Source: Buxus sempervirens
Lineage: Eukaryota > Streptophyta > Magnoliopsida > Buxales > Buxaceae
Assembly (NCBI GenBank): GCA_947561395.2
Contig: OX387183.1
Coordinates: 57,829,915 to 57,893,914, forward strand
Length of the DNA stretch: 64,000 bases
Reading direction: 5' to 3'
Shown here in pieces: positions 1 to 64,000 of the stretch. The notes under the pieces are model-generated. The model searched no databases. It saw nothing but the letters and a program-made list of their open reading frames with translations, and was not told the DNA's origin. Numbering within the stretch: position 1 is the stretch's first letter; every line of letters begins with the position of its first letter. The position numbers were made by a program, and so were the translations under genes.

Positions 1-601
1 CCACGATCCGTGTTTCTCTGCGGGGACTCTAGCAGCGAAGACTCGTAAACATTATCTTCCACAAAACTAATCAAAATTTATCAAATGAAGAATCCAAAAC
101 GAATTCTTTTGTTCCAAGCACCGTAAATATGCACTTACCTATATCGATCGTCGCCGCCGGTATTATCAAGATCTCGACTGCCGCAGACGATTGAGATCGT
201 CGATCTCCAGGAATCGCCGTGGGTCGTGAGCTGTGTATTTGTCAAGAAGAGCCTAACCCGACAAACCAAGGCTGTGTGTTTGGGAGTAGTGAGCACGAGA
301 GGAGAGAGATTAGGGCGAGAGTCTAGGGGAAAGAGATGGGGCGAGAGCTCAGTTCGGCAAAAGAGAGAGATTGAGGAGACGGGGAAAGAGAGAGATCGGG
401 AAAGAGACAGAGATTAGGGCGAGAGCTCAGTTCGGCAAAAGAGAGAGATGCGGAAAGAGACAGAGATTAGGGCGAGAGTTCAATTCGGAGAGGGTAAAGA
501 AATAGCTCGGGAGACAGGATGATTTTTAGCGGCGGTCATTAAAAAGACCGCCGCTAAAAGTTAATTACTCCCCGCCGCTAAAACCTTGTTTTTTTGTAGT
601 G
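1..601. mobile_element. End of a CACTA (En/Spm) transposon cut by the window edge
   Basis: The tract ends in GTAGTG at 596-601 after a T-run; its complement starts CACTACAAAAAAA, the usual CACTA terminus. Just inside lie GCGGCGG/CCGCCGC-rich subterminal repeats (530-590), the same kind seen at the left end of the CACTA element at 12550. No transposase is visible in this part. The rest of the element lies left of the window, so its other end and target duplication cannot be checked. Confidence 0.7.
320..490. repeat. Purine-rich GA tandem repeat inside the CACTA end
   Basis: A GGGCGAGAGCTCAGTTCGG block followed by GA-rich sequence occurs about three times in imperfect direct array (near 340, 417 and 470). 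Open frames across it encode only low-complexity Arg/Glu runs and are not credible genes. On the complement it is a CT-rich leader, as found in transposon 5' regions. Confidence 0.6.
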
Positions 602-1340
602 GGTGGCAATCGGTCGAATACGGATCGGATATATGTATATTCGTATTTGAATCCGAATTTTATCGGATCTTAGATTTCGGATTCGTATTTGAACCACGGA
701 TCTAAATTCTATATTTGAATTCGCCAATTTCGGTTTCGAATCGGATTCGGATCGAATTCGGATATATATCCTACTCATTGCTAGCCCTACTCAGAGAGGG
801 ATTTAAATGAGAAATGGGTTTGAACTTCAAATTTGAAGCACCACGCAACAGTGGATATTGAGCAACTGACAAAAAAAATCGTACCCCAGAACTTAGAACA
901 ATCGGCTTGTTTTGGACAATGGAATTTCAGAGCAAAAAAGGTTTCAAAATAGGGGGTTTTGTAATTGGTTCTTTAAGTGGGTTTGCAGGTACCAGTCGCT
1001 AGAGGGTGACAGTGACAAAGAAGATAGAAAGTTTAGATTTAGGGCAAATCGTTCTCTAAAGGTTTTTGGTTTTAGTTATGATGGTTCAACCGTAGTTTAT
1101 AAATGGTCTACATTCTAACCAATGTCTGCCCTGGGTTTTGTATAAGATATATATGATTTCGGTCGGATCTTATTCGGATCGGATATATGTATATTCATAT
1201 TTGAATCCGATTTTTTTCGGATCTTAGATTTCAGATCCGTATTCTAACCACGGATCTTAGATTTCGGATCGGATTCGCTAATTTTGGATCGGATTCAGAT
1301 CGAATTCGGATATATATCCGATCCATTGCCAGCCCTAAAT
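602..1340. repeat. Two degenerate direct copies of a CGGATC/ATATCC-rich element
   Basis: Positions 605-790 and about 1158-1337 share the same order of words (CGGATCGGATATATGTATATTC, TTTGAATCCGA, CGGATCTTAGATTTC, GAATTCGGATATATATCC) and both end TTGC(T/C)AGCCCTA. The complement of that end, TAGGGCTGGCAAT, resembles hAT-type termini. Copy one begins directly at the end of the CACTA element. No target duplication is clear. About 370 bp of undistinguished sequence separates them. Confidence 0.5.
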
Positions 1341-4300
1341 GACAGTACCCTAATTTAGAATTTTTATAATACTAGTCATAAACTCTTTGGTTTTCTTTTA
1401 TATTTTTTTGGATAAATAACTTCTTTTAGTTGTTCATGGGACAGGATTTGAAGATTATGAGATTTACAATGGGATCCAAGATGATGAGGACAAGAAAGTG
1501 ATGGTGACAGAAAATGCTTAGAGATGGGTGTTGTTGAATTTTGAGCTTCAAGGCCTGAGATTGCAACAAGGGATTGACAGAGTCAAGATAATTACATATG
1601 ACACTGTAAATATGAGGAAATAGTGTAAACTATTAAAATACACAGTTTTGAGGTTGAAAGTTGTAAAACAAAAAAGAAAGGTGAGAATGATATATTTCTT
1701 GTCAGTTACGAACAAAATGTTAGTGCTATTGGGATGATGAAAATGACCTACGATATTTACTGTTCTGCTCTATATGAATCATTGGTAGCCAAGAAATCCT
1801 GACCTTCAGGTAGTGGGCTTAATTTCCCTTTTTTTTTCCCCACAGAACGACAGCAAATCAAATGGAAAAGTCTGTATTTGCTTGTGACAGGGCATTCTCT
1901 ACAAGACCTAGACTTAAGAGTCGTGTGGAAGTTATTATATTGGAAAGAGTTTTTGGGTTCCCTGAATTTGATTTCCAGAGGATAGGTTGCTTCCTGCAGT
2001 TGTGATGGTTTCATTACAATCATTCATGAATTGCATGTTATTACTATTCTCATTTGAATAGTACAAATGTCTGGTCATTGCAAAATTTGGGTGTATTTTC
2101 CATGTACTTATGCGTGAAGCATGTCTCTGAAGCTGTCTTCAAGCATCAATTTCTGTCATGCTACCACTTGTGTATAATCAAAATTCACCATCTGATGGGC
2201 ATTCCTTGATAGTTTTTCAAAGCTTTGAACTTGTTTAAATTCAGTTTGTTTTATTCGTTGAAATTGGAAATGGTAAGTTATTATTTATCTTGATTTAAAG
2301 CATGATAAAGGACGTAATTATACACGTACAATGTTTCCGGATTGAATGTTCTCTAACTTTAGAACTCTAGCTTTAGAAAGCAGAAAAAAAATCTGGGTTT
2401 GGAAGGTGGAAGACGAATTACAGAGAAATAATTAAATACTAGTGCAAAATTTGAATCATAATTAAAGAGTAATGAACAGTATATAAAACATTCATATTTT
2501 AGTCACGGGACAGAGATTATTGGCGAAAGCGTTAAAATATATAAATACTTAGCATTAAAATATATAAAGAACAAAATAAGTAATCCCAAGTGTGTAGTTT
2601 ATAAAATATTTAAGTTTTAGTCAGGGACTGGTTTAATAATTAAAATATTAAGTTCTAGACCCGTAAATTGTTATAAAATCTGTTTTATTTAGGATTTGGT
2701 ACAAAACAGAATAATTGCTAAGTAATTAGTTTATATAATTATAAGTATTGCATTTTAGTCGAGAGTTGGAAATAAAATTTAAAATCAATGAAAAAGTGTC
2801 TAAAAGTGCTGTTTAGGGTTTATAAATTAATTTTAAAATAGGACAATGTCACTTTCATAACAGTAAAGAGAAAAGTAATAGTTGAGAAGCAATCTGGCAT
2901 TTTGCATAAAAAGAATTTGGGAAAGTGACCAAAAATAGGGAATTTATGCGTGAATGTATTATATGATTGTGTGACTCATTTATTCACATCTGTTTATCAT
3001 AAATTTATTTTTATTGCTTATGTGAGTATAATAAGTTTCAAACAATGATGTTTATCCTTGTTATTAAATATTTCATATGAATTCCACCAGCATGGTTTCT
3101 AAATTGCATTTATATCTATTAAATCTTATATTTGAGAAAATATGCATATTTGAATAAGATGGCATACACATGAGTATTTCTAATTTTGATTTGTGTATAT
3201 TGCACCCTAATTAAATATGTTTTACCCTGTGATAAGTTTAACTTATCAATAGTGGGTTAGCAATTTACTGGTTAGTAAGGCCAAATGAATTTCATTATTT
3301 GATCTCAAGAGAGATCCTTATTATGTTTTAGATATCCAGTAGTTTGTGTGGATGCGTAAAAAGATAATTAAAACCTGAGTATGTGAGGGCTCTTCAGTAT
3401 GGGAGTAGAGGGAGTCGTACCGATTGTAGTGACGAAGCTGGTTGAGTTGAGGAATCCTCCCGGCATGTTTTCATTTATTTTTGTGATGAGAGCAGTTGAG
3501 ATGTGTGATTTCTCCTGGTGTTGTGAGTGATGTGATTGGTATTTCCCAGTAGAAAGGGATTTACCCGAAATGTGTTGTGTGTGGTGATCTTGTGATCCAA
3601 GGACTATACATCCCAGTCTGAATATTATAGTTGTAGTCCGGGCAATGTCTATAGTTTTGGCTGGACATTATATTGATTAGCCTTGTGATATAATATGAAT
3701 GGTTTACCGAATTAATTGAATTGGTTTGGTTCTAAGTTATAAATTGATTTATATATTCCAATTGATGATTATTGTAATTCTTTTGAACCTTGTTGTGAAT
3801 TCATATTATTCATTGGGATACGGGGTTGTCTCACTTGCACTTGATTACTTGTGATGTATTATGATTTGAGATATATCCGCACGTGTATTTAATTTATCAT
3901 ATGATGACTTACTGAGATCTCCGATCTCATTTAGTTTATTATATATAGACTGTATAGATTCCAGAGTGTTGGCAGTTGGTTTCGGGTAGATCCAAATTTA
4001 GAGGTATACCAGTTATCATTTTTATTCATTGTACCTAATTGTATTTCATTTCAGTGACTTTACATATGAGATTATGGTTTCAAGATAGAAATTCTATTAA
4101 GCCTTCCGCTTTATCATTATTTAATTTGATGCACTATGATATATTTAATGAGCATGGATTACCTGTTGGTATCAGATGAATGGTAGTGTTCATAGATGAG
4201 TGAATTTGGATTTATTGTCTTAAATTTTAATTAAGACTTGGATTTACTTGTCACTGGACATACCAATTCTAGTAATTTTGTGGTTTAGGCCATAAGATAC

Positions 4301-5218
4301 TAGGATTGAAATGGATTTACCTGTCTATAGCCTATGTCTACAACATAGGCTGTAGAAAATAAGACACATCATGGTGGGGCCACCATTCACTTTTTGGGGT
4401 CTTAGACATTCATGTGTCTTATTGTCTATAGCATATGCTGTAAACAATGTGCAAGCCATTTTGGCATATTGTATATATAAAATGATCATCTTTAAATTAT
4501 CTATCCGATAAAAAAAATTCACAAATTTGTTATCATATATATATATATTTTGGAAAAGTAATTTGTCCTTACATGTTAACAAATTTATGTTTTATAGTTG
4601 ATTATATACCTATGTTTATACATATAAGTAAGTCTGCTGGGGTTGGGCTTTTGGGTAATAACGCATGCGCCCAAACCAATCCCAACCTCAACTTGGATTT
4701 AGAAATGAGTCCCCACTAAAACCTAAATCCAAACTCAATTCTTAGTTTGGGCTCTTATTCTAGTTGGATTGAGTGGATCTTTGAGCTATTCAGATTATAT
4801 TCATAGTTCCACTTAGATGTAGTATGGAACCCAAAGCGTACACTCATTCTACTATATGGGTGCAAATCTAGTTGGTTTGGTTTGGATTGACATCAACACA
4901 ATACCAAATTGGGATTTATGATAGTTAACGCAAAATCAAATTGATCATTTCCAAAAAATGTCTTGCCTAATTGGACATTTATACTATTAATAAAGGGAAA
5001 GGGGGAATATTCTTCCAAATTTTGGCTTTCCTTTTTTTTTTTTTCCAACCATTGCCCTCCCTAACTAAAACAATCCAAAACTATAACCAACCCACTATTC
5101 TTTCCATGTTTGAATTTCAACCCCTACTTAAATGCTAAAATTAAGGGTGAGGACGTGCATGCAATATGCACGTGCCACCACTGGTTGTTTGTAAACCGCT
5201 CTAGACCGCTCAAACAGA
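1341..5218. other. Gene-free AT-rich stretch, possibly with a decayed LTR
   Basis: No convincing coding region is present; the open frames are short and do not resemble known proteins. The stretch 2335-4020 has several A/TTTTAGTC(G/A) words near its left part and a CTTACTGAGATCTCCGATCTCA block near 3910. That texture is known from Ty3/Gypsy LTRs of the Del/Tekay type, but no terminal TG/CA pair or target duplication was found, so this is a weak inference and the copy would be old. Confidence 0.3.
4331..4447. repeat. Short foldback sequence
   Basis: CTATAGCCTATG and CATAGGCTGTAG form one short inverted repeat; TAAGACACAT with TGGTGGGGCC, then ATGTGTCTTA at the far side, form a larger one. This looks like a small MITE or a remnant of one. 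No target duplication was identified. Confidence 0.35.
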
Positions 5219-5273
5219 TAAGGGCGAGGGGGTAAAATGTCCTACTTGATTGGACCACTCTGGCTGTAGGACA
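5219..5273. repeat. Spacer block found downstream of the LecRK units
   Basis: The word string around AAGGGCGAGGG, TGTCCTAC(C/T)TGATTGG and ACCACTC recurs near 27790, 35620, 43017, 45163 and 50600, each time on the 3' side of a LecRK unit. It is part of the segment duplicated with the genes. Here it is interrupted at 5274 by a foldback element; the intact arrangement at 27790 shows what the uninterrupted spacer looks like. Confidence 0.7.
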
Positions 5274-5282
5274 TTGTTTCTA

Positions 5283-6665
5283 GGGAAATTTGGTTTTTAA
5301 TGATGATGTTTACACTTGCCGTAGCCCGGCGGTAGAATTGAATCTTATGTGGCTACAAGTTCCCCTAAATAGGGAAGTGGGGTCCATTAAGTAACCCCAT
5401 TACGTGAGATTGGTTTGGAAAAAGTCTACAAGAGCTAAAAAGATGGAAAGTGGGGTCCCTCACTTCCTAGAAACATGGGGGGTTTGTATAAAGTGGGGTT
5501 TAACTTCCTAAGAGTGGGTCGTTGGGAGACTTTGTGATCAAGCCAAACAGCTTTTAAATAGGGACTTGCAGACAAGGGAAAGAGATCCCTTGATCAACAC
5601 ACAACTACATTAGCTATTTCGGTCTCCTTAGACCTCTTATTCAGTCTTCTCAGGCCACCCTACTCTCATGCTATCCTCATAGCATGAAGTAGTCTATCCT
5701 CCTGTTGCTTCCTGTCGCAACAACACATGGAGATCCCCTTACTCTTAGACAAGGCTAAGAAGATACGCCCTTCTCCGATCACGGCTACGCATGATCTCGC
5801 TTATCCCTTCAAGCAAGGCTAAGGGCAGTCACTATGTGCACCCTGGAACCAATAATCTACAAGGCGACCCCCGATCTCTTCTTTCTATACTTCGATCATA
5901 GCTATAGGAAAACAGGCGGCAGGTACCGAGATTTTGTTGTTTTCTTTTTACTTTTTTATTGATTCTCATCACCATCCATCCTTAAAACGGCCGTCACCCC
6001 ACACGGCCCATCCATCCTTGAAATGGCCGTTATCCTACATGGCCTTCAATTTCTGCAGATTCTACATCAAACGGCCACCACCAACGTGGCCATCGTCAAT
6101 ATTGTCATAAAATTGGGGAAAAAACCTTTGAGGACAAACCCCAACCCTCTTAGAAATCATTGGATCAGAAGTCTTTCAATCTACAGGTGGCTGGGTCGTA
6201 TCTAAACCGCAACCCGTCTGGTTTTGCGTACGAACGGCACCGGGGTCAAAAGTTTCCGACTCCTTGCATCGGCATAGATGCTGGCACGCTTGTGCACTCA
6301 CACGTCTCGGAGCCGAGCCGGAAATGATGGCAACAGATGATTTTTCAAAATAATTCAGATTTAGTAGTTCAATTCTTGATAATTGAGAATTAATGTTACT
6401 TTTTTTAAAATAATTGACAATCAGTACTGTTCATAAAAATTCCTTTCGAAAATATCCTCAAAAGACTTGCAAACTGTGCTTGTAACAAAATGACAAAAGA
6501 TTATCGAAGTCTTTTGAGGTTATTTTTGAAAGAAATTCTTCATGAATAGTAAAATGACATTGATTTTCAATTATGTTAAAAAAGAACCACTAATTTTCAA
6601 TTATCTAGAATTAGGTGACTGAATCTGAATTATTTTAAAAAATATCACTAAAAACCAATTTCCCC
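5283..6665. mobile_element. Foldback Mutator-like MITE split by a solo LTR
   Basis: The ends are inverted copies: GGGAAATTTGGTTTTTAATG at the left and the complement of GGGGAAATTGGTTTTTAGTG at the right. They are flanked by a 9-bp duplication, TTGTTTCTA (5274-5282) and TTGTTTGTA (6666-6674), with one mismatch. The uninterrupted site is visible near 27845. The part 6336-6665 folds on itself around the TCTTTTGAGG words. A 9-bp duplication fits Mutator-like elements. No transposase is encoded. Confidence 0.8.
5307..6335. mobile_element. Solo LTR (1.03 kb) nested in the foldback MITE
   Basis: The element starts TGTTTACACTTGCC, ends GGCAACA, and is bounded by identical 5-bp copies GATGA (5302-5306 and 6336-6340). 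A 5-bp duplication with TG...CA ends is the signature of LTR retroelement integration. No internal region or second LTR is present, so it is a solo LTR. Family is not certain. Its target duplication is perfect, so it is younger than the MITE around it. Confidence 0.75.
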
Positions 6666-6674
6666 TTGTTTGTA

Positions 6675-6965
6675 AACCGATCTGCACCTTCAGTAAGGGA
6701 TGAATTCACTCCTCCTGTGTTACCGTAACATTTGTCAATTATGTATCAAACACGATAATAAATCGAGAACCACACCGGTGCAAGTCCAGCTTCACGTGCA
6801 AGCCGCCGAATTGATCAAGTGAAGAAAGAAATATTCCATGTCTTCCAAGATTGAAATTATCAAAATATACTGCTTGGCAAATACGATTATCATACAATCA
6901 TCATATCATAATACACAGATTATATTTAATTCACGTGGTTTCATATAAAGGTTTTTTTTATATAA
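6675..6965. other. 3' flank of LecRK-A
   Basis: This short gene-free flank matches the 3' flanks at 28855-29058, 36365-36475, 45780-46049 and 50640-50850 (words such as AACCACGCCGGTG, GAAGAAAGAAATATTCCATG and TTATCATACAATCATCATATC). It probably supplies the 3' UTR and polyadenylation signals of the gene. Confidence 0.6.
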
Positions 6966-8996
6966 TCATCGACCTTGGGAGAGGAGAGATTCTGCAACTG
7001 ATGATGATCGAGTCACCTCATGCTCCAGAGAAAATGGATATGAAATGGCAAAATTATCGAAGCCTTCAAGGTTCCCAAAGGTCAGACCACAGTCACCCAT
7101 GGCAAGCGATGCCAACTCCGATACAGGTAGATCACCATTCAGAGACTGCACCACTTGTCGCATGCTTGGCCTGCCTGCAGGTAGAGAATGAGAGCAAAGC
7201 AACCCCAGCTTCAACACTAACTCCATTTCCTCCCTCACATAGTCTGTGCCCAGATTGGGGTCGCTGGTCTCCAAGATTGCCCCTCTTCTCCAACATGTGA
7301 ACACCCAATCCACCAAATTCAGATCCTCAGCCCCTGACGCCGGCGGCCATATAGGTCTCCTTCCGCAAGCAACCTCCAGCAGAAATGCCCCAAACGCAAA
7401 CACATCAGTGCTGGTTGTTGCCTTGCCTGTTCTCGTTAGCTCCGGTGCCAGATAACCCAGTGTTCCGACCACATGAGTTGTCTGAGGATTGCTTCCGTGA
7501 TCATATAATTTTGCCAGGCCAAAATCTCCCAATCTACCATTTAGCTCACCATCTAACAACACATTACTGGACTTCACATCTCTGTGAATCACAACTTGTT
7601 CCCATTCTTCGTGAAGATAAAGTAGCCCCGACGCTACGCCTTTGATGATTCGAAATCTGTGGCTCCAAGTCAATCTGACTTTTGGTTGATCAAATAGGAA
7701 TTTGTCTAGGCTTTTATTGGGCATGAAGTCATACACCAAAAGAAGCTCTCTTTTACGTCGACAATAGCCTAGAAGTCGTACCAAGTTCCGGTGCCGGAGC
7801 CGGCCAACGCTCGCAATCTCTGCCACAAACTCCTTGATTCCTTGCCTCGAGTCATGTGAAACTCTCTTCACTGCAACTTCAATTTTGGAAGTGGGTAGTT
7901 TACCTCTATAAACCCTACCAAACCCTCCAATTCCGAGGAGTTCCTTTTCCCTGAATCCGTTGGTTGCAATATAGAGATCTTTATATTTGTACCTGTGAGA
8001 CCCATAGACTAGCTCCCAATCTTCAAGAACTTCTGCAAACTTCCTCTTCCTTCTTACCATATAAATTATGCCGAAGATGGCCGTGAGCACCAGAGCTGTA
8101 ATTATTATCGGCATCCCAGTTGTCATAATCTTAGATTTCTTTTTAGGCCCTATCCGAGGAATAAGCTTAGGAAGCTGTGAGGTATCCAATGGTTGAGCTT
8201 GCCCATTCATCTTGAAACTCCATCCAAGAAGGTAGTGAGATGCTAGGACATTACCAGTGGACGAGGAGAAGCCCACATACATGAATTCGAAGAAGATTGT
8301 GGAGAGATCGGACGACAAAGACAAGAGCGGAATATGGGGTTTAGGCACCTTAACTGGAGCTAATGTCACATTAAGTTGCTTATGTACACCGTCGTAATCT
8401 ATCCAGACTTGCATTGGCAGCCCACCTATGAGGCTTAGATTCTTGAATTCACTGTTGTTACCAGTAAAATAACCAGCCGAAGCTGAATTTTCCGACTTTA
8501 GGCCATTAATATCTATTCCAACATGGTTATCATCTATGTCAACGAATTCCTGGCTTTGGATTGTATCAATCTCAATAGCAACAATATGATTGGACGAATC
8601 GCCATTGTTGGACTGATTGAATACGCCAAGGTATTGGCTTGGTAGAGCTCCTCCTGGGAGTCCTAATGACGGTGAAATGACAAAGGATATTCCATGACCG
8701 CCTAGGCCTTGAAATTTGGTGACGATTGCGAAGACAAAAGTAGTAGAGAAGGAGAAGGCATTACCTTTGGACGAGTTCTTGAATGGAACCGGATGGGAGT
8801 AGAAGGCATGGCCCTTCGCTTGCGTGGTCTCGTTGGTTAGCATGAGGAGACCATTGTTTGTGATATCGGCTATGCCATCCAGGCTCAGGTTGGCAACTTG
8901 GAGGCCGCTATAGATAAAATCCACATCTTCGGAGGCTGAAAACCTCAGGCGGAGGAGGAGGTGGAGAAAAAACACCACCAACTTGGAGATCAACAT
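6966..8996 (-). CDS. L-type lectin receptor kinase A (LecRK-IV type)
   Basis: A single-exon 676-residue plasma-membrane receptor kinase. Residues 1-22 form a signal peptide; 23-263 a legume-lectin domain with the EIDT and DDNHVGID strands that carry metal-binding acids in this fold; 291-314 a membrane helix followed by the basic stop RRKRK; about 350-620 the kinase. Visible kinase landmarks are the glycine loop GIGGFGRV (355-362), Lys377 in VAVKR, HRD 471-473, DFG 491-493 and APE 517-519, so it should be an active RD Ser/Thr kinase. The lectin part would sense an extracellular ligand, not identifiable here. The ATG is the first methionine before the signal peptide and matches the paralogs. 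Length is normal for the family. It differs from its paralogs in small ways, such as RRKRE and a Trp in RRPIWPP. Confidence 0.95.
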   Translation of the reverse strand: MLISKLVVFFLHLLLRLRFSASEDVDFIYSGLQVANLSLDGIADITNNGLLMLTNETTQAKGHAFYSHPVPFKNSSKGNAFSFSTTFVFAIVTKFQGLGGHGISFVISPSLGLPGGALPSQYLGVFNQSNNGDSSNHIVAIEIDTIQSQEFVDIDDNHVGIDINGLKSENSASAGYFTGNNSEFKNLSLIGGLPMQVWIDYDGVHKQLNVTLAPVKVPKPHIPLLSLSSDLSTIFFEFMYVGFSSSTGNVLASHYLLGWSFKMNGQAQPLDTSQLPKLIPRIGPKKKSKIMTTGMPIIITALVLTAIFGIIYMVRRKRKFAEVLEDWELVYGSHRYKYKDLYIATNGFREKELLGIGGFGRVYRGKLPTSKIEVAVKRVSHDSRQGIKEFVAEIASVGRLRHRNLVRLLGYCRRKRELLLVYDFMPNKSLDKFLFDQPKVRLTWSHRFRIIKGVASGLLYLHEEWEQVVIHRDVKSSNVLLDGELNGRLGDFGLAKLYDHGSNPQTTHVVGTLGYLAPELTRTGKATTSTDVFAFGAFLLEVACGRRPIWPPASGAEDLNLVDWVFTCWRRGAILETSDPNLGTDYVREEMELVLKLGLLCSHSLPAGRPSMRQVVQSLNGDLPVSELASLAMGDCGLTFGNLEGFDNFAISYPFSLEHEVTRSSSVAESLLSQGR

Positions 8997-9046
8997 GACA
9001 AAACGTACAAGAATTTCGAGTGCTGTGACCTCTTCATTACTTGTCT

Positions 9047-9052
9047 CTTATA
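9047..9052 (-). promoter_or_regulatory. Likely TATA box of LecRK-A
   Basis: On the minus strand CCTTTATAAGAGAC lies about 50 nt upstream of the start codon. The same core is kept at about the same distance upstream of B, D and E. The transcription start is not known, so this rests on position and conservation. Confidence 0.5.
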
Positions 9053-9908
9053 AAGGAAGGGCGTCAACGCAGGATTCGGACCGTCCTTGGCAAACATTTA
9101 AAGATCTTGATCTTGCCACAGGTCCCGTACCAGGTCAACTAACTAAACTGAATGGACGTTAGTCATTAGTTTCCAACTCGTGGGATGACTAGTCAGAGTT
9201 GGAATGAAATGCTGTAACAGACCAGACATGAATTATTGGGGCAATCAATTTCTTCTCAGACCGTTTTTCTCACACCAATCTTCAGACCTAAGTTTATTTT
9301 GCGACACACGTCTCTTCTCTTAAGCTGGTTAGTTACTTAGTTTTAAGCCGTTTCACCAAGTCGTCCCCTTCGCCAAGCTGCCTTGAATAAAAAAATTATA
9401 TTTTTTAAGAACCTCTCCTCTTGGCAGGTCGGTCCCTGGTTAGTATGGATAAGAGCAACACGAAAATATCAGATGAAAAGGATTGAAGCTTTCTTTCAAT
9501 AAAGTGGTAGGGCTACCAGTGTACAAACAGCCACTTAATACAGCATCAGTAATATATATCACTATCACCTCTAGCACTACTTCTACCTCCAATGAAATTA
9601 ACGCTATTTATTACATGAACACAATTATCATGGCCAATAATGTTGCTGCTACCTACCATGTAGGTTACTTGCAACAGCAGCATTTAACAATTCTGCTACA
9701 ATCAGCTCTTCCCACATTATTATCATCACTACCTTCACTTTCACTGTCATTACCACAGACACCTAACACCGTTAATCGTGCAACTAACACCTCCAATGCC
9801 ATCACCACATACCAACGTTGTATGTCTTACAACGATGCCACCACCATGCTACTATGGTCTAGCACCATTATTAACACAAGTACACAATAAAGTTTTACTA
9901 GGTCACGG
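9053..9908. other. Upstream region of LecRK-A with a unit-specific replacement
   Basis: To about 9470 this matches the promoter-side flanks of B (31140-31570) and D (48130-48650). From about 9471 to 9908 the sequence differs: some 440 bp of TNN-rich sequence replaces about 100 bp found at 32176-32249. The open frame inside it (9483-9890) is low in complexity (Thr, Ser, Ile, Asn) and matches nothing I know. I see no gene. Confidence 0.55.
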
Positions 9909-10326
9909 GCAATTATATGAAGCAGGATCCTTTCGATTGTATGAAGCTGTTTCCGTTTCATTGCGTTCCCAGACGTGGCAGGTCATTTTCGATCAGTTAA
10001 GAATATTGGAGCTTTTGCTAATACATAGATGTGAGTTGTCACTCGTGATGTTTCAGTCGAGGAAGACGAACTAATAACAGTGAAAGAAAGATGATGGTGC
10101 CGTTGATCTGGTTAAGGCTAAAAAGCTTGAGAGTTTACGAGTTTCTTAGTTTAAGGGACCTGAGATGGCTTCCATAGACGGAGACATTACAAAGAAAACC
10201 GATAGGTCTGAGAGCGTATTTGTTACTTCGTCGTGAAGAACGGAACGGAAACGATTTTGTTTTCTTTCTTTGATTAAAGAAAAGTGAGAAGATGGTCGAT
10301 GAGGCATTTTGGCTTACCATTATCTT

Positions 10327-10646
10327 TGTAACAAATACCAGCGAGTAACTCGGAATACTCACCCGAGTTACTCGGATAGGTCCTGCTGCAAGTTTACTTG
10401 CCCTAAAAACCAGGTAATTTTTACTAGGTAGTTTGATAGAGTAAATCCCAAAATTTAAACGAGTTTTTTCCTAATTAACCGGCTTTTAGATAAAAACTCA
10501 TTAATTTATAATATATTTCTTACTTATCTTTTAAGATATTACTTTATTTATATAATAACAAGGCTGGTAACTCAGCCTAGTTACAGGTAATTACTCAGAT
10601 AGATAAGCTTCCGAGTTACCACCCCTGTCCGGGTTTTTAAACACTG
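10327..10646. mobile_element. hAT-type MITE, unit A copy
   Basis: This is the unit A copy of the element best seen at 32871-33196. Its right end GGGTTTTTAAACACTG is followed by TGACAGAA (10647-10654), matching the 8-bp duplication seen in unit B. The left terminus is eroded here. Internally it carries paired GAGTTACTCGG and CTGGTAACTC words. It was inserted before the units duplicated. Confidence 0.7.
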
Positions 10647-11624
10647 TGACAGAAGCATTTTTCATTTCTGGTCTTGCTTTGAATGGAATGGTTTCTATTT
10701 TCTACTCGAGTGTTCCCACTTGCTGTGGAGAAACAGAACGTCATGTTGAAATGACAGACATTTTTCGTTTTGTGCTCACTCGGAAGGAAACTTGCGCAAG
10801 GGAAGAGGTTTTTGAAAAGTATGATTTTTTTATTCAAGTCGGCTTGGAGGGCTGCCCTTAAAAGGAAGCAACAAAAGATTTCAATCTGCACAATTAGCCA
10901 TAAGACATTAGCTTTCAAAGGGGAAAATAAAAGTGAAAGGAAAAAGAAGAAAAGATAAGGGCCCGTGAGAGTTTGTGTTACACCAAGGAAGGTTCCCTAG
11001 TTAGGAAATATTGATTCTCCTATCTATACTATATATAGCTTGAGGGGCCTATTGGTAAGTGTGCAAACCATAATGTTGTATTCTTAAAAAATCCTTATAC
11101 ATTGTTGTTAAGATTCATTAATAAAATGAGTATAATAGTCATAACTGTCTTAATTCATTTAAAACTTTTGCTGTTTGCAAAACCGTTCCCTGCCCACCCC
11201 CACCCCGGCCCCACCAAATGTGTTATATATGTTATGTGAAGACATTTGTGGCATTTTCAAGTGAAATATCATGACCTTGATCACAACCACATACCGTTTG
11301 AGTGATTTGTAATTTGAAAGAAACACAAAAGGGGAAATGCTTCCTTAGACAATAACGTGTCATGGATTTTAATATATATTGATAAAACTTGCCCAACTAT
11401 TACTTAGAGTAAAATATTTATAAATGCAAACATTTGGTGTAACATTCGAGGAGAACGATGCAAATCCTTAGCGGCTAACCCCGTACAAGGTGCTCGGCCA
11501 TGCCCAACAACTAGCTATATCAACAGCCATCTCTCTTATTTCTCTCTCATTCATTCAAATTTGGATTTTTTTTAATTGTTTTCCAATCGGTTGCTGATGT
11601 GAAAACTAGCTATTGTGTAGGGTT

Positions 11625-11925
11625 GAGTACCTTTACAAGTTGATAAATAACTTGTTACAAGTCTTTTAACCAAGCTTACAAGTTTTTAAATCAGTTCTTT
11701 CATGTCTTCTAACCGGCTATTACAAGTCTTTAACAAGAATCCTTTTATGTGGTTTATAAGTTAGTAATTAGGTTATTACAAGTCGTAATTTAAACAGATT
11801 TACAAGTTGTTTAATGAGGTTTACAAGTATATGGCTTGTTACAAGTCTTTAACGAGGTGTAGACTTGGTAAATCGGTTGTTGGAAGTCATCTAATTGGCT
11901 GTTATAAGTCCTTGAATGTGGTTTA
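11625..11925. repeat. ACAAGT-rich imperfect repeats
   Basis: Words such as TTACAAGTC, TTTACAAGTT and GTTACAAGTCTTTAAC recur roughly every 25-40 bp. The same tract is present at 34920-35230 and, truncated, at 50090-50190. It is non-coding. Confidence 0.6.
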
Positions 11926-11931
11926 CAACAG

Positions 11932-12180
11932 CACAAAAATTAAGTGAAATGGAAAGGAAATGGGAACGCTTTGAAAATTTAAAAATAATAATAACTTCTT
12001 TTAGAATATTTGAATACAATTGTCATTTCATGGACCACAAAAATTAAGTGAAATGAAAAGGAAATGGGAATGCTTTGAAAATTTAAAAATAATAATAACT
12101 TCTTTTAGAATATTTGAATACAATTGTCATTTTCTTGGACCACAAAAATTAAGTGAAATGAAAAGGAAATGGGAATGCTT
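11932..12180. repeat. Tandem repeat, period about 104 bp, 2.4 copies
   Basis: A unit starting CACAAAAATTAAGTGAAATG begins at 11932, 12036 and 12141 (the third is partial). Units B, D and E have only one copy at the matching place (35244, 50250 and 53736), so the tandem expansion happened in unit A after it separated. Confidence 0.8.
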
Positions 12181-12939
12181 TGATCAGAACCAAACGAGAA
12201 GATTGAAAATTAAATAAAAGTCTTCCGTGAATACGCGCGTCTAAATTGAAAAGTCTTTGCTGATGTAATATTGTGTTGACTGGTGCACACAGACAAGTAA
12301 AGTTTTCTCATCGATTGTAGCATGAATGGAAGCTTCTATTTCTTGCTATATGCTTGGCACATCGTCCACAGATCTCTGCAGGGAGGACTGAGTGCATGTT
12401 GATCTTTCTCTTTAGCAATTCAACGCTGTCTGCTATATATTTTTTTTGATCCACTGTAGAGCAATACAAGGAGTTAATATAGGCTTGCTACAATTCAAGG
12501 CTTGATCTCTTCGGCCAAGTTTAAGTAGCTCAACAGGATTCAGCTCCATCACTACAAAAGAAAGCGGATTAGGTGGCGGTCTTTGTAAGACCTTTAGCAG
12601 CGGTCTTTTAAAGGCCGCCCCTTTCTCTTACAGTCTCTTTCCTCTCTCTCCCTTTGTGAATCTGTTCATTTCCCTCAGTCTTTCTCTCTCTTCCGTCCGT
12701 GGAATTTCTCTAATCTCTCTTCCTACTTTTTATGTGACTTCAAATGGATGACAAAGAGCACACCAGCAATCTCTTATCCGCACCAAGCCTTTGCCACTTC
12801 TTCTTCTGATCGTTACCGATCAAGGTTTCTACGACAATGGCCGCAGATTGAATGAACGAGATTCTGATGACGTGGAGCTCTCCTCGAGAAAAGGTAATTT
12901 CCCTATCCTCATCATCCACTCTGTCATTAATTAATTTTT

Positions 12940-13640
12940 GGGAAATTTACACTAACACCTCCCGAGGTTTGGGAAAGTGTCACGGACACCCCTTGTGGTT
13001 CAGAAGCGATCACTTACTACCCCCGTAGTTTGGAAAAGCGTCCGTTACACCCCCTGCCGTTACTTTGGTCGCAAACGGCATTGGCGATTTTTCTAAAATG
13101 GCAAAAATACCCTTGTTTATAACGCTCTTTTCTTCTCTTCGTTTGCCTTTCTCCAAGCGGGAGATTGAAATGCCCTAATCAGTGATCACCTTCTTCGTTC
13201 GTTCAACCTTCTCCAAGAGAGAAATCGAAATCCCTAATTGCCAGGAAGCTTTGATCGCTAATCGAAATCCCTAATTGAATGTCCTGATGCCCTAATCGCT
13301 TAGTGTTCCTTCTCCTTCGCATCCCCTTCGAGAAGAAACCAAAGGAGATTGCGTTCGCTCCATCCAGAACGAAGCCTCTCTCTCTCTCTATCTGTTTTTC
13401 ACTCCAGAAAGCTTGCTCGCTCTCTCTCTGGTCCTCTCTCCGCGAGGTTCACTCCAGGAAGTGCTCTTCGACGACTCATCTCATCGCAGGTAACAATGAA
13501 ATTTGTTTTTCGTCTTCTTTTCCATCTAATTCTTACCATGGAAACGATCGATCATATAAACCATCCACATTTTTTGTTTTTCGTCTTCTTTTCTGTCTTT
13601 TGTTTTGGGGATTGGGTTGTTGGAGAACTGTTTATGTCTT
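12940..13640 (+). repeat. Left terminal inverted repeat of the Mutator-like element
   Basis: It matches the complement of 23655-24440 nearly base for base over its outer part, with small indels in the inner part. It includes a CT-rich stretch and a good splice donor (CATCGCAG|GTAACAATG, near 13490), so it probably acts as promoter and first non-coding exon for the plus-strand gene. The short open frames within it are not conserved as protein. Confidence 0.85.
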
Positions 13641-14029
13641 CGTGGGTTGATTCCAGAATTTAAGGATTTCCATTTGTTTGTTTTATTGACAAATTTGCTT
13701 GAAAATTTTTCATTTTTGAAATGTCATTATAAACTTTTGGCAAGGTTAATGATTTAGATTTAGATTTAACTGGATATGTGCATTGTGAAGCTATTTCGGA
13801 TTAAGTTCATTTTCATCTTGTTTGTTCAGCAATGGCATGAAAAAATGACTAGAGAACAGCTCTTACTGAGCTATTTTGCATTATGAAGCTCTTTCCCAAG
13901 TATTCTAATTGTAATATGACTTTATAAAAAATTGCATAAAAAAGGGCTAAAGTTGAATTCTTAATTTCCCCAGGGGAAAACATATATTATAACTATGCTT
14001 TATTGGACTATTTGGATTTGCAAATGTAG

Positions 14030-14149
14030 GGAGGTATTGAAGATGGTGAAGAACCAAAAGATGCTGCCGTCAGAGAACTACGGGAAGAAACTGGGGTAGT
14101 TTCTGCTGAAATTATTGCAGAGGTAGTTTCTGCTGAAATTATTGCAGAG
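14030..14149 (+). pseudogene. Captured exon of a Nudix hydrolase gene
   Basis: After a good acceptor (CAAATGTAG) the frame reads GGIEDGEEPKD followed by RELREETG, a perfect Nudix box of pattern GX5EX7REUXEEXGU, the catalytic metal-binding helix of these pyrophosphohydrolases. The wording is closest to plant diadenosine-polyphosphate hydrolases of the NUDX25/26/27 type, from memory. The end holds a 27-bp in-frame direct duplication (VVSAEIIAE twice), then a donor GAG|GTTAGT. The rest of the Nudix domain is not seen, so this is a one-exon host gene fragment carried by the Mutator-like element, with intron-like flanks on both sides. Confidence 0.75.
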
Positions 14150-15277
14150 GTTAGTCCAGGAAAAAATGATTTTTTTACAGTGTTCTAATTCTCCTTTCCT
14201 TAGGCCCTTTTATGCTTACCTAAAATCCTGGCATGTGAACGCACACGCGCATCCCTCATTGCAAAAAGAAAAAGAAAAGGCTGCAAATTGTTGATGTGTC
14301 CAATTTCCTGCAATCATCTATCCCAACAAAGAAGAAAAGTGAAAATATAAGTATCTAGAATTCACCCAATGGAAGGCATTTATTTGCTTCAGTCAATACT
14401 TTTAAGGTTTTTTCTAGGTAAGGGATGAAAGGCAATGATACCCTGATAGCTGTGTGTTTTCTAGATCATAAGTCGCATATGGGGGAAGTTGCTGGATACA
14501 TGTTGGGATTAAACTTGTGTAAGAAATGGTTACAAACTCTATTTCAAATTATAGTGCAGACTACAGAGTGCAAAGACAACACTTGAAAAGTTTCTATTCA
14601 AGCATATCTTTGACAAATTCTTCTCATAGATCTCAAGAAGGAAGCATTTAAAATGGTTAGAAGTGGTTTATGATGCAGATATGTTTGTTTTTGTACAATT
14701 CAGCCTTGGCAAAGAGGCTTTTATTTGGTGTTATATATGTTTGAACATGTTGGATAATTTTACAACTTTGTCTTAATATTTCCTTTCATATGTTTGAACT
14801 TGTTATTATTGCTAACATAAATGTAGTATAGGAGCTAAGGGCTTATATAAGTTAACTAAATTTTGAGTGTTTGAGAGAAATGCAGCTTTAGTTATATAAT
14901 GATTTCAAAGGTAGATGAAATTAAGTTGCCTTGTTGTGCACTTCCTGGTAAATCTGATGGATGAAATTAAGGGCTAAGGCCATGAGTGTCTTCATGTTTG
15001 ATACAATATCACAGGCTTGACTTCATGATCTGTGACTTGATGTCAACATAAGTAGGCATAATGTTAGGGATTATCTGCTAAACTTAGGAACCAAATAGGT
15101 GAGAACTCAAACCTGTACCCCAACATGGTAGCAAAGTTTAGTGCCTCAATTTTCAAAGTTTATTGCTATTAGTCCTTATTTGTCCGGACTTTTGCTGTTG
15201 GCTGTCATGTGATATGGTGTGATGTGTAGCTAATTTCATCTTGTTCAATTTGTTAGGCGTAGTTTCTTCTGAACAAG

Positions 15278-18200
15278 ATGCATACACTTAAAGTTCATCA
15301 CTCAAGAGGCGTTGATTACATTGATAATGTGGATGAAGACAGATATAGTTATCTTGATTTGGCGGATGATGCCATGAATGTAGCTAAGGTTGATGTTGGT
15401 AATGCTTTCACCATCAAGTATCGTGCTCCTAGTTCACAAGATTTACACGTTATTGATGGTGATACAATATTAATGAAGGTTTTGAGCTCTATAGCAATGT
15501 AAATGAGATCAACTTGGTCGTGGAGGAAGAGCCTGCAGTTCTAATATCTCAATGTACGCAAGAGGAAGCGGCTACTTCAGGTGGAAGAAGAAGTGAGGAA
15601 CAAGAATTAATAGATGATGATGATTGGGTAGAGGAGGAGGTTATAATAAGTGAAGATGAAGATGAAGATGAAGATGAGTTAAGTAATGAGGGAGAAGAAG
15701 AAGGTGAAGAAGTGTTGAATGACACACGCGTACCACGAGAACATGCTGAAGTAGGTTTTGAATATGAAGAAGATAATGGAAACCAACTCTCTGATTATGA
15801 ATCCGATCCGAACTACCAAAGTTTAGTTGACTCAGATGAAGAACATGTTGGGGATGGGAGTTTTGATTTTGATATGGAACATGGAGGAGCCTAAACTTGA
15901 GAAAGGTATGCTATTTCCTAGCATCAATGATTTCAGAAAAGCCCTAGCTGAGTTTGCGATTAGAGAAGGATTCAACATAAAGAGAATGAAGAATGAGCGA
16001 ACTCGGGTCACAATTGGGTGTGCTAATGCGGATTGTAGGTGGAGACTACATGCATCACTGAGACCTGATGGGATGACTTTCATGATCAAGACAATTCAGC
16101 CAGAACATAATTGTACTCGTGTACACAAGAATATTGAAGCAAACTCTAGATGGATATCGGATAAGATTATTCCACAACTTCGTGCAAATCCAAAGTTGCC
16201 TATTTCATCTATTAGAGAGATCATCCATTCTCAGTATGGTATTGAGGCCAGTGGTATGCAGTTAAGGAGGGCTAGGAGGAAGGCAATTGAAGACGTAGAG
16301 GGAACGCATGGACAGGCGTATGGGATGCTATGGAGATATTCTGAAGTTGTTAGAGCTACCAACCCAGGGAGTTTGGTAAAGATTGAGTTAGAGCGGTTGG
16401 GTCCCTCTTCAACTCCCAGGTTCAAGAGATACTTCATTAGCTTTAATGCAATGAAGATTGGATTCATTCAAGGATGTCGACCATTTATTGGACTTGATGG
16501 TTGTCACTTGAAGGGTCCATTTGGAGGAGTATTGTTAGCTGCAATAGCATTAGATGGGAATGGTAGTTTGTTTCCTTTGGCTGTTGCAGTGGTTGAGGCA
16601 GAAACACAGTATAGTTGGTCCTTTTTCTTACAACACTTATACATGATTCTTGGAAGTGTGGATCAACCATGGACTTTCATGTCAGATAGACAGAAGGTAT
16701 TTATTAATGTTTAACTTTTAAGTCATTCATTTGCTAGATTAGACAGAAGGTATTTAATTTGCTATAATTCGTAACTTTATTTTATTTTACACTTTATAGG
16801 GTATTATAAAGGCAATTGGAGACATCTTCCCATATGCTACCTAGCGTTATTGTGCAAGACATGTTTATAGCAACTTCAAGACAGTTCACAAGGGTGTTTT
16901 ATTGAAGAATTTATTCTGGACAGCAGCTAGAGCCTATCATGTATTTGACTTCGAGGATGCAATGGAGTGGATCAAGAATGCATCACCTGAGGCATATGAT
17001 TGGCTGAAGGAAATCCCTCCATCTACTTGGTCAAGACACGTGTAGACACCTGATTTTTGCACCCCCAAAATAAAGAAAAATGAAAAGTTAAACTAAAAGT
17101 CAAACCCTGAGGGGGTCAAAAATTGACTTTTTGATTCAATAGAATTTGGCCATCAAACTTCATCTCATTGAAAAGAGCATTTCGACACGGTTCCAACGCA
17201 ACCAAGTTTGCCAGAATCGGAGTCCGGATGAGGAAGTTATGAGCCGGTCAAACTTTTGGGGGAGCGAAAGTTGACTTTTTGCTCGACCCCAATTCAACTG
17301 CCCAATTTGATCCCAGTGGATAGTGTGTTCCGAGCTGATTCCAACGACACCAAATTTGCTGAAATCGGACATCAGACGGAAAAGTTATGGGCAGTTGAAG
17401 TTTCAAGAAAGCTGCCCATGTGGCAAAACAGCAGCAAAAAGCAGAATAAATGAATTAAATAAATAAAATAATCATTTAATAGAAATATCTTTGTTTTTTA
17501 ATAATATTTTAATAAAAGAATCTCGTTTTTATAATAAAATAATAAAAAAATCGGATAAAAATCTTTAAATAAATCAAATTTAATAAAGCATTTGAAATCC
17601 AACATTTTAAAAACGTGCTGGACCGTATTTGAAGTACGGACGAGGCATGCCCGTATTTGAAATACGGGCACGCTTCTAGAAGGGGACGCGTGTCGCTGTA
17701 CGGCGAGACACGCGTCCCGTACGGCCGAATCTGCGATAATTGCAAATATTCGTTTTTCGCCCGTACTTGAAGTACGGGCAAGGCACGCCCGTACTTGAAG
17801 TACGGGCAAGGCATGCCCGTAGTTCAAATACGGGCACGGGAATTTTGCCTATAAATAGAGAGGCCACCCCCCTTCATTTGGACAAGCCCTCTCTCCTGGC
17901 CATAACCCCTGCCCTCCTGAAGCCACCCACGGCCGAACCCTGCCATCATGCCACCACTCCACCACCCTAAATATTTTTAATGCCCAAATTGCCCCTATGT
18001 CCCAAAACCATGCTCAAACACCCATAACTTTGCCTAAACTTTGACCTTTCATCTTCTTAGATTAAGGAATCTAACCAAACCCTTTACAAACCCAACTTGA
18101 GGATCTTGGGAGGACGCGGAAGCGCTGCCAAACTCACCGGAGAAATCATATCTAGCAAAAAAAGAACCACATTGTAAGTATATTGGATTTTATAATGCTC

Positions 18201-20220
18201 TCATTTTCATTTCCTTTTCCAAGGTCTCCTTTAAATCCTCTTGATGTTATTGACTCAACTGCTGTTTTGAGCCCCATGAGGAGATGATACCAAAGAATTG
18301 GTCATTACAAGAACGGAAGAAAAGAAGTGTCTAAAGAATGCTTTAATTAATTAAACAAATAACTTTTCTTTTTAAGTTTTTGAACATGGAAGGATTGAAC
18401 CCTTCTTGAAGTTAAATCAGTACCCTGTAATTTCCCACTTTCCCTATCCAAAAGATGATCATGGATCACCCGAAAGATGCCGGCCTTCATGTTAAAAGAG
18501 GAAGAAAGAAGAAGAAGGCCTTTTAGGCCAAAAGAGGAAAGGAAAGGACTTTGAAGAATTCGGAGTTCCAGCTGAAGTTATCAGAACACCTGAGAAGGCC
18601 ACGGGACTGATACCCAGCAGAATCGGCAGCAAAAATGCAAAACAAGCTGCACCCGTAAACTCAGAGCGGTCCAGGCGGGACCGTGTTTGCTTCACGGGCA
18701 GGTGGGCCCGGATTTTATCCACGGGCAAAGGCTGCCCGTATAACATATACGGGCAGATGTAAAAATAATGTAAAAAACTCAATTTCCAGCCCGGTTGGGC
18801 ATGAGCTGACCTGAACCGGCTTGAACCAACTTTTTGGACATTTTGGGCTATCTTAAGCCCATGTTTGGACCGTGGGCCCTAATGGGCCCACCAATACCCT
18901 CCTTTGGGCCCACTTGAGTGGCCCACATTTTGACTGACCTATACCAGGCCTGTTTTCAACAAACAGGCCCAGGCCCCTTGACCCTTGGCTAATGGGCCTG
19001 TACCAAGCCCATTAAGCCCAAATAAATTGTAAATAAATAAACTTTAAATAACCAAATGGGTTACCCAATAATCCAACTGGGCCCAAGGCCCAACCATGGT
19101 AGCCCGCGGGTCTTCCAACGGGACCCGGGTCCGACCCACTTCACTTAGATAAATAAAAAAGATAAAATCAAAATAAAAGGGACCCACACCTTCAGAGGGT
19201 CCCACCAGACCAAATAAAGCAGCATGCTGGCCTAGGAAGGGTGAACTTGACTCAAAAACCAGAGAGACCCGAGGGACCCGTCAAAACCGATGGGGCGGGC
19301 CGGGGTGTCTTAGGGCTTCCCCGGACGTAACCGAGGACTTAGTTAGAACTCTGAAAAGCCGCAGACTAGACTTAGACCCGGATAGGACAAACACCGTGTC
19401 TGCCTGCACCTCTCAGGCAGTGGCGACTCCGAAAGTCCCGAGGCACGCACGAACATAACGTGCGCCCCGTGTGCGATCTAGATTTAGGTGCGCACAACAC
19501 GCTTTTGATGTGCGCGTGAAGAATGATCACATTACAAATAACTTGATAGAGTCTTTCAATCAGTGGGTTGGTGAACATAGAGAGAAGTCTATCATATCTT
19601 TAGTGGATGGTATAAGGTCGAGGTGGATGGTAAAAATTCAAAAACGACACCAAACTGCATTGACATGGACTACATTGGTAACCCCCAAAGTTTGTGGCAT
19701 ATTGGATGCAAGAATCAGGGCTTCAAGGAACTGTCGTGTATTGTTTGCCGGTCAAGATGAATATGAAGTAAAGGAGGATGAAACAAGCAGATATATTGTA
19801 AAGCTCGGTCCACGGACATGTACTTGCAAGGTGTGGGATTTGTCAGGGATACCATGTAAGCATGCAGTACAATGCATAAGATGGAGAAGGGAGAATTTAG
19901 AGAACTATTGTGACCAATGTTATAGGGTTGACACATACTTGAGGGCATATGCTGAAATGATTCATCCAATTCCGGATCAAAAGATGTGGCCAACAGTTGA
20001 GGTGGAGCCATTGATGCCTCCTTGTCTTCGTCGTTTGACTGGAAGACCGAAGAAAAATAGAAGGAGAGAGGCAGATGAACCATGCACCACGGGTGAAGTA
20101 CGTAGATCAAGTACACTACGGTGTTGTATCTGTAAACAATTTGGTCACAACAAAAGGACATGCCAGCGTGGCCCGACGAGGTGTAGTAGTAAGGCGTCTG
20201 GGTCTAGACGAGAGGTATGA
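15278..20220 (+). pseudogene. mudrA-type Mutator transposase, decayed and interrupted
   Basis: The N-terminal domain starts at 15278 (MHTLKVHHS), followed by a very acidic linker (15514-15890, Asp/Glu runs), a MuDR-type zinc DNA-binding domain (CANADCRW ... HNC, 15990-16120) and the DDE core beginning GLDGCHLKG at about 16490. An intron near 16696-16799 (donor CAGAAG|GTATTT, acceptor TTATAG) separates the next exon, 16800-17040. After the LTR insertion the frame resumes at 19501 with a SWIM zinc finger (CTCKVW ... CKHA, about 19820) and a CX2CX4HX4C zinc knuckle (CCICKQFGHNKRTC, about 20120). Two frameshifts (near 15480 and 15890), an in-frame stop near 16842 and the insertion mean that no functional transposase can be made. 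Confidence 0.9.
17041..19496 (+). mobile_element. Solo LTR (2.46 kb), probably Ty3/Gypsy, inside the transposase gene
   Basis: It begins TGTAGACACC, ends GTGCGCACA, and is flanked by identical 5-bp copies ACACG (17036-17040 and 19497-19501). There is one LTR and no internal region. A promoter-like CTATAAATAGAG lies near 17850. The part 17620-17850 holds several self-complementary copies of CCCGTACTTGAAGTACGGGC. Near its end it has GTGGCGACTCC, a motif also near the end of the LTR at 56342-58727, so both belong to one family or close relatives. The perfect target duplication suggests a fairly young insertion. The Tat-like assignment is from memory. Confidence 0.85.
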
Positions 20221-21606
20221 CCACCTAACCAATTAATGTTTTGTATTTCTTTCTTTTGAATTCATAATAAGTTTGATTATAAATTTCATTTATTTAATGC
20301 AGGGGAATAGTTCACGTCAACGTGAACAAGAAGAACATCAACGTGGCAACACGTCAAGCAACAGGTAATTGGTTGAAACTAATTTACAAGGTCTCAGTTT
20401 TTGCTTTGTAAAAATTTATACTTGTTACTTATTAGTTTTCTTATTGTGACAATAGGTGATGGGGAGAACAGGAGAACAGGGTCTCAGTATTTTATACTTG
20501 TTGCAAGGATTTGTTCTTGTTGGATTTTTACTTCATTTGTGGCCACCTCTTTCCTGTTAGTGTGGAGCTTTTGATCAATGGGTTGTTATAGGCTCCTTGT
20601 GTTTCCATGTTTCCTTTTGCCTTCTTTTTATATGTGGGCTTCCTTCTTACTCTGCTTAAATGACTACTAACAATTGGATGTCAAAGTAATTTTGTATTGT
20701 GGTAGGCATTTGATCGTGTTTTGATGCTTAGGGAAGCAAAACATAAGTTGCATGTAGTTTTATTTCAATGTTTTTTTCAGCTTCTTATTACAATCTAAAT
20801 TTTTTTCGTTGATTCTCTTGCCTCTCATAATCTAGGTGGAATCCGTGTATGCTGCAAATTAATGTGGCAATGTGACACGAGCAGTCTTAGTAGTCACGTG
20901 GAATCCATGTAATGTGGTCTGATTCTGACAAGCATAACTGTATGCTCATGTTTCCATTGTTGGTGATTTTGGCTCATTGGAAAATTTCTTCAAGACCTGC
21001 AACGGTTATATTCACCCATTTTATTGGCATTTTAATGATTTGGTAGTCAAAATACTGTTGGCTGTCATGTGAACTTATTTTGTTTCAATGAAAATTAGAC
21101 TTTTCTCTTGAGTTACAGGAAATTTAGATGAGAAAGATTTGATTCGTTGCAGGAGTTCATATTATGAGATGGATGTTTTCAACAATTGGCAAATTATGAT
21201 GCATCGTTTATGCAATTAGTTGTGACTGATTCTTTTCAAACAAGAGTCTTGACTGTTTCAATTTCAGTGGATGTCCAGATATTCTCCAATAAAGGTTGTG
21301 GTTATTAACTCATCTTTAATGCAACGAATGGTTTTGAATTCCTCAGCCTTGTGCTACCAAGTTATGAAAATTCCAAGACTCACGAACCTTCATACATAAA
21401 GTATGAAGGACAAAACTCAAGGACAAGTTTTGGACGAACCTTCATACATAATGCTTTTGTTGGTTATTCTCCAATAAAGTATGTTTTGGACGAACCTTCA
21501 TACATAACAAAACTCAAGGACAAGTTTCTCCTACAAGGGGAATCCAATGCATAATGCTTTTGGTCGCAAACCCAATTCCACCATCTTTTTGAAATATCCT
21601 GCAGCA
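20221..21606 (+). other. 3' region of the transposase gene and unexplained element sequence
   Basis: About 20300-20365 may be a last small exon after an acceptor (TTTAATGCAG); beyond it lies 3' UTR-like T-rich sequence. Between 21270 and 21545 the words GACGAACCTTCATACATAA and AAAACTCAAGGACAAG and a CTCCAATAAAG word recur, giving a short imperfect repeat. No coding region is supported. Confidence 0.5.
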
Positions 21607-21804
21607 TCATCGGTCGATTAAATGATTATAGGACAAAGCGTCTGCACGGCTTCTCTTCTCATCCATCCTCCTGAAAACCTCCATTGCTTCTTTAAATTTC
21701 CCTTGAGCACAAAGACCATCCACAATAACATTAAAGCTCCCGAGATTTACAGTAAGACGTCTTGGAGGACTGTGCTCCTCCATCATTCTATCAAACAGCC
21801 GCAT
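21607..21804 (-). pseudogene. Captured PPR-protein fragment (P-class)
   Basis: The frame reads SFNVIVDGLCAQGKFKEA followed by MEVFRRMDEKRSRADALSY and NHLID, which fits the 35-residue pentatricopeptide repeat (helix A ... GLC..GK..EA ... F..M). About two repeats are present and a stop follows. An acceptor-like TTGATTAG precedes it at about 21808. PPR proteins act in organelle RNA processing; this piece is far too short and is best seen as a host gene fragment moved by the Mutator-like element. Confidence 0.7.
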
Positions 21805-22175
21805 TACCTAATCAATGGGAGCATCTAGCTAGACAAATACTGACAAGTGTTGTAATCTACAAACAGGAAAACTTGACAGTTACCTCTTTAAATTGACAGC
21901 AAATAAGAACATCCCCGCTCCATTAATATATAAATTGAAAAGAGTGTGTTATGATGCATATATAAGGGATTGATTCCATGTACGAACTAATGCCAATTAA
22001 CTAAATCTATAACAAGCTTTTAAGCAATACCCTATCATATTTAGAAACACATATAGTACCCCATGTTCTATCATATTTAGAAATGGGTGAAATTAAGGAC
22101 AAGTCAAATATCCGAAAATAGTCTCTACAAGCATGTTTAGGTAATAGAAAACAAATAAATCCACAAACATCTTAC

Positions 22176-22868
22176 TCATCGCTCTCTTCTCTTTCCATTT
22201 AATGATAGTCCGTCTAATTTTTCTAAAATAAGTCTACCTAAGTTTGCAACTCTTTCTGAGGCTTCAACCTCCACTTCAATAATTCTTCTTATTGACTTAA
22301 CACGGTCAGTGGAAGAAGGATTGGTGGAAGAAGTGGAGGCATCTTCAACAGTTGAGGTGGAGGCATCTTCACCGGAAGAAGTGGAGGCATCTTCGACATT
22401 TTCATCGACCCAGCAAAAATAACCGCACCCACGATCTTCTCGGTCTTCAGCCTATCAATTAGCCAGTTAAGGTTTAGCATGATATATACAATTCTTACTG
22501 AAAAACAAGAAAAGTAATAAAGACAAACCTTTGATGCAGGACACACGTAAAAGCGTCGTCCAAATGAACCCGGTTGCTTCGAGGTCAAGACTTTGCATAT
22601 ACCTCGATTGCAAGGGCATATTTTGCATTCATCAGCCCACAAAAAGAACCCACAGTCATTATGTTTCTGCATCAATAAGAAAATAATCTTTGTGTTTTTT
22701 AGTACATTTATAAAGACTTCTTTTGTTTTCATAATAGATTGGAATAGTTTAGAAGTTGATACTTACCCAACATGGGCATCGGTAGAATTCTCTACTAGGA
22801 TTCTTTTGGGTGTGCGATTTTAGAATTAAACATTTTCCTTGTGCACATGGGCATTGTCTTGCAATCAT
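22176..22868 (-). CDS. Two-finger GRF-type zinc-finger gene carried by the Mutator-like element
   Basis: Three exons on the minus strand. Exon 1 (22868-22767, ATG start) gives CPCAQGKC ... NPSREFYRCP and ends in phase at donor GTAAGT. Exon 2 (22666-22529), after acceptor ATGCAG, gives DCGFFLWADEC, completing finger one, then CPCNRGIC ... FGRRFYVCP. Exon 3 (about 22444-22176) gives RGCGYFCWVDE, completing finger two, then three EDAST(S) repeats, a short charged helix and a TGA. Both fingers keep the C, C, R-F-Y, C-P and FFxW pattern of zf-GRF, a domain known to bind single-stranded nucleic acid in APE2, NEIL3 and TOP3A. The exon 2-3 junction is out of phase with the simplest acceptor, so there is either a slightly different splice or a one-base decay. 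The right inverted repeat would act as its promoter and leader. Confidence 0.65.
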
Positions 22869-23363
22869 TTTTCCTATCAAAGATGGAAAAACTCAATTCC
22901 AATTACAACTGAACATAATTATAACTCAATTCCAATTAAAACTGAACATAATAAAGTAAAACAAAAGGTGGCCTAATGACTCATTCTTCCAACCAGAAAT
23001 TTGACCCAACATTAATGGTGTTTTGCAGACTGAAAATTATTAGTTTTTCTGATGTTTGACTCATGACAGTATGTGTGTATCTATCAACCCTTCTCCTAGT
23101 CATCTTGGAATCTGGAATGGGCTACTCTGATCTCAAGTTGAACTAAATGGTGTTTTGATGACTGAAAACATATTAGTCGTTTTGTTGTTTGGTTTCTGTG
23201 TATATAAATCCAAATTGTTTGTTGCTTACACATATTAGCTGGAATTACTAAGTTTAGAAGCAGGATGGAATTTCTCTTTTTTTTTGTTTTCTAGTGGACA
23301 CCAAAGAAAACACAGCAAGCAAAGATTTAGCCTCATAACACTAAGTTTAAAAGTTAAATCCAT

Positions 23364-23597
23364 TCAACATTTAGCCTCTACGACTACCAAAAGAAAAGAA
23401 GTATATAAGCATATCAACAAACAATTCGAGTTTATGCTTCTACATAGAACAAATTCATAGAACAAATTCTTTGACTCTTCAATCATCCCAAACCGTAATA
23501 AACCTGTGATCATAGTATTATATAAAACCAAGTTTCTCTCCAACATTTCATCGAAAACCTGATTCGCATCGCAAATTAATCCGGCTTTTGTGTACAT
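23364..23597 (-). pseudogene. Captured PPR-protein fragment (PLS-class)
   Basis: The frame reads MYTKAGLICDANQVFDEM then LERNLVLYNTMITGLLR and FGMIEESKNLFYE, which matches the P-L-S type pentatricopeptide wording (DANQVFDEM, LYNTMITGLL) of organelle RNA-editing factors. A stop lies just upstream in frame, and homology fades after NLFYE, so it is a single captured exon piece next to the right inverted repeat. It differs in class from the fragment at 21607, so two source genes are likely. Confidence 0.7.
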
Positions 23598-23654
23598 ATG
23601 CTTCTATGTAAATATCGACCAAAGAACAACCCACGCAGACATATGCTTCAAACC

Positions 23655-24440
23655 CAAATTTCATTACTACCAACAACCCAATCCCCATAAACAGTTCTCC
23701 AAATCAGATATTTCCAACAACCCAATCCCCAAAACAAAAGATAGAAAAGAAGACGAAAAACAAAAAACGTGGATGGTTTATATGATCGATCGTTTCCATG
23801 GTAAGAAGTAGATGGAAAAGAAGACGAAAAACAAATTTCATTGTTACCTGCGATGAGATGAGTCGTCGAAGAGCGCTTCCTGGAGTGAACCTCGCGGAGA
23901 GAGGACCAGAGAGAGAGTGAGCAAGCTTTCTGGAGTGAAAAACAGATAGAGAGAGAGAGGCTTCGTCCTGGATGGAGCAAACGCAATCTCCTTTGGTTTC
24001 TTCTCGAAGGGGATGCGAAGGAGAAGGAACACTAAGCGATTAGGGCATCAGGACATTCGATTAGGGATTTCGATTAGGGATTTCGACTAGCGATCAGGAC
24101 ATTCGATTAGGGATTTCGATTAGCGATCAGAGCTTCCTGGCGATTAGGGATTTCGATTTCTCTCTTGGAGAAGGTTGAACGAACGAAGAAGGTGATCACT
24201 GATTAGGGCATTTCAATCTCTCGCTTGGAGAAAGGCAAACGAAGAGAAGAAAAGAGCGTTATAAACAAGGGTATTTTCGCCATTTTAGAAAAATCGCCAA
24301 CGCCGTTTGCGACCAAAGTAACGGCAGGGGGTGTAACGGACGCTTTTCCAAACTACGGGGTAGTAAGTGATCGCTTTTGAACCACAGGGGGTGTCCGTGA
24401 CACTTTCCCAAACCTCGGGGGGTGTTAGTGTAAATTTCCC
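23655..24440 (-). repeat. Right terminal inverted repeat of the Mutator-like element
   Basis: It is the inverted partner of 12940-13640. It has the same CT-rich leader and splice donor in minus orientation (near 23845), so it could drive the minus-strand GRF gene. It differs from the left arm by small indels, such as the extra TAGGGATTTCGATT repeats near 24060-24130 and a partial duplication near 23690-23740. Confidence 0.85.
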
Positions 24441-24517
24441 ATTAATTTATTACGTAGTCGTTGAGGAAACACGTTCTGAAACGTATGAGGATTCTTGGAA
24501 GCATCACTTACGGAATG

Positions 24518-24723
24518 AAATCGTCTGCCATGTCCCCTGAAATGCTCCCTGACGTGGCGGTGAGATGCAGCCATGTGGACCATCTCACGGCCACTATTTT
24601 TTCATATGTTATAAGTGTATCAAGTGGGCCTCACATGAAAAAACAGTGGCCATGAGATACTCCACATTGCAGCATCTCATGGCCATATCAGGGAGCATTT
24701 CAGGGGGACATGATAGACGATTT
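24518..24723. mobile_element. 206-bp MITE with 35-bp inverted ends
   Basis: The left end AAATCGTCTGCCATGTCCCC and the complement of the right end AAATCGTCTATCATGTCCCC match closely and continue CTGAAATGCTCCCTGA. It sits in the right arm of the CACTA element. The target duplication was not resolved. A looser relative may lie at 28400-28580 and 44525-44710 (GATCGTCTGTC ... GAGATGCA). Confidence 0.65.
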
Positions 24724-24825
24724 GAACTCATCGCTTATTGTTTCTCTTTCAAATGCCTTCAATGCTTAAGGCTTTGGTATCTGGAGATGTCATTTTTAAT
24801 ATCTGGAGCGTTCATTTTTGTAGTG

Positions 24826-26775
24826 ATATTCACAAAATAATATGGACTAATTGTTATTTTTTTTAATGGGGAAAAGGAAACCAAAATATATTATTGAATT
24901 AAGATCTTGCAAAAACATGGCCTCTGGCATCATCAAAAAGAAGAGTAGAGAGAAAGGAGGGAGGGGAGTGAAGCCACATACATGCATATGAACTATTATG
25001 GACTAATCGTATGGTTTAATGAATATTGAAGATTATTTTATGACAACTCTAATTGATTTCCTACCCTTTTTTTTAAAATATATTTTTAATTAGTATGTCA
25101 ACATATAGTAAAACTAATACGAATAGATGAATACGAAGATTGTAAGGATTTTTCAACAACATAATCAAAATTATAAAAAAAAAAAAGTACTAGAACCAAA
25201 CCTATGTCTTTGTGCATTATTTATGCTTGATTTTAGGCCTAAAAATGGGGCTTGCCTGGGCTTGGGCATGCATATGGACTCCTATTCGAATTTGGTGTAG
25301 GCAAGAGGTTTTTTAATCATATGGGCTTGCCTGCAGCCTAAGTTCATTTAATCATACCTTTATCTGGTCTACCAAACAACCTAACAAAGATAAAATTTAG
25401 CCAAGAGGAAAGGAATTAAGGTCCTGCCAACTTAAGCGGTAAAGCCTCAGGAGCGAATCTTGCCTTAACTCCCCAGTCTCCCTTCCCTTAAGTCCTCGGC
25501 ACTCAGGGTGACCTGTTCGAGGACCTATCTTTAATCTGGTCTTCCCCAAGCGATTCATGCATGCGGTTTTACTATACATAACAAAAGATTAACATACACT
25601 TGCAATAGATATTAAGATTTTTGTCACTGTTGTGCAAACTGCAAAATCCTATGGGAGTACGTTTCCACACAACAACATCCACATAAAAATAAATTGAAAA
25701 AAGAAAAGAAAAAATGGAAAACTGATTGGTTTTAGAGCAGCAGTCACTTCCTATTCTAAGGATGCCATCATTAAAATACTAAAACCATTTGGTTCATTAT
25801 ATTTAATAATTGGTTGACTAATAATTAACCAAATAAAATTGCAAGAAGGGAGCTGGTTTCTGATCAGTTCATGAAGTACTGCTTTCAAAACTGATGCATT
25901 GTGGTTTTCAAAATGCTGGTTGGTTCATTAATTGAGTCCTAATTGGAAAAAGCCACCGATTGATCCGAATTAGGAGGTTTAACACCATTCTCAAGGGGAA
26001 TGGAGAGAAATTCAAGGTCCAAACTGGATGCACCATTCTGGTTCTAGAACGTCAATGTCCGCAAGGCGTTCTAGAACAAGTCTTTCTCTCCTTTAATTTT
26101 TTTGGTAAGCAAACTAGCAATTTATTAAAATTCAAGGTTATGTACGGAACCACTAAGGTACATCCAATGTAATTCAAATATCCAAATGCCAATTCTTAGT
26201 ACATATATTTATATATTTGCTAGTCGAGGTATCCAAGCTAGCTTACGTACACCACGACTAATTTGGGGGCTTGAGCAGTCCCCCGCCCCTGTCCCACATA
26301 AACGGGTATTACCAGGCCAAAGGCCTTGGGTGGCCCCAAAGAATTAATAGCATCTAAGAGGTTCCAACACCTTAGACCTTGGGGGGAGCATACCCCCAGG
26401 CCCCAAGTCTGAGACCTTGGAGAGAGCATACCAATTCTTGGTATATATGTAGTCTAGATTCTAAAACAAGTAACTCTAGCAACCTATGTGTTACTGCAAC
26501 ATTTATTAGGTCTTAAACATGGTAATATATTAGGACCTTGCATCTCCTCTTACAAAAATGAAAAAAAAAAAAGGTACCTTGCGTCTCCTTAGCTGCCGTA
26601 TTGATCAACTGAAGAATGATTTCATAGCTTCAAAATGGAAATTTCTGGGAGAAGATGAATATGTACATAGCTATATACAAAGGGAGAGAAGATAAATATA
26701 AACATCATATATTCATAATCTAGGAATTATTTTACATGCTCTATCTAGATGAGCATGCGAGTGCCTCTTATAAGA
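24826..26775. repeat. Segment Y1, duplicated downstream flank of an F-type LecRK
   Basis: Y1 is near-identical to 39518-41999 (Y2) and to 54188-54974 plus 58990-60107 (Y3). In Y3 it leads into the intact gene F; in Y1 and Y2 it leads into a truncated F-type remnant. It holds a SINE-like piece and no genes; the small frames here are not conserved in Y3. Confidence 0.85.
25420..25570 (+). mobile_element. tRNA-derived SINE-like sequence
   Basis: GCCAACTTAAGCGGTAA resembles a Pol III A box and GGAGCGAATCTTG a weak B box, about 25 bp apart, as in plant tRNA-derived SINEs. Copies lie at 40651-40797 and 54779-54935 as part of the Y segments. No folding tRNA is present. The assignment is tentative. 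Confidence 0.4.
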
Positions 26776-27072
26776 TCATCGGCCTTGAGAGATAAAGGAG
26801 TCTGCAACAGATGATAATCGAGTCGTTTCCTTCTCCTGAAAAGAAGGAATCGAAATAGGGAAATCATCATTCCCTTCAACGTGCACAAATTTCAGGCGAC
26901 GATCATCCATAGCAAGCGATGACGACTCCGGTAGAGGTGCATCTCCATCCAAATATTGCACAACTTGTCACATGCTTGCCCTGGCTGTGGGAAGGGAGTG
27001 AGAGCATAGCAATCCTAGCTCCACTACCAACTCGATCCATCTCCTCTCTTACGTAATCTGTACCCAAGTTGG
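26776..27072 (-). pseudogene. 3' remnant of an F-type lectin receptor kinase (Y1)
   Basis: The last 60 residues (DGDAPLPESSSLAMDD ... SSVADSFISQGR) match the C-terminus of gene F. Upstream the frame is disturbed, though [11 protein letters not shown] is still recognisable. Homology stops abruptly after ACCCAAGTTGG at 27072, where GATTGTGCTTGGCCC follows. The same break occurs in Y2 at 42292, so the gene body was lost before Y1 and Y2 separated. Confidence 0.85.
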
Positions 27073-27194
27073 ATTGTGCTTGGCCCAATCCAAAGTTTAC
27101 TAGCCAAACTCACCTTTGATCCACCCTAACCCAAACATTATTATTTGAGTTTAGGTTGGCCCAAACAAAATATAATTTTTTGAAGAAATTATAA

Positions 27195-27415
27195 AAATCA
27201 AGAACAGTTGGTGCAGCATTTAGGAGCAGTGTTTCGTCGTTGGACTAGTGGAGATGTATTGTGAATTGTGGAACATGAGTAGAAATATTAGAAAAAAAGA
27301 AGAAGAATATACAAATTTAAGTGGTTTGGCCATGTGCCTATGTCCACTATGTATGACAAAATTTCTATTAAAAAGAAATCGAATATGGTTACATCAATGT
27401 ATATATACCAACTTT
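27195..27415 (+). mobile_element. L1-type LINE reverse transcriptase remnant
   Basis: In one frame near 27305 the sequence reads KFKWFGHV and just upstream VEMYCELWNMS, which resemble the VAEMRMLRWM ... RLRWFGHV wording near the C-terminus of plant LINE reverse transcriptases. Stops interrupt it. A second copy lies at 42425-42645. Old fragment; coding capacity is lost. Confidence 0.45.
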
Positions 27416-28854
27416 AAACCAGGTAATTCTTGAAATCCCAAAAATACCCTATACTGTACCGTGAGGGATTTCGACCATAGGGTCCCTAAAGTCCTTCACC
27501 TTGGACCCAAAATATGAATCACCGTTTCTAACAAGATGAAACATGATGTGGCTCCAGCTAATATTTACCGTCTTGTAAGGGGGTTATATAATTCTTGTCG
27601 GAGAGGAGGCCAGGCGCAAGTTTCATTTCTTACGAACTAATTGTTACAATTATATCTAGCAAACGAACATTTCCTCAATACATTAAAGAATGCATCTCTC
27701 AATTATTGCGATTGGAATAGAACGATGGATGGGCTTATAATTGATTGAACCCCATTTGGAAAGGCCACCGATTCATCAGAACCACAGCTAAGGGCGAGGG
27801 AGCAAACTGTCCTACCTGATTGGACCACTCGGACTGTAGGACATTGTTTGTAAACCGCGCTAGACCTTTAGCAAGGATGAATTCACTCCTGTGGTTGTGA
27901 ATCTAGTGATTCCACGTTACCTCAAATGCTACAAAAGGAGTGATCGTCTAAATCTGATTTAGGCTCCCAGCCCATCCCGTTATTAAAAAAATTTTATATG
28001 GCCCTTTACCCAAAAATCATATGGCTTTCCAGGCCTAAGTGGGTTGAGGTAGTCAGAAACACTAATTGGAAACTGAATCGGCTAATTAAGTAGGGCCATG
28101 GCAATGGGATAGGTTAATCCGGTACCCGCTCCAAATGGGTAAGGTTTGATAAGTGTTATATTGGGTTCGGATCAAATTAGGGTTTAGCTCAACCAGACCC
28201 TAACTCATTCCAAAGCCAACCTTAATAATACATATAATATAAGTAATTAAAGTATTGTCACGTTGACCTGATCCGTTATCAACCCAATAGGGCCAAGAGT
28301 ATGTTTGGCATGGGCTAAACTCTTACCCGAAAAATTGGGTTTGGCCAACCTGGTCTCATTATCATCCCTCCAATGTGGGATAGAAATCTTCGATATGAGA
28401 TCGTCTGTCACCGAGATGCACGGATTTGTGTGAGATTCTGCGAGATGCAACATCTCACCATGACTATTGTTTCAAATATTTCAATATGAAATATAACTTC
28501 ACTTATATTTCACATTGAAAAATGCAGCTGCTACAACCCACAGATGCCGGAGGGCCTACGGCAGCATCTGTGATTGATGCACAACCATCTAAGACTATTG
28601 TATATGTAAGGGCTTTGTGATTGGTGCACAACAGTCCATGTAGAGGATGTGGGCCCACTATTTCAAGGGCAACCTTACCAGCTGCACCAACTTAACCGGA
28701 TACTGTACGGGTCTCAGTTAGAAAGAAACTTGAAACACAAAGGGCAAGACTAATGAGACGTTAAGTTGTCGGCATTCCAAATGGTGGCACGATAACAACC
28801 TAGAAAGTGGACGGTTTAGATAATTTTTGAGATATGTGAAACACGGTAATAAAT
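27416..28854. other. Gene-free spacer between Y1 and LecRK-B
   Basis: It contains the duplicated spacer block (27788-27890), which is the intact form of a site interrupted elsewhere by LINE insertions and a MITE, and a GATCGTCTGTC-type foldback near 28400-28580. Most of it recurs at 42650-45000. No coding region is supported. Confidence 0.6.
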
Positions 28855-29058
28855 CTAGAAGCACGCCGGTGCAAGTCCAGCTTCGCGTGCAAGCCGCGGA
28901 TTAATCAATTGAAGAAAGAAAGATTCCATGTCTTCCAAACAAGATGGGAATTATCAAAATATACTGCTTCGCTAATACGATTATCATACAATCATCATAT
29001 CATAATACACAGATTATATTTAATTCACGTGGTTTCATATAAAGGTTTCTTTATATAA

Positions 29059-31083
29059 TCATCGACCTTGGGAGAGGAACGATTCTGCAACTGATGATGA
29101 TCGATTCACCTCATGCTCCAGAGAAAACGGATACGACATGGCGAAACTATCAAAGCCTTCATGGTTCCCAAAGGTCAGACCACAGTCACCCATGGCAAGC
29201 GATGCCAACTCCGGTACGGGTAGATCTCCGTTCAGAGATTGCACCACTTGTCGCATGCTTGGCCTGCCTGCGGGTAGAGAATGAGAGCAAAGCAACCCCA
29301 GCTTCAACACTAACTCCATTTCCTCCCTCACATAGTCTGTGCCAAGATTGGGGTCGCTGGTCTCCAGGATTGCTCCTCTTTTCCAACATGTGAACACCCA
29401 ATCCACCAAATTCTGATCCTCAGCCCCTGAAGCTGGCGGCCCTATAGGTCTCCTTCCGCAAGCAACCTCCAGCAGAAATGCCCCAAACGCAAACACATCA
29501 GTGCTGGTTGTTGCCTTGCCCGTTCTCGTTAGCTCCGGTGCCAGATAACCCAGTGTTCCGACCACATGAGTTGTCTGAGGATTGCTTCCGTGATCATATA
29601 ATTTTGCCATGCCAAAATCTCCCAATCTACCATTTAGCTCACCATCTAACAACACATTACTGGACTTCACATCTCTGTGAATCACAACTTGTTCCCATTC
29701 TTCGTGAAGATAAAGCAGCCCCGACGCTACGCCTTTGATGATTGGAAATCTTTGGCTCCAAGTCAATCTGACTTTTGGTTGATCAAATAGGAATTTGTCT
29801 AGGCTTTTATTGGGCATGAAGTCATACACCAAAAGAAGCTCTCCTTTCCGTCGACAATAGCCTAGAAGTCGTACCAAGTTCCGGTGCCGGAGCCTGCCAA
29901 CGCTCGCAATCTCTGCCACAAACTCCTTGATTCCTTGCCTCGAGTCATGTGAAACTCTCTTCACTGCAACTTCAATTTTGGAAGTGGGTAGTTTACCTCT
30001 ATAAACCCGACCAAACCCTCCAATTCCGAGGAGTTCCTTTTCCCTGAATCCGTTGGTTGCGATATAGAGATCTTTATATTTGTACCTGTGAGACCCATAT
30101 ACTAACTCCCAATCTTCCAGCACTTCTGCAAACTTCCTCTTCCTTCTTACCATATAAATTATGCCGGAGATGGCCGTGAGCACCAGAGCTGTAATTATTA
30201 TCGGCATCCCAGTGGTCATAATCTTAGATTTCTTTTTAGGCCCTATACGAGGAAGCTTAGGAAGCTGTGAGGGATCCAGTGGTTGAGCTTGCCCATTCAT
30301 CTTGAAACTCCATCCAAGAAGGTAGTGAGATGCGATGACATTACCAGTGGACGAGGAGAAGCCCACATACATGAAGTCGGAGAAGATTGTGGAGAGATCG
30401 GACATCAAAGACAAGAGCGGAATATGGGGTTTAGGCACCTTAACTGGAGCTAATGTCACATTAAGTTGCTTATGTACACCGTCGTAATCTATCCAGACTT
30501 GCATTGGCAGCCCACCTATGAGGCTTAGATTCTTGAATTCACCGTTGTTACCAGTAAAATAACCAGCCGAAGCTGATTTTTCCGACTTTAGGCCATTAAT
30601 ATCGATTCCAACATGGTTATCATCTATGTCACCGAATTCTTGGCTTTGGATTGTATCAATCTCAATAGCAACAATATGATTGGACGGATCGCCATTGTTG
30701 GACCGATTGAATATGCCAAGGTATTGGCTTGGTAGAACTCCAGGGAGTCCTAATGCTGGCGAAATGACAAAGGCAATTCCATGACCGCCTAGGCCTGGAA
30801 ACTTGGTGACGATTGCGAAGACAAAAGTAGTAGAGAAGGAGAAGGCATTACCATTGGACGAGTTCTTGAATGGAACCGGATGAGAGTAGAAGGCATGGCC
30901 CTTCTGTTGCATGGTCTCGTTTGTTAGCATGAGGAGACCATTGTTTGTGATATATGCTAAGCCATCCAGGCTCAGGTTAGCAACTTGGAAGCCATTATAG
31001 ATAAAACCCACATCTTCGGAGGCTGTAAACCTCAAGCGGAGGAGGAGGTGGAGAAAAAACGCCACCAACTTGGAGATCAACAT
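29059..31083 (-). CDS. L-type lectin receptor kinase B (LecRK-IV type)
   Basis: A 674-residue single-exon receptor kinase, almost identical to A. Order: signal peptide (1-22), legume-lectin domain (23-262, EIDT and DDNHVGID kept), membrane helix around residues 289-312, kinase around 348-618. The glycine loop, VAVK lysine, HRD and APE are intact. The activation segment reads DFGMA where the paralogs have DFGLA, a mild change. It lacks two residues found in A (GLPGVLPS and KLPRIG). The ATG is fixed by the signal peptide and by the paralogs; a TATA-like core lies about 50 nt upstream. It should sit in the plasma membrane and bind an extracellular ligand through the lectin domain, which cannot be named here. 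Confidence 0.95.
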   Translation of the reverse strand: MLISKLVAFFLHLLLRLRFTASEDVGFIYNGFQVANLSLDGLAYITNNGLLMLTNETMQQKGHAFYSHPVPFKNSSNGNAFSFSTTFVFAIVTKFPGLGGHGIAFVISPALGLPGVLPSQYLGIFNRSNNGDPSNHIVAIEIDTIQSQEFGDIDDNHVGIDINGLKSEKSASAGYFTGNNGEFKNLSLIGGLPMQVWIDYDGVHKQLNVTLAPVKVPKPHIPLLSLMSDLSTIFSDFMYVGFSSSTGNVIASHYLLGWSFKMNGQAQPLDPSQLPKLPRIGPKKKSKIMTTGMPIIITALVLTAISGIIYMVRRKRKFAEVLEDWELVYGSHRYKYKDLYIATNGFREKELLGIGGFGRVYRGKLPTSKIEVAVKRVSHDSRQGIKEFVAEIASVGRLRHRNLVRLLGYCRRKGELLLVYDFMPNKSLDKFLFDQPKVRLTWSQRFPIIKGVASGLLYLHEEWEQVVIHRDVKSSNVLLDGELNGRLGDFGMAKLYDHGSNPQTTHVVGTLGYLAPELTRTGKATTSTDVFAFGAFLLEVACGRRPIGPPASGAEDQNLVDWVFTCWKRGAILETSDPNLGTDYVREEMELVLKLGLLCSHSLPAGRPSMRQVVQSLNGDLPVPELASLAMGDCGLTFGNHEGFDSFAMSYPFSLEHEVNRSSSVAESFLSQGR

Positions 31084-31133
31084 GACAAAGCTTACAAGAC
31101 TTTCGAGTGCAGTGACCTCTTCACCACTTCCAT

Positions 31134-31139
31134 CTTATA
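31134..31139 (-). promoter_or_regulatory. Likely TATA box of LecRK-B
   Basis: Minus-strand CCTTTATAAGATGG lies about 51 nt before the ATG, matching the position in A, D and E. Confidence 0.5.
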
Positions 31140-31578
31140 AAGGAAGGGCGTGAAAGTAGGATTCAGACTGTCCCCTTGGCAAACATTTAAAGATCTTGAT
31201 CTTGCCACAGGTCCCGTACCAGGACATTTGATTGATCCGAGGAAAGTGGATAAAGGAAAGTGGATAATAGGGTCAACTAACTGGATGGTTAATTCACTGT
31301 TAAGTGAATGGGCGCTAGTCATTAGTTTCCAACTCTGTGGGATGACTAGTCAGAGTTGGAATGAAATGCTGTAACAGACCAGAAATGCATTATTGGGGCA
31401 ATCAATTTCTTCTCAGACCGTTTCTTTCAAACAAATCCTCAGACTTACGTTTATTATGCGACACGCGTCTCTTATCTTAAGCTGGTTATTTTCAAGCTGT
31501 TTCACCGCCAAGTCGTCCCCTTCACCAAGCTGCCTTGAATAATAAAAGGCATATTTTTTAAGAACGTTTAGTCTTGGC

Positions 31579-32121
31579 TAGGGGTGCAACTCGGGTCGGT
31601 TTGGTTCAGGTTGAGGTCAATCCAAGATAAAACCGAAAATATATATAGCCAAACCGAACCGAATTGAAAACCGAAACTACTTAACCGTAAATCGAACTAA
31701 GAATATATAGAAAAGCCAAAACCCAAACCGAACCGAACCGAATTACATGAAAACTATTCGGTTCAATTCGGTTTGGGTTAAATCAATATATTCTTATGCT
31801 TAATCAAGGGTTTTTTTTTCATAATATCCTTAAAGTTTAAAGGTAAACTTTGAAAGTTTAATATATATTATATTTTATATATATAAAATATAGATTATAT
31901 GTTATAATATATATATGAATTCGGTTCAGTTCGGTTCGGTTTAGGGAAATACATGAATTCGGTTTGGTTTCGGTTCGGTTTAACCGAACATGCAACCTAA
32001 AACCGAACCAACTTAGTTAAGTTTAGGAATATTTGGACGGAAACCGAACCGAACCAAACCGAACCAAAATCGGTTTGGATCGGTTCAGGTTCAATTTTAA
32101 CCGAGCCGAGTTGCAGCCCTA
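31579..32121. mobile_element. 543-bp hAT MITE rich in AACCGAACC words
   Basis: The ends are TAGGGGTGCAACTCGG and the complement TAGGGCTGCAACTCGG, flanked by identical 8-bp copies GTCTTGGC (31571-31578 and 32122-32129). The empty site is seen at 9420 and 48622 (TCTTGGCAGGTC). Eight-bp duplications with TAGGG ends fit hAT. The inside is dominated by CGGTTCGGTT/AACCGAACC and a TATA-rich core, with no gene. It is specific to unit B, so it arrived after the units duplicated. Confidence 0.9.
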
Positions 32122-32302
32122 GTCTTGGCAAGTCCATCCCTGGTTAGTATGGATAAGAGCAGCACGAAAATATCTCCGGTCCTCTTTTCAGTACTTATTA
32201 TCCTTTGTTGTTTTCTTTTTGTATTTATTTCCTGTAATAAAGATTTTCGGCAATTATATGAAGCAGGATCCTTTCGATTGTATGAAGCTGGTTCTGTTTC
32301 AT

Positions 32303-32475
32303 GAGTTCACATCCTGTGGTGGCTATCTGCAGCCCCAACGTGAAGCCTTCCACACGATCAAGCCACATGACCATGGAACCGTTAGGTGGGATGTCCATGG
32401 CCACGTGGCTTAATCGTGTGAAGGCTTCAGATTGGCCGGGGTTGCAGACAAGGCCACCACAGGAAGCGAGTTGCC
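32303..32475. mobile_element. 173-bp foldback element
   Basis: CCTGTGGTGGC near the left and GCCACCACAGG near the right, together with GTGAAGCCTTCCACACGAT/ATCGTGTGAAGGCTTC, make a long hairpin. It is absent from the matching sites in units A (9953) and D (49103). The flanks GTTTCAT (32296-32302 and 32476-32482) look like its target duplication. Confidence 0.75.
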
Positions 32476-32870
32476 GTTTCATTGCGTTCTGAGAAGTGGT
32501 AGGTCTTTTTCGATCATTTAAGAATATTGGAGCTTTCGCTAATACAGAGATGTGAGCTGTCACTCGTGATGTTTTTAGGCGAGGAAGACGAGCTAATAAC
32601 AGTGAAAGCAAGATGATGGTGCCGTTGATTTGGTTAGGGCTAAAAAGCTTGAGAGTTTTGGAGTTCTTGGTTTAAGGGACCTGAGATACCTTCCATAGAC
32701 AGAGACATTACAAAGAAAACCGATAGGTATGAGAACGTGTATGTTATTTCGTTGTGAAAAACGGAACGAAGACGTACGATTTTGTTTTCTTTCTTTGATT
32801 CAAGAAGAGTGAGAAGATGGTCGATGAGGCATTTTGCTTACCATCATCTTAAAGGTAATGGATGACAGAA

Positions 32871-33196
32871 CACTGTTTAAAAACCAGTGAGTAACTCGGA
32901 ATACTCAACCGAGTTACTCGGATAGGTCTTGTTGTGAGTTTACTTGCCCTAAAAACCAGGTAATTTTTACTAGGTGGGTAGCTTGATAGAGTAAATCCCA
33001 AAATTTAAATGAGTTTTTCCCTAATTAACCAGATTTTAGATAAAGACTCATTAATTTATAATATATTTCTTACTTATCTTTTAAGATATTATTTTATATA
33101 TATAATAACAAGGCTGGTAACTCGGCCTAGTTGCAGGTAATTACTCAGACAGATAAGTTGCCGAGTTACCAGACCTATTGGGGGTTTTAAACAATG
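32871..33196. mobile_element. hAT-type MITE, unit B copy
   Basis: The ends are CACTGTTTAAAAACC and its near complement GGGGTTTTAAACAATG, flanked by perfect 8-bp copies TGACAGAA (32863-32870 and 33197-33204). Further in, GAGTTACTCGG and CCGAGTTACC words pair. Copies are at 10327-10646 and 49497-49818. It predates the unit duplications. Confidence 0.85.
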
Positions 33197-33325
33197 TGAC
33201 AGAATCATTTTTCATTTCTGGTCTTGCTCTTAATGGAATAATTTCTATTTTCTACCTGAGTGTTCCCACATGTTGTGGAGAATTAAACAGAGTCTTATGT
33301 TGAAATGACGGACATTTTTCGTTTT

Positions 33326-33716
33326 GGAATAGGATTCTCTGTGAAGCGCTTCACAGAGGATCCTCTGTGAAGCAGAAGGTACCCTCGGTTATGGGGGTAC
33401 CTCAGGCAAACAATGGGGTACCTCAGGCAAACACGGGGTACCCCGATCATCTTCATGGAGGTAGAAGGTACCCTCGGTTTATGGGGTACCTCAGGCAAAC
33501 AATGGGTACCCCAGGCAAACATGGGGTATCCGATCATCTTCATGGAGGTACTTCCGGCCTAACAGTGGAGTACCTCTGTCAAAAACAGGGTACCTCAGGT
33601 ACCTCCATGAAGATGATCGGGATACCCCATGTTTGCTTGAGGTACCCCATAAATCAAGGGTACCTCGTGCTTCACAGAGGATCCTCTGTGAAACGCTTCA
33701 CAGAGGATCCTAAGCG
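33326..33716. mobile_element. 391-bp compound foldback element with GGTACC-bearing repeats
   Basis: The outer arms repeat GGATCCTCTGTGAAGC and its complement several times (each arm is itself a palindrome). Inside, a unit of about 85 bp (AAGGTACCCTCGGTT ... CTTCATGGAGGTA) occurs twice directly and then once inverted (GTACCTCCATGAAGATGATC). Flanks TTTCGTTTT (33317-33325 and 33717-33725) are a 9-bp target duplication. It is absent from unit A at 10765. The open frame across it is an accident of the repeat. Confidence 0.85.
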
Positions 33717-35748
33717 TTTCGTTTTGCGCTCACTCGGAAGGAAACCTATGCAGGGGAAGAGATTTTTGAAAAGTATGATTTTTTTATTCAAGCTGGCTCG
33801 GAGGGCTGCCCTTAAAAGGAAACAGAGGCTCGAAACAAATCAGCTTAAGAGAAGGGACTCGTGTCACAAAATAAGCAGGTCTGAGGATTGGTTTGAGGGA
33901 ATGATCTGAGAAGAAATTGATTGTTATTGGTGGGACAAGAAAGTCGTAGTCAGAGTATCATTGGACAAAAAATTGATATAAAAAACAAAACAAAAAAGGA
34001 TAATCGTAGTCGAATCTTATGTGGAAGACAAATTATTTTTTATTTGTTTTAGAATTTGGTAAACCAAGACTCGAATTAAAAAAATAATGTATATGGATAT
34101 CTTATTAAAAAAAAAGGGAAAAAAAAGGGAAAGGGGCTCTTGAATTTTTTACATTTCTCAATGTGAAAAAGTAGCAGCTGTAAAAAGCTTCATGTGCCAT
34201 CATATTACTCCAGCAGCATGACCTGTTGCAAGAGGAAGCAACAAATGATTTCAATTTGCACAATTAGCCATAAGACATTAGCTTTCAAAGGGGAAAATAA
34301 AAGTGAAAGGAAGAAGAAGAAAAGATAAGGGCTCTTGAGAGTTTGTGTTACACCAAGGAAGGTTCCCTAGTTAGGAAATATTGATTCTTCTATCTATACT
34401 ATATATAACGTGAGGCACCCATTGGTAATAGTCATAACTGCTTGAATTCATTTAAAACTTTGGCAGTTTGCAAAATTGTTCCCTGCCCACCCCCACCCCG
34501 GCCCCACCAAATGTGTTATGTTATGTGAAGACATTTGTGGCATTTTCAAATGAACTATCATGGCCTTGATCAAAACCACAGACCGTTTGAGTGATTTGTA
34601 ATTTGAAAGAAACACAAAAAGGGGAAATGCTTCCTTAGACAATAACGTGTCATGGATTTTAATATATATTGATAAAACTTGCCCAAGTATTACTTATAGC
34701 AAAATTTTTATAAATGCAAACATTTGCTGAAACATTCAATAACAAAAAGGGAGAATGATGCAGCTCCTTAGTGGCTAACCCTGTACAAGGTGCTCTGTCA
34801 TGCCCAACAACTAGCTATATCAACAACCAACTATCTCTCTTATTTCTCTCTCATTCATTCAAACTTGGAATTTTTTTTTTATTGTTTTCCAAACGGTTGC
34901 TGATGTGAAAGCTAGCTATTGTGTAGGGTTGAGTACCTTTACGAGTTGATAAATAACTTGTTACAAAGTCTTTTAACCAAGCTTACAAGTTTTTATATCA
35001 GTCCTTTCATGTCTTCTAATCGCGGCTATTACAAGTCTTTAACAAGAATCCTTTTATGTGGTTTATATGTTAGTAATTGGGTTATTACAAGTCGTAATTT
35101 AAACAGATTTACAAGTTGTTTAATGAGGTTTACAAGTGTATGGCTTGTTACAAGTCTTTAACAAGGTGTAGAATTGGTAAATCGGTTGTTGGAAGTCATC
35201 TAATTGGCTGTTAGAAGTCCTTGAAATGTGGTTTACAACATCACAAAAATTAAAAATAATAACTTCTTTTAGAATATTTGAATACAATTGTCATTTTCAT
35301 GGACCACAGAAATTAAGTGAAATGAAAAGGAAATGCGAATAATGACATCATAATACAAGACAAATTGATTAGCTAGATTCTCCTCCGTGAATGCGCGCGT
35401 CTAAATTGAAAAGTCTTTGCTGATGTAATATTGTGTTGACTGGTGCACACAGAGAAGTAAAGTTTTCTCATCGGTTGTAGCATGAATGGAAGCTTCTATT
35501 TCTCACCTCATTGCTTGGTACATCGTCCACCGATCCCTGCAGGGAGGACTCAGTGCATATTGATCTTTATAATTGATTGAACAATGGATGGTAAGGCCAC
35601 CGATTCATCTGTACCACGGGTAAGGGCGAGAGCAAACTGTCCTACCTGATTGGACCACTCGGACATTGTCGGTAAACCGCGCTAGCCCTTCAGCAAGGAT
35701 GAATTCACTCTTGCGTTACCACAACATTTGTCAACAACGTGTCAAACA

Positions 35749-35901
35749 GGGAATTTCATCCCTGCAACCCATGTTGTATACACTCCTCACATTCAATGGG
35801 GAGCCCCACCATACATTTGAGATCCCACCATTCATTTGGGAGGCCTCACACCATTCATGTGAATGACTGTCTACAACGTGCCCTGTAGACGATGCCCATT
35901 G
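35749..35901. mobile_element. 153-bp insertion with 8-bp duplication
   Basis: Relative to 45832 and 6750 the sequence GGGAATTTCATCC ... GCCCATTG is extra, and GTCAAACA stands on both sides (35741-35748 and 35902-35909). It has no clear terminal inverted repeats, so the family is open; internal ACCCATGTTGTA and TACAACGTG words may pair. Confidence 0.6.
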
Positions 35902-35997
35902 GTCAAACATGGCAATAAATCGAGAACCACGCCGGTGAAAGTCGAGCTTCACATGCAAGTTGCCGGGTTGATCAACTAAGGAAAGAAATATTCCATG

Positions 35998-36377
35998 CAA
36001 AGTTTACAGTTTCGGCGGCATGCAGTCGAAATTTCGTTTTTTTTTGTTCCAGTGATGCGTTTCGTTGGGAGAAATTGCCAGGGGTGCATTGCTGATAATT
36101 TTGGAGATTTTTTGGCGAAACGAGACGGCGTATTGAATGAAACGGAGCGCAACAAGCGAAACGGAAAAAATTTTATTTTTTATTAGTGAAATGGGGCGGC
36201 ATGGCGGCGAAACGGAATGGTGTACCTGCAAAATTTCCACAAAATCCAAAAAAACCAAAATTTGCCCATTTTTTGCTTATTTTTTGCCTTTTTAATTTTT
36301 TCCTCCATTTCCGGTCGCTGAAATTTCGTTCTAGCCAATGGGTGGCACGCCCACCGGCATCAAAACTATAAACCTTG
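35998..36377. mobile_element. 380-bp hAT-like non-autonomous element
   Basis: The left end CAAAGTTTACAGTTT and the complement of the right end, CAAGGTTTATAGTTTTGATG, are related, and 8-bp copies ATTCCATG/ATTCTATG flank it (35990-35997 and 36378-36385). It lies between ATTCCATG and TCTTCCAAG, which are adjacent in the other units (for example at 45919). No gene is inside. Confidence 0.7.
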
Positions 36378-36475
36378 ATTCTATGTCTTCCAAGTAGGAA
36401 ATTATCAAAATATACTGCTTAGCAAATACGATTATCATACATTCATCATATCATAATATACAGATTATATTTAAT

Positions 36476-37480
36476 TTACGTGATTTCATATAAAGGTTTC
36501 TTTATATAATCATCGACCTTGGGAGACGAAACGGCGAAATCATCAAAAGCTTCAACGTTCCCAAAGGTTAGACCACAGTCACCCATAGCAAGCGATGCCA
36601 ACTCCGGTACGGGTAGATCTTCGTTTAGATACTGCACCACTTGTCGCATGCTTGGCCTGCCTACGGGCAGAGAATGAGAGCAAAGCAATCCCAGCTTCAA
36701 CACTAACTCCATTTCCTCCCTCACATAGTCTGTGCTCAGGTTGGGGTCGCTGGTCTCCAGGATTGCCCCTCTTTTCCAACATGTGAACACCCAATCCACC
36801 AAATTCAGATCCTCAGCCCCTGACGCTAGCGGCCCTATCGGTCTCCTTCCGCAAGCAACCTCCAGCAGAAATACCCCAAACGCAAACACATCAGTGCTGG
36901 TTGTTGCCTTGCCCGTTCTCGTTAGCTCCGGTGCCAGATAACCCAATGTTCTGACCACATCAGTTGTCTGAGGATTGCTTCCGTGATCATATAATTTTGC
37001 CAGGCCAAAATCTCCCAATCTACCGTTTAGCTCACCATCTAACAACACATTACTGGACTTCACATCTCTATGAATCACAACCTGTTCCCATTCTTTGTGT
37101 AGATAAAAGAGCCCCGACGCTACGCCTTTGATGATTCGAAATCTGTGGCTCCAAGTCAATCTGACTTTTGGTTGATCAAATAGGAATTTGTCTAGGCTTT
37201 TATTGGGCATGAATTCATACACCAAAAGAAGCTCTCCTTTACGTCGACAATAGCCTAGAAGTCGTACCAAGTTCCGGTGCCGGACCCGGCCAACGCTCAC
37301 AATCTCTGCCACAAACTCGTTGATTCCTTGCCTCGAGTCATGTGAAACCCTCTTCACTGCAACTTCAATTTTGGAAGTGGGTAGTTTACCTCTATATACC
37401 CTACCAAACCCTCCAATTCCGAGGAGTTCTTTTTCCTTGAATCCGTTGGTTGAAACATACAAACATCCATCAATTAACAT
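36476..37480 (-). pseudogene. LecRK-C: kinase-only lectin receptor kinase fragment with a foreign start
   Basis: A 334-codon open frame whose residues from about 10 on match the kinase domain of [12 protein letters not shown] loop, VAVKR lysine, [15 protein letters not shown] and APE are all present. The signal peptide, lectin domain and membrane helix are gone. Homology to the paralogs begins at STNGF, and the codons before it (MLIDGCLY...) come from adjoining transposon-like sequence with a true ATG. The C-terminal tail is also altered: a deletion of about 60 bp removes the last LecRK residues and the frame runs on into the 3' flank. VGTLGY is VRTLGY here. It could be a dead fragment or a soluble cytoplasmic kinase if transcribed; the sequence shows no promoter for it. 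Confidence 0.8.
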
Positions 37481-39508
37481 AAATTGGATGTTTGTGAATA
37501 TCTGAAAAATCCATCAATTAATATCATGTTTAGGAACATACAAACATCCAATTTATGTTAATTTAGATTCATAACCATATGTCAAATTTAGTTATTCATA
37601 ATATTATACAAGCACACATGTCCAGTATGCATGAGTGTGTGTTAGATAGCAAAATTTTACCAAAATGGAAAGATTGTACAGGAGGAGAGAAATGAAATAT
37701 AAGCCCAAACCATTTTACAACATCCAAAACACTTATAGAGAGTCAAAAAGAAGAAAATCCTACCTAAATATGTCATCCATACAAGCATAATTCACCGAAA
37801 ATGAATTTCCAAACACCCTAGATCTGATGTATACCTCCACTCTCACTTCCAACCCTTGTTGGTGTACATACTTGACTTATCAAAAAAAATTTACAAAACA
37901 CAACTCATCAGCTAGTCCAATTGGATTGAGCTAGAATCTCAGGTCAATGATATATTCTCAGAACGATTAATGTGAGGTACCATATCCAAATTGAACATGA
38001 CAAGTAAGATAATTGAACTCTCAAAAATTAAAACAAGAGTGATATCCATTTTGAAGTGCCTAATCATCCTCTAGTTTGCATTTGGCTTGTCATAGTCCCA
38101 TAATAAAGGATGTAGCTTAAAAAGGCATAGGCCTTATTAGGCAAGAGTGAACTATTGATGAAAAATAAATAATTTCAAATTGAAACAACTTAAATTTCCC
38201 ATAATTAATAGACATTGTAGATAGAAAATACTACAGAAGTTTCAATATGCAACAGGAAACAGAGATGTTCACAAATTCACATTATCGACACTGTATGTAT
38301 GCAAACAAAATAGATAATCATATACTCACCGGGACAAGAAGACAATATGGACCAAGTGGAAATAGTTGTGAGAGAAAATCAATGAATCTTCCCAATAAAG
38401 CATGGCAATCTTCTGACATACTAATTTCAGTCTGAATATGACATGGGTCCATAACAAACTTCTCTTGCCTGACAGGGGTTGTGTCCTGATCTTCATCAAA
38501 TTCTGGTGAGCATTGATTTAAATTGTGTTCAAACTTACGACCAGATACTTCACCAAGATTTAACTGATCATGGTCACTAAATGCTTCATCATGACCATAC
38601 ACCAATCTTAAGACAAAAGAAGACACGGACACTTTAGTAGCACTGATGGAAGGGAATTCATGCAAATTTTTACTCCATTTTGATATACCAATAGACAAGC
38701 CCACTTCATGAAGCATAAGAAGCTGTTCAGTGTTGCGTTCACATAAAAGAGCTGATGGAGCATCTTCAATCATGGATTAATAACAAACCCTAACAAATCA
38801 AAGATCTAAAGAAACAAAAATGAGAAATCGAAAAACAAAATAAAATCCTAAATCTAAACAACTGTAACAATGATCTGAAAAGGAAACTGAAAAACCTAGA
38901 AAATCATAACGACGATCACAACAACTCAACCACATAAGATGAAAAACAAATCAAATAGACAAACCTTTGTCTTCTAGAAACTTTAGAAAATCACAAGCTC
39001 CTTCCGCTTCAGAAAATCGCCAAGCTCCTTTCACTTCAGAGGGATGCGAAAGCCCTAATCCGACAGAAAAAAAAAATTTACACATCTGAGGCACTTTTAT
39101 ATATTCCCGGTATATTTGAAAGAAAAAAGAAACCTACCGTCTTTCTTTCCTTCTCGGATTCACCAGCTTTCGTGACTGCAAGTTAGTCATCCGCGTAATA
39201 ATGATTTGTAAATTATTCTGTAACGGCATTTGATAGAAAAGTGCAATAATGATTTGTTTTATAGAGTTAAAAATTCCGTAACAAATTGTTTTATAGGGGC
39301 ATTTAAATATAAAATGCCTTAATAAATTATTTTAAAGCGGAATTCATTAGGAAAATGCCATAATAAATCATTTTATAGTGGCATTTTTCTAGGAAATGCC
39401 GTAATAAATTGTTTTATAGTGGCATTTTAAACAAAAATGCCGTATTAAGGCACTTTCATATAAATGCCCTTATATTAGTTTCGTTTTATCACCTTTTTTT
39501 TTGTAGTG
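37481..39508. mobile_element. CACTA-type remnant (right end) replacing the 5' part of LecRK-C
   Basis: The right end reads TTTTTTTTGTAGTG at 39508. Inside it, 39230-39480 carries repeated (A)AATGCC(G/A)TAATAAAT(T/C)(G/A)TTTTATAGTGGCATTTT words, typical CACTA subterminal repeats. A TTT triplet follows (39509-39511) and then GTAGTG, the stub of the other CACTA element also seen at 24820. The left end is missing. It carries the exon-like frame at 38318-38773. Confidence 0.65.
38318..38773 (-). pseudogene. Unrecognised 151-codon exon-like frame within the CACTA remnant
   Basis: An ATG-started frame (MIEDAPSALLCERN ...) of mixed composition ends at a consensus splice donor (CCCG|GTGAGTAT, near 38330), with AT-rich intron-like sequence beyond. 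A leader at 38780-39060 includes two near-repeats of AAAATC(A/G)C(C)AAGCTCCTTYC. I do not recognise the protein. It has an acidic middle (SPEFDEDQD) and a hydrophobic end (FIDFLSQLFPLGPYCLLVPV). It is most likely the first coding exon of a host gene captured by the CACTA element, or the stump of a resident gene. Confidence 0.5.
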
Positions 39509-40012
39509 TTTGTAGTGATATTCACAAAATAATATGGACTAATTGTATTTTTTTTTAATGGGGAAAAGGAAACCAAAATATATTATTGAATTAAGATCTT
39601 GCAAAAACATGGCCTCTGGCATCATCAAAAAGAAGAGTAGAGGGGAAGGAGGGAGGGGAGTGAAGCCACATACATGCATATGAACTATTCTAGACTAATT
39701 GTATGCATGGTTTAATGAATATTGAAGATTATTTTATGAAACTCTAATTGATATCCTACCTTTTTTTAAATATATTTTTAATTAGTATGTCAACATATAG
39801 TAAAAGTAATAGGAATAGATGAATATAACAACAAAATCAAATTTAAAAAAAAAATACGAGAATCAAACCTCTGTCTTTGTGCATTATTTATGGACTTGAT
39901 TTTAGGCCTAAAAATGGGGTTGCTTGGGCTTGGGCATGCATATGGACTCCTATTTGGATTTGGTGCAGGCAAGAATTCTTGTCTGCAGCCTATGGTCGTT
40001 TTAATTATGCCC

Positions 40013-40580
40013 TTTATTGATCAAAATTTTTTTTTTTGGGGGAAAATCCAGCACCCAAATAGGTACTGGCAATCCTAGGGAGGAGAGGGGTTTAAGGCAA
40101 GATCCCAACTTGTGTATTGCTATGAAACGATGCGTGCAAGAGGTATGATCTAAATTACAAAATTCTGATTGGAAACAAGCCTCCCTTGTCCATACGCTGT
40201 AACGACCAGCAAGGTATTGTCCTCTTTGGGCCTCAACCTGCACGGTTTTGTCCTCAAAAGGTGACTCGCTAGTTAGAGTGCTCTCCCTAACTCTTATACC
40301 ATACCGGTTATTCATTTGTTTCCAATGTAGAATTGGGATAGCACATACGCAGATATCCACGGCTCTCTAGTGGCAAAGCCCTGGTAGTGTAGAAGAATTG
40401 ATTGGAGTTGTAGAGAAAGCATTTCTGGCCAAGGAGTCAGGAACAAAATTACCTTGCCTCAAGATGTGGTTCAATTGATAACCATTCAACAGAAGTTTAA
40501 TCTTGGTCATCCAATGATAAATACTCCAAGGGCATTCCTATCTTTCCATTGGCAACATCCATGAGGATTTGAGAATCACT
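40013..40580 (-). mobile_element. 5'-truncated LINE (RNase H end) in Y2
   Basis: It is absent from Y1 and Y3. On the minus strand the start reads IESDSQILMDVANGK and, further on, PHLEARQ, as in the RNase H-like domain at the end of plant L1-type LINEs. An A-rich 3' end appears as the T-run near 40028-40039. The flanks TTTAATTATGCCC and TTCAATCATACCC look like a diverged 13-bp duplication. Several stops; not functional. Confidence 0.6.
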
Positions 40581-40650
40581 TTCAATCATACCCTGTATTT
40601 AGTCTACCAAACAACCTAAGAAAGATAAAATTTAGCCAAGAGAAAAATAA

Positions 40651-40797
40651 GGTCCTGCCAGCTTAAGCTGTAAAGCCTCAACGGGATCGAATCTTGCCTT
40701 CACTCCCCAGTCTCCCTTCTCTCAAGTCCTCAGCTCTCAGGGTGACATATCTTTAATCTGGTCTTCCCCAAGCGGTTCATGCATGCGGTTTTACTAT
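40651..40797 (+). mobile_element. tRNA-derived SINE-like sequence (Y2 copy)
   Basis: Matches 25420-25570; its B-box-like part reads GGATCGAATCTTG, slightly closer to the consensus. About 18 bp are missing in the middle relative to Y1. Confidence 0.4.
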
Positions 40798-41999
40798 ATA
40801 TAGCAAAAGATTAACATGCACTTGCAATAGATATTAAGATTTTTGTCACTGTTGTGCAAACTGCAAAATCCTATGGGAGTACGTTTCCACACAACATCCA
40901 CATAAAAATAAATTGAAAAAAACGAAAAGAAAAAATGGAAAACTGATTGGTTTCAGAGCAGCAGTCACTTCCTGTTCTAAGGATGCCATCATTAAAATAC
41001 TAAAACCATTTGGTTCATTATATTTAATAATTGGTTGACTAATAATTAACCAAATAAAATTGCAAGAAGGGAGCTAGTTTCTAATCAGTTCATGAAGTAC
41101 TGCGTTCAGAACTGATGCATTGTGGTTTTCAAAATGCTGGTTGGTTCATTAATTGAGCCCTAATTGGAAAAAGCCACCGATTGATCCGAATTAGGAGGTT
41201 TAACACCATTCTTAAGGGGAATGGAGAGAAAGTCAAGGTCCAAACTGGATGCACCATTCTGGTTCTAGAACGTCAATGTCCGCAAGGCGTTCTAGAACAA
41301 GTCTTTCTCTCCTTTAATTTTTTTGGTAAGCAAACTAGCAATTTATTAAAATTCAAGGTTATGTACGGAACCACTAAGGTACATCCAATGTAATTCAAAT
41401 ATCCAAATGCCAATTCTTAGTACATATATTTATATATTTGCTAGTCGAGGTATCCAAGCTAGCTTACGCACACCACGACTAATTTGGGGGGCTTGAGCAG
41501 TCCCCCGCCCCTGTCCCACATAAACGGGTATTACCAGGCCAAAGGCCTTGGGTGGCCTCAAAGAATTAATAGCATTTAAGAGGTTTCAACCTTAGACCCT
41601 GGGGGGAGCATACCCCCAGGCCCCAAGCTTGAGACCTTGGAGAGAGCATACCAATTCTTGGTATATATGTAGTCTAGATTCTAAAACAAGTAACTCTAGC
41701 AACCTATGTGTTACTGCAATATTTATTAGGTCTTAAACATGGTAATATATTAGGACCTTGCATCTCATCTTACAAAAATGAAAAAAAAAAGGTACCTTGC
41801 ATCTCCTTAGCTGCCGTATTGATCAACTGAAGAATGATTTCATAGCTTCAAAATGGAAATTTCTGGGAGAAGAAGAATATGTACATAGCTATATACAGAG
41901 GGAGAGAAGATAAATATAAACATCATATATATATATTCATCATCCAGGAATTATTTTACATGCTCAATCTAGATGAGCATACGAATGCCTCTTATAAGA

Positions 42000-42292
42000 T
42001 CATCGGCCTTGAGAGATAAAGGAGTCTGCAACGGACGATAATCGAGTCGTTTCCTTCTCCTAAGAAGAAGGAATCGAAATAGGGAAATCATCGTTGCCTT
42101 CAACGTGCCAAAATGTCAGGCGATGGTCATCCATAGCAAGCAATGACGACTCCGGTAGAGGTACATCTCCATCTAAATACTGCACCACTTGTCACATGCT
42201 TGGCCTGGTTGTGGGAAGGGAGTGAGAGCATAGCAATCCTAGCTCAAATACCAACTCCATCTCCTCTCTTACGTAATCTGTACCCAAGTTGG
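42000..42292 (-). pseudogene. 3' remnant of an F-type lectin receptor kinase (Y2)
   Basis: It matches the last 100 codons of gene F and breaks at the same base as the Y1 copy (after ACCCAAGTTGG). The coding frame is damaged. Lectin, membrane and most kinase sequence is lost. Confidence 0.85.
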
Positions 42293-42424
42293 ATTGTGCT
42301 TGGCCCAATGGCCCCAATCCAAAGTTGACTAGCCAAACTCGCCTTTGACCCACCCTAACCCAAACATTGTTATTTGAGTTTAGGTTGGCCCAAACAAAAT
42401 ATAATTTTTTGAAGAAATTATAAA

Positions 42425-42645
42425 AATCGAGAACAGTTGGTGCAGCATTTAGGAGTAGTGTTTCATCGTTGGACCAGTGGAGATGTATTGTGAATTGTGG
42501 AACATGAGTAGAAATATTAGAAAAGAAGAAGAAGAATACGCAAATTTAAGTGGTTTGGCCGTGTGCCTACGTCCATTATGTATGACAGAATTTCTATTAA
42601 AAAGAAATCGAATATGGTTACATCAATGTATATATACCAACTCTA
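42425..42645 (+). mobile_element. L1-type LINE reverse transcriptase remnant (Y2 copy)
   Basis: Duplicate of the fragment at 27195-27415, with the same KFKWFGRV-like wording (near 42545). Old and non-coding. Confidence 0.45.
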
Positions 42646-43118
42646 AACCCCGTAATTCTTAAAATCCCAAAAATACCCTATACCGTACCGTGGGGGACTT
42701 CAACCATAGGGTCCCTCAAGTCCTTCCCCTTGGACCCAAAATATGAATCACAGTTTCCAATAAGATGAAACATGATGTGGCTCTAGCGAATATTTACCGT
42801 CTTGTAAGAGGGTTATATAATTCTCGCTAGAGAGGAGGCCAGGCGCAGTTTCATTTCTTACGAACTAATTGCTACAATTATATCTAGCAAACGAACATTT
42901 CTTCAATACATTAAAGAATGCATCTCTCAATTATTGCGATTGGAATAGAACGATGGATGGGCTTATAATTGATTGAACCCCGTTTGGAAAGGCCACTGGT
43001 TCATCAGAACCACGGTTAAGGGCAAGGGAGCAAACTGTCCTACCTGATTGGACCACTCGAACTGTAAGACATTGTTTGTAAACCGCACTAGACCTTTAGC
43101 AACAGCAAGGATGAATTC

Positions 43119-44065
43119 CCATTATAATACCTGGCTTTGGTTCGATAACTGGCTTCCTGGAGGTTCTCTTTTCTCTAAATATGGCAGCCAAATCATCCTT
43201 GACTCAGGCTTACCTCAAGATTCCAAAGTGTCTTGCATAATTTCTGATAATCATTGGGATCCCATTCCAGCTGTATCGGCAGACCTCTTACAGGCTTGGG
43301 GCATGCTATCTCACATCCCTCCACCTGACCAAAGTTGGGAAGACCTCATCACTTGGCTTCCCTCTCCATCTGGCCTATTCTCCATCAAGGATACTTACAA
43401 GGCTTTGGGAATCTCTCAACCACAAGTACCTTGGAGCAACCTTGTTTTGTTCAATGGCAACATCTCAAGGCACTCATTTTGTCTTTGGATGGAAATTCAC
43501 GTACGTCTTCTAACAAGACTTCCTTCTTAACTTGAATATCTTGAGCAACTCTCTATGCATTTTATGCAGGAACAGTGGAGAGAACATTGACCATCTCTTC
43601 TTTGATTGCAACTATTCTTCTAAACTTTAGGCATCAGTGTTGACCAAGAACTGTTACCCTCGTAACCATCTCCCATGGACAGACCTCATCTCCACCATTT
43701 CTCAGCATTTTCATGGGAAAGATCTTGTTGCCAAGATAAGGAAGCTCTCCCTTGCAGCAACAGTTTACCACTTGTGGAAGGAGCGCAACCAGCGGATATT
43801 CTAGAATAAAGCCCTACCTCCTGAGGACTTGGACAACTTAATTGGCTTGGAAATTAGAGCAAAGCTAACCTCTACTGAATTAAATGCTACAGTTAGCCCA
43901 CTTGCTAGAGAACTTTGCCATAACTGGTCTTTACTCTAAATATTAGTTGGGATTCCCATCTTTCCTTTCTTGTACCTATTATGGACTGATTTCCGAGTCT
44001 CGTGCACCTGTATTACCTTGTACTTCTTCCTTTGATTTAATAATACTTGCTTACATTAAAAAAAA
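43119..44065 (+). mobile_element. 947-bp 5'-truncated L1 LINE with zf-RVT domain
   Basis: The frame from about 43120 reads NTWLWFDNWLPGGSLFSKYG, then SGLFSIKDTYKAL and ISRHSFCLWM, the zinc-binding zf-RVT region that follows the reverse transcriptase in plant L1 LINEs. NIDHLFFDC follows near 43590. It ends in an A-run (ATTAAAAAAAA) and is flanked by 13-bp copies CAAGGATGAATTC (43106-43118 and 44066-44078). The empty site is at 27878. The frame is interrupted by stops; the 5' part was never copied. Confidence 0.9.
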
Positions 44066-44078
44066 CAAGGATGAATTC

Positions 44079-45207
44079 ACTCCTGTGGTCGTGAATCTAG
44101 TGATTCCACGTTACCTCAAATGCTACGAAAGGAATGATCGTCTAAATCTGATTTAGGCGCTTACCCCATCCCGTTATTAAAGAAATTTGTATGGCCCTTT
44201 ACCCAAAAATCATATGGCTTTCCAGGCCTAAGTGGGTTGAGGTAGTCAGAAACACTAATTGGAAACTGAATCGGCTAATTAAGTAGGGCCATGGCAGTTG
44301 GATAGGTTAATCCTGTACGCCCTCCAAATGGGTTAGGTTTGATAAGTGTTATATTGACATAGAATATAAGTAATTAAAGTATTGTCACGTCAAACTGATC
44401 CGTTATCAACCTAATAGGGCCAGGAGTATGTTTGGCATGGGCTAAACTCTTACCCGACAAATTGGGTTTGGCCAACCCGGTCTCATTATCATCCCTCCAA
44501 TTGGCGATATAAATCTTCAGGATGAGATCGTCTGTCGTCGAGATGCACGGACTTGCGTGAGATTCTGCGAGATGCAACGTCTCACCATGACTCTTGTTTC
44601 AAATATTTCAATATGAAACATAATTTCACTTAACATTTCACATTAGAAAATGCAGTTGCTGCTGAGTGCTGCCCACAGACGCTGCAGGGCCTGCTGCAGC
44701 ATCGGTGATTGATGCACAACCATGTAAGACCATTGTATATGTAAGGGCTTTGTGATTGGTGCACAACAGTCCTTGCAGAGGATGTGGGCCCACTATTTCA
44801 AGGGCAACCTTACCAGCTGCACCAACTTAACCGGATACAATACGGGTCTCAGTTACAAAGAAACTTGAAACACAAAGGGCAAGACTAATGAGACGTTAAG
44901 TTGCATTCCAAAAGGTGGCACGATAACAAACCTAGAAAAGTGGACGGCTTAGATCATTTTTGAGATATGTGAAATACGGCAATAAATCGATAACCACGCC
45001 GGGGCAAGTCGAGCTTCACGTGCAAGCCGCCGGGTTGATCAACTGAGGAAAGAAACATTTCGTGTCTTCCAAGTTGGAACTTGGAACAGAACGATGGATG
45101 GTCTTATAATTGATTGAACCCCATTTGGAAAGGCCACCGATTCATCCGTACCACGCGTAAGGGCGAGGGAGCAAACTGTCCTACCTGATTGGACCACACT
45201 CGGACTG
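44079..45207. other. Gene-free duplicated spacer
   Basis: Collinear with 27891-28860 and then, from about 45080, with the spacer at 27700. It includes GATCGTCTGTC-type foldback sequence near 44525-44710. No coding region is supported. Confidence 0.6.
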
Positions 45208-45227
45208 TAGGACATTGTCTGTAAACC

Positions 45228-45743
45228 TTTGCTTTTGGTGAGAAGAGGCATACTTTTATTTAGGGAAAATTAATTTTTAGTAGTATTTTATCAAATTATT
45301 TAAGATTTAGTCAGTAAAGTTTTGAATTTAACTTTTAGTGTAATTTTATCAAAATAATTAATTTTAAATGATATTTCAATGTTACTTTTATTGATGAGTA
45401 ATTCTTACAAAAGACAGGCCCCTAGCCTCATCAAAAAGCAAGTTCAACAAAAAGGAAGGGGGTTTACACGAAAATTTTGGAATGGCAAAGTTGGCAATCC
45501 TATCTGCTATTCTATTTCCTTCTCGGAATACATGAGAAATCTGGACGCTTGAAAAGTTTGGCAGAAGCCGGAATATTTGATCAAGCACAGGAGCTACGTA
45601 CCACGGCGGATTAGGGACCTTTTTGTTGATAAAATTAATCGTTAACATCGAGTCTCCCTCAAGTATGATAGCCCAATAACCTCGTGCCTTTGCAATCTGC
45701 AGTGCTTGAAGTGCGGCTAAGATCTCAGCATGCAATGAATTCT
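45228..45743 (-). mobile_element. 516-bp 5'-truncated LINE, RNase H end
   Basis: On the minus strand 45735-45388 reads HAEILAALQALQIAKARGYW, then LEGDSMLTINFIN and ISHVFREGNRIADRIAN, the RVT_3 RNase H domain of plant L1 LINEs with its E, D and H/N-A-D positions visible. A perfect 20-bp duplication, TAGGACATTGTCTGTAAACC, flanks it (45208-45227 and 45744-45763). A foldback-like AT-rich piece lies at its 3' end (45258-45390). The frame is open over 115 codons, suggesting a fairly recent arrival. Confidence 0.9.
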
Positions 45744-45763
45744 TAGGACATTGTCTGTAAACC

Positions 45764-46049
45764 GCGCTAGACCATCAGCAAAGGATGAATTCACTCCACT
45801 TGCGTTACCGCAACATTTGTCTACTACGTGTCAAACATGGCAATAAATCGAGAACCACGCCGGTGAAAGTTGAGCTTCACGTGCAAGTCGCCGGGTTGAT
45901 CAACTGAGGAAAGAAATATTCCATGTCTTCCAAGTAGGAAATTATCATAATATACTACTTAGCAAATACGATTATCATACACTCATCATATCATAATACA
46001 CAGATTATATTTAATTCATGTAGTTTCTTATAAAGGTTTATTTTTATAA
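45764..46049. other. 3' flank of LecRK-D
   Basis: Matches the other unit 3' flanks (see 6675-6965). No gene is present. Confidence 0.6.
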
Positions 46050-48074
46050 TTATCGAGCTTGGGAGAGGAACGATTCTGCAACTGATGATGATCGAGTCAC
46101 CTCATGCTCCGGAGAAAAAGGATACAAAATGGCGAAATTATCAAAGCCTTCAAGGTTCCCAAAGGTCAGACCACAGTCACCCATGGCAAGCGATGCCAAC
46201 TCCGGTACAGGTAGATCTCCGTTCAGATACTGCACCACTTGTCGCATGCTTGGCCTACATGCAGGCAGAGAATGAGAGCAAAGCAACCCCAGCTTCAACA
46301 CTAACTCCATTTCCTCCCTCACATAGTCTGTGCCCAGATTGGGGTCGCTGGTCTCCAGGATTGCCCCTCTTTTCCAACATGTGAACACCCAATCAACCAA
46401 ATTCAGATCCTCAGCCCCTGACGCTGGCGGCCATATAGGTCTCCTTCCGCAACCAACCTCCAGCAGAAATGCCCCAAACGCAAACACATCAGTGCTGGTT
46501 GTTGCCTTGCCCGTTCTCGTTAACTCCGGTGCCAGATAACCCAGTGTTCCGACAACATGAGTTGTCTGAGGATTGCTTCCGTGATCGTATAATCTTGCCA
46601 GGCCAAAATCTCCCAATCTACCATTTAGCTCACCATCTAACAACACATTACTGGACTTCACATCTCTGTGAATCACAACCTGTTCCCATTCTTCGTGTAG
46701 ATAAAAGAGCCCCGACACTACGCCTTTGATGATTCGAAATCTGTGGCTCCAAGTCAGTCTGACTTTTGGTTGATCAAATAGGAATTTGTCTAGGCTTTTA
46801 TTGGGCATGAAGTCATACACCAAAAGAAGCTCTCCTTTACGTCGACAGTAGCCTAGAAGCCGTACCAAGTTCCGGTGCCGGAGTCGGCCAACGCTCACAA
46901 TCTCTGCCACAAACTCCTTGATTCCTTGCCTCGATTCATGTGAAACTCTCTTCACTGCAACTTCAATTTTGGAAGATGGTAGCTTACCTCTATAAACCTT
47001 ACCAAACCCTCCAATTCCAAGGAGTTCCTTTTCCCTGAATCCGTTGGTTGCAATATAGAGATCTTTATATTTGTACCTGTGAGACCCATAGACTAGCTCC
47101 CAATCTTCAAGCACTTCTGCAAACTTCCTCTTCCTTCTTACCATATAAATTATGCTGGAGATGGCCGTGAGCACCAGAGCTGTAATTATTATCGGCATCC
47201 CAGTGGTCATAATCTTGGATTTCTTTTTAGGACCTATACGAGGAAGCTTAGGAAGCTGTGAGGGATCCAGTGGTTGAGTTTGCCCATTCATCTTGAAACT
47301 CCATCCAAGAAGGTAGTGAGATGCCAGGACCGAACCAGTGGACGATGAGAAGCCCACATACATGAAGTCGAAGAAGATTGTGGAGAGATCAGACGAAAAA
47401 GACAAGAGCGGAATATGGGGTTTAGGCATTTTAACTGGAGCTAATGTCACATTAAGTTGCTTATGTACACCGTCGTAATCTATCCAGACTTGCATCGGAA
47501 GCCCACTTATGAGGCTTAGATTCTTGAATTCACCGTTGTTACCAATAAAATAACCAGCCGACGCTGATTTTTCCGACTTTAGGCCATTAATATCGATTCC
47601 AACATGGTTATCATCTATGTCACCGAATTCTCGGCTTTGGATTGTATCAATCTCAATGGCAACAATATGATTGGACGAATTGCCACTGTTGGACTGATTG
47701 AATACGCCAAGGTATTGGCTTGGTAGAGCTCTTGGGAGCCCTAATGAAGGTGAAATGACAAACGCAATTCCAGGACCGCCTAGGCGTTGATACTCGGAGA
47801 TGATTGCGAAGACAAAAGTAGTAGAGAAGGAGAAGGTGTTACCATTGGATGAGTTCTTGAATGGAACCGGATGAGAGTAGAAGGCATGGCCCTTCTGTTG
47901 CTTGGTCTTGTTGGTTAGCATGAGGAGACCATTGTTTGTGGTATTGGCTATGCCATCCAGGCTCAGGTTAGCAAATTGGAAGCCACTATAGATAAAACCC
48001 ACATCTTCGGAGGCTGTAAACCTCACATGGAGGAGGAGGTGGAGAAAAAACACCACCAACTTGGAGATCGACAT
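46050..48074 (-). CDS. L-type lectin receptor kinase D (LecRK-IV type)
   Basis: 674 residues from the ATG at 48074 (MSISKLVVFFLH); an upstream in-frame GTG at 48107 is not a credible plant start, and the chosen ATG matches the paralogs. Signal peptide, legume-lectin domain, membrane helix (about 289-312) and an RD kinase follow in the usual order, with loop GIGGFGKV, VAVKR, HRD, DFGLAR and APE intact. SHESRQ and EIVSVGRL agree with gene F rather than with A, B or E, which suggests exchange between copies. The promoter core about 50 nt upstream reads TTATAAGAG. Confidence 0.95.
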   Translation of the reverse strand: MSISKLVVFFLHLLLHVRFTASEDVGFIYSGFQFANLSLDGIANTTNNGLLMLTNKTKQQKGHAFYSHPVPFKNSSNGNTFSFSTTFVFAIISEYQRLGGPGIAFVISPSLGLPRALPSQYLGVFNQSNSGNSSNHIVAIEIDTIQSREFGDIDDNHVGIDINGLKSEKSASAGYFIGNNGEFKNLSLISGLPMQVWIDYDGVHKQLNVTLAPVKMPKPHIPLLSFSSDLSTIFFDFMYVGFSSSTGSVLASHYLLGWSFKMNGQTQPLDPSQLPKLPRIGPKKKSKIMTTGMPIIITALVLTAISSIIYMVRRKRKFAEVLEDWELVYGSHRYKYKDLYIATNGFREKELLGIGGFGKVYRGKLPSSKIEVAVKRVSHESRQGIKEFVAEIVSVGRLRHRNLVRLLGYCRRKGELLLVYDFMPNKSLDKFLFDQPKVRLTWSHRFRIIKGVVSGLFYLHEEWEQVVIHRDVKSSNVLLDGELNGRLGDFGLARLYDHGSNPQTTHVVGTLGYLAPELTRTGKATTSTDVFAFGAFLLEVGCGRRPIWPPASGAEDLNLVDWVFTCWKRGAILETSDPNLGTDYVREEMELVLKLGLLCSHSLPACRPSMRQVVQYLNGDLPVPELASLAMGDCGLTFGNLEGFDNFAILYPFSPEHEVTRSSSVAESFLSQAR

Positions 48075-48124
48075 GACAAAGCTTACAGGACTTTCGAGTG
48101 CAGTCACCTCTTCACTACTTCTCT

Positions 48125-48130
48125 CTTATA
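48125..48130 (-). promoter_or_regulatory. Likely TATA box of LecRK-D
   Basis: Minus-strand CCATTATAAGAGAG lies about 51 nt before the ATG; the core carries one base change relative to A, B and E. Confidence 0.45.
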
Positions 48131-48267
48131 ATGGAAGGGCATGAACATAGGATTCGGACCGTCCCCTTGGCGAACACTTAAAGATCTTGATCTGGCCACA
48201 GGTCCGTACCAGGACATCCGATTGATCCGAGGGAAGTGGATAATAGGGTCAACTAACTGGATGGTTA

Positions 48268-48288
48268 CTTTTTTTTTTTTGGGTAAAC
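48268..48288 (-). mobile_element. 21-bp poly-T micro-insertion with 13-bp duplication
   Basis: CTTTTTTTTTTTTGGGTAAAC sits between AACTGGATGGTTA (48255-48267) and AACTAGATGGTTA (48289-48301). Unit B has one uninterrupted copy at 31277. An A-tail on the minus strand plus target duplication is the mark of LINE-machinery retroposition, here with almost no body. Confidence 0.65.
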
Positions 48289-48460
48289 AACTAGATGGTT
48301 AATTCACTATAAACTGAATGGATGTTAGTCATTAGTTTCCAACTCGTGGGATGACTAGTCAGAGTTGGAATGAAATGCTGTAATAGACCAAACATGCATT
48401 ATTGGGGCAGTCAATTTCTTCTCGCACCGTTTTTCTCAAACCAAAAGTCCTCAGACCTAC

Positions 48461-48480
48461 TTCCACCAAAAAAAAAAAAA
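48461..48480 (+). mobile_element. 20-bp poly-A micro-insertion with 13-bp duplication
   Basis: TTCCACCAAAAAAAAAAAAA lies between two perfect copies of TCCTCAGACCTAC (48448-48460 and 48481-48493). Unit B (31436) has a single copy. This again fits an extremely 5'-truncated retroposition event. Confidence 0.7.
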
Positions 48481-48657
48481 TCCTCAGACCTACGTTTATT
48501 TTGCGACACGCGTCTCTTGTCTTAAGCTGGTTAGTTTTAAGCCATTTCAGTGTTTCACCACCAAGTCGTCCCTTCACCGATCCGCCTTGAATAAAAAAAT
48601 CATATTTTTTAAGAACCTCTCATCTTGGCAGGTCCGTCCCCGGCTAGTACGGATAAG

Positions 48658-48952
48658 CACGGGCGGAACCACCTTGTTTTTTTAATAAAAAATATATGTA
48701 TTTTATATATTTTTTAATTAAAATTTCTGATTTGTCCTCCAAACCCACTGAAAATTTTTATATTTCATGAGAATTCCTTCTAAAATTTCTGGTTTGCCCC
48801 CCCCAACTCATTGAAATTTTTATATTTCAAGAGAATCCCCTTTAAAATTTCTGGTTTGCCCACTCCCAAATCATTAAAATTTTTATATTTCATGGGAAGT
48901 GTTAATTGAAAATTTTTTTTGCCCCTTAGATTTAGAGTCCTGGTTCCGTCAC
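48658..48952. mobile_element. 295-bp element with internal 58-bp repeats
   Basis: It starts CACGGGCGGAACC, ends GGTTCCGTCAC, and is flanked by perfect 10-bp copies TACGGATAAG (48648-48657 and 48953-48962). The uninterrupted site is in units A and B (ATGGATAAGAGCA). Inside, a unit AAAATTTCTGGTTTGCCC ... TTTTATATTTCA(T/A)G occurs about three times. No gene. Confidence 0.75.
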
Positions 48953-49054
48953 TACGGATAAGAGCAACACGAAAATATCTCCGGTCCTCTTTTCAGTGCT
49001 TATTATCCTTTGATGTCTTCTTTTTGTATTTTGTTTTTTGTAATAAAGATTTTC

Positions 49055-50480
49055 GGCAATTATATGAAGCAGGATCCTTTCGATTGCATAAAGCTGGTTC
49101 TGTTTGATTGCGTTCTGAGACGTGGCAAGTCTTTTTCGATCAGTTAAGAATATTGGAGCTTTCACTACTACAGAGATGTGAGCTATCACTCGTGATGTTT
49201 TAGTCGAGGAAGACGAGCTAATAACAGTGAAAGAAAGATGATGGCACCGTTGATCTGGTTAGGGATAAAAACCTTGAGAGTTTAAGAGTTTCTTGGTTTA
49301 AGGGACCTGAGATGGCTTCCATAGACGGAGACATTACAAAGAAAACCGATAGGTATGAGAACGTGTATGTTATTTCGTTGTGAAAAACGGAACGAAGACG
49401 TACGATTTTGTTTTCTTTCTTTGATTAAAGAAAAGTGAGAAGATGGACGATGAGGCATTTTGCTTACCATCACCTTAAAGGTAATGGATGACAGAACACT
49501 GATTAAAAACCAGCGAGTAACTCGGGAATACTCGCCCGAGTTACTCGGATAGGTCTTGTTGCGATTTTACTTGCCCTAAAAACCAAGTAATTTTTACTAG
49601 GTAGTTTGATGGAGTAAATCCCAAAATTTAAATGAGTTTTCCTTAATTAACCAAGTTTTCGATAAAAACTCATTAATTTATAATATATTTCTTACTTATC
49701 TTTTAAGATATTACTTTATTTATATAATAACAAGGCTGGTAACTCGGCCTAATTACAGGTAATTACTCAGACAGATAAGCTTCCGAGTTACCAGACCTAT
49801 CCGGGTTTTTAAACACTGTGACATAATCAGTTTTCATTTCTGGTCTTGCTTGGAATGAAATGATTTATATTTTCTACCTGTGGAGAAACAGAATGTTATG
49901 TTGAAGTGGGGGACTAATCAGCTTAAGAGAAGGGACTCGTGTCGCAAAATAAGCACACGTTTAAGGATTGGTTTGAGGAAATGATTTGAGAAGAAATTGA
50001 TTGTTATTGGTGGGACAAGAAAGTCGTAGTCACAGGACAAAAAATTTATATAAAAAACAAACAAAACAAAACAAAAAAGTATTGTTACAAGTATATGGCT
50101 TGTTCTTTAACAAGGTGTAGCATTGGTAAATCGGTTGTTGGAAGTCATCTAATTGGCTGTTATGAGTCCTTGAATGTGGTTTACAACACCGCAAAAATTA
50201 AAAATAATAACTTCTTTTAGAATATTTGAACACAATTGTCATTTTTATGGACCACAAAAATTAAGTGAAATGAAAAGAAAATAGGAATGACATCATAATA
50301 CAAGACAAATTGATTAGCTAGATTCTCCTCCGTGAACGCGTGCGTCTAAATTGAGAAGTCTTTGCTGATGTAGTATTGTGTTGACTGGTGCACACAGAGA
50401 AGTAAAGTTTTCTCATCGATTGTAGCATGAATGGAAGCTTCTATTTCTCACCTCAGTGCATATTGATCTTTCTCTTTAGC
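49055..50480. repeat. Duplicated upstream segment, unit D copy
   Basis: Collinear with the start and end of 32250-35575 but lacking most of its middle (the stretch equivalent to about 34000-35130), joined near 50085. It contains the hAT MITE. No genes. Confidence 0.75.
49497..49818. mobile_element. hAT-type MITE, unit D copy
   Basis: Ends CACTGATTAAAAACC and GGGTTTTTAAACACTG, flanked by TGACAGAA and TGACATAA. Same insertion as in units A and B. Confidence 0.8.
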
Positions 50481-50850
50481 AATTCAAGAATGCAATCAAT
50501 GCATGTCTCAATTATTGCAATTGGAATAGAGCGATGGATGGTCTTATAATTGATTGAACCCCGTTTGGAAAGGCCACCGATTCATCCGAACCACGGCTAA
50601 GGGCGGGGAGCAAACTGTCCTACCTGATTGGACCACTCGGAAAAAAAATAGAGAACCACGCCGGTGAAAGTTGAGCTTTATGTGCAAGTCGCCGGGTTGA
50701 TCAACTGAGGAAAGAAATATTCCTTGTCTTCCAAATAGGAAATTATCAAAATATACTGCTTAGCAAATACGATTATCATACACTCATCATATCATAATAC
50801 ACAGATTATATTTAATTTACGTGATTTCGTATAAAGGTTTCTTTATATAA

Positions 50851-52872
50851 TCATCGACCTTGGGAGACGAGCGATTCTGCAATGGATGTTGATCGACTCA
50901 CCTCATGCTCCAGAGAAAAAGGATACGAAATGGCGAAATTATCAAAGCCTTCAAGGTTCCCAAAGGTCAGACCACAGTCACCCATGGCAAGTGATGCCAA
51001 CTCCGGTACAGGTAGATCTCCGTTCAGGTACTGCACCACTTGTCGCATGCTTGGCCTACCTACGGGCAGAGAATGAGAGCAAAGCAACCCCAGCTTCAAC
51101 ACTAACTCCATTTCCTCCCTCACATAGTCTGTGCCCAGATTGGGGTCGCTGGTCTCCAGGATTGCCCCTCTTTTCCAACATGTGAACACCCAATCCACCA
51201 AAGTCAGATCCTCATCCCCTGACGCTGGCGGCCCTATCGGTCTCCTTCCGCAAGCAACCTCCAGCAGAAATGCCCCAAACGCAAACACATCAGTGCTGGT
51301 TGTTGCCTTGCCCGTTCTCGTTAGCTCTGGTGCCAGATAACCCAGTGTTCCGACAACATGAGTTGTCTGAGGATTGCTTCCGTGATCGTATAATCTTGCC
51401 AGGCCAAAATCTCCCAATCTACCATTTAGCTCACCATCTAACAACACATTACTGGACTTCACATCTCTATGAATCACAACCTGTTCCCATTCTTCGTGTA
51501 GATAAAAGAGCCCCGACGCTACGCCTTTGATGACTCGAAATCTTTGGCTCCAAGTCAATCTGACTTTTGGTTGATCAAATAGGAATTTGTCTAGGCTTTT
51601 ATTGGGCATGAAGTCATAGACCAAAAGAAGCTCTCCTTTACGTCGACAGTAGCCTAGAAGCCGTACCAAGTTCCGGTGCCGGAGCCTGCCAACGCTCGCA
51701 ATCTCTGCCACAAACTCCTTGATTCCTTGCCTCGAGTCATGTGAAACTCTCTTCACTGCAACTTCAATTTTGGAAGTGGGTAGTTTACCTCTATAAACCC
51801 TACCAAACCCTCCAATTCCGAGGAGTTCCTTTTCCCTGAATCCGTTGGTTGCAATATAGAGATCTTTATATCTGTACCTGTGAGACCCATAGACTAGCTC
51901 CCAATCTTCAAGCACTTCTGCAAACTTCCTCTTCCTTCTTACCATATAAATTATTCCGGAGATGGCCGTGAGCACCAGAGCTGTAATTATTATCGGCATC
52001 CCAATTGTCATAATCTTGGATTTCTTTTTAGGCCCTATACGAGGAAGCTTAGGAAGCTGTGAGGGATCCAGTGGTTGAGCTTGCCCATTCATCTTGAAAC
52101 TCCATCCAAGAAGGTAGTGTGATGTTAGGACCGAACCGGTGGACGAGGAGAAGCCCACATACATGGAGTCGAGGAAGATTTTGGAGAGATCAGAGGACAA
52201 AGACAAGAGCGGAATATGGGGTTTAGGGACCTTAAGCGGAGCTATTGTCACATTGAGTTGCTTAAGTACACCGTCATAATCTACCCAGACTTGCATTGGC
52301 AGCCCACTTATGAGGCTTAAATTCATGAATTCACCATTGTTACCAGTATAATAACGAGCCGAAGTTGAGTTTTCCGAGTTTAGGCCATTAATATCGATTC
52401 CGACATGGTTATCATCTATGTCACCGAATTCCCGGCTTTGGATTGTATCAATCTCAATAGCAACAACATGATTGGAGGAGTTGCCATTGTTGGACTCATT
52501 GAATAGGCCAAGGTATTGGCTTGGTAGAGCTCCTGGGAGCCCTAATGAAGGTGAAATGACAAAAGCAATTCCATGACCGCTTAGGCGTTGATATTCGGAG
52601 ATGATTGCGAAGACAAAAGTAGTAGAGAAGGAGAAGGCGTTACCATTGGACAAGTTCTTGAAGGGAACCCGATGAGTGTAGAAGGCATGGCCCTTCTGTT
52701 GCTTGGTGTCGTTGGTTAGCATGAGGAGACCATTGTTTGTGATACCGGCTATGCCATCCAGGCTCAGGTTAGCAACTCCGAAGCCATTGTAGATAAAACC
52801 CACATCTTCGGAGGCTGTAAACCTCACGCGGAGGAGGTAGAGAAAAGATACCACTAACTTGGAGATCAACAT
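50851..52872 (-). CDS. L-type lectin receptor kinase E (LecRK-IV type)
   Basis: A 673-residue intact receptor kinase: signal peptide (MLISKLVVSFLYLLRVRFTAS), lectin domain (EIDT, DDNHVGID), membrane helix IMTIGMPIIITALVL... and RD kinase with [22 protein letters not shown] and APE. The kinase half is almost identical to A and B. The lectin half diverges in places towards gene F (QYLGLFN, NHVVAIE, THRVPF, LSGHG), which points to an intermediate history or gene conversion. The ATG matches the paralogs. The flank to E is shorter than in the other units. Confidence 0.95.
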   Translation of the reverse strand: MLISKLVVSFLYLLRVRFTASEDVGFIYNGFGVANLSLDGIAGITNNGLLMLTNDTKQQKGHAFYTHRVPFKNLSNGNAFSFSTTFVFAIISEYQRLSGHGIAFVISPSLGLPGALPSQYLGLFNESNNGNSSNHVVAIEIDTIQSREFGDIDDNHVGIDINGLNSENSTSARYYTGNNGEFMNLSLISGLPMQVWVDYDGVLKQLNVTIAPLKVPKPHIPLLSLSSDLSKIFLDSMYVGFSSSTGSVLTSHYLLGWSFKMNGQAQPLDPSQLPKLPRIGPKKKSKIMTIGMPIIITALVLTAISGIIYMVRRKRKFAEVLEDWELVYGSHRYRYKDLYIATNGFREKELLGIGGFGRVYRGKLPTSKIEVAVKRVSHDSRQGIKEFVAEIASVGRLRHRNLVRLLGYCRRKGELLLVYDFMPNKSLDKFLFDQPKVRLTWSQRFRVIKGVASGLFYLHEEWEQVVIHRDVKSSNVLLDGELNGRLGDFGLARLYDHGSNPQTTHVVGTLGYLAPELTRTGKATTSTDVFAFGAFLLEVACGRRPIGPPASGDEDLTLVDWVFTCWKRGAILETSDPNLGTDYVREEMELVLKLGLLCSHSLPVGRPSMRQVVQYLNGDLPVPELASLAMGDCGLTFGNLEGFDNFAISYPFSLEHEVSRSTSIAESLVSQGR

Positions 52873-52947
52873 GACAAAGCTTGCAAGACTTTCGAGTCGC
52901 AGTCACCTATTCACTACTTCCTTCTCCTATTCACTACTTCCTTCTCT

Positions 52948-52953
52948 CTTATA
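52948..52953 (-). promoter_or_regulatory. Likely TATA box of LecRK-E
   Basis: Minus-strand CCTTTATAAGAGAG, about 76 nt before the ATG. The extra distance comes from a direct repeat of CTATTCACTACTTCCTTCTC (52907-52946). Confidence 0.5.
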
Positions 52954-54187
52954 AAGGAAGGGCGCGAACGTAGGATTCGGATCGTCCCCTTGGGCAAACA
53001 TGTGATCTTGCTACAGGTCCCCTACGAGGACATCCGGATGATCAGAGGGAAGTCGATAATGGGGTCCACTAAATGGATGGACGTTAGTCATCAGTGCCAG
53101 CTCATGGGACGACTGGTCAGAGTTGGAATGAATTGTTGTTCGAGAAATCGTGGAAAGGTTGGTGGTTCGGCTGCTTCGGCATTATTGGTGGGACAAGAAA
53201 GTCGTAGGCAGAGTCGCCACTTGCGAAAAGAATTGATAAGAAAAACAAAACAAAAGAAAAAGAAAAACAAAAGAAAAAGAAAATCGTAGTCGAATCTCAC
53301 GTGGAAGACAAAAATTTTTTTTTTTTTTAATTTGTTCGTGTTTGGTGAAACAAGGTTCGAATTAAAAACATGAATATTTTACTCAGAAAAGAAGGATGAG
53401 GGAAAAAAAAGGAAAAGGAAAGGCGTCTTGAAATTTCTCATTCTCTCAACGTGAAATAAATTAATAGCTGTACGTGACATCATATGACTCAGGCGGCGTC
53501 ATCTAAGAAGAAAAGATAAGGGCTCTTCAACTTGTATTCCACGGAGGAAGGTTCCAGGAAGGTGTCTTTTAGAAAGCATACCGACCATAATTTTGTATTC
53601 CCAAAAAACCCTTGTTTACAAATAATTTAGGCAGCCCAAAAATTAAGCGAAATTAAAAGGAAATGGGATATGCTTTGATAACTTAAAAATAATAATAATT
53701 TATTTGAATATTTGAATACAAATATCATTTTCATGTACCACAAAATTAAGTGAAATGAAAAGAAAATAGGAATGCTTCAATCATGATCTGCAGAACCAAA
53801 CGAGATGATTAACGATTAAATAGAGAATTCCACGTCATCATCATACAAGACAAATTGATTATCTAGAATCTCTTGCGCAGTTGCGTGAATGCGTCTATGT
53901 TGAAAAGTCTCTGCTGATGTAATATTGTGTTGACTGGTGCACACAGATAAGTAAAGTTTTCTCATCGATTGTAGCATGCATGGAAGCTTCTATTTCTTGG
54001 TATATGCTCGGCACATCGTCCACAGATCCCTGTAGGGAGGACACAGTGCATCTTTAGCAATTCAACGCTGTCTGATGTATATATTTTTGATCCACTGTAG
54101 AGCAATACAAGGAATTAATATAGGCCAGCTACAATTCAAGGCTGATCTCCTCGGCCAAGTTTAAGTAGCTCAACAGGATTCAATTCC
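52954..54187. repeat. Upstream segment of LecRK-E
   Basis: A diverged and shortened relative of the unit A/B upstream segment, ending with GTTTAAGTAGCTCAACAGGATTC as in unit A at 12520. Purine-rich low-complexity AAAAGAAAAAG sequence lies at 53245-53285. The site where CACTA entered in unit A is intact here (54181-54200). No genes. Confidence 0.7.
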
Positions 54188-54778
54188 ATATTCACAAAAT
54201 AATATGGACTAATTGTATTTTTTTTATGGGGAAAAGGAAACCAAAATATATTATTGAATTAAGATCTTGCAAAAACATGGCCTCTGGCATCATCAAAACG
54301 AAGAGTAGAGAGAGGAGGGAGGGGAGTGAAGCCACATACATGCATATGAACTATTATGGACTAATCGTATGGTTTAATGAATATTGAAGATTATTTTATG
54401 ACAACTCTAATTAATTTCCTACCCTTTTTTTTAAAATATATTTTAATTAGTATGTCAACATATAGTAAAACTAATAGGAATAGATGAATATGAAGATTGT
54501 AAGGATTTTTCAACAACAGAATCAAAATTATTAAATAAAATAAAAAAAAGTACTAGAACCAAACCTATGTCTTTGTGCATTATTTATGCTTGATTTTAGG
54601 CCTAAAAATGTGGCTTGCCTGGGCTTGGGCATGCATATGGACTCCTATTCGAATTTGGTGCAGGCAAGAGGTTTTTTAATCGTATGGGCTTGGCTGCAGC
54701 CTAAGTTCATTTAATCATACCCTAGCTGGTCTACCAAACGAACCTAACAAAGATAAAGTTTAGCCAAGAGGAAAGGAA

Positions 54779-54935
54779 GGTCCTGCCAGCTTAAGCGGTA
54801 AAGCCTCAGGAGCGAATCTTGCCTTCACTCCCCAGTCTCCCTTCCCTTAAGTCCTCGGCACTCAGGGTAACCTGTTCGAGGACCTACCTTTAATCTGGTC
54901 TTCCCCAAGCGGTTCATGCATGCGGTTTTACTTTA
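54779..54935 (+). mobile_element. tRNA-derived SINE-like sequence (Y3 copy)
   Basis: Third copy of the piece at 25420-25570. Confidence 0.4.
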
Positions 54936-55193
54936 TATAAAAAAAGATTAACATGAACTTGCAATAGATATTAAGAGGGTGTTTGGGAACGTTTCTAAAC
55001 ACCGTTTTTCGGTTTTTAAAAATAGAAAACCAAAAACATGTTTGGTTTTGATAGTTTTCAAATTGTTTTGTAGAAAAACGGTTCAAAAAACAACCCTTTA
55101 ATTTAAAACGACGAACTGTTTTTTCGGTGGCATTTTTGTAATATACTTATCGTTTTCTGTTCGATGCATAACCCGTCTCTCCATCTCGCTTCC

Positions 55194-55926
55194 TCACAGC
55201 TTCCTCTTGCTCACGAGAACAATGATAACAGATAAAAAATCCCGGTATAATCCAAGCCGATCATCGGATGCAGCAAATAAGGTCAGGTCCTTATCGGCGG
55301 CCATCTGGTACGCCTTGATGGCACTGGAGCTGATGATTAACGATGCAAACGTCTTACATCCAACCTTCTCAAGCAACGCCGTAATGTTGACATCGGAGGC
55401 CGACGGAGCCGAAGCAGTCAAAAGGCCCGGAGCGATGATCGGCGTAGTGATCTCGAGGACGAAGATGTTGTAGGGGACCTACTCGAGCTTGGATCCGGGA
55501 GCTGCCGATTCGAAGCTGACCTTGTCGCCTTTCAGGTCAGTAATGTTAACGAATCGTAGATTTTCAGGGGTGTTTCCGATGGTCTGGTAGAGAGTGGTGG
55601 TGAGGGTGGTGCCATTGGAGATGTCGTGAAGTTTGGTGGGTTCATAGTAGTCGAGGAGGACAAGAAGGGTGAGTGCGTTATTGATGACGGAGAAAGGATG
55701 CTTGGTGGCGAGAGCCGATCGACATTGCAGAGTTGGGTAGGACCAGCCATGTTATGGTTTGGCGACTGTTGATCTCGTCGGTGAGCTTGGTTTGGGTGAG
55801 GTAGCTGTTGAAGAGGCTGTAGTCTGGGTTGCCAGAGAGAATTTTTGTGATGTTGTGAGTTGAGGACTGGATGGGGAGAAGAGAGAGGGAGAAGAGGAAG
55901 AGTGAGAGGAAGTGAAATGCTCCCAC
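55194..55926 (-). pseudogene. Captured fasciclin-like arabinogalactan protein (FLA) fragment
   Basis: Reading on the minus strand: a hydrophobic leader (HFLSLFLFSLSLLP), HNITKILSGNPDYSLFNSYL (start of fasciclin domain one), [31 protein letters not shown], then [19 protein letters not shown] (start of domain two) and DLTLFAASD. This matches the FLA1/2/8/10-like cell-surface proteins from memory of the family. The pieces fall in different frames, with at least two frameshifts and a stop, and domain two is cut short, so it is a dead copy. It extends upstream of the signal peptide, so it may include source promoter sequence (55930-56330). Confidence 0.8.
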
Positions 55927-56341
55927 GGCATTCCGTAGCAGAATTCCTATGCTTGCTAGCCTGTGCAGTTGGAAGTACAGAGCTTAGCTAGTTAGCTAGA
56001 GCGAGTGAGCGGAGGTTGGTGATGATATGGTTATGTTGGAGATTGGAGTTTCTAACCATGGTTAAGTAGTTTATCTAACCATGGTTATTATATATATATT
56101 TGAGCTGTACTACTGGGGAAATGAAATGAGGATGCCATGTGATTGTAACAAAGGTGGACCCTTTGTTTACGAGAGCGTTTTGTCTGCAACCACTCAGTGG
56201 ACCAGCATGAAACTCACGGGTGGATGCCCATATCAATATGGGCCCCACACATCCATATTTCATCCTTGCTATGCATTTCACAATGGCTCCACCGAAGTGG
56301 TTCAAGACGAAATGCATTCTTTGTTTACAATGAGGAAAACT

Positions 56342-58727
56342 TGTGAGACATGGAAATGTCATTTAGGATGACTTCCGATATCATCATGCGGGGATCGATA
56401 AATGTAAAGAGTCGCCACCATCCATCTTAAGGTGTGAATGGGCACCAAAGGGTTCATAGAAGCCAAATAGAGCTAAAGTAGCTCTAAGATAAGGAAAAAT
56501 CCAGAGATTAGGTAAGGGGAATTACTTATGAGCAGGGGAAGGTGTTAGGCACCCCCACTCATCCGTCTAAGACGGTTGCCAAATGTTTGCTAATGCTAAA
56601 ATATTGTTTGCTAATAAAAATGAACAAAGAGGTGCTTACAATAAGCACAATGTGTGTGACCATTCCACATGAGAAATCTAATGAACTTAGACTCTCTTCG
56701 TGGATTCATCACTTCTAAAACTTCATGAGTGAATGGAAATCAAAGTAAAAAATGAAGAAAAATCAAGTTAAGGCAAATCTGGAAAATTCAGACCAAAAGA
56801 GCTTGAAAGCTTCCATTAACCATAACTCACTCAATTTAAATCCGAATCCAACGAAACCAAAGCCATTTGAAAACTGGTATATAGTAGAGTGTACAATAAA
56901 AAATTCAACTCAATCCGATTTAAAACGAGAGAGAAATCCACATCTGAAATCTGCTATTATAACTTGGAAAAAGTGTTAAGTATGCATTTTCAAAATCCTA
57001 TTTGTGGAGTTTGGCTCAATGCAAAATCATGAAAATTGGTATGGAGGAAGTATGTGGTGCCATCTTTCCAAAGAAAAAAACCTCACACCAAACTCTACCC
57101 AAATGTGGCTTGTGTGCTCTCTTGAACAGGCCTAGAAGACCACAGATTAGCTCTGGACTATGCCAGCGAGCACCTCTGAGTCAACTGAGCACCCAAGGCA
57201 CAAAACAGGTCAAAATCTTCTGAAACCAATTGGAAATGAAAATAGACTTCTCAAGGAAAACTCAGGAATTAGAATCACTCAAAACGGATTAAAATCGAGC
57301 AAACGGTGCACCATCAAAGCGGCAAGTTCAGCAATCTGGGCTGGACTGACTTACAGACTTTGAACAGATGGTGTCAAAAAATGGCTCCATAAAAGTGAAC
57401 GAAAATTTATAGATATGAAGTAGGCCAACTCATCTATGACATGTCTTTAGAATCACTCAAAAATTCATCCGGAGGATGAAGTTATAAGCATTCCAAGACA
57501 GGCCACAGATCTGCCCTGTTTTGAAAACTTTTGAAGAAAAAAGCCAAACTAGTGTATGTGTGCAAGTGAATTCAACCAAAACTCCTGAAAATCAACAAAA
57601 ACAAACTCATGAAGTTCCAGGATTCATTCTGAAGCCAATAATTCCAAATTTCCCGTATTCAACATGGAAATCCAAAATCTAGCTTATTGGATGAACAATG
57701 GTGAAAGGTGTGTGAATATGTGGAAATCCATTCCCTAGGAGAAGGATGGAATCCTTTGCTATTGAGAGCAAGGATTCACATATTTCTCTAGAAGCAGATA
57801 CATAATCATCAGAAAATTCATCCAAAGGCTCAAAGTAACCATATAGCATGCTCTTCATCATTTGTAGGTTCTAAGCCTAGAGGATCCATTCCACCTTCCT
57901 TTTCCCAAGGCTCTCTCTTCACGTTTTACGGCTAGAGAGGATTCCCAGGTACTTTGGAAGGGGTTTGGGGCTTGCAAACAACCACAAACTGGCATTACAA
58001 TACAGAAAGGTAGAAGTTGGGAGTTGGAATGTAAAGAAGCTGGAAATGTAATCAGGACTTTACCTTAGGTAGCTTGAACACTTGAGGCAGCAATCCAGCA
58101 GAGTTTCTCCTCTTCTTGCAGAGCTTCCAAGCTTCAAATTATCAGCCATTTGCAAGAGGAGGACCCCTCTATTTATAGGCCAATCCAGGGGTAGAAGAGT
58201 CCCAAGGGTAGGCCAAAAAGCCTTCTAGATTATTCCAATTATCCTCCAAGGCTTGAATTGGAGTAATTCAGCAAGTTTCGGAGGGTGAAATAGGGAGTTC
58301 AAGTCCCTGAGAGAGAGGTAATATGCGTAAATAAGGCTCAGAAATCGAGCCATTTCGCAAATCCCCGAAACAGCCAAAACCGTATACTCAGTGCGGTTTC
58401 AATAAAACCGTCACTATAAGTACGGTTTCTATGCAAATTTAACCAAACCGCACACACAGGGCGGTTCAATTCAGTTACGTTCGTCATGATTGTTGTCGAC
58501 ATGGCTCAACGGCCGAAGCTTCGCGAAGCCACGTGGCAGCCCACGTGACGGCTGTATGTGCGGTTGCAACAGCACATACAGGGCGGTTGAGACCAAAATT
58601 ACAAAAACCGTTCATTCAATACGGTTAGCACCACTTTTGAGAGTTTTTGAGTTTTTGACAAATGTCAATGCTCAAATAAGACATTTAAAGCCCCCTTTGA
58701 GCATTCTCTTATATTGAGGTGTCTACA
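56342..58727 (-). mobile_element. Solo LTR (2.39 kb), probably Ty3/Gypsy, minus orientation
   Basis: On the minus strand it begins TGTAGACACCTC and ends TTTCCATGTCTCACA, with identical 5-bp copies AAACT on both sides (56337-56341 and 58728-58732). A TATA-like CTATAAATAGAGG lies near 58170, and GTGGCGACTC occurs near the end, as in the LTR at 17041. No internal region remains. It is younger than the Harbinger-like element that holds it. Confidence 0.85.
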
Positions 58728-60107
58728 AAACTGAAGACAAATAGCATATACCCTTCTCTTTTAATTTGTGTGCCAAGCATATTATGAGTCTCCATACCTT
58801 TTCCTGGTATTAAATTTTGGCAAATTGTGTTTTTTATTGATTTTGAAAACTTGAATCATTGTTTTTTATAAATTGTTACCAAATGGGTTTCTTTTCACTT
58901 GTTTTCAAAAACTCAAAACTCAAAAACAGTTAGAAATGTTTTTGGTTTTCAAACTGTTTAAAAAAAAAACGTTACCAAACGGCCTCTAAGATTTTTGTCA
59001 CTATTGTGCAAACTGCAAAATCCTGTAGGAATACGTTTCAACACAACAACATCCACATAAAAATAAATTAAAAAAAAGGAAAAGAAAAAATGGAAAACTG
59101 ATTGGTTTCAGAGCAGCAGTCACTTCCTGTTCTAAGGATGCTTATATCCAAGAGCCCACGGATACCATCATTAAAATACTAAAACCATATATATGGTTCA
59201 TTATATTTAATAATTGGTTGTCTAATAATTAACCAAATAAAACTGCAAGAAGGGAGCTGGTTTCCGATCAGTTCATGAAGTATTGCTTTTAGAACTGATT
59301 CATTGTGGTTCTCAAAATGCTGGTTGGTTCATTAATTTATCCCCAGTTGGAAAAGGCCACCGATTCATCCGAATTAAGAGGTTTAACACCATTCGGGTTT
59401 TAGAACGTCAATGTCTGCAAGGCGTTCTAGAACAAGTCACTTTCTCCCTTTTTTTGGAAAGCAAACTAACAATTTATTAAAATTCAAGGTTATGTACAAA
59501 ATCACCAAGGTAAATCCAATGTAATTTAAATTTCCAAATGATATGTATATATATATTTACAACTAGGGATGTCCAAGCCAGCGCACACCTTGACTAATCC
59601 GAGGGAGCTTGTGCAGTCCCACATAAATGAGGTAATTATCAGGCCAAAGGACTTGGGTGGGCCCAAAGAATTAATAGCATCTAAGAAGTTTCAACCTTAG
59701 ACCTCGGAAGGAGCATACCCCCGGGCCCCAAGCGTGAGACTTTGGAGGCCGCGAGCATACCAATTCTTGGTATATATGTAATCTAGATTCTAAAAAAACT
59801 AATTCTAGCAACCTATGTATTACTGTAACATTTATTAGGTGTTAAACAAGGTCATTTATCAGGACCTTGCATCTCGTCTTACCAAAAAAAAGAAAAAAGA
59901 AAAGAAAAGGTAACTTGCATCTCCTTAGCTGCCGTATAGATCAACTGAAGAATGATTTCATAGCTTCAAAATGGAAATTTCTAGAAGAAGAATATATATA
60001 TATATACACAGAGACGAGAGAAGATAAATATAAACATCATATATTCATCATCCAGGAATTATTTTACATGCTCTATCTTGATGAGCATACAATTGCCTTT
60101 TATAAGA

Positions 60108-62135
60108 TCATCGGCCTTGAGAGATAAATGAGTCTGCAACGGACGATAACTGAGTCGTTTCCTTATCCAGAGAAGAAGGAATCGAAAAAGGGAAATCATC
60201 GTTGCATTCAACGTGCCCAAATGTCAGGCCACGGTCATCCATAGCCAGCGATGACAACTCCGGTAGAGGTACATCTCCATCCAGATACTGCACCACTTGT
60301 CGCATGCTTGGCCTGGCTATAGGAAGAGAGTGAGAGCATAGCAATCCTAGCTCCAATACCAACCTCATCTCCTCTCTTACGTAATCTGTACCCAAGTTGG
60401 GGTCGCTTGTCTCCAGGATCAAACCCCTTTTCCAACATAAAAACACCCAATCCACTAAATTTATCGGATCCCCGGATGCAGACACTCGCGGATCTATGGG
60501 TCTCCTTCCACAAGCAACCTCTAGAAGAAGCGCCCCAAAAGAAAACACATCAGCGCTTGTCGTTGCCTTACCTGTTCTCGTTAGCTCCGGCGCCATATAA
60601 CCCAGCGTTCCTACCACGTGGGTTGTCTGAGGATTGCTTCCGTGATCATATAATTTTGCCAGGCCAAAATCTCCCAATCTACCATTACGATCACCATCTA
60701 ATAAGACATTACTCGCCTTCACGTCTCTGTGAACCACAACCTGTTCCCATTCTTCGTGTAGATAGAGCAGGCCCGATGCTACACCTTTGATGATTTGAAA
60801 TCTTTGACTCCAATTCAGTGTGGCCTTTGGATGATAAAATAGATACTTGTCTAGGCTTCCATTGGGCATGAATTCATATACCAAAAGAAGTTCTCCCTTA
60901 CGTCGACAGTAGCCTAGAAGTTGTACCAAGTTCCGGTGCCGGAGCCGGCCAACGCTCACAATCTCTGCAATAAACTCCTTGATTCCTTGCCTTGATTCAT
61001 GGGAAACTCTCTTCACTGCAACTTCAACTTTGGACGTGGGTAGCTTACCTCTGTAAACCCTACCAAACCCACCAATTCCAAGGAGTTCCTTTTCACCGAA
61101 CCCTTTTGTTGCAACGTAGAGATCTTTATATTTATACCTGTGAGTGCCATAGACTAACTCCCAATCTTCAAGCACTTCTGCATACTTTCTCTTCCTCCTT
61201 ACTATATAAAAGACGCTGGAGACGGTAGCAAGTAGAAAAACTGTAACCATTATCGGCAACCCAATTTTCATCATCTTGGGTTTCTTTTTAGGCCCTCTTC
61301 GAGGAAGCTTTGGAAGCTGTGACAGATCAAGTGGTTGAGCTTTTCCATTCATATTGAAACTCCAGCCCAGAACATAATGAGATGCTTGCATTGAATATCC
61401 AGTAGACGCGGAGAAGCCCACATACATGAGTTCAAACATGATTGCCGAAAGATCAAAGGTCAAAGACATGAGCGGAATTCCAGGTTTAGGCACATTAAGT
61501 GGAGCCAAGGTCACATTGAGTTGCTTATCTACACCGTCGTACTCTACCCAAACTTGAATTGGCTGCCCACTTTTGATGCTTAGATTCTTGAACTCACCAG
61601 TGGTAGTGGTAAAGTAACCAGCTGAAGCAGATTTTTTCGACTTTACGCCATTGATGTCGATGCCGACGTGGTTATCATCTATGTCATCGACTTCTACGTT
61701 CGTGTTTGTATCAAGCTCAATTGCCACAACATGGTTAGATGAGTTGCCGTTGTTGGTGCTATTGAATAGGCCAAGGTACTGGCTTGCTTGAGTTCGTGGG
61801 AGCTCTGATGAAGGTGAAATAGCCAAGGCCATTCCATGACCGCTTAGCTGTGCAAACTCGGAGACGATTGCGAAGACAAAAGTTGAAGAAAAGGAGAAAG
61901 CGTTTCCATTGGAGGAGTTATTGAAGGGAACTCGATGAGGGTAGAAGGCTTGGCCCTTCTGCTGCCTGGTTTCGTTGGTTAGCATGAGGAGACCATTGTC
62001 TGTGATATCGGCTATACCATCCAGGCTCAGATTACCAAGTTGGAAGCCATTGTAGGTGAAATCTAAATCTTTGGACACCGTAAATCTTACAAGGAGGACC
62101 AGAAAAAAAATAACAAAATTGAAGGGAAACATCAT
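60108..62135 (-). CDS. L-type lectin receptor kinase F (divergent paralog)
   Basis: 675 residues from the ATG at 62135 (a second ATG follows at once); the longer frame to 62249 would need a TTG start. Signal peptide MMFPFNFVIFFLVLLVRF, legume-lectin domain with ELDT and DDNHVGID, membrane helix (IGLPIMVTVFLLATVSSV), then an RD kinase with [28 protein letters not shown] and GYMAPE, all intact. It is clearly a relative of A-E but differs along its length, for example CWKRGLILETS and a Ser/Ala-rich DPRVSASGDP insert before NLVDW. It is the only intact F-type gene; Y1 and Y2 keep just its last 100 codons. The product should be a plasma-membrane receptor kinase of the LecRK-IV type. Confidence 0.95.
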   Translation of the reverse strand: MMFPFNFVIFFLVLLVRFTVSKDLDFTYNGFQLGNLSLDGIADITDNGLLMLTNETRQQKGQAFYPHRVPFNNSSNGNAFSFSSTFVFAIVSEFAQLSGHGMALAISPSSELPRTQASQYLGLFNSTNNGNSSNHVVAIELDTNTNVEVDDIDDNHVGIDINGVKSKKSASAGYFTTTTGEFKNLSIKSGQPIQVWVEYDGVDKQLNVTLAPLNVPKPGIPLMSLTFDLSAIMFELMYVGFSASTGYSMQASHYVLGWSFNMNGKAQPLDLSQLPKLPRRGPKKKPKMMKIGLPIMVTVFLLATVSSVFYIVRRKRKYAEVLEDWELVYGTHRYKYKDLYVATKGFGEKELLGIGGFGRVYRGKLPTSKVEVAVKRVSHESRQGIKEFIAEIVSVGRLRHRNLVQLLGYCRRKGELLLVYEFMPNGSLDKYLFYHPKATLNWSQRFQIIKGVASGLLYLHEEWEQVVVHRDVKASNVLLDGDRNGRLGDFGLAKLYDHGSNPQTTHVVGTLGYMAPELTRTGKATTSADVFSFGALLLEVACGRRPIDPRVSASGDPINLVDWVFLCWKRGLILETSDPNLGTDYVREEMRLVLELGLLCSHSLPIARPSMRQVVQYLDGDVPLPELSSLAMDDRGLTFGHVECNDDFPFSIPSSLDKETTQLSSVADSFISQGR

Positions 62136-62930
62136 ACAGGGCTTCCCTAAACTTCCCAGTTTAATGGCTTCTACGTACGGATACAGCCTTCTCTTCTCCT
62201 TGTAATATAAAGGACGAGGATGATGGTCCTGCTCACTCTGACATCTCAACCGTCAACGTGGCAAAACAAGCAGCAGGTTGCGTAACAGGACTACCAGCTA
62301 TATATGCAAGGGTCAAGGGGAATCGAAAATGAATTCAACGAAAGGGATGGCTCTAAAATGAGGTCGCGACTGAACGGAAGACTTGTCGTTCCGACTGATC
62401 AGGGTGACGGGCCTTATTGTCAATGCCCTGATGTCACAGGCAAATAACTTGCTGGTGCTTTGCCCATTACAGTGCCACGGTAGGCACCAATGCATGCACG
62501 AGTGCTAGTCGGAGATGGAGATAATTTTCGTTACGTGCCAAGCGCATGCTTTATGTGTACAACTACAAACCCTCATCCTCGGTAATGGTGCTGGCTGCAG
62601 AGTTCAGAAAATTAAAAAACACTTGCGATAACTGAACTACAGCACACAAAAATCAAACTCTATATGCTGTATTTTTCAGATGGGGAGCAAAAAAGCAGGG
62701 GAGACCGAGCAAATACATTCACCCTCCTTACATTTCAAAATCTGAACAAAATTAAAGCTATGCTTTGTCTTGTCGCTCTCTCAACTACTACAAAGACATG
62801 TTACCAAAAACAAAAATACCACTACAAAGACACCTGGACAATTTTACATCATTGATTTCTAACAACCATGGTAAAAGAGAGTAAGTAGAGCAGTTGAGAA
62901 AACACTGTGGAACAGTAACATATGCAGGGG
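62136..62930. other. Upstream region of LecRK-F
   Basis: It does not resemble the upstream segments of A-E. The minus strand has CCTTTATATTACAAGG about 70 nt from the ATG, a weak TATA candidate. No other genes. Confidence 0.5.
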
Positions 62931-64000
62931 CGCTCGGGAGCGCCCCAAAAGTCCAGGTGGTTTTAGATTTTACTAGTCATTAACAACGTTTACTCTTATA
63001 ACCGCTGTAAATCATTTTAAGTGGCCGCCGCTAATAGAAACTCGTCAAACCCCTGCGCCCTCGGCTTCTTCCTCCACTCTCCCAAATTCCAATCGAGCAT
63101 TTCTTCTCAAGCCCTAGCCATATTTACCTTCAATCACATTTCTCTTTAGCTGGATTCTTCTCTCCCAATAGGCTTTGCATCAACATTTCTCGAATCGGCG
63201 CAGGATCAACGAACATTCAATATGAAATCCAGCGCTCTTTAACGATATCTCTTTCGAAATTTTTTTTGCCTCTGATTCTCTTGATTTCGAGCTTTCTTTG
63301 CAAGCTTCCGACGCTCTAATGGCGGATTTTCCATGTTTTTGTGGCTGATGAAGGCAATTCCACCACCGAAATCAGGTAATTTATATTTTCTTTCCTTCCT
63401 TCTTTCCTTTTGATTTCTCTTATTAGATTTGTAAATTCTTTCTTATTGATTTTCGTTTGATTCGCTTCTGATTTCTTCCTCAATGTTTGTATTTTTTTCT
63501 TACTTTTTTCTCTCTTTTTCTCCTCCTCTTCTCTCCAACGTCAACTGCACTTACCGTTGGTCGCGCCGTTTCTTATTAGATCTCTTTTTCTGAAACCCTG
63601 CTATTCAAAAGATTTTTTCAGTTCTGTATGGATTTTGTGTGTTGTTTTCAATGATCCTGCTCGGCACTATTTTGCTCTAATTTTGGCTCTGTTATTCAGA
63701 AGATTTGACTCTATACCATGATTGTCTAGTGCTCACTGTTATCTAGTCTAGATTTAATTTCAAAAACTAAACCCCTAACTTTACTTCTATGAGAATTATT
63801 TTAAATTCGATTTAAAATTTGGAGTTATAACTTGACAGTTTTTTATCCAATTTATGGTTTGATAACAATGAAAGAGAGATTATAAGAATTATATTCAAAT
63901 TTATTCCTGCTATCAAGTGCAAGCATGTTATCTTTGGACATTATTTTACCAGAAGAATTGGTTTCCTTTTTGGCTCTTTCTATGATTATGATTGTGCAAC
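62931..64000. other. CACTA-like sequence and CT-rich leader at the right edge
   Basis: A GGGGCGCTCGGGAGCGCCCC palindrome lies at 62928-62947. At 62995-63040 the words AACCGCTGTAAATC and GTGGCCGCCGCTAATAG resemble the CCGCCGCTAA subterminal repeats of the CACTA elements at 1-601 and 12550. A CT-rich leader and a donor-like AAATCAG|GTAATT (63375) follow, as at 12890. No CACTA terminus is evident, so the limits are unknown. No protein-coding region is supported to the window end. Confidence 0.35.

Follow-up and report, generated by a model that had tools for sequence, protein, structure and literature searches.

Convergent GRF zinc-finger genes in Mutator-like elements of Buxus sempervirens and their conflict with transposase history

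Does a gene encoding two GRF zinc fingers that faces the transposase of a Mutator-like element (MULE) belong to such elements, or is it a host gene captured once? The question is raised by a 64,000-nucleotide stretch of Buxus sempervirens DNA (contig OX387183.1; hereafter the window), in which sequence analysis delimits such an element at positions 12940-24440. Maize MuDR has promoter-bearing inverted repeats and the convergent gene layout mudrA/mudrB. Its second gene, transcribed opposite to the transposase, is reported to be crucial for insertion in passages of PMC9168764 and PMC6446971. No account of a GRF gene in MULEs was found in the open-licence PMC literature.

A Mutator-like element with two facing genes

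Long inverted repeats and target duplications of 8-11 bp are given as hallmarks of MULEs in a passage of PMC6446971. The window element combines a transposase carrying MULE, DBD_Tnp_Mut and SWIM domains with inverted repeats of about 0.7 kb (12928-13624 versus 23713-24452), which align in four blocks of 94-98% complementarity. Its ends are flanked by a 10-bp duplication with one mismatch, which is weak taken alone because the insertion site is A/T-rich. A leader ending in TCGCAG, with GTAACAAT following across the donor junction, is common to both repeats. As in MuDR, the second gene is convergent with the transposase gene, and in the window it encodes a GRF protein instead. Thus, the repeats, the Pfam domains and the exon map bear out the original prediction of a plus-strand transposase gene facing a minus-strand two-finger GRF gene, with a splice-donor leader in each repeat (Table 1).

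Table 1 Features of the MULE in the window (window positions).
Feature	Position	Strand	Evidence or detail
Left target-site duplication ATTAATTTTT	12930..12939	.	Flank comparison
Left terminal inverted repeat and leader, splice donor 13490	12940..13624	+	Repeat alignment
Transposase N half: DBD_Tnp_Mut and MULE domains, with an acidic stretch seen by eye	15463..16714	+	Pfam (both domains at 15827-16714), ORF
Solo-LTR-like 2455-bp TG..CA insertion inside transposase gene, 5-bp duplication ACACG	17042..19496	.	Missing in sister copy L039
Transposase C half with SWIM zinc finger; first 38 ORF bases are insertion sequence	19459..20220	+	Pfam, ORF
PPR gene fragment within the element	21613..21804	-	Pfam PPR_2, E 2.6e-10
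GRF exon 3: GRF 2 (second half), linker rich in Ser/Thr, and C-terminus	22179..22451	-	Stop 22178-22176
GRF exon 2: GRF 1 (second half) and GRF 2 (first half)	22529..22666	-	Pfam, frame reading
GRF coding exon 1	22767..22868	-	ATG 22868-22866; 3' splice site AG 22875-22874
PPR gene fragment just inward of right inverted repeat	23475..23588	-	Pfam PPR, E 1.3e-6
Right terminal inverted repeat, same leader, splice donor 23847 (-)	23713..24440	-	Repeat alignment
Right target-site duplication ATTAATTTAT	24441..24450	.	Flank comparison

The frame of the GRF gene is open, and both introns are in phase 0 with GT..AG ends; exons 1 and 2 join exactly in phase, as originally described. Pfam Zn_ribbon_GRF is found in two stretches of the protein (E 7.7e-20), and the GRF family (PF06839) scores 71.2 bits against a curated cut-off of 25.9, with 90.1 bits for the L040 protein and 58.1 for that of L043. 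The L043 GRF gene was absent from the places listed with Pfam alone, and such genes were recovered by reading frames, a motif scan and a protein search. Shuffling the window 20 times by mononucleotide yielded 0 occurrences of the motif for the first half of a GRF finger, and a chance origin of the motif was rejected. The transposase gene is broken, by frame damage and by the 2455-bp insertion, neither of which is mentioned in the original prediction, which is corrected here accordingly. Alignment to the sister copy L039 revealed that coding sequence is missing at two sites, a single base near 15480 and five bases near 15884, approximate positions that were read by eye, as were those of two further small indels near 16707-16736, which probably sit in an intron.

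Genome-wide pairing and purifying selection

The matches listed comprise 246 GRF places, 114 of which lie no more than 15 kb from a listed MULE transposase. The nearest one is convergent in all 114, with no same-strand or divergent case; these counts are lower bounds (at least), and the copies are not independent. When places are put at random, with the first two transposase sets as reference, 0.6 convergent pairs are expected, ruling out a one-off capture. From the GRF side, same-strand places number 2 at 25 kb and 5 at 50 kb among the matches listed. For the other 132 places, no listed transposase is that close, some being host genes or remnants. The arrangement is shared by three transposase types: that of the window, another type with DBD_Tnp_Mut (28% identical) and a type with a FAR1 domain (17%). 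From the transposase side, the nearest GRF place within 15 kb is convergent for 65/123, 40/68 and 9/93 of the matches listed for these types, respectively, and same-strand for one window-type place. Related Mutator elements do carry the GRF gene, although some families seem to be without it, and the nearest relatives found for it lie in other MULE copies, not among host genes.

A convergent GRF gene was found in seven fetched transposase lineages (L039, L040, L043, L044, L042/L048, L041/L050 and L046), with one finger only in L046. The L041 transposase, absent from its 10 kb, is present in the adjoining stretch as a FAR1 type. No long inverted repeats were found in the L042/L048 and L041/L050 stretches, and the FAR1-type pairing is thus one without confirmed inverted repeats; when 30 GRF loci of the family were retrieved together with flanks of 1.5 kb, only 14 showed the window repeat. 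No GRF gene was found in the 8 kb examined near the L045 and L047 MULEs; the L045 clade has three stop-free N-half frames. L051 and L052 are stretches on the downstream side of two GRF places resembling that of L043, and no transposase was found in their 8 kb. A GRF place accompanies each of the nine scored places that show 71% identity and N-half frames free of stops (491-494 aa), and the 991-bp repeats of L040 are 99.9% identical, showing recent spread with both genes open.

The comparison of nonsynonymous and synonymous change across GRF copies, named as a check alongside the original prediction, gave an omega of 0.358 (lnL -2150.99 versus -2182.24 at omega 1; p 3e-15) with stop codons masked and 10 of 30 family copies left out, nine of them for frameshift or damage and the tenth, L036, because exon 3 was out of frame at the end that was taken for it; the Ka/Ks bins cover 183 of 190 pairs. 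For family A, Ks amounts to two- to threefold the divergence of the introns, and constraint is therefore overstated by Ka/Ks in this family; the ratio Ka/Kintron lies at 0.65-0.77. Ka/Ks is 0.071/0.179 for the L040/L041 GRF cassettes (introns 0.175) and 0.078/0.140 for the L043/L044 cassettes (introns 0.152). The length of exon 3 is divisible by three in 26/30 copies, and phase is kept for intron 2 in 27/30 and for intron 1 in 15/30, giving no clear support for constraint from indel frame-keeping. Damaged splice sites occur in L044, where intron 1 starts with CT, and in L041, where intron 2 ends with CAA. The codon model shows that the MULE GRF gene is under purifying selection, and we are confident that plant MULEs carry it as a conserved accessory gene.

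Conflicting histories of the GRF gene and the transposase

The GRF gene does not follow the transposase that it faces. The L040 and L043 transposases are 94% identical over their C halves and their GRF proteins only 27%; at the DNA level the two elements match across their transposase ORFs (90%) and along some 90 bp at the outer edge of the repeats, and nowhere else. Conversely, L040 and the FAR1-type L041 have transposases that are 19% identical and GRF proteins that are 84% identical over the whole protein. For L043 and L044, synonymous divergence is 0.14 in the GRF gene versus 0.54 in the transposase C half (Fisher 1.8e-7, from rounded counts with the GRF count back-calculated). AU tests rejected a shared transposase/GRF tree in both directions, and in both cassette pairs compared the likeness spans the 3' splice site to the stop codon. 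The history of the GRF gene thus conflicts with that of the transposase, and GRF cassettes have likely been exchanged between MULEs.

How a cassette might be installed is suggested by the leader. In the window family and in L040, the sequence supports an inverted repeat that supplies a leader with a splice donor at its end, and a cassette that opens at a 3' splice site just before its ATG; judged from these sites, the cassette is probably spliced to the leader, so a new cassette could plug into an element supplying one. Scanning stretches of L043 and L044 turned up no leader donor of the expected form.

Possible function, origin and significance

Single-strand nucleic acid binding is a property of the GRF domains of APE2 and NEIL3. 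A PDB search matched the tandem GRF of NEIL3 (7jl5, 7omk; E 7.6e-9) over residues 18-97; both proteins have two fingers in tandem, whereas the glycosylase domain of NEIL3 has no counterpart among the Pfam families listed for the window protein. By analogy, the MULE protein might bind single-stranded DNA at the element ends or the cut target and aid integration or end repair, much as MURB reportedly does for maize MuDR. We propose this role at DNA ends tentatively, with slightly less than even confidence, and a membrane-segment-like C-terminal tail on the L043, L044 and L046 proteins sits oddly with a nuclear end-binding protein.

Other MULEs offer two comparisons. Abermu elements have an opposite-strand ORFR between the transposase and the 3' repeat, resembling the window element in this respect; passages of PMC9168764 describe ORFR as poorly conserved between species and of unknown origin, the grass versions having no assigned function or named domain, and the sole eudicot Abermu described there, from Sedum album, as being without it, and do not describe exchange between MULE types. 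VANDAL21/Hiun carries VANA, VANB and VANC, and passages of PMC5735166 present VANC as a trans-acting accessory, the accessories being less conserved than the transposase, VANC far less so. In place of a role at DNA ends, the GRF protein may be an anti-silencing factor: as a functional counterpart of VANC, it would target element DNA or RNA intermediates and relieve methylation. In most window-clade pairs the GRF proteins are indeed less alike than the transposases, as with VANC, and an anti-silencing gene would profit from exchange between elements. However, in the three GRF proteins scanned Pfam listed GRF and neither DUF1985 nor DUF287, the domains of VANC, and we consider anti-silencing a minority possibility, perhaps one in several.

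Less probable still is a separate capture of a host tandem-GRF gene by each MULE group, with the likeness of cassettes reflecting one donor and no exchange. Two host genes, L053 (presumably TOP3A-like) and L054, encode tandem GRF fingers and a CCHC knuckle that MULE GRF proteins lack. As far as read, both fingers are intron-split at the MULE GRF positions, so the cassettes seem to derive ultimately from these genes or from ancestors of theirs. Over the finger stretches read, identity of the host genes is 44-53% with the types of the window, L040, L041 and L042, and 22-32% with the L043 type; a weakly supported tree places window-type GRF with L054 and the L043 type with L053 (supports 0.84 and 0.88). 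The L043 type may still have been captured independently of the remainder. But independent capture leaves unexplained the 84% identity of the L040 and L041 proteins over their whole length, with introns diverged by 0.175 and the closest host gene only 51-53% identical over the fingers. That the gene is a functionless passenger, a captured host gene as in Pack-MULEs, would agree with the captured PPR and protein kinase fragments in the window element and L043, the intron positions common to host and MULE genes and the ten family copies unusable for the codon model, but it is contradicted by 114/114 convergent pairs, three transposase types and an omega of 0.36, and we give it very little weight.

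Exchange of cassettes between elements is the reading that we retain. We lean, by a narrow margin, towards a pool of plug-in GRF cassettes shared by plant MULEs and swappable even between elements with transposases as unlike as the MuDR-like and FAR1-domain types, since promoter, leader and splice donor would all come from the inverted repeats. The account as a whole, of a conserved, exchangeable, leader-spliced accessory cassette acting at DNA ends, we regard as evenly poised.

In summary, accessory genes are a poorly understood component of MULEs, and the tandem GRF, structurally characterised in NEIL3, gives a concrete biochemical handle on one of them. If exchange between MuDR-like and FAR1-type elements stands, the helper function would be generic; with a plug-in pool, the target of the helper would be something that every MULE transposition involves, such as DNA ends, repair or silencing, and not one particular transposase, and MULEs could replace a worn-out or host-countered accessory by borrowing. 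Since many GRF genes here are transposon-borne, plant genes annotated as 'GRF-type zinc finger' may often be transposon genes.

Structure and state of the window element

The Mutator-like element (MULE) of the window, 11.5 kb in length, is inserted between the first two members of an array of similar lectin receptor-like kinase genes (see the table). Its inverted repeats of about 0.7 kb are 94-98% complementary, start with GGGAAATTTACACTAACACC and lie between the two copies of a 10-bp duplication, which differ at one base. The plus-strand transposase is of the MuDR type (Pfam DBD_Tnp_Mut, E 1.2e-16; MULE, E 6.4e-9; SWIM, E 1.4e-8), and the minus-strand gene has three exons and encodes a 171-aa protein containing two GRF zinc fingers (Pfam, E 7.7e-20). 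Both introns are of phase 0, and each interrupts one finger, separating its FYxC half from its CGxFxW half. The two repeats share a leader ending TCGCAG/GTAACAAT, and a 3' splice site precedes the GRF start codon by 5 bases. Pfam analysis and the reading of repeats and splice sites thus bear out the original prediction of a transposase convergent with a three-exon, two-GRF gene between leader-bearing repeats.

Features of the window and of other fetched stretches
Feature	Stretch	Coordinates	Strand	Basis or remark
MULE	window	12940-24440		
Lectin receptor-like kinase gene	window	6966-9047	-	Pfam (run on this member only)
Lectin receptor-like kinase gene	window	29059-31134	-	
Lectin receptor-like kinase gene	window	36476-37513	-	kinase part only
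Lectin receptor-like kinase gene	window	46050-48125	-	
Lectin receptor-like kinase gene	window	50851-52902	-	
Lectin receptor-like kinase gene	window	60108-62252	-	
TG..CA insertion	window	17042-19496		comparison with L039
PPR gene fragment	window	23475-23588	-	Pfam
PPR gene fragment	window	21613-21804	-	Pfam
Inverted similarity past element end	L039	113-153 and facing end		
Protein kinase gene fragments	L043	4591-5262	-	
Plant-mobile-domain ORF	L042	7126-7764	-	
GRF gene	L049	2-686		

Relative to its sister copy L039, the window transposase is broken, being without 1 and 5 bases of coding sequence, and its gene carries a solo-LTR-like insertion of 2455 bp with a 5-bp duplication. The GRF gene is open. 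Because the transposase is broken, this open frame need not reflect activity of the window copy itself, and evidence must therefore come from the family. The PPR gene fragments, in an element that has a transposase gene of its own, are a Pack-MULE-like capture. In another lineage, L043, protein kinase gene fragments lie between transposase and GRF gene. In L039, inverted similarity reaches about 40 bp past the element end, as if this copy sat within another inverted repeat.

Convergent pairing of GRF genes and transposases across the genome

The 676.5-Mb genome was searched with transposase DNA and protein, GRF DNA and protein, the Pfam GRF model and two further transposases, yielding at least 246 merged GRF places and at least 123, 68 and 93 transposase places of three types; these counts are lower bounds, and copies inside one family are not independent of each other. 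This search of the B. sempervirens genome for zf-GRF genes near MULE transposases found a transposase within 15 kb of at least 114 of the 246 GRF places, the nearest being convergent in 114 of 114 among the matches listed. When the 246 GRF places were set at random positions and compared with the first two transposase sets (191 places), the mean number of same-strand pairs was 1.2, and divergent and convergent pairs averaged 0.6 each. Among the matches listed, same-strand versus convergent GRF places numbered 2 versus 123 at 25 kb and 5 versus 128 at 50 kb. From the transposase side, a convergent GRF place is nearest within 15 kb at no fewer than 65 of 123, 40 of 68 and 9 of 93 places, and a same-strand one at 1 of the 123 window-type places among the matches listed. 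Twelve places match the query at 92% identity or more and include seven of the nine FAR1-type pairs; at 70-75% identity, 1 of 76 places is paired (counted by hand; both among the matches listed).

A two-finger GRF gene is present in the fetched lineages L039, L040, L043, L044, L042/L048 and L041/L050 (the last two being paired GRF-side and transposase-side stretches), and L046 has a one-finger gene. Of five stretches beside transposases with no GRF place listed at first (L043-L047), three proved to contain such a gene; none was found in the 8 kb examined of L045 and L047. At 14 of 30 family GRF loci, the flanks contained a recognisable copy of the window's own repeat. The proposition that related Mutator elements lack the gene is contradicted by the convergent GRF places beside them, although some families seem to lack it, and a one-off capture is ruled out by the recurrent convergent pairing.

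The arrangement occurs with three transposase types. Besides the window's, the L048 transposase (DBD_Tnp_Mut, MULE and SWIM) is 28% identical to that of L039 in its C half, and the L050 transposase (FAR1, MULE and SWIM) is 17% identical; in L049 the GRF gene is convergent with a FAR1-type transposase inside one 8-kb stretch. In the L048-type MULE, the transposase strand also carries a plant-mobile-domain ORF, a possible second accessory. No long inverted repeats were found in either pair of stretches, L042/L048 or L041/L050, and the borders of both element types are therefore provisional.

Probable exchange and origin of the GRF gene

The transposase C halves of L040 and L043 are 94% identical (Ks 0.148), whereas their GRF proteins are 27% identical. 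Between the two, DNA can be matched only within the transposase ORFs (90.4%) and over some 90 bp at the outer ends of the repeats; since a neutral divergence of about 0.15 should leave the remainder alignable, we infer that it was replaced. The GRF genes of L040 and L041 are 84% identical in protein and 88% in DNA with introns, and the L041 transposase, of FAR1 type, is 19% identical to that of L040. Between L043 and L044, Ks is 0.14 in GRF versus 0.54 in the transposase C half (Fisher, 1.8e-7 on rounded counts). In AU tests on six shared lineages, the GRF data rejected the transposase tree (p 9.4e-6) and the transposase data rejected the GRF tree (p 3.0e-4). L043-type GRF genes (exon 3 part 92-95% identical) lie beside 70-72% transposases at 7 or more places, and Pfam-found GRF places beside 70-71% transposases at 10 or more, L040 being the one read throughout; as both combinations recur, local assembly error is unlikely.

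We read these data as pointing to an accessory GRF gene probably exchanged between MULEs as a cassette. The L040/L041 and L043/L044 cassettes are alignable from the 3' splice site before the ATG to the stop codon. The cassette would be taken up by the repeat-borne leader with its splice donor, splicing being predicted from sequence. Scanning of stretches of L043 and L044 revealed no leader donor of the form expected, and no 3' splice site directly before the ATG was evident in L042. Intron 2 of the L040 and L041 genes starts with GC, not GT (a GC-AG type donor), and that of L041 ends with CAA, not CAG.

The host genes L053 and L054 encode a CCHC knuckle and two GRF fingers, and in the parts read their introns fall at matching positions. 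Over the finger stretches, identity is 44-53% with the window, L040, L041 and L042 types and drops to 22-32% with the L043 type. The simplest source would be host tandem-GRF exons captured long ago, perhaps in more than one event.

Selection, possible function and novelty

Across elements, dN/dS indicates purifying selection on the GRF gene: for the 20 usable of 30 fetched copies of the window family, omega is 0.358 and omega = 1 is rejected (lnL -2182.24 vs -2150.99, p 2.7e-15), with pairwise Ka/Ks of 0.24-0.28. In this family intron divergence is a third to a half of Ks, with Ka/Kintron at 0.65-0.77, so constraint is weaker than Ka/Ks alone suggests. Ks is near intron divergence in the L040/L041 (Ka 0.071, Ks 0.179, intron 0.175) and L043/L044 pairs (0.078, 0.140 and 0.152). 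Exons 1, 2 and 3 are in frame in 25, 26 and 26 of the 30 copies; intron phase is kept in 15 (intron 1) and 27 (intron 2), and because intron 2 also keeps phase, this frame-keeping adds little.

GRF fingers bind single-stranded DNA. Among solved structures, the best relative is NEIL3, through its tandem GRF region (E 7.6e-9). According to PMC10250235, a reduced nuclease activity may be due to the lack of the Zf-GRF domain of APE2, and PMC9168764 reports MURB as crucial for MuDR insertion. The NEIL3 likeness, single-strand binding and this role of MURB favour, tentatively and at a little short of an even chance, a helper that would bind single-stranded DNA where the element ends or the target is cut. 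The main rival is an anti-silencing factor like VANC, as described in PMC5735166. The GRF proteins of L043, L044 and L046 end in hydrophobic, membrane-segment-like tails (17-residue Kyte-Doolittle values of 2.45-3.04, compared with 0.75 in the window protein and -0.05 in that of L040), which suit neither role well.

No paper naming a GRF in a MULE was found in the open-licence PMC literature. Second genes on the strand opposite the transposase, as the GRF gene is here, are known in MULEs, namely mudrB and Abermu ORFR. What would be new in MULEs is an accessory of the GRF kind that passes from one MULE type to another.
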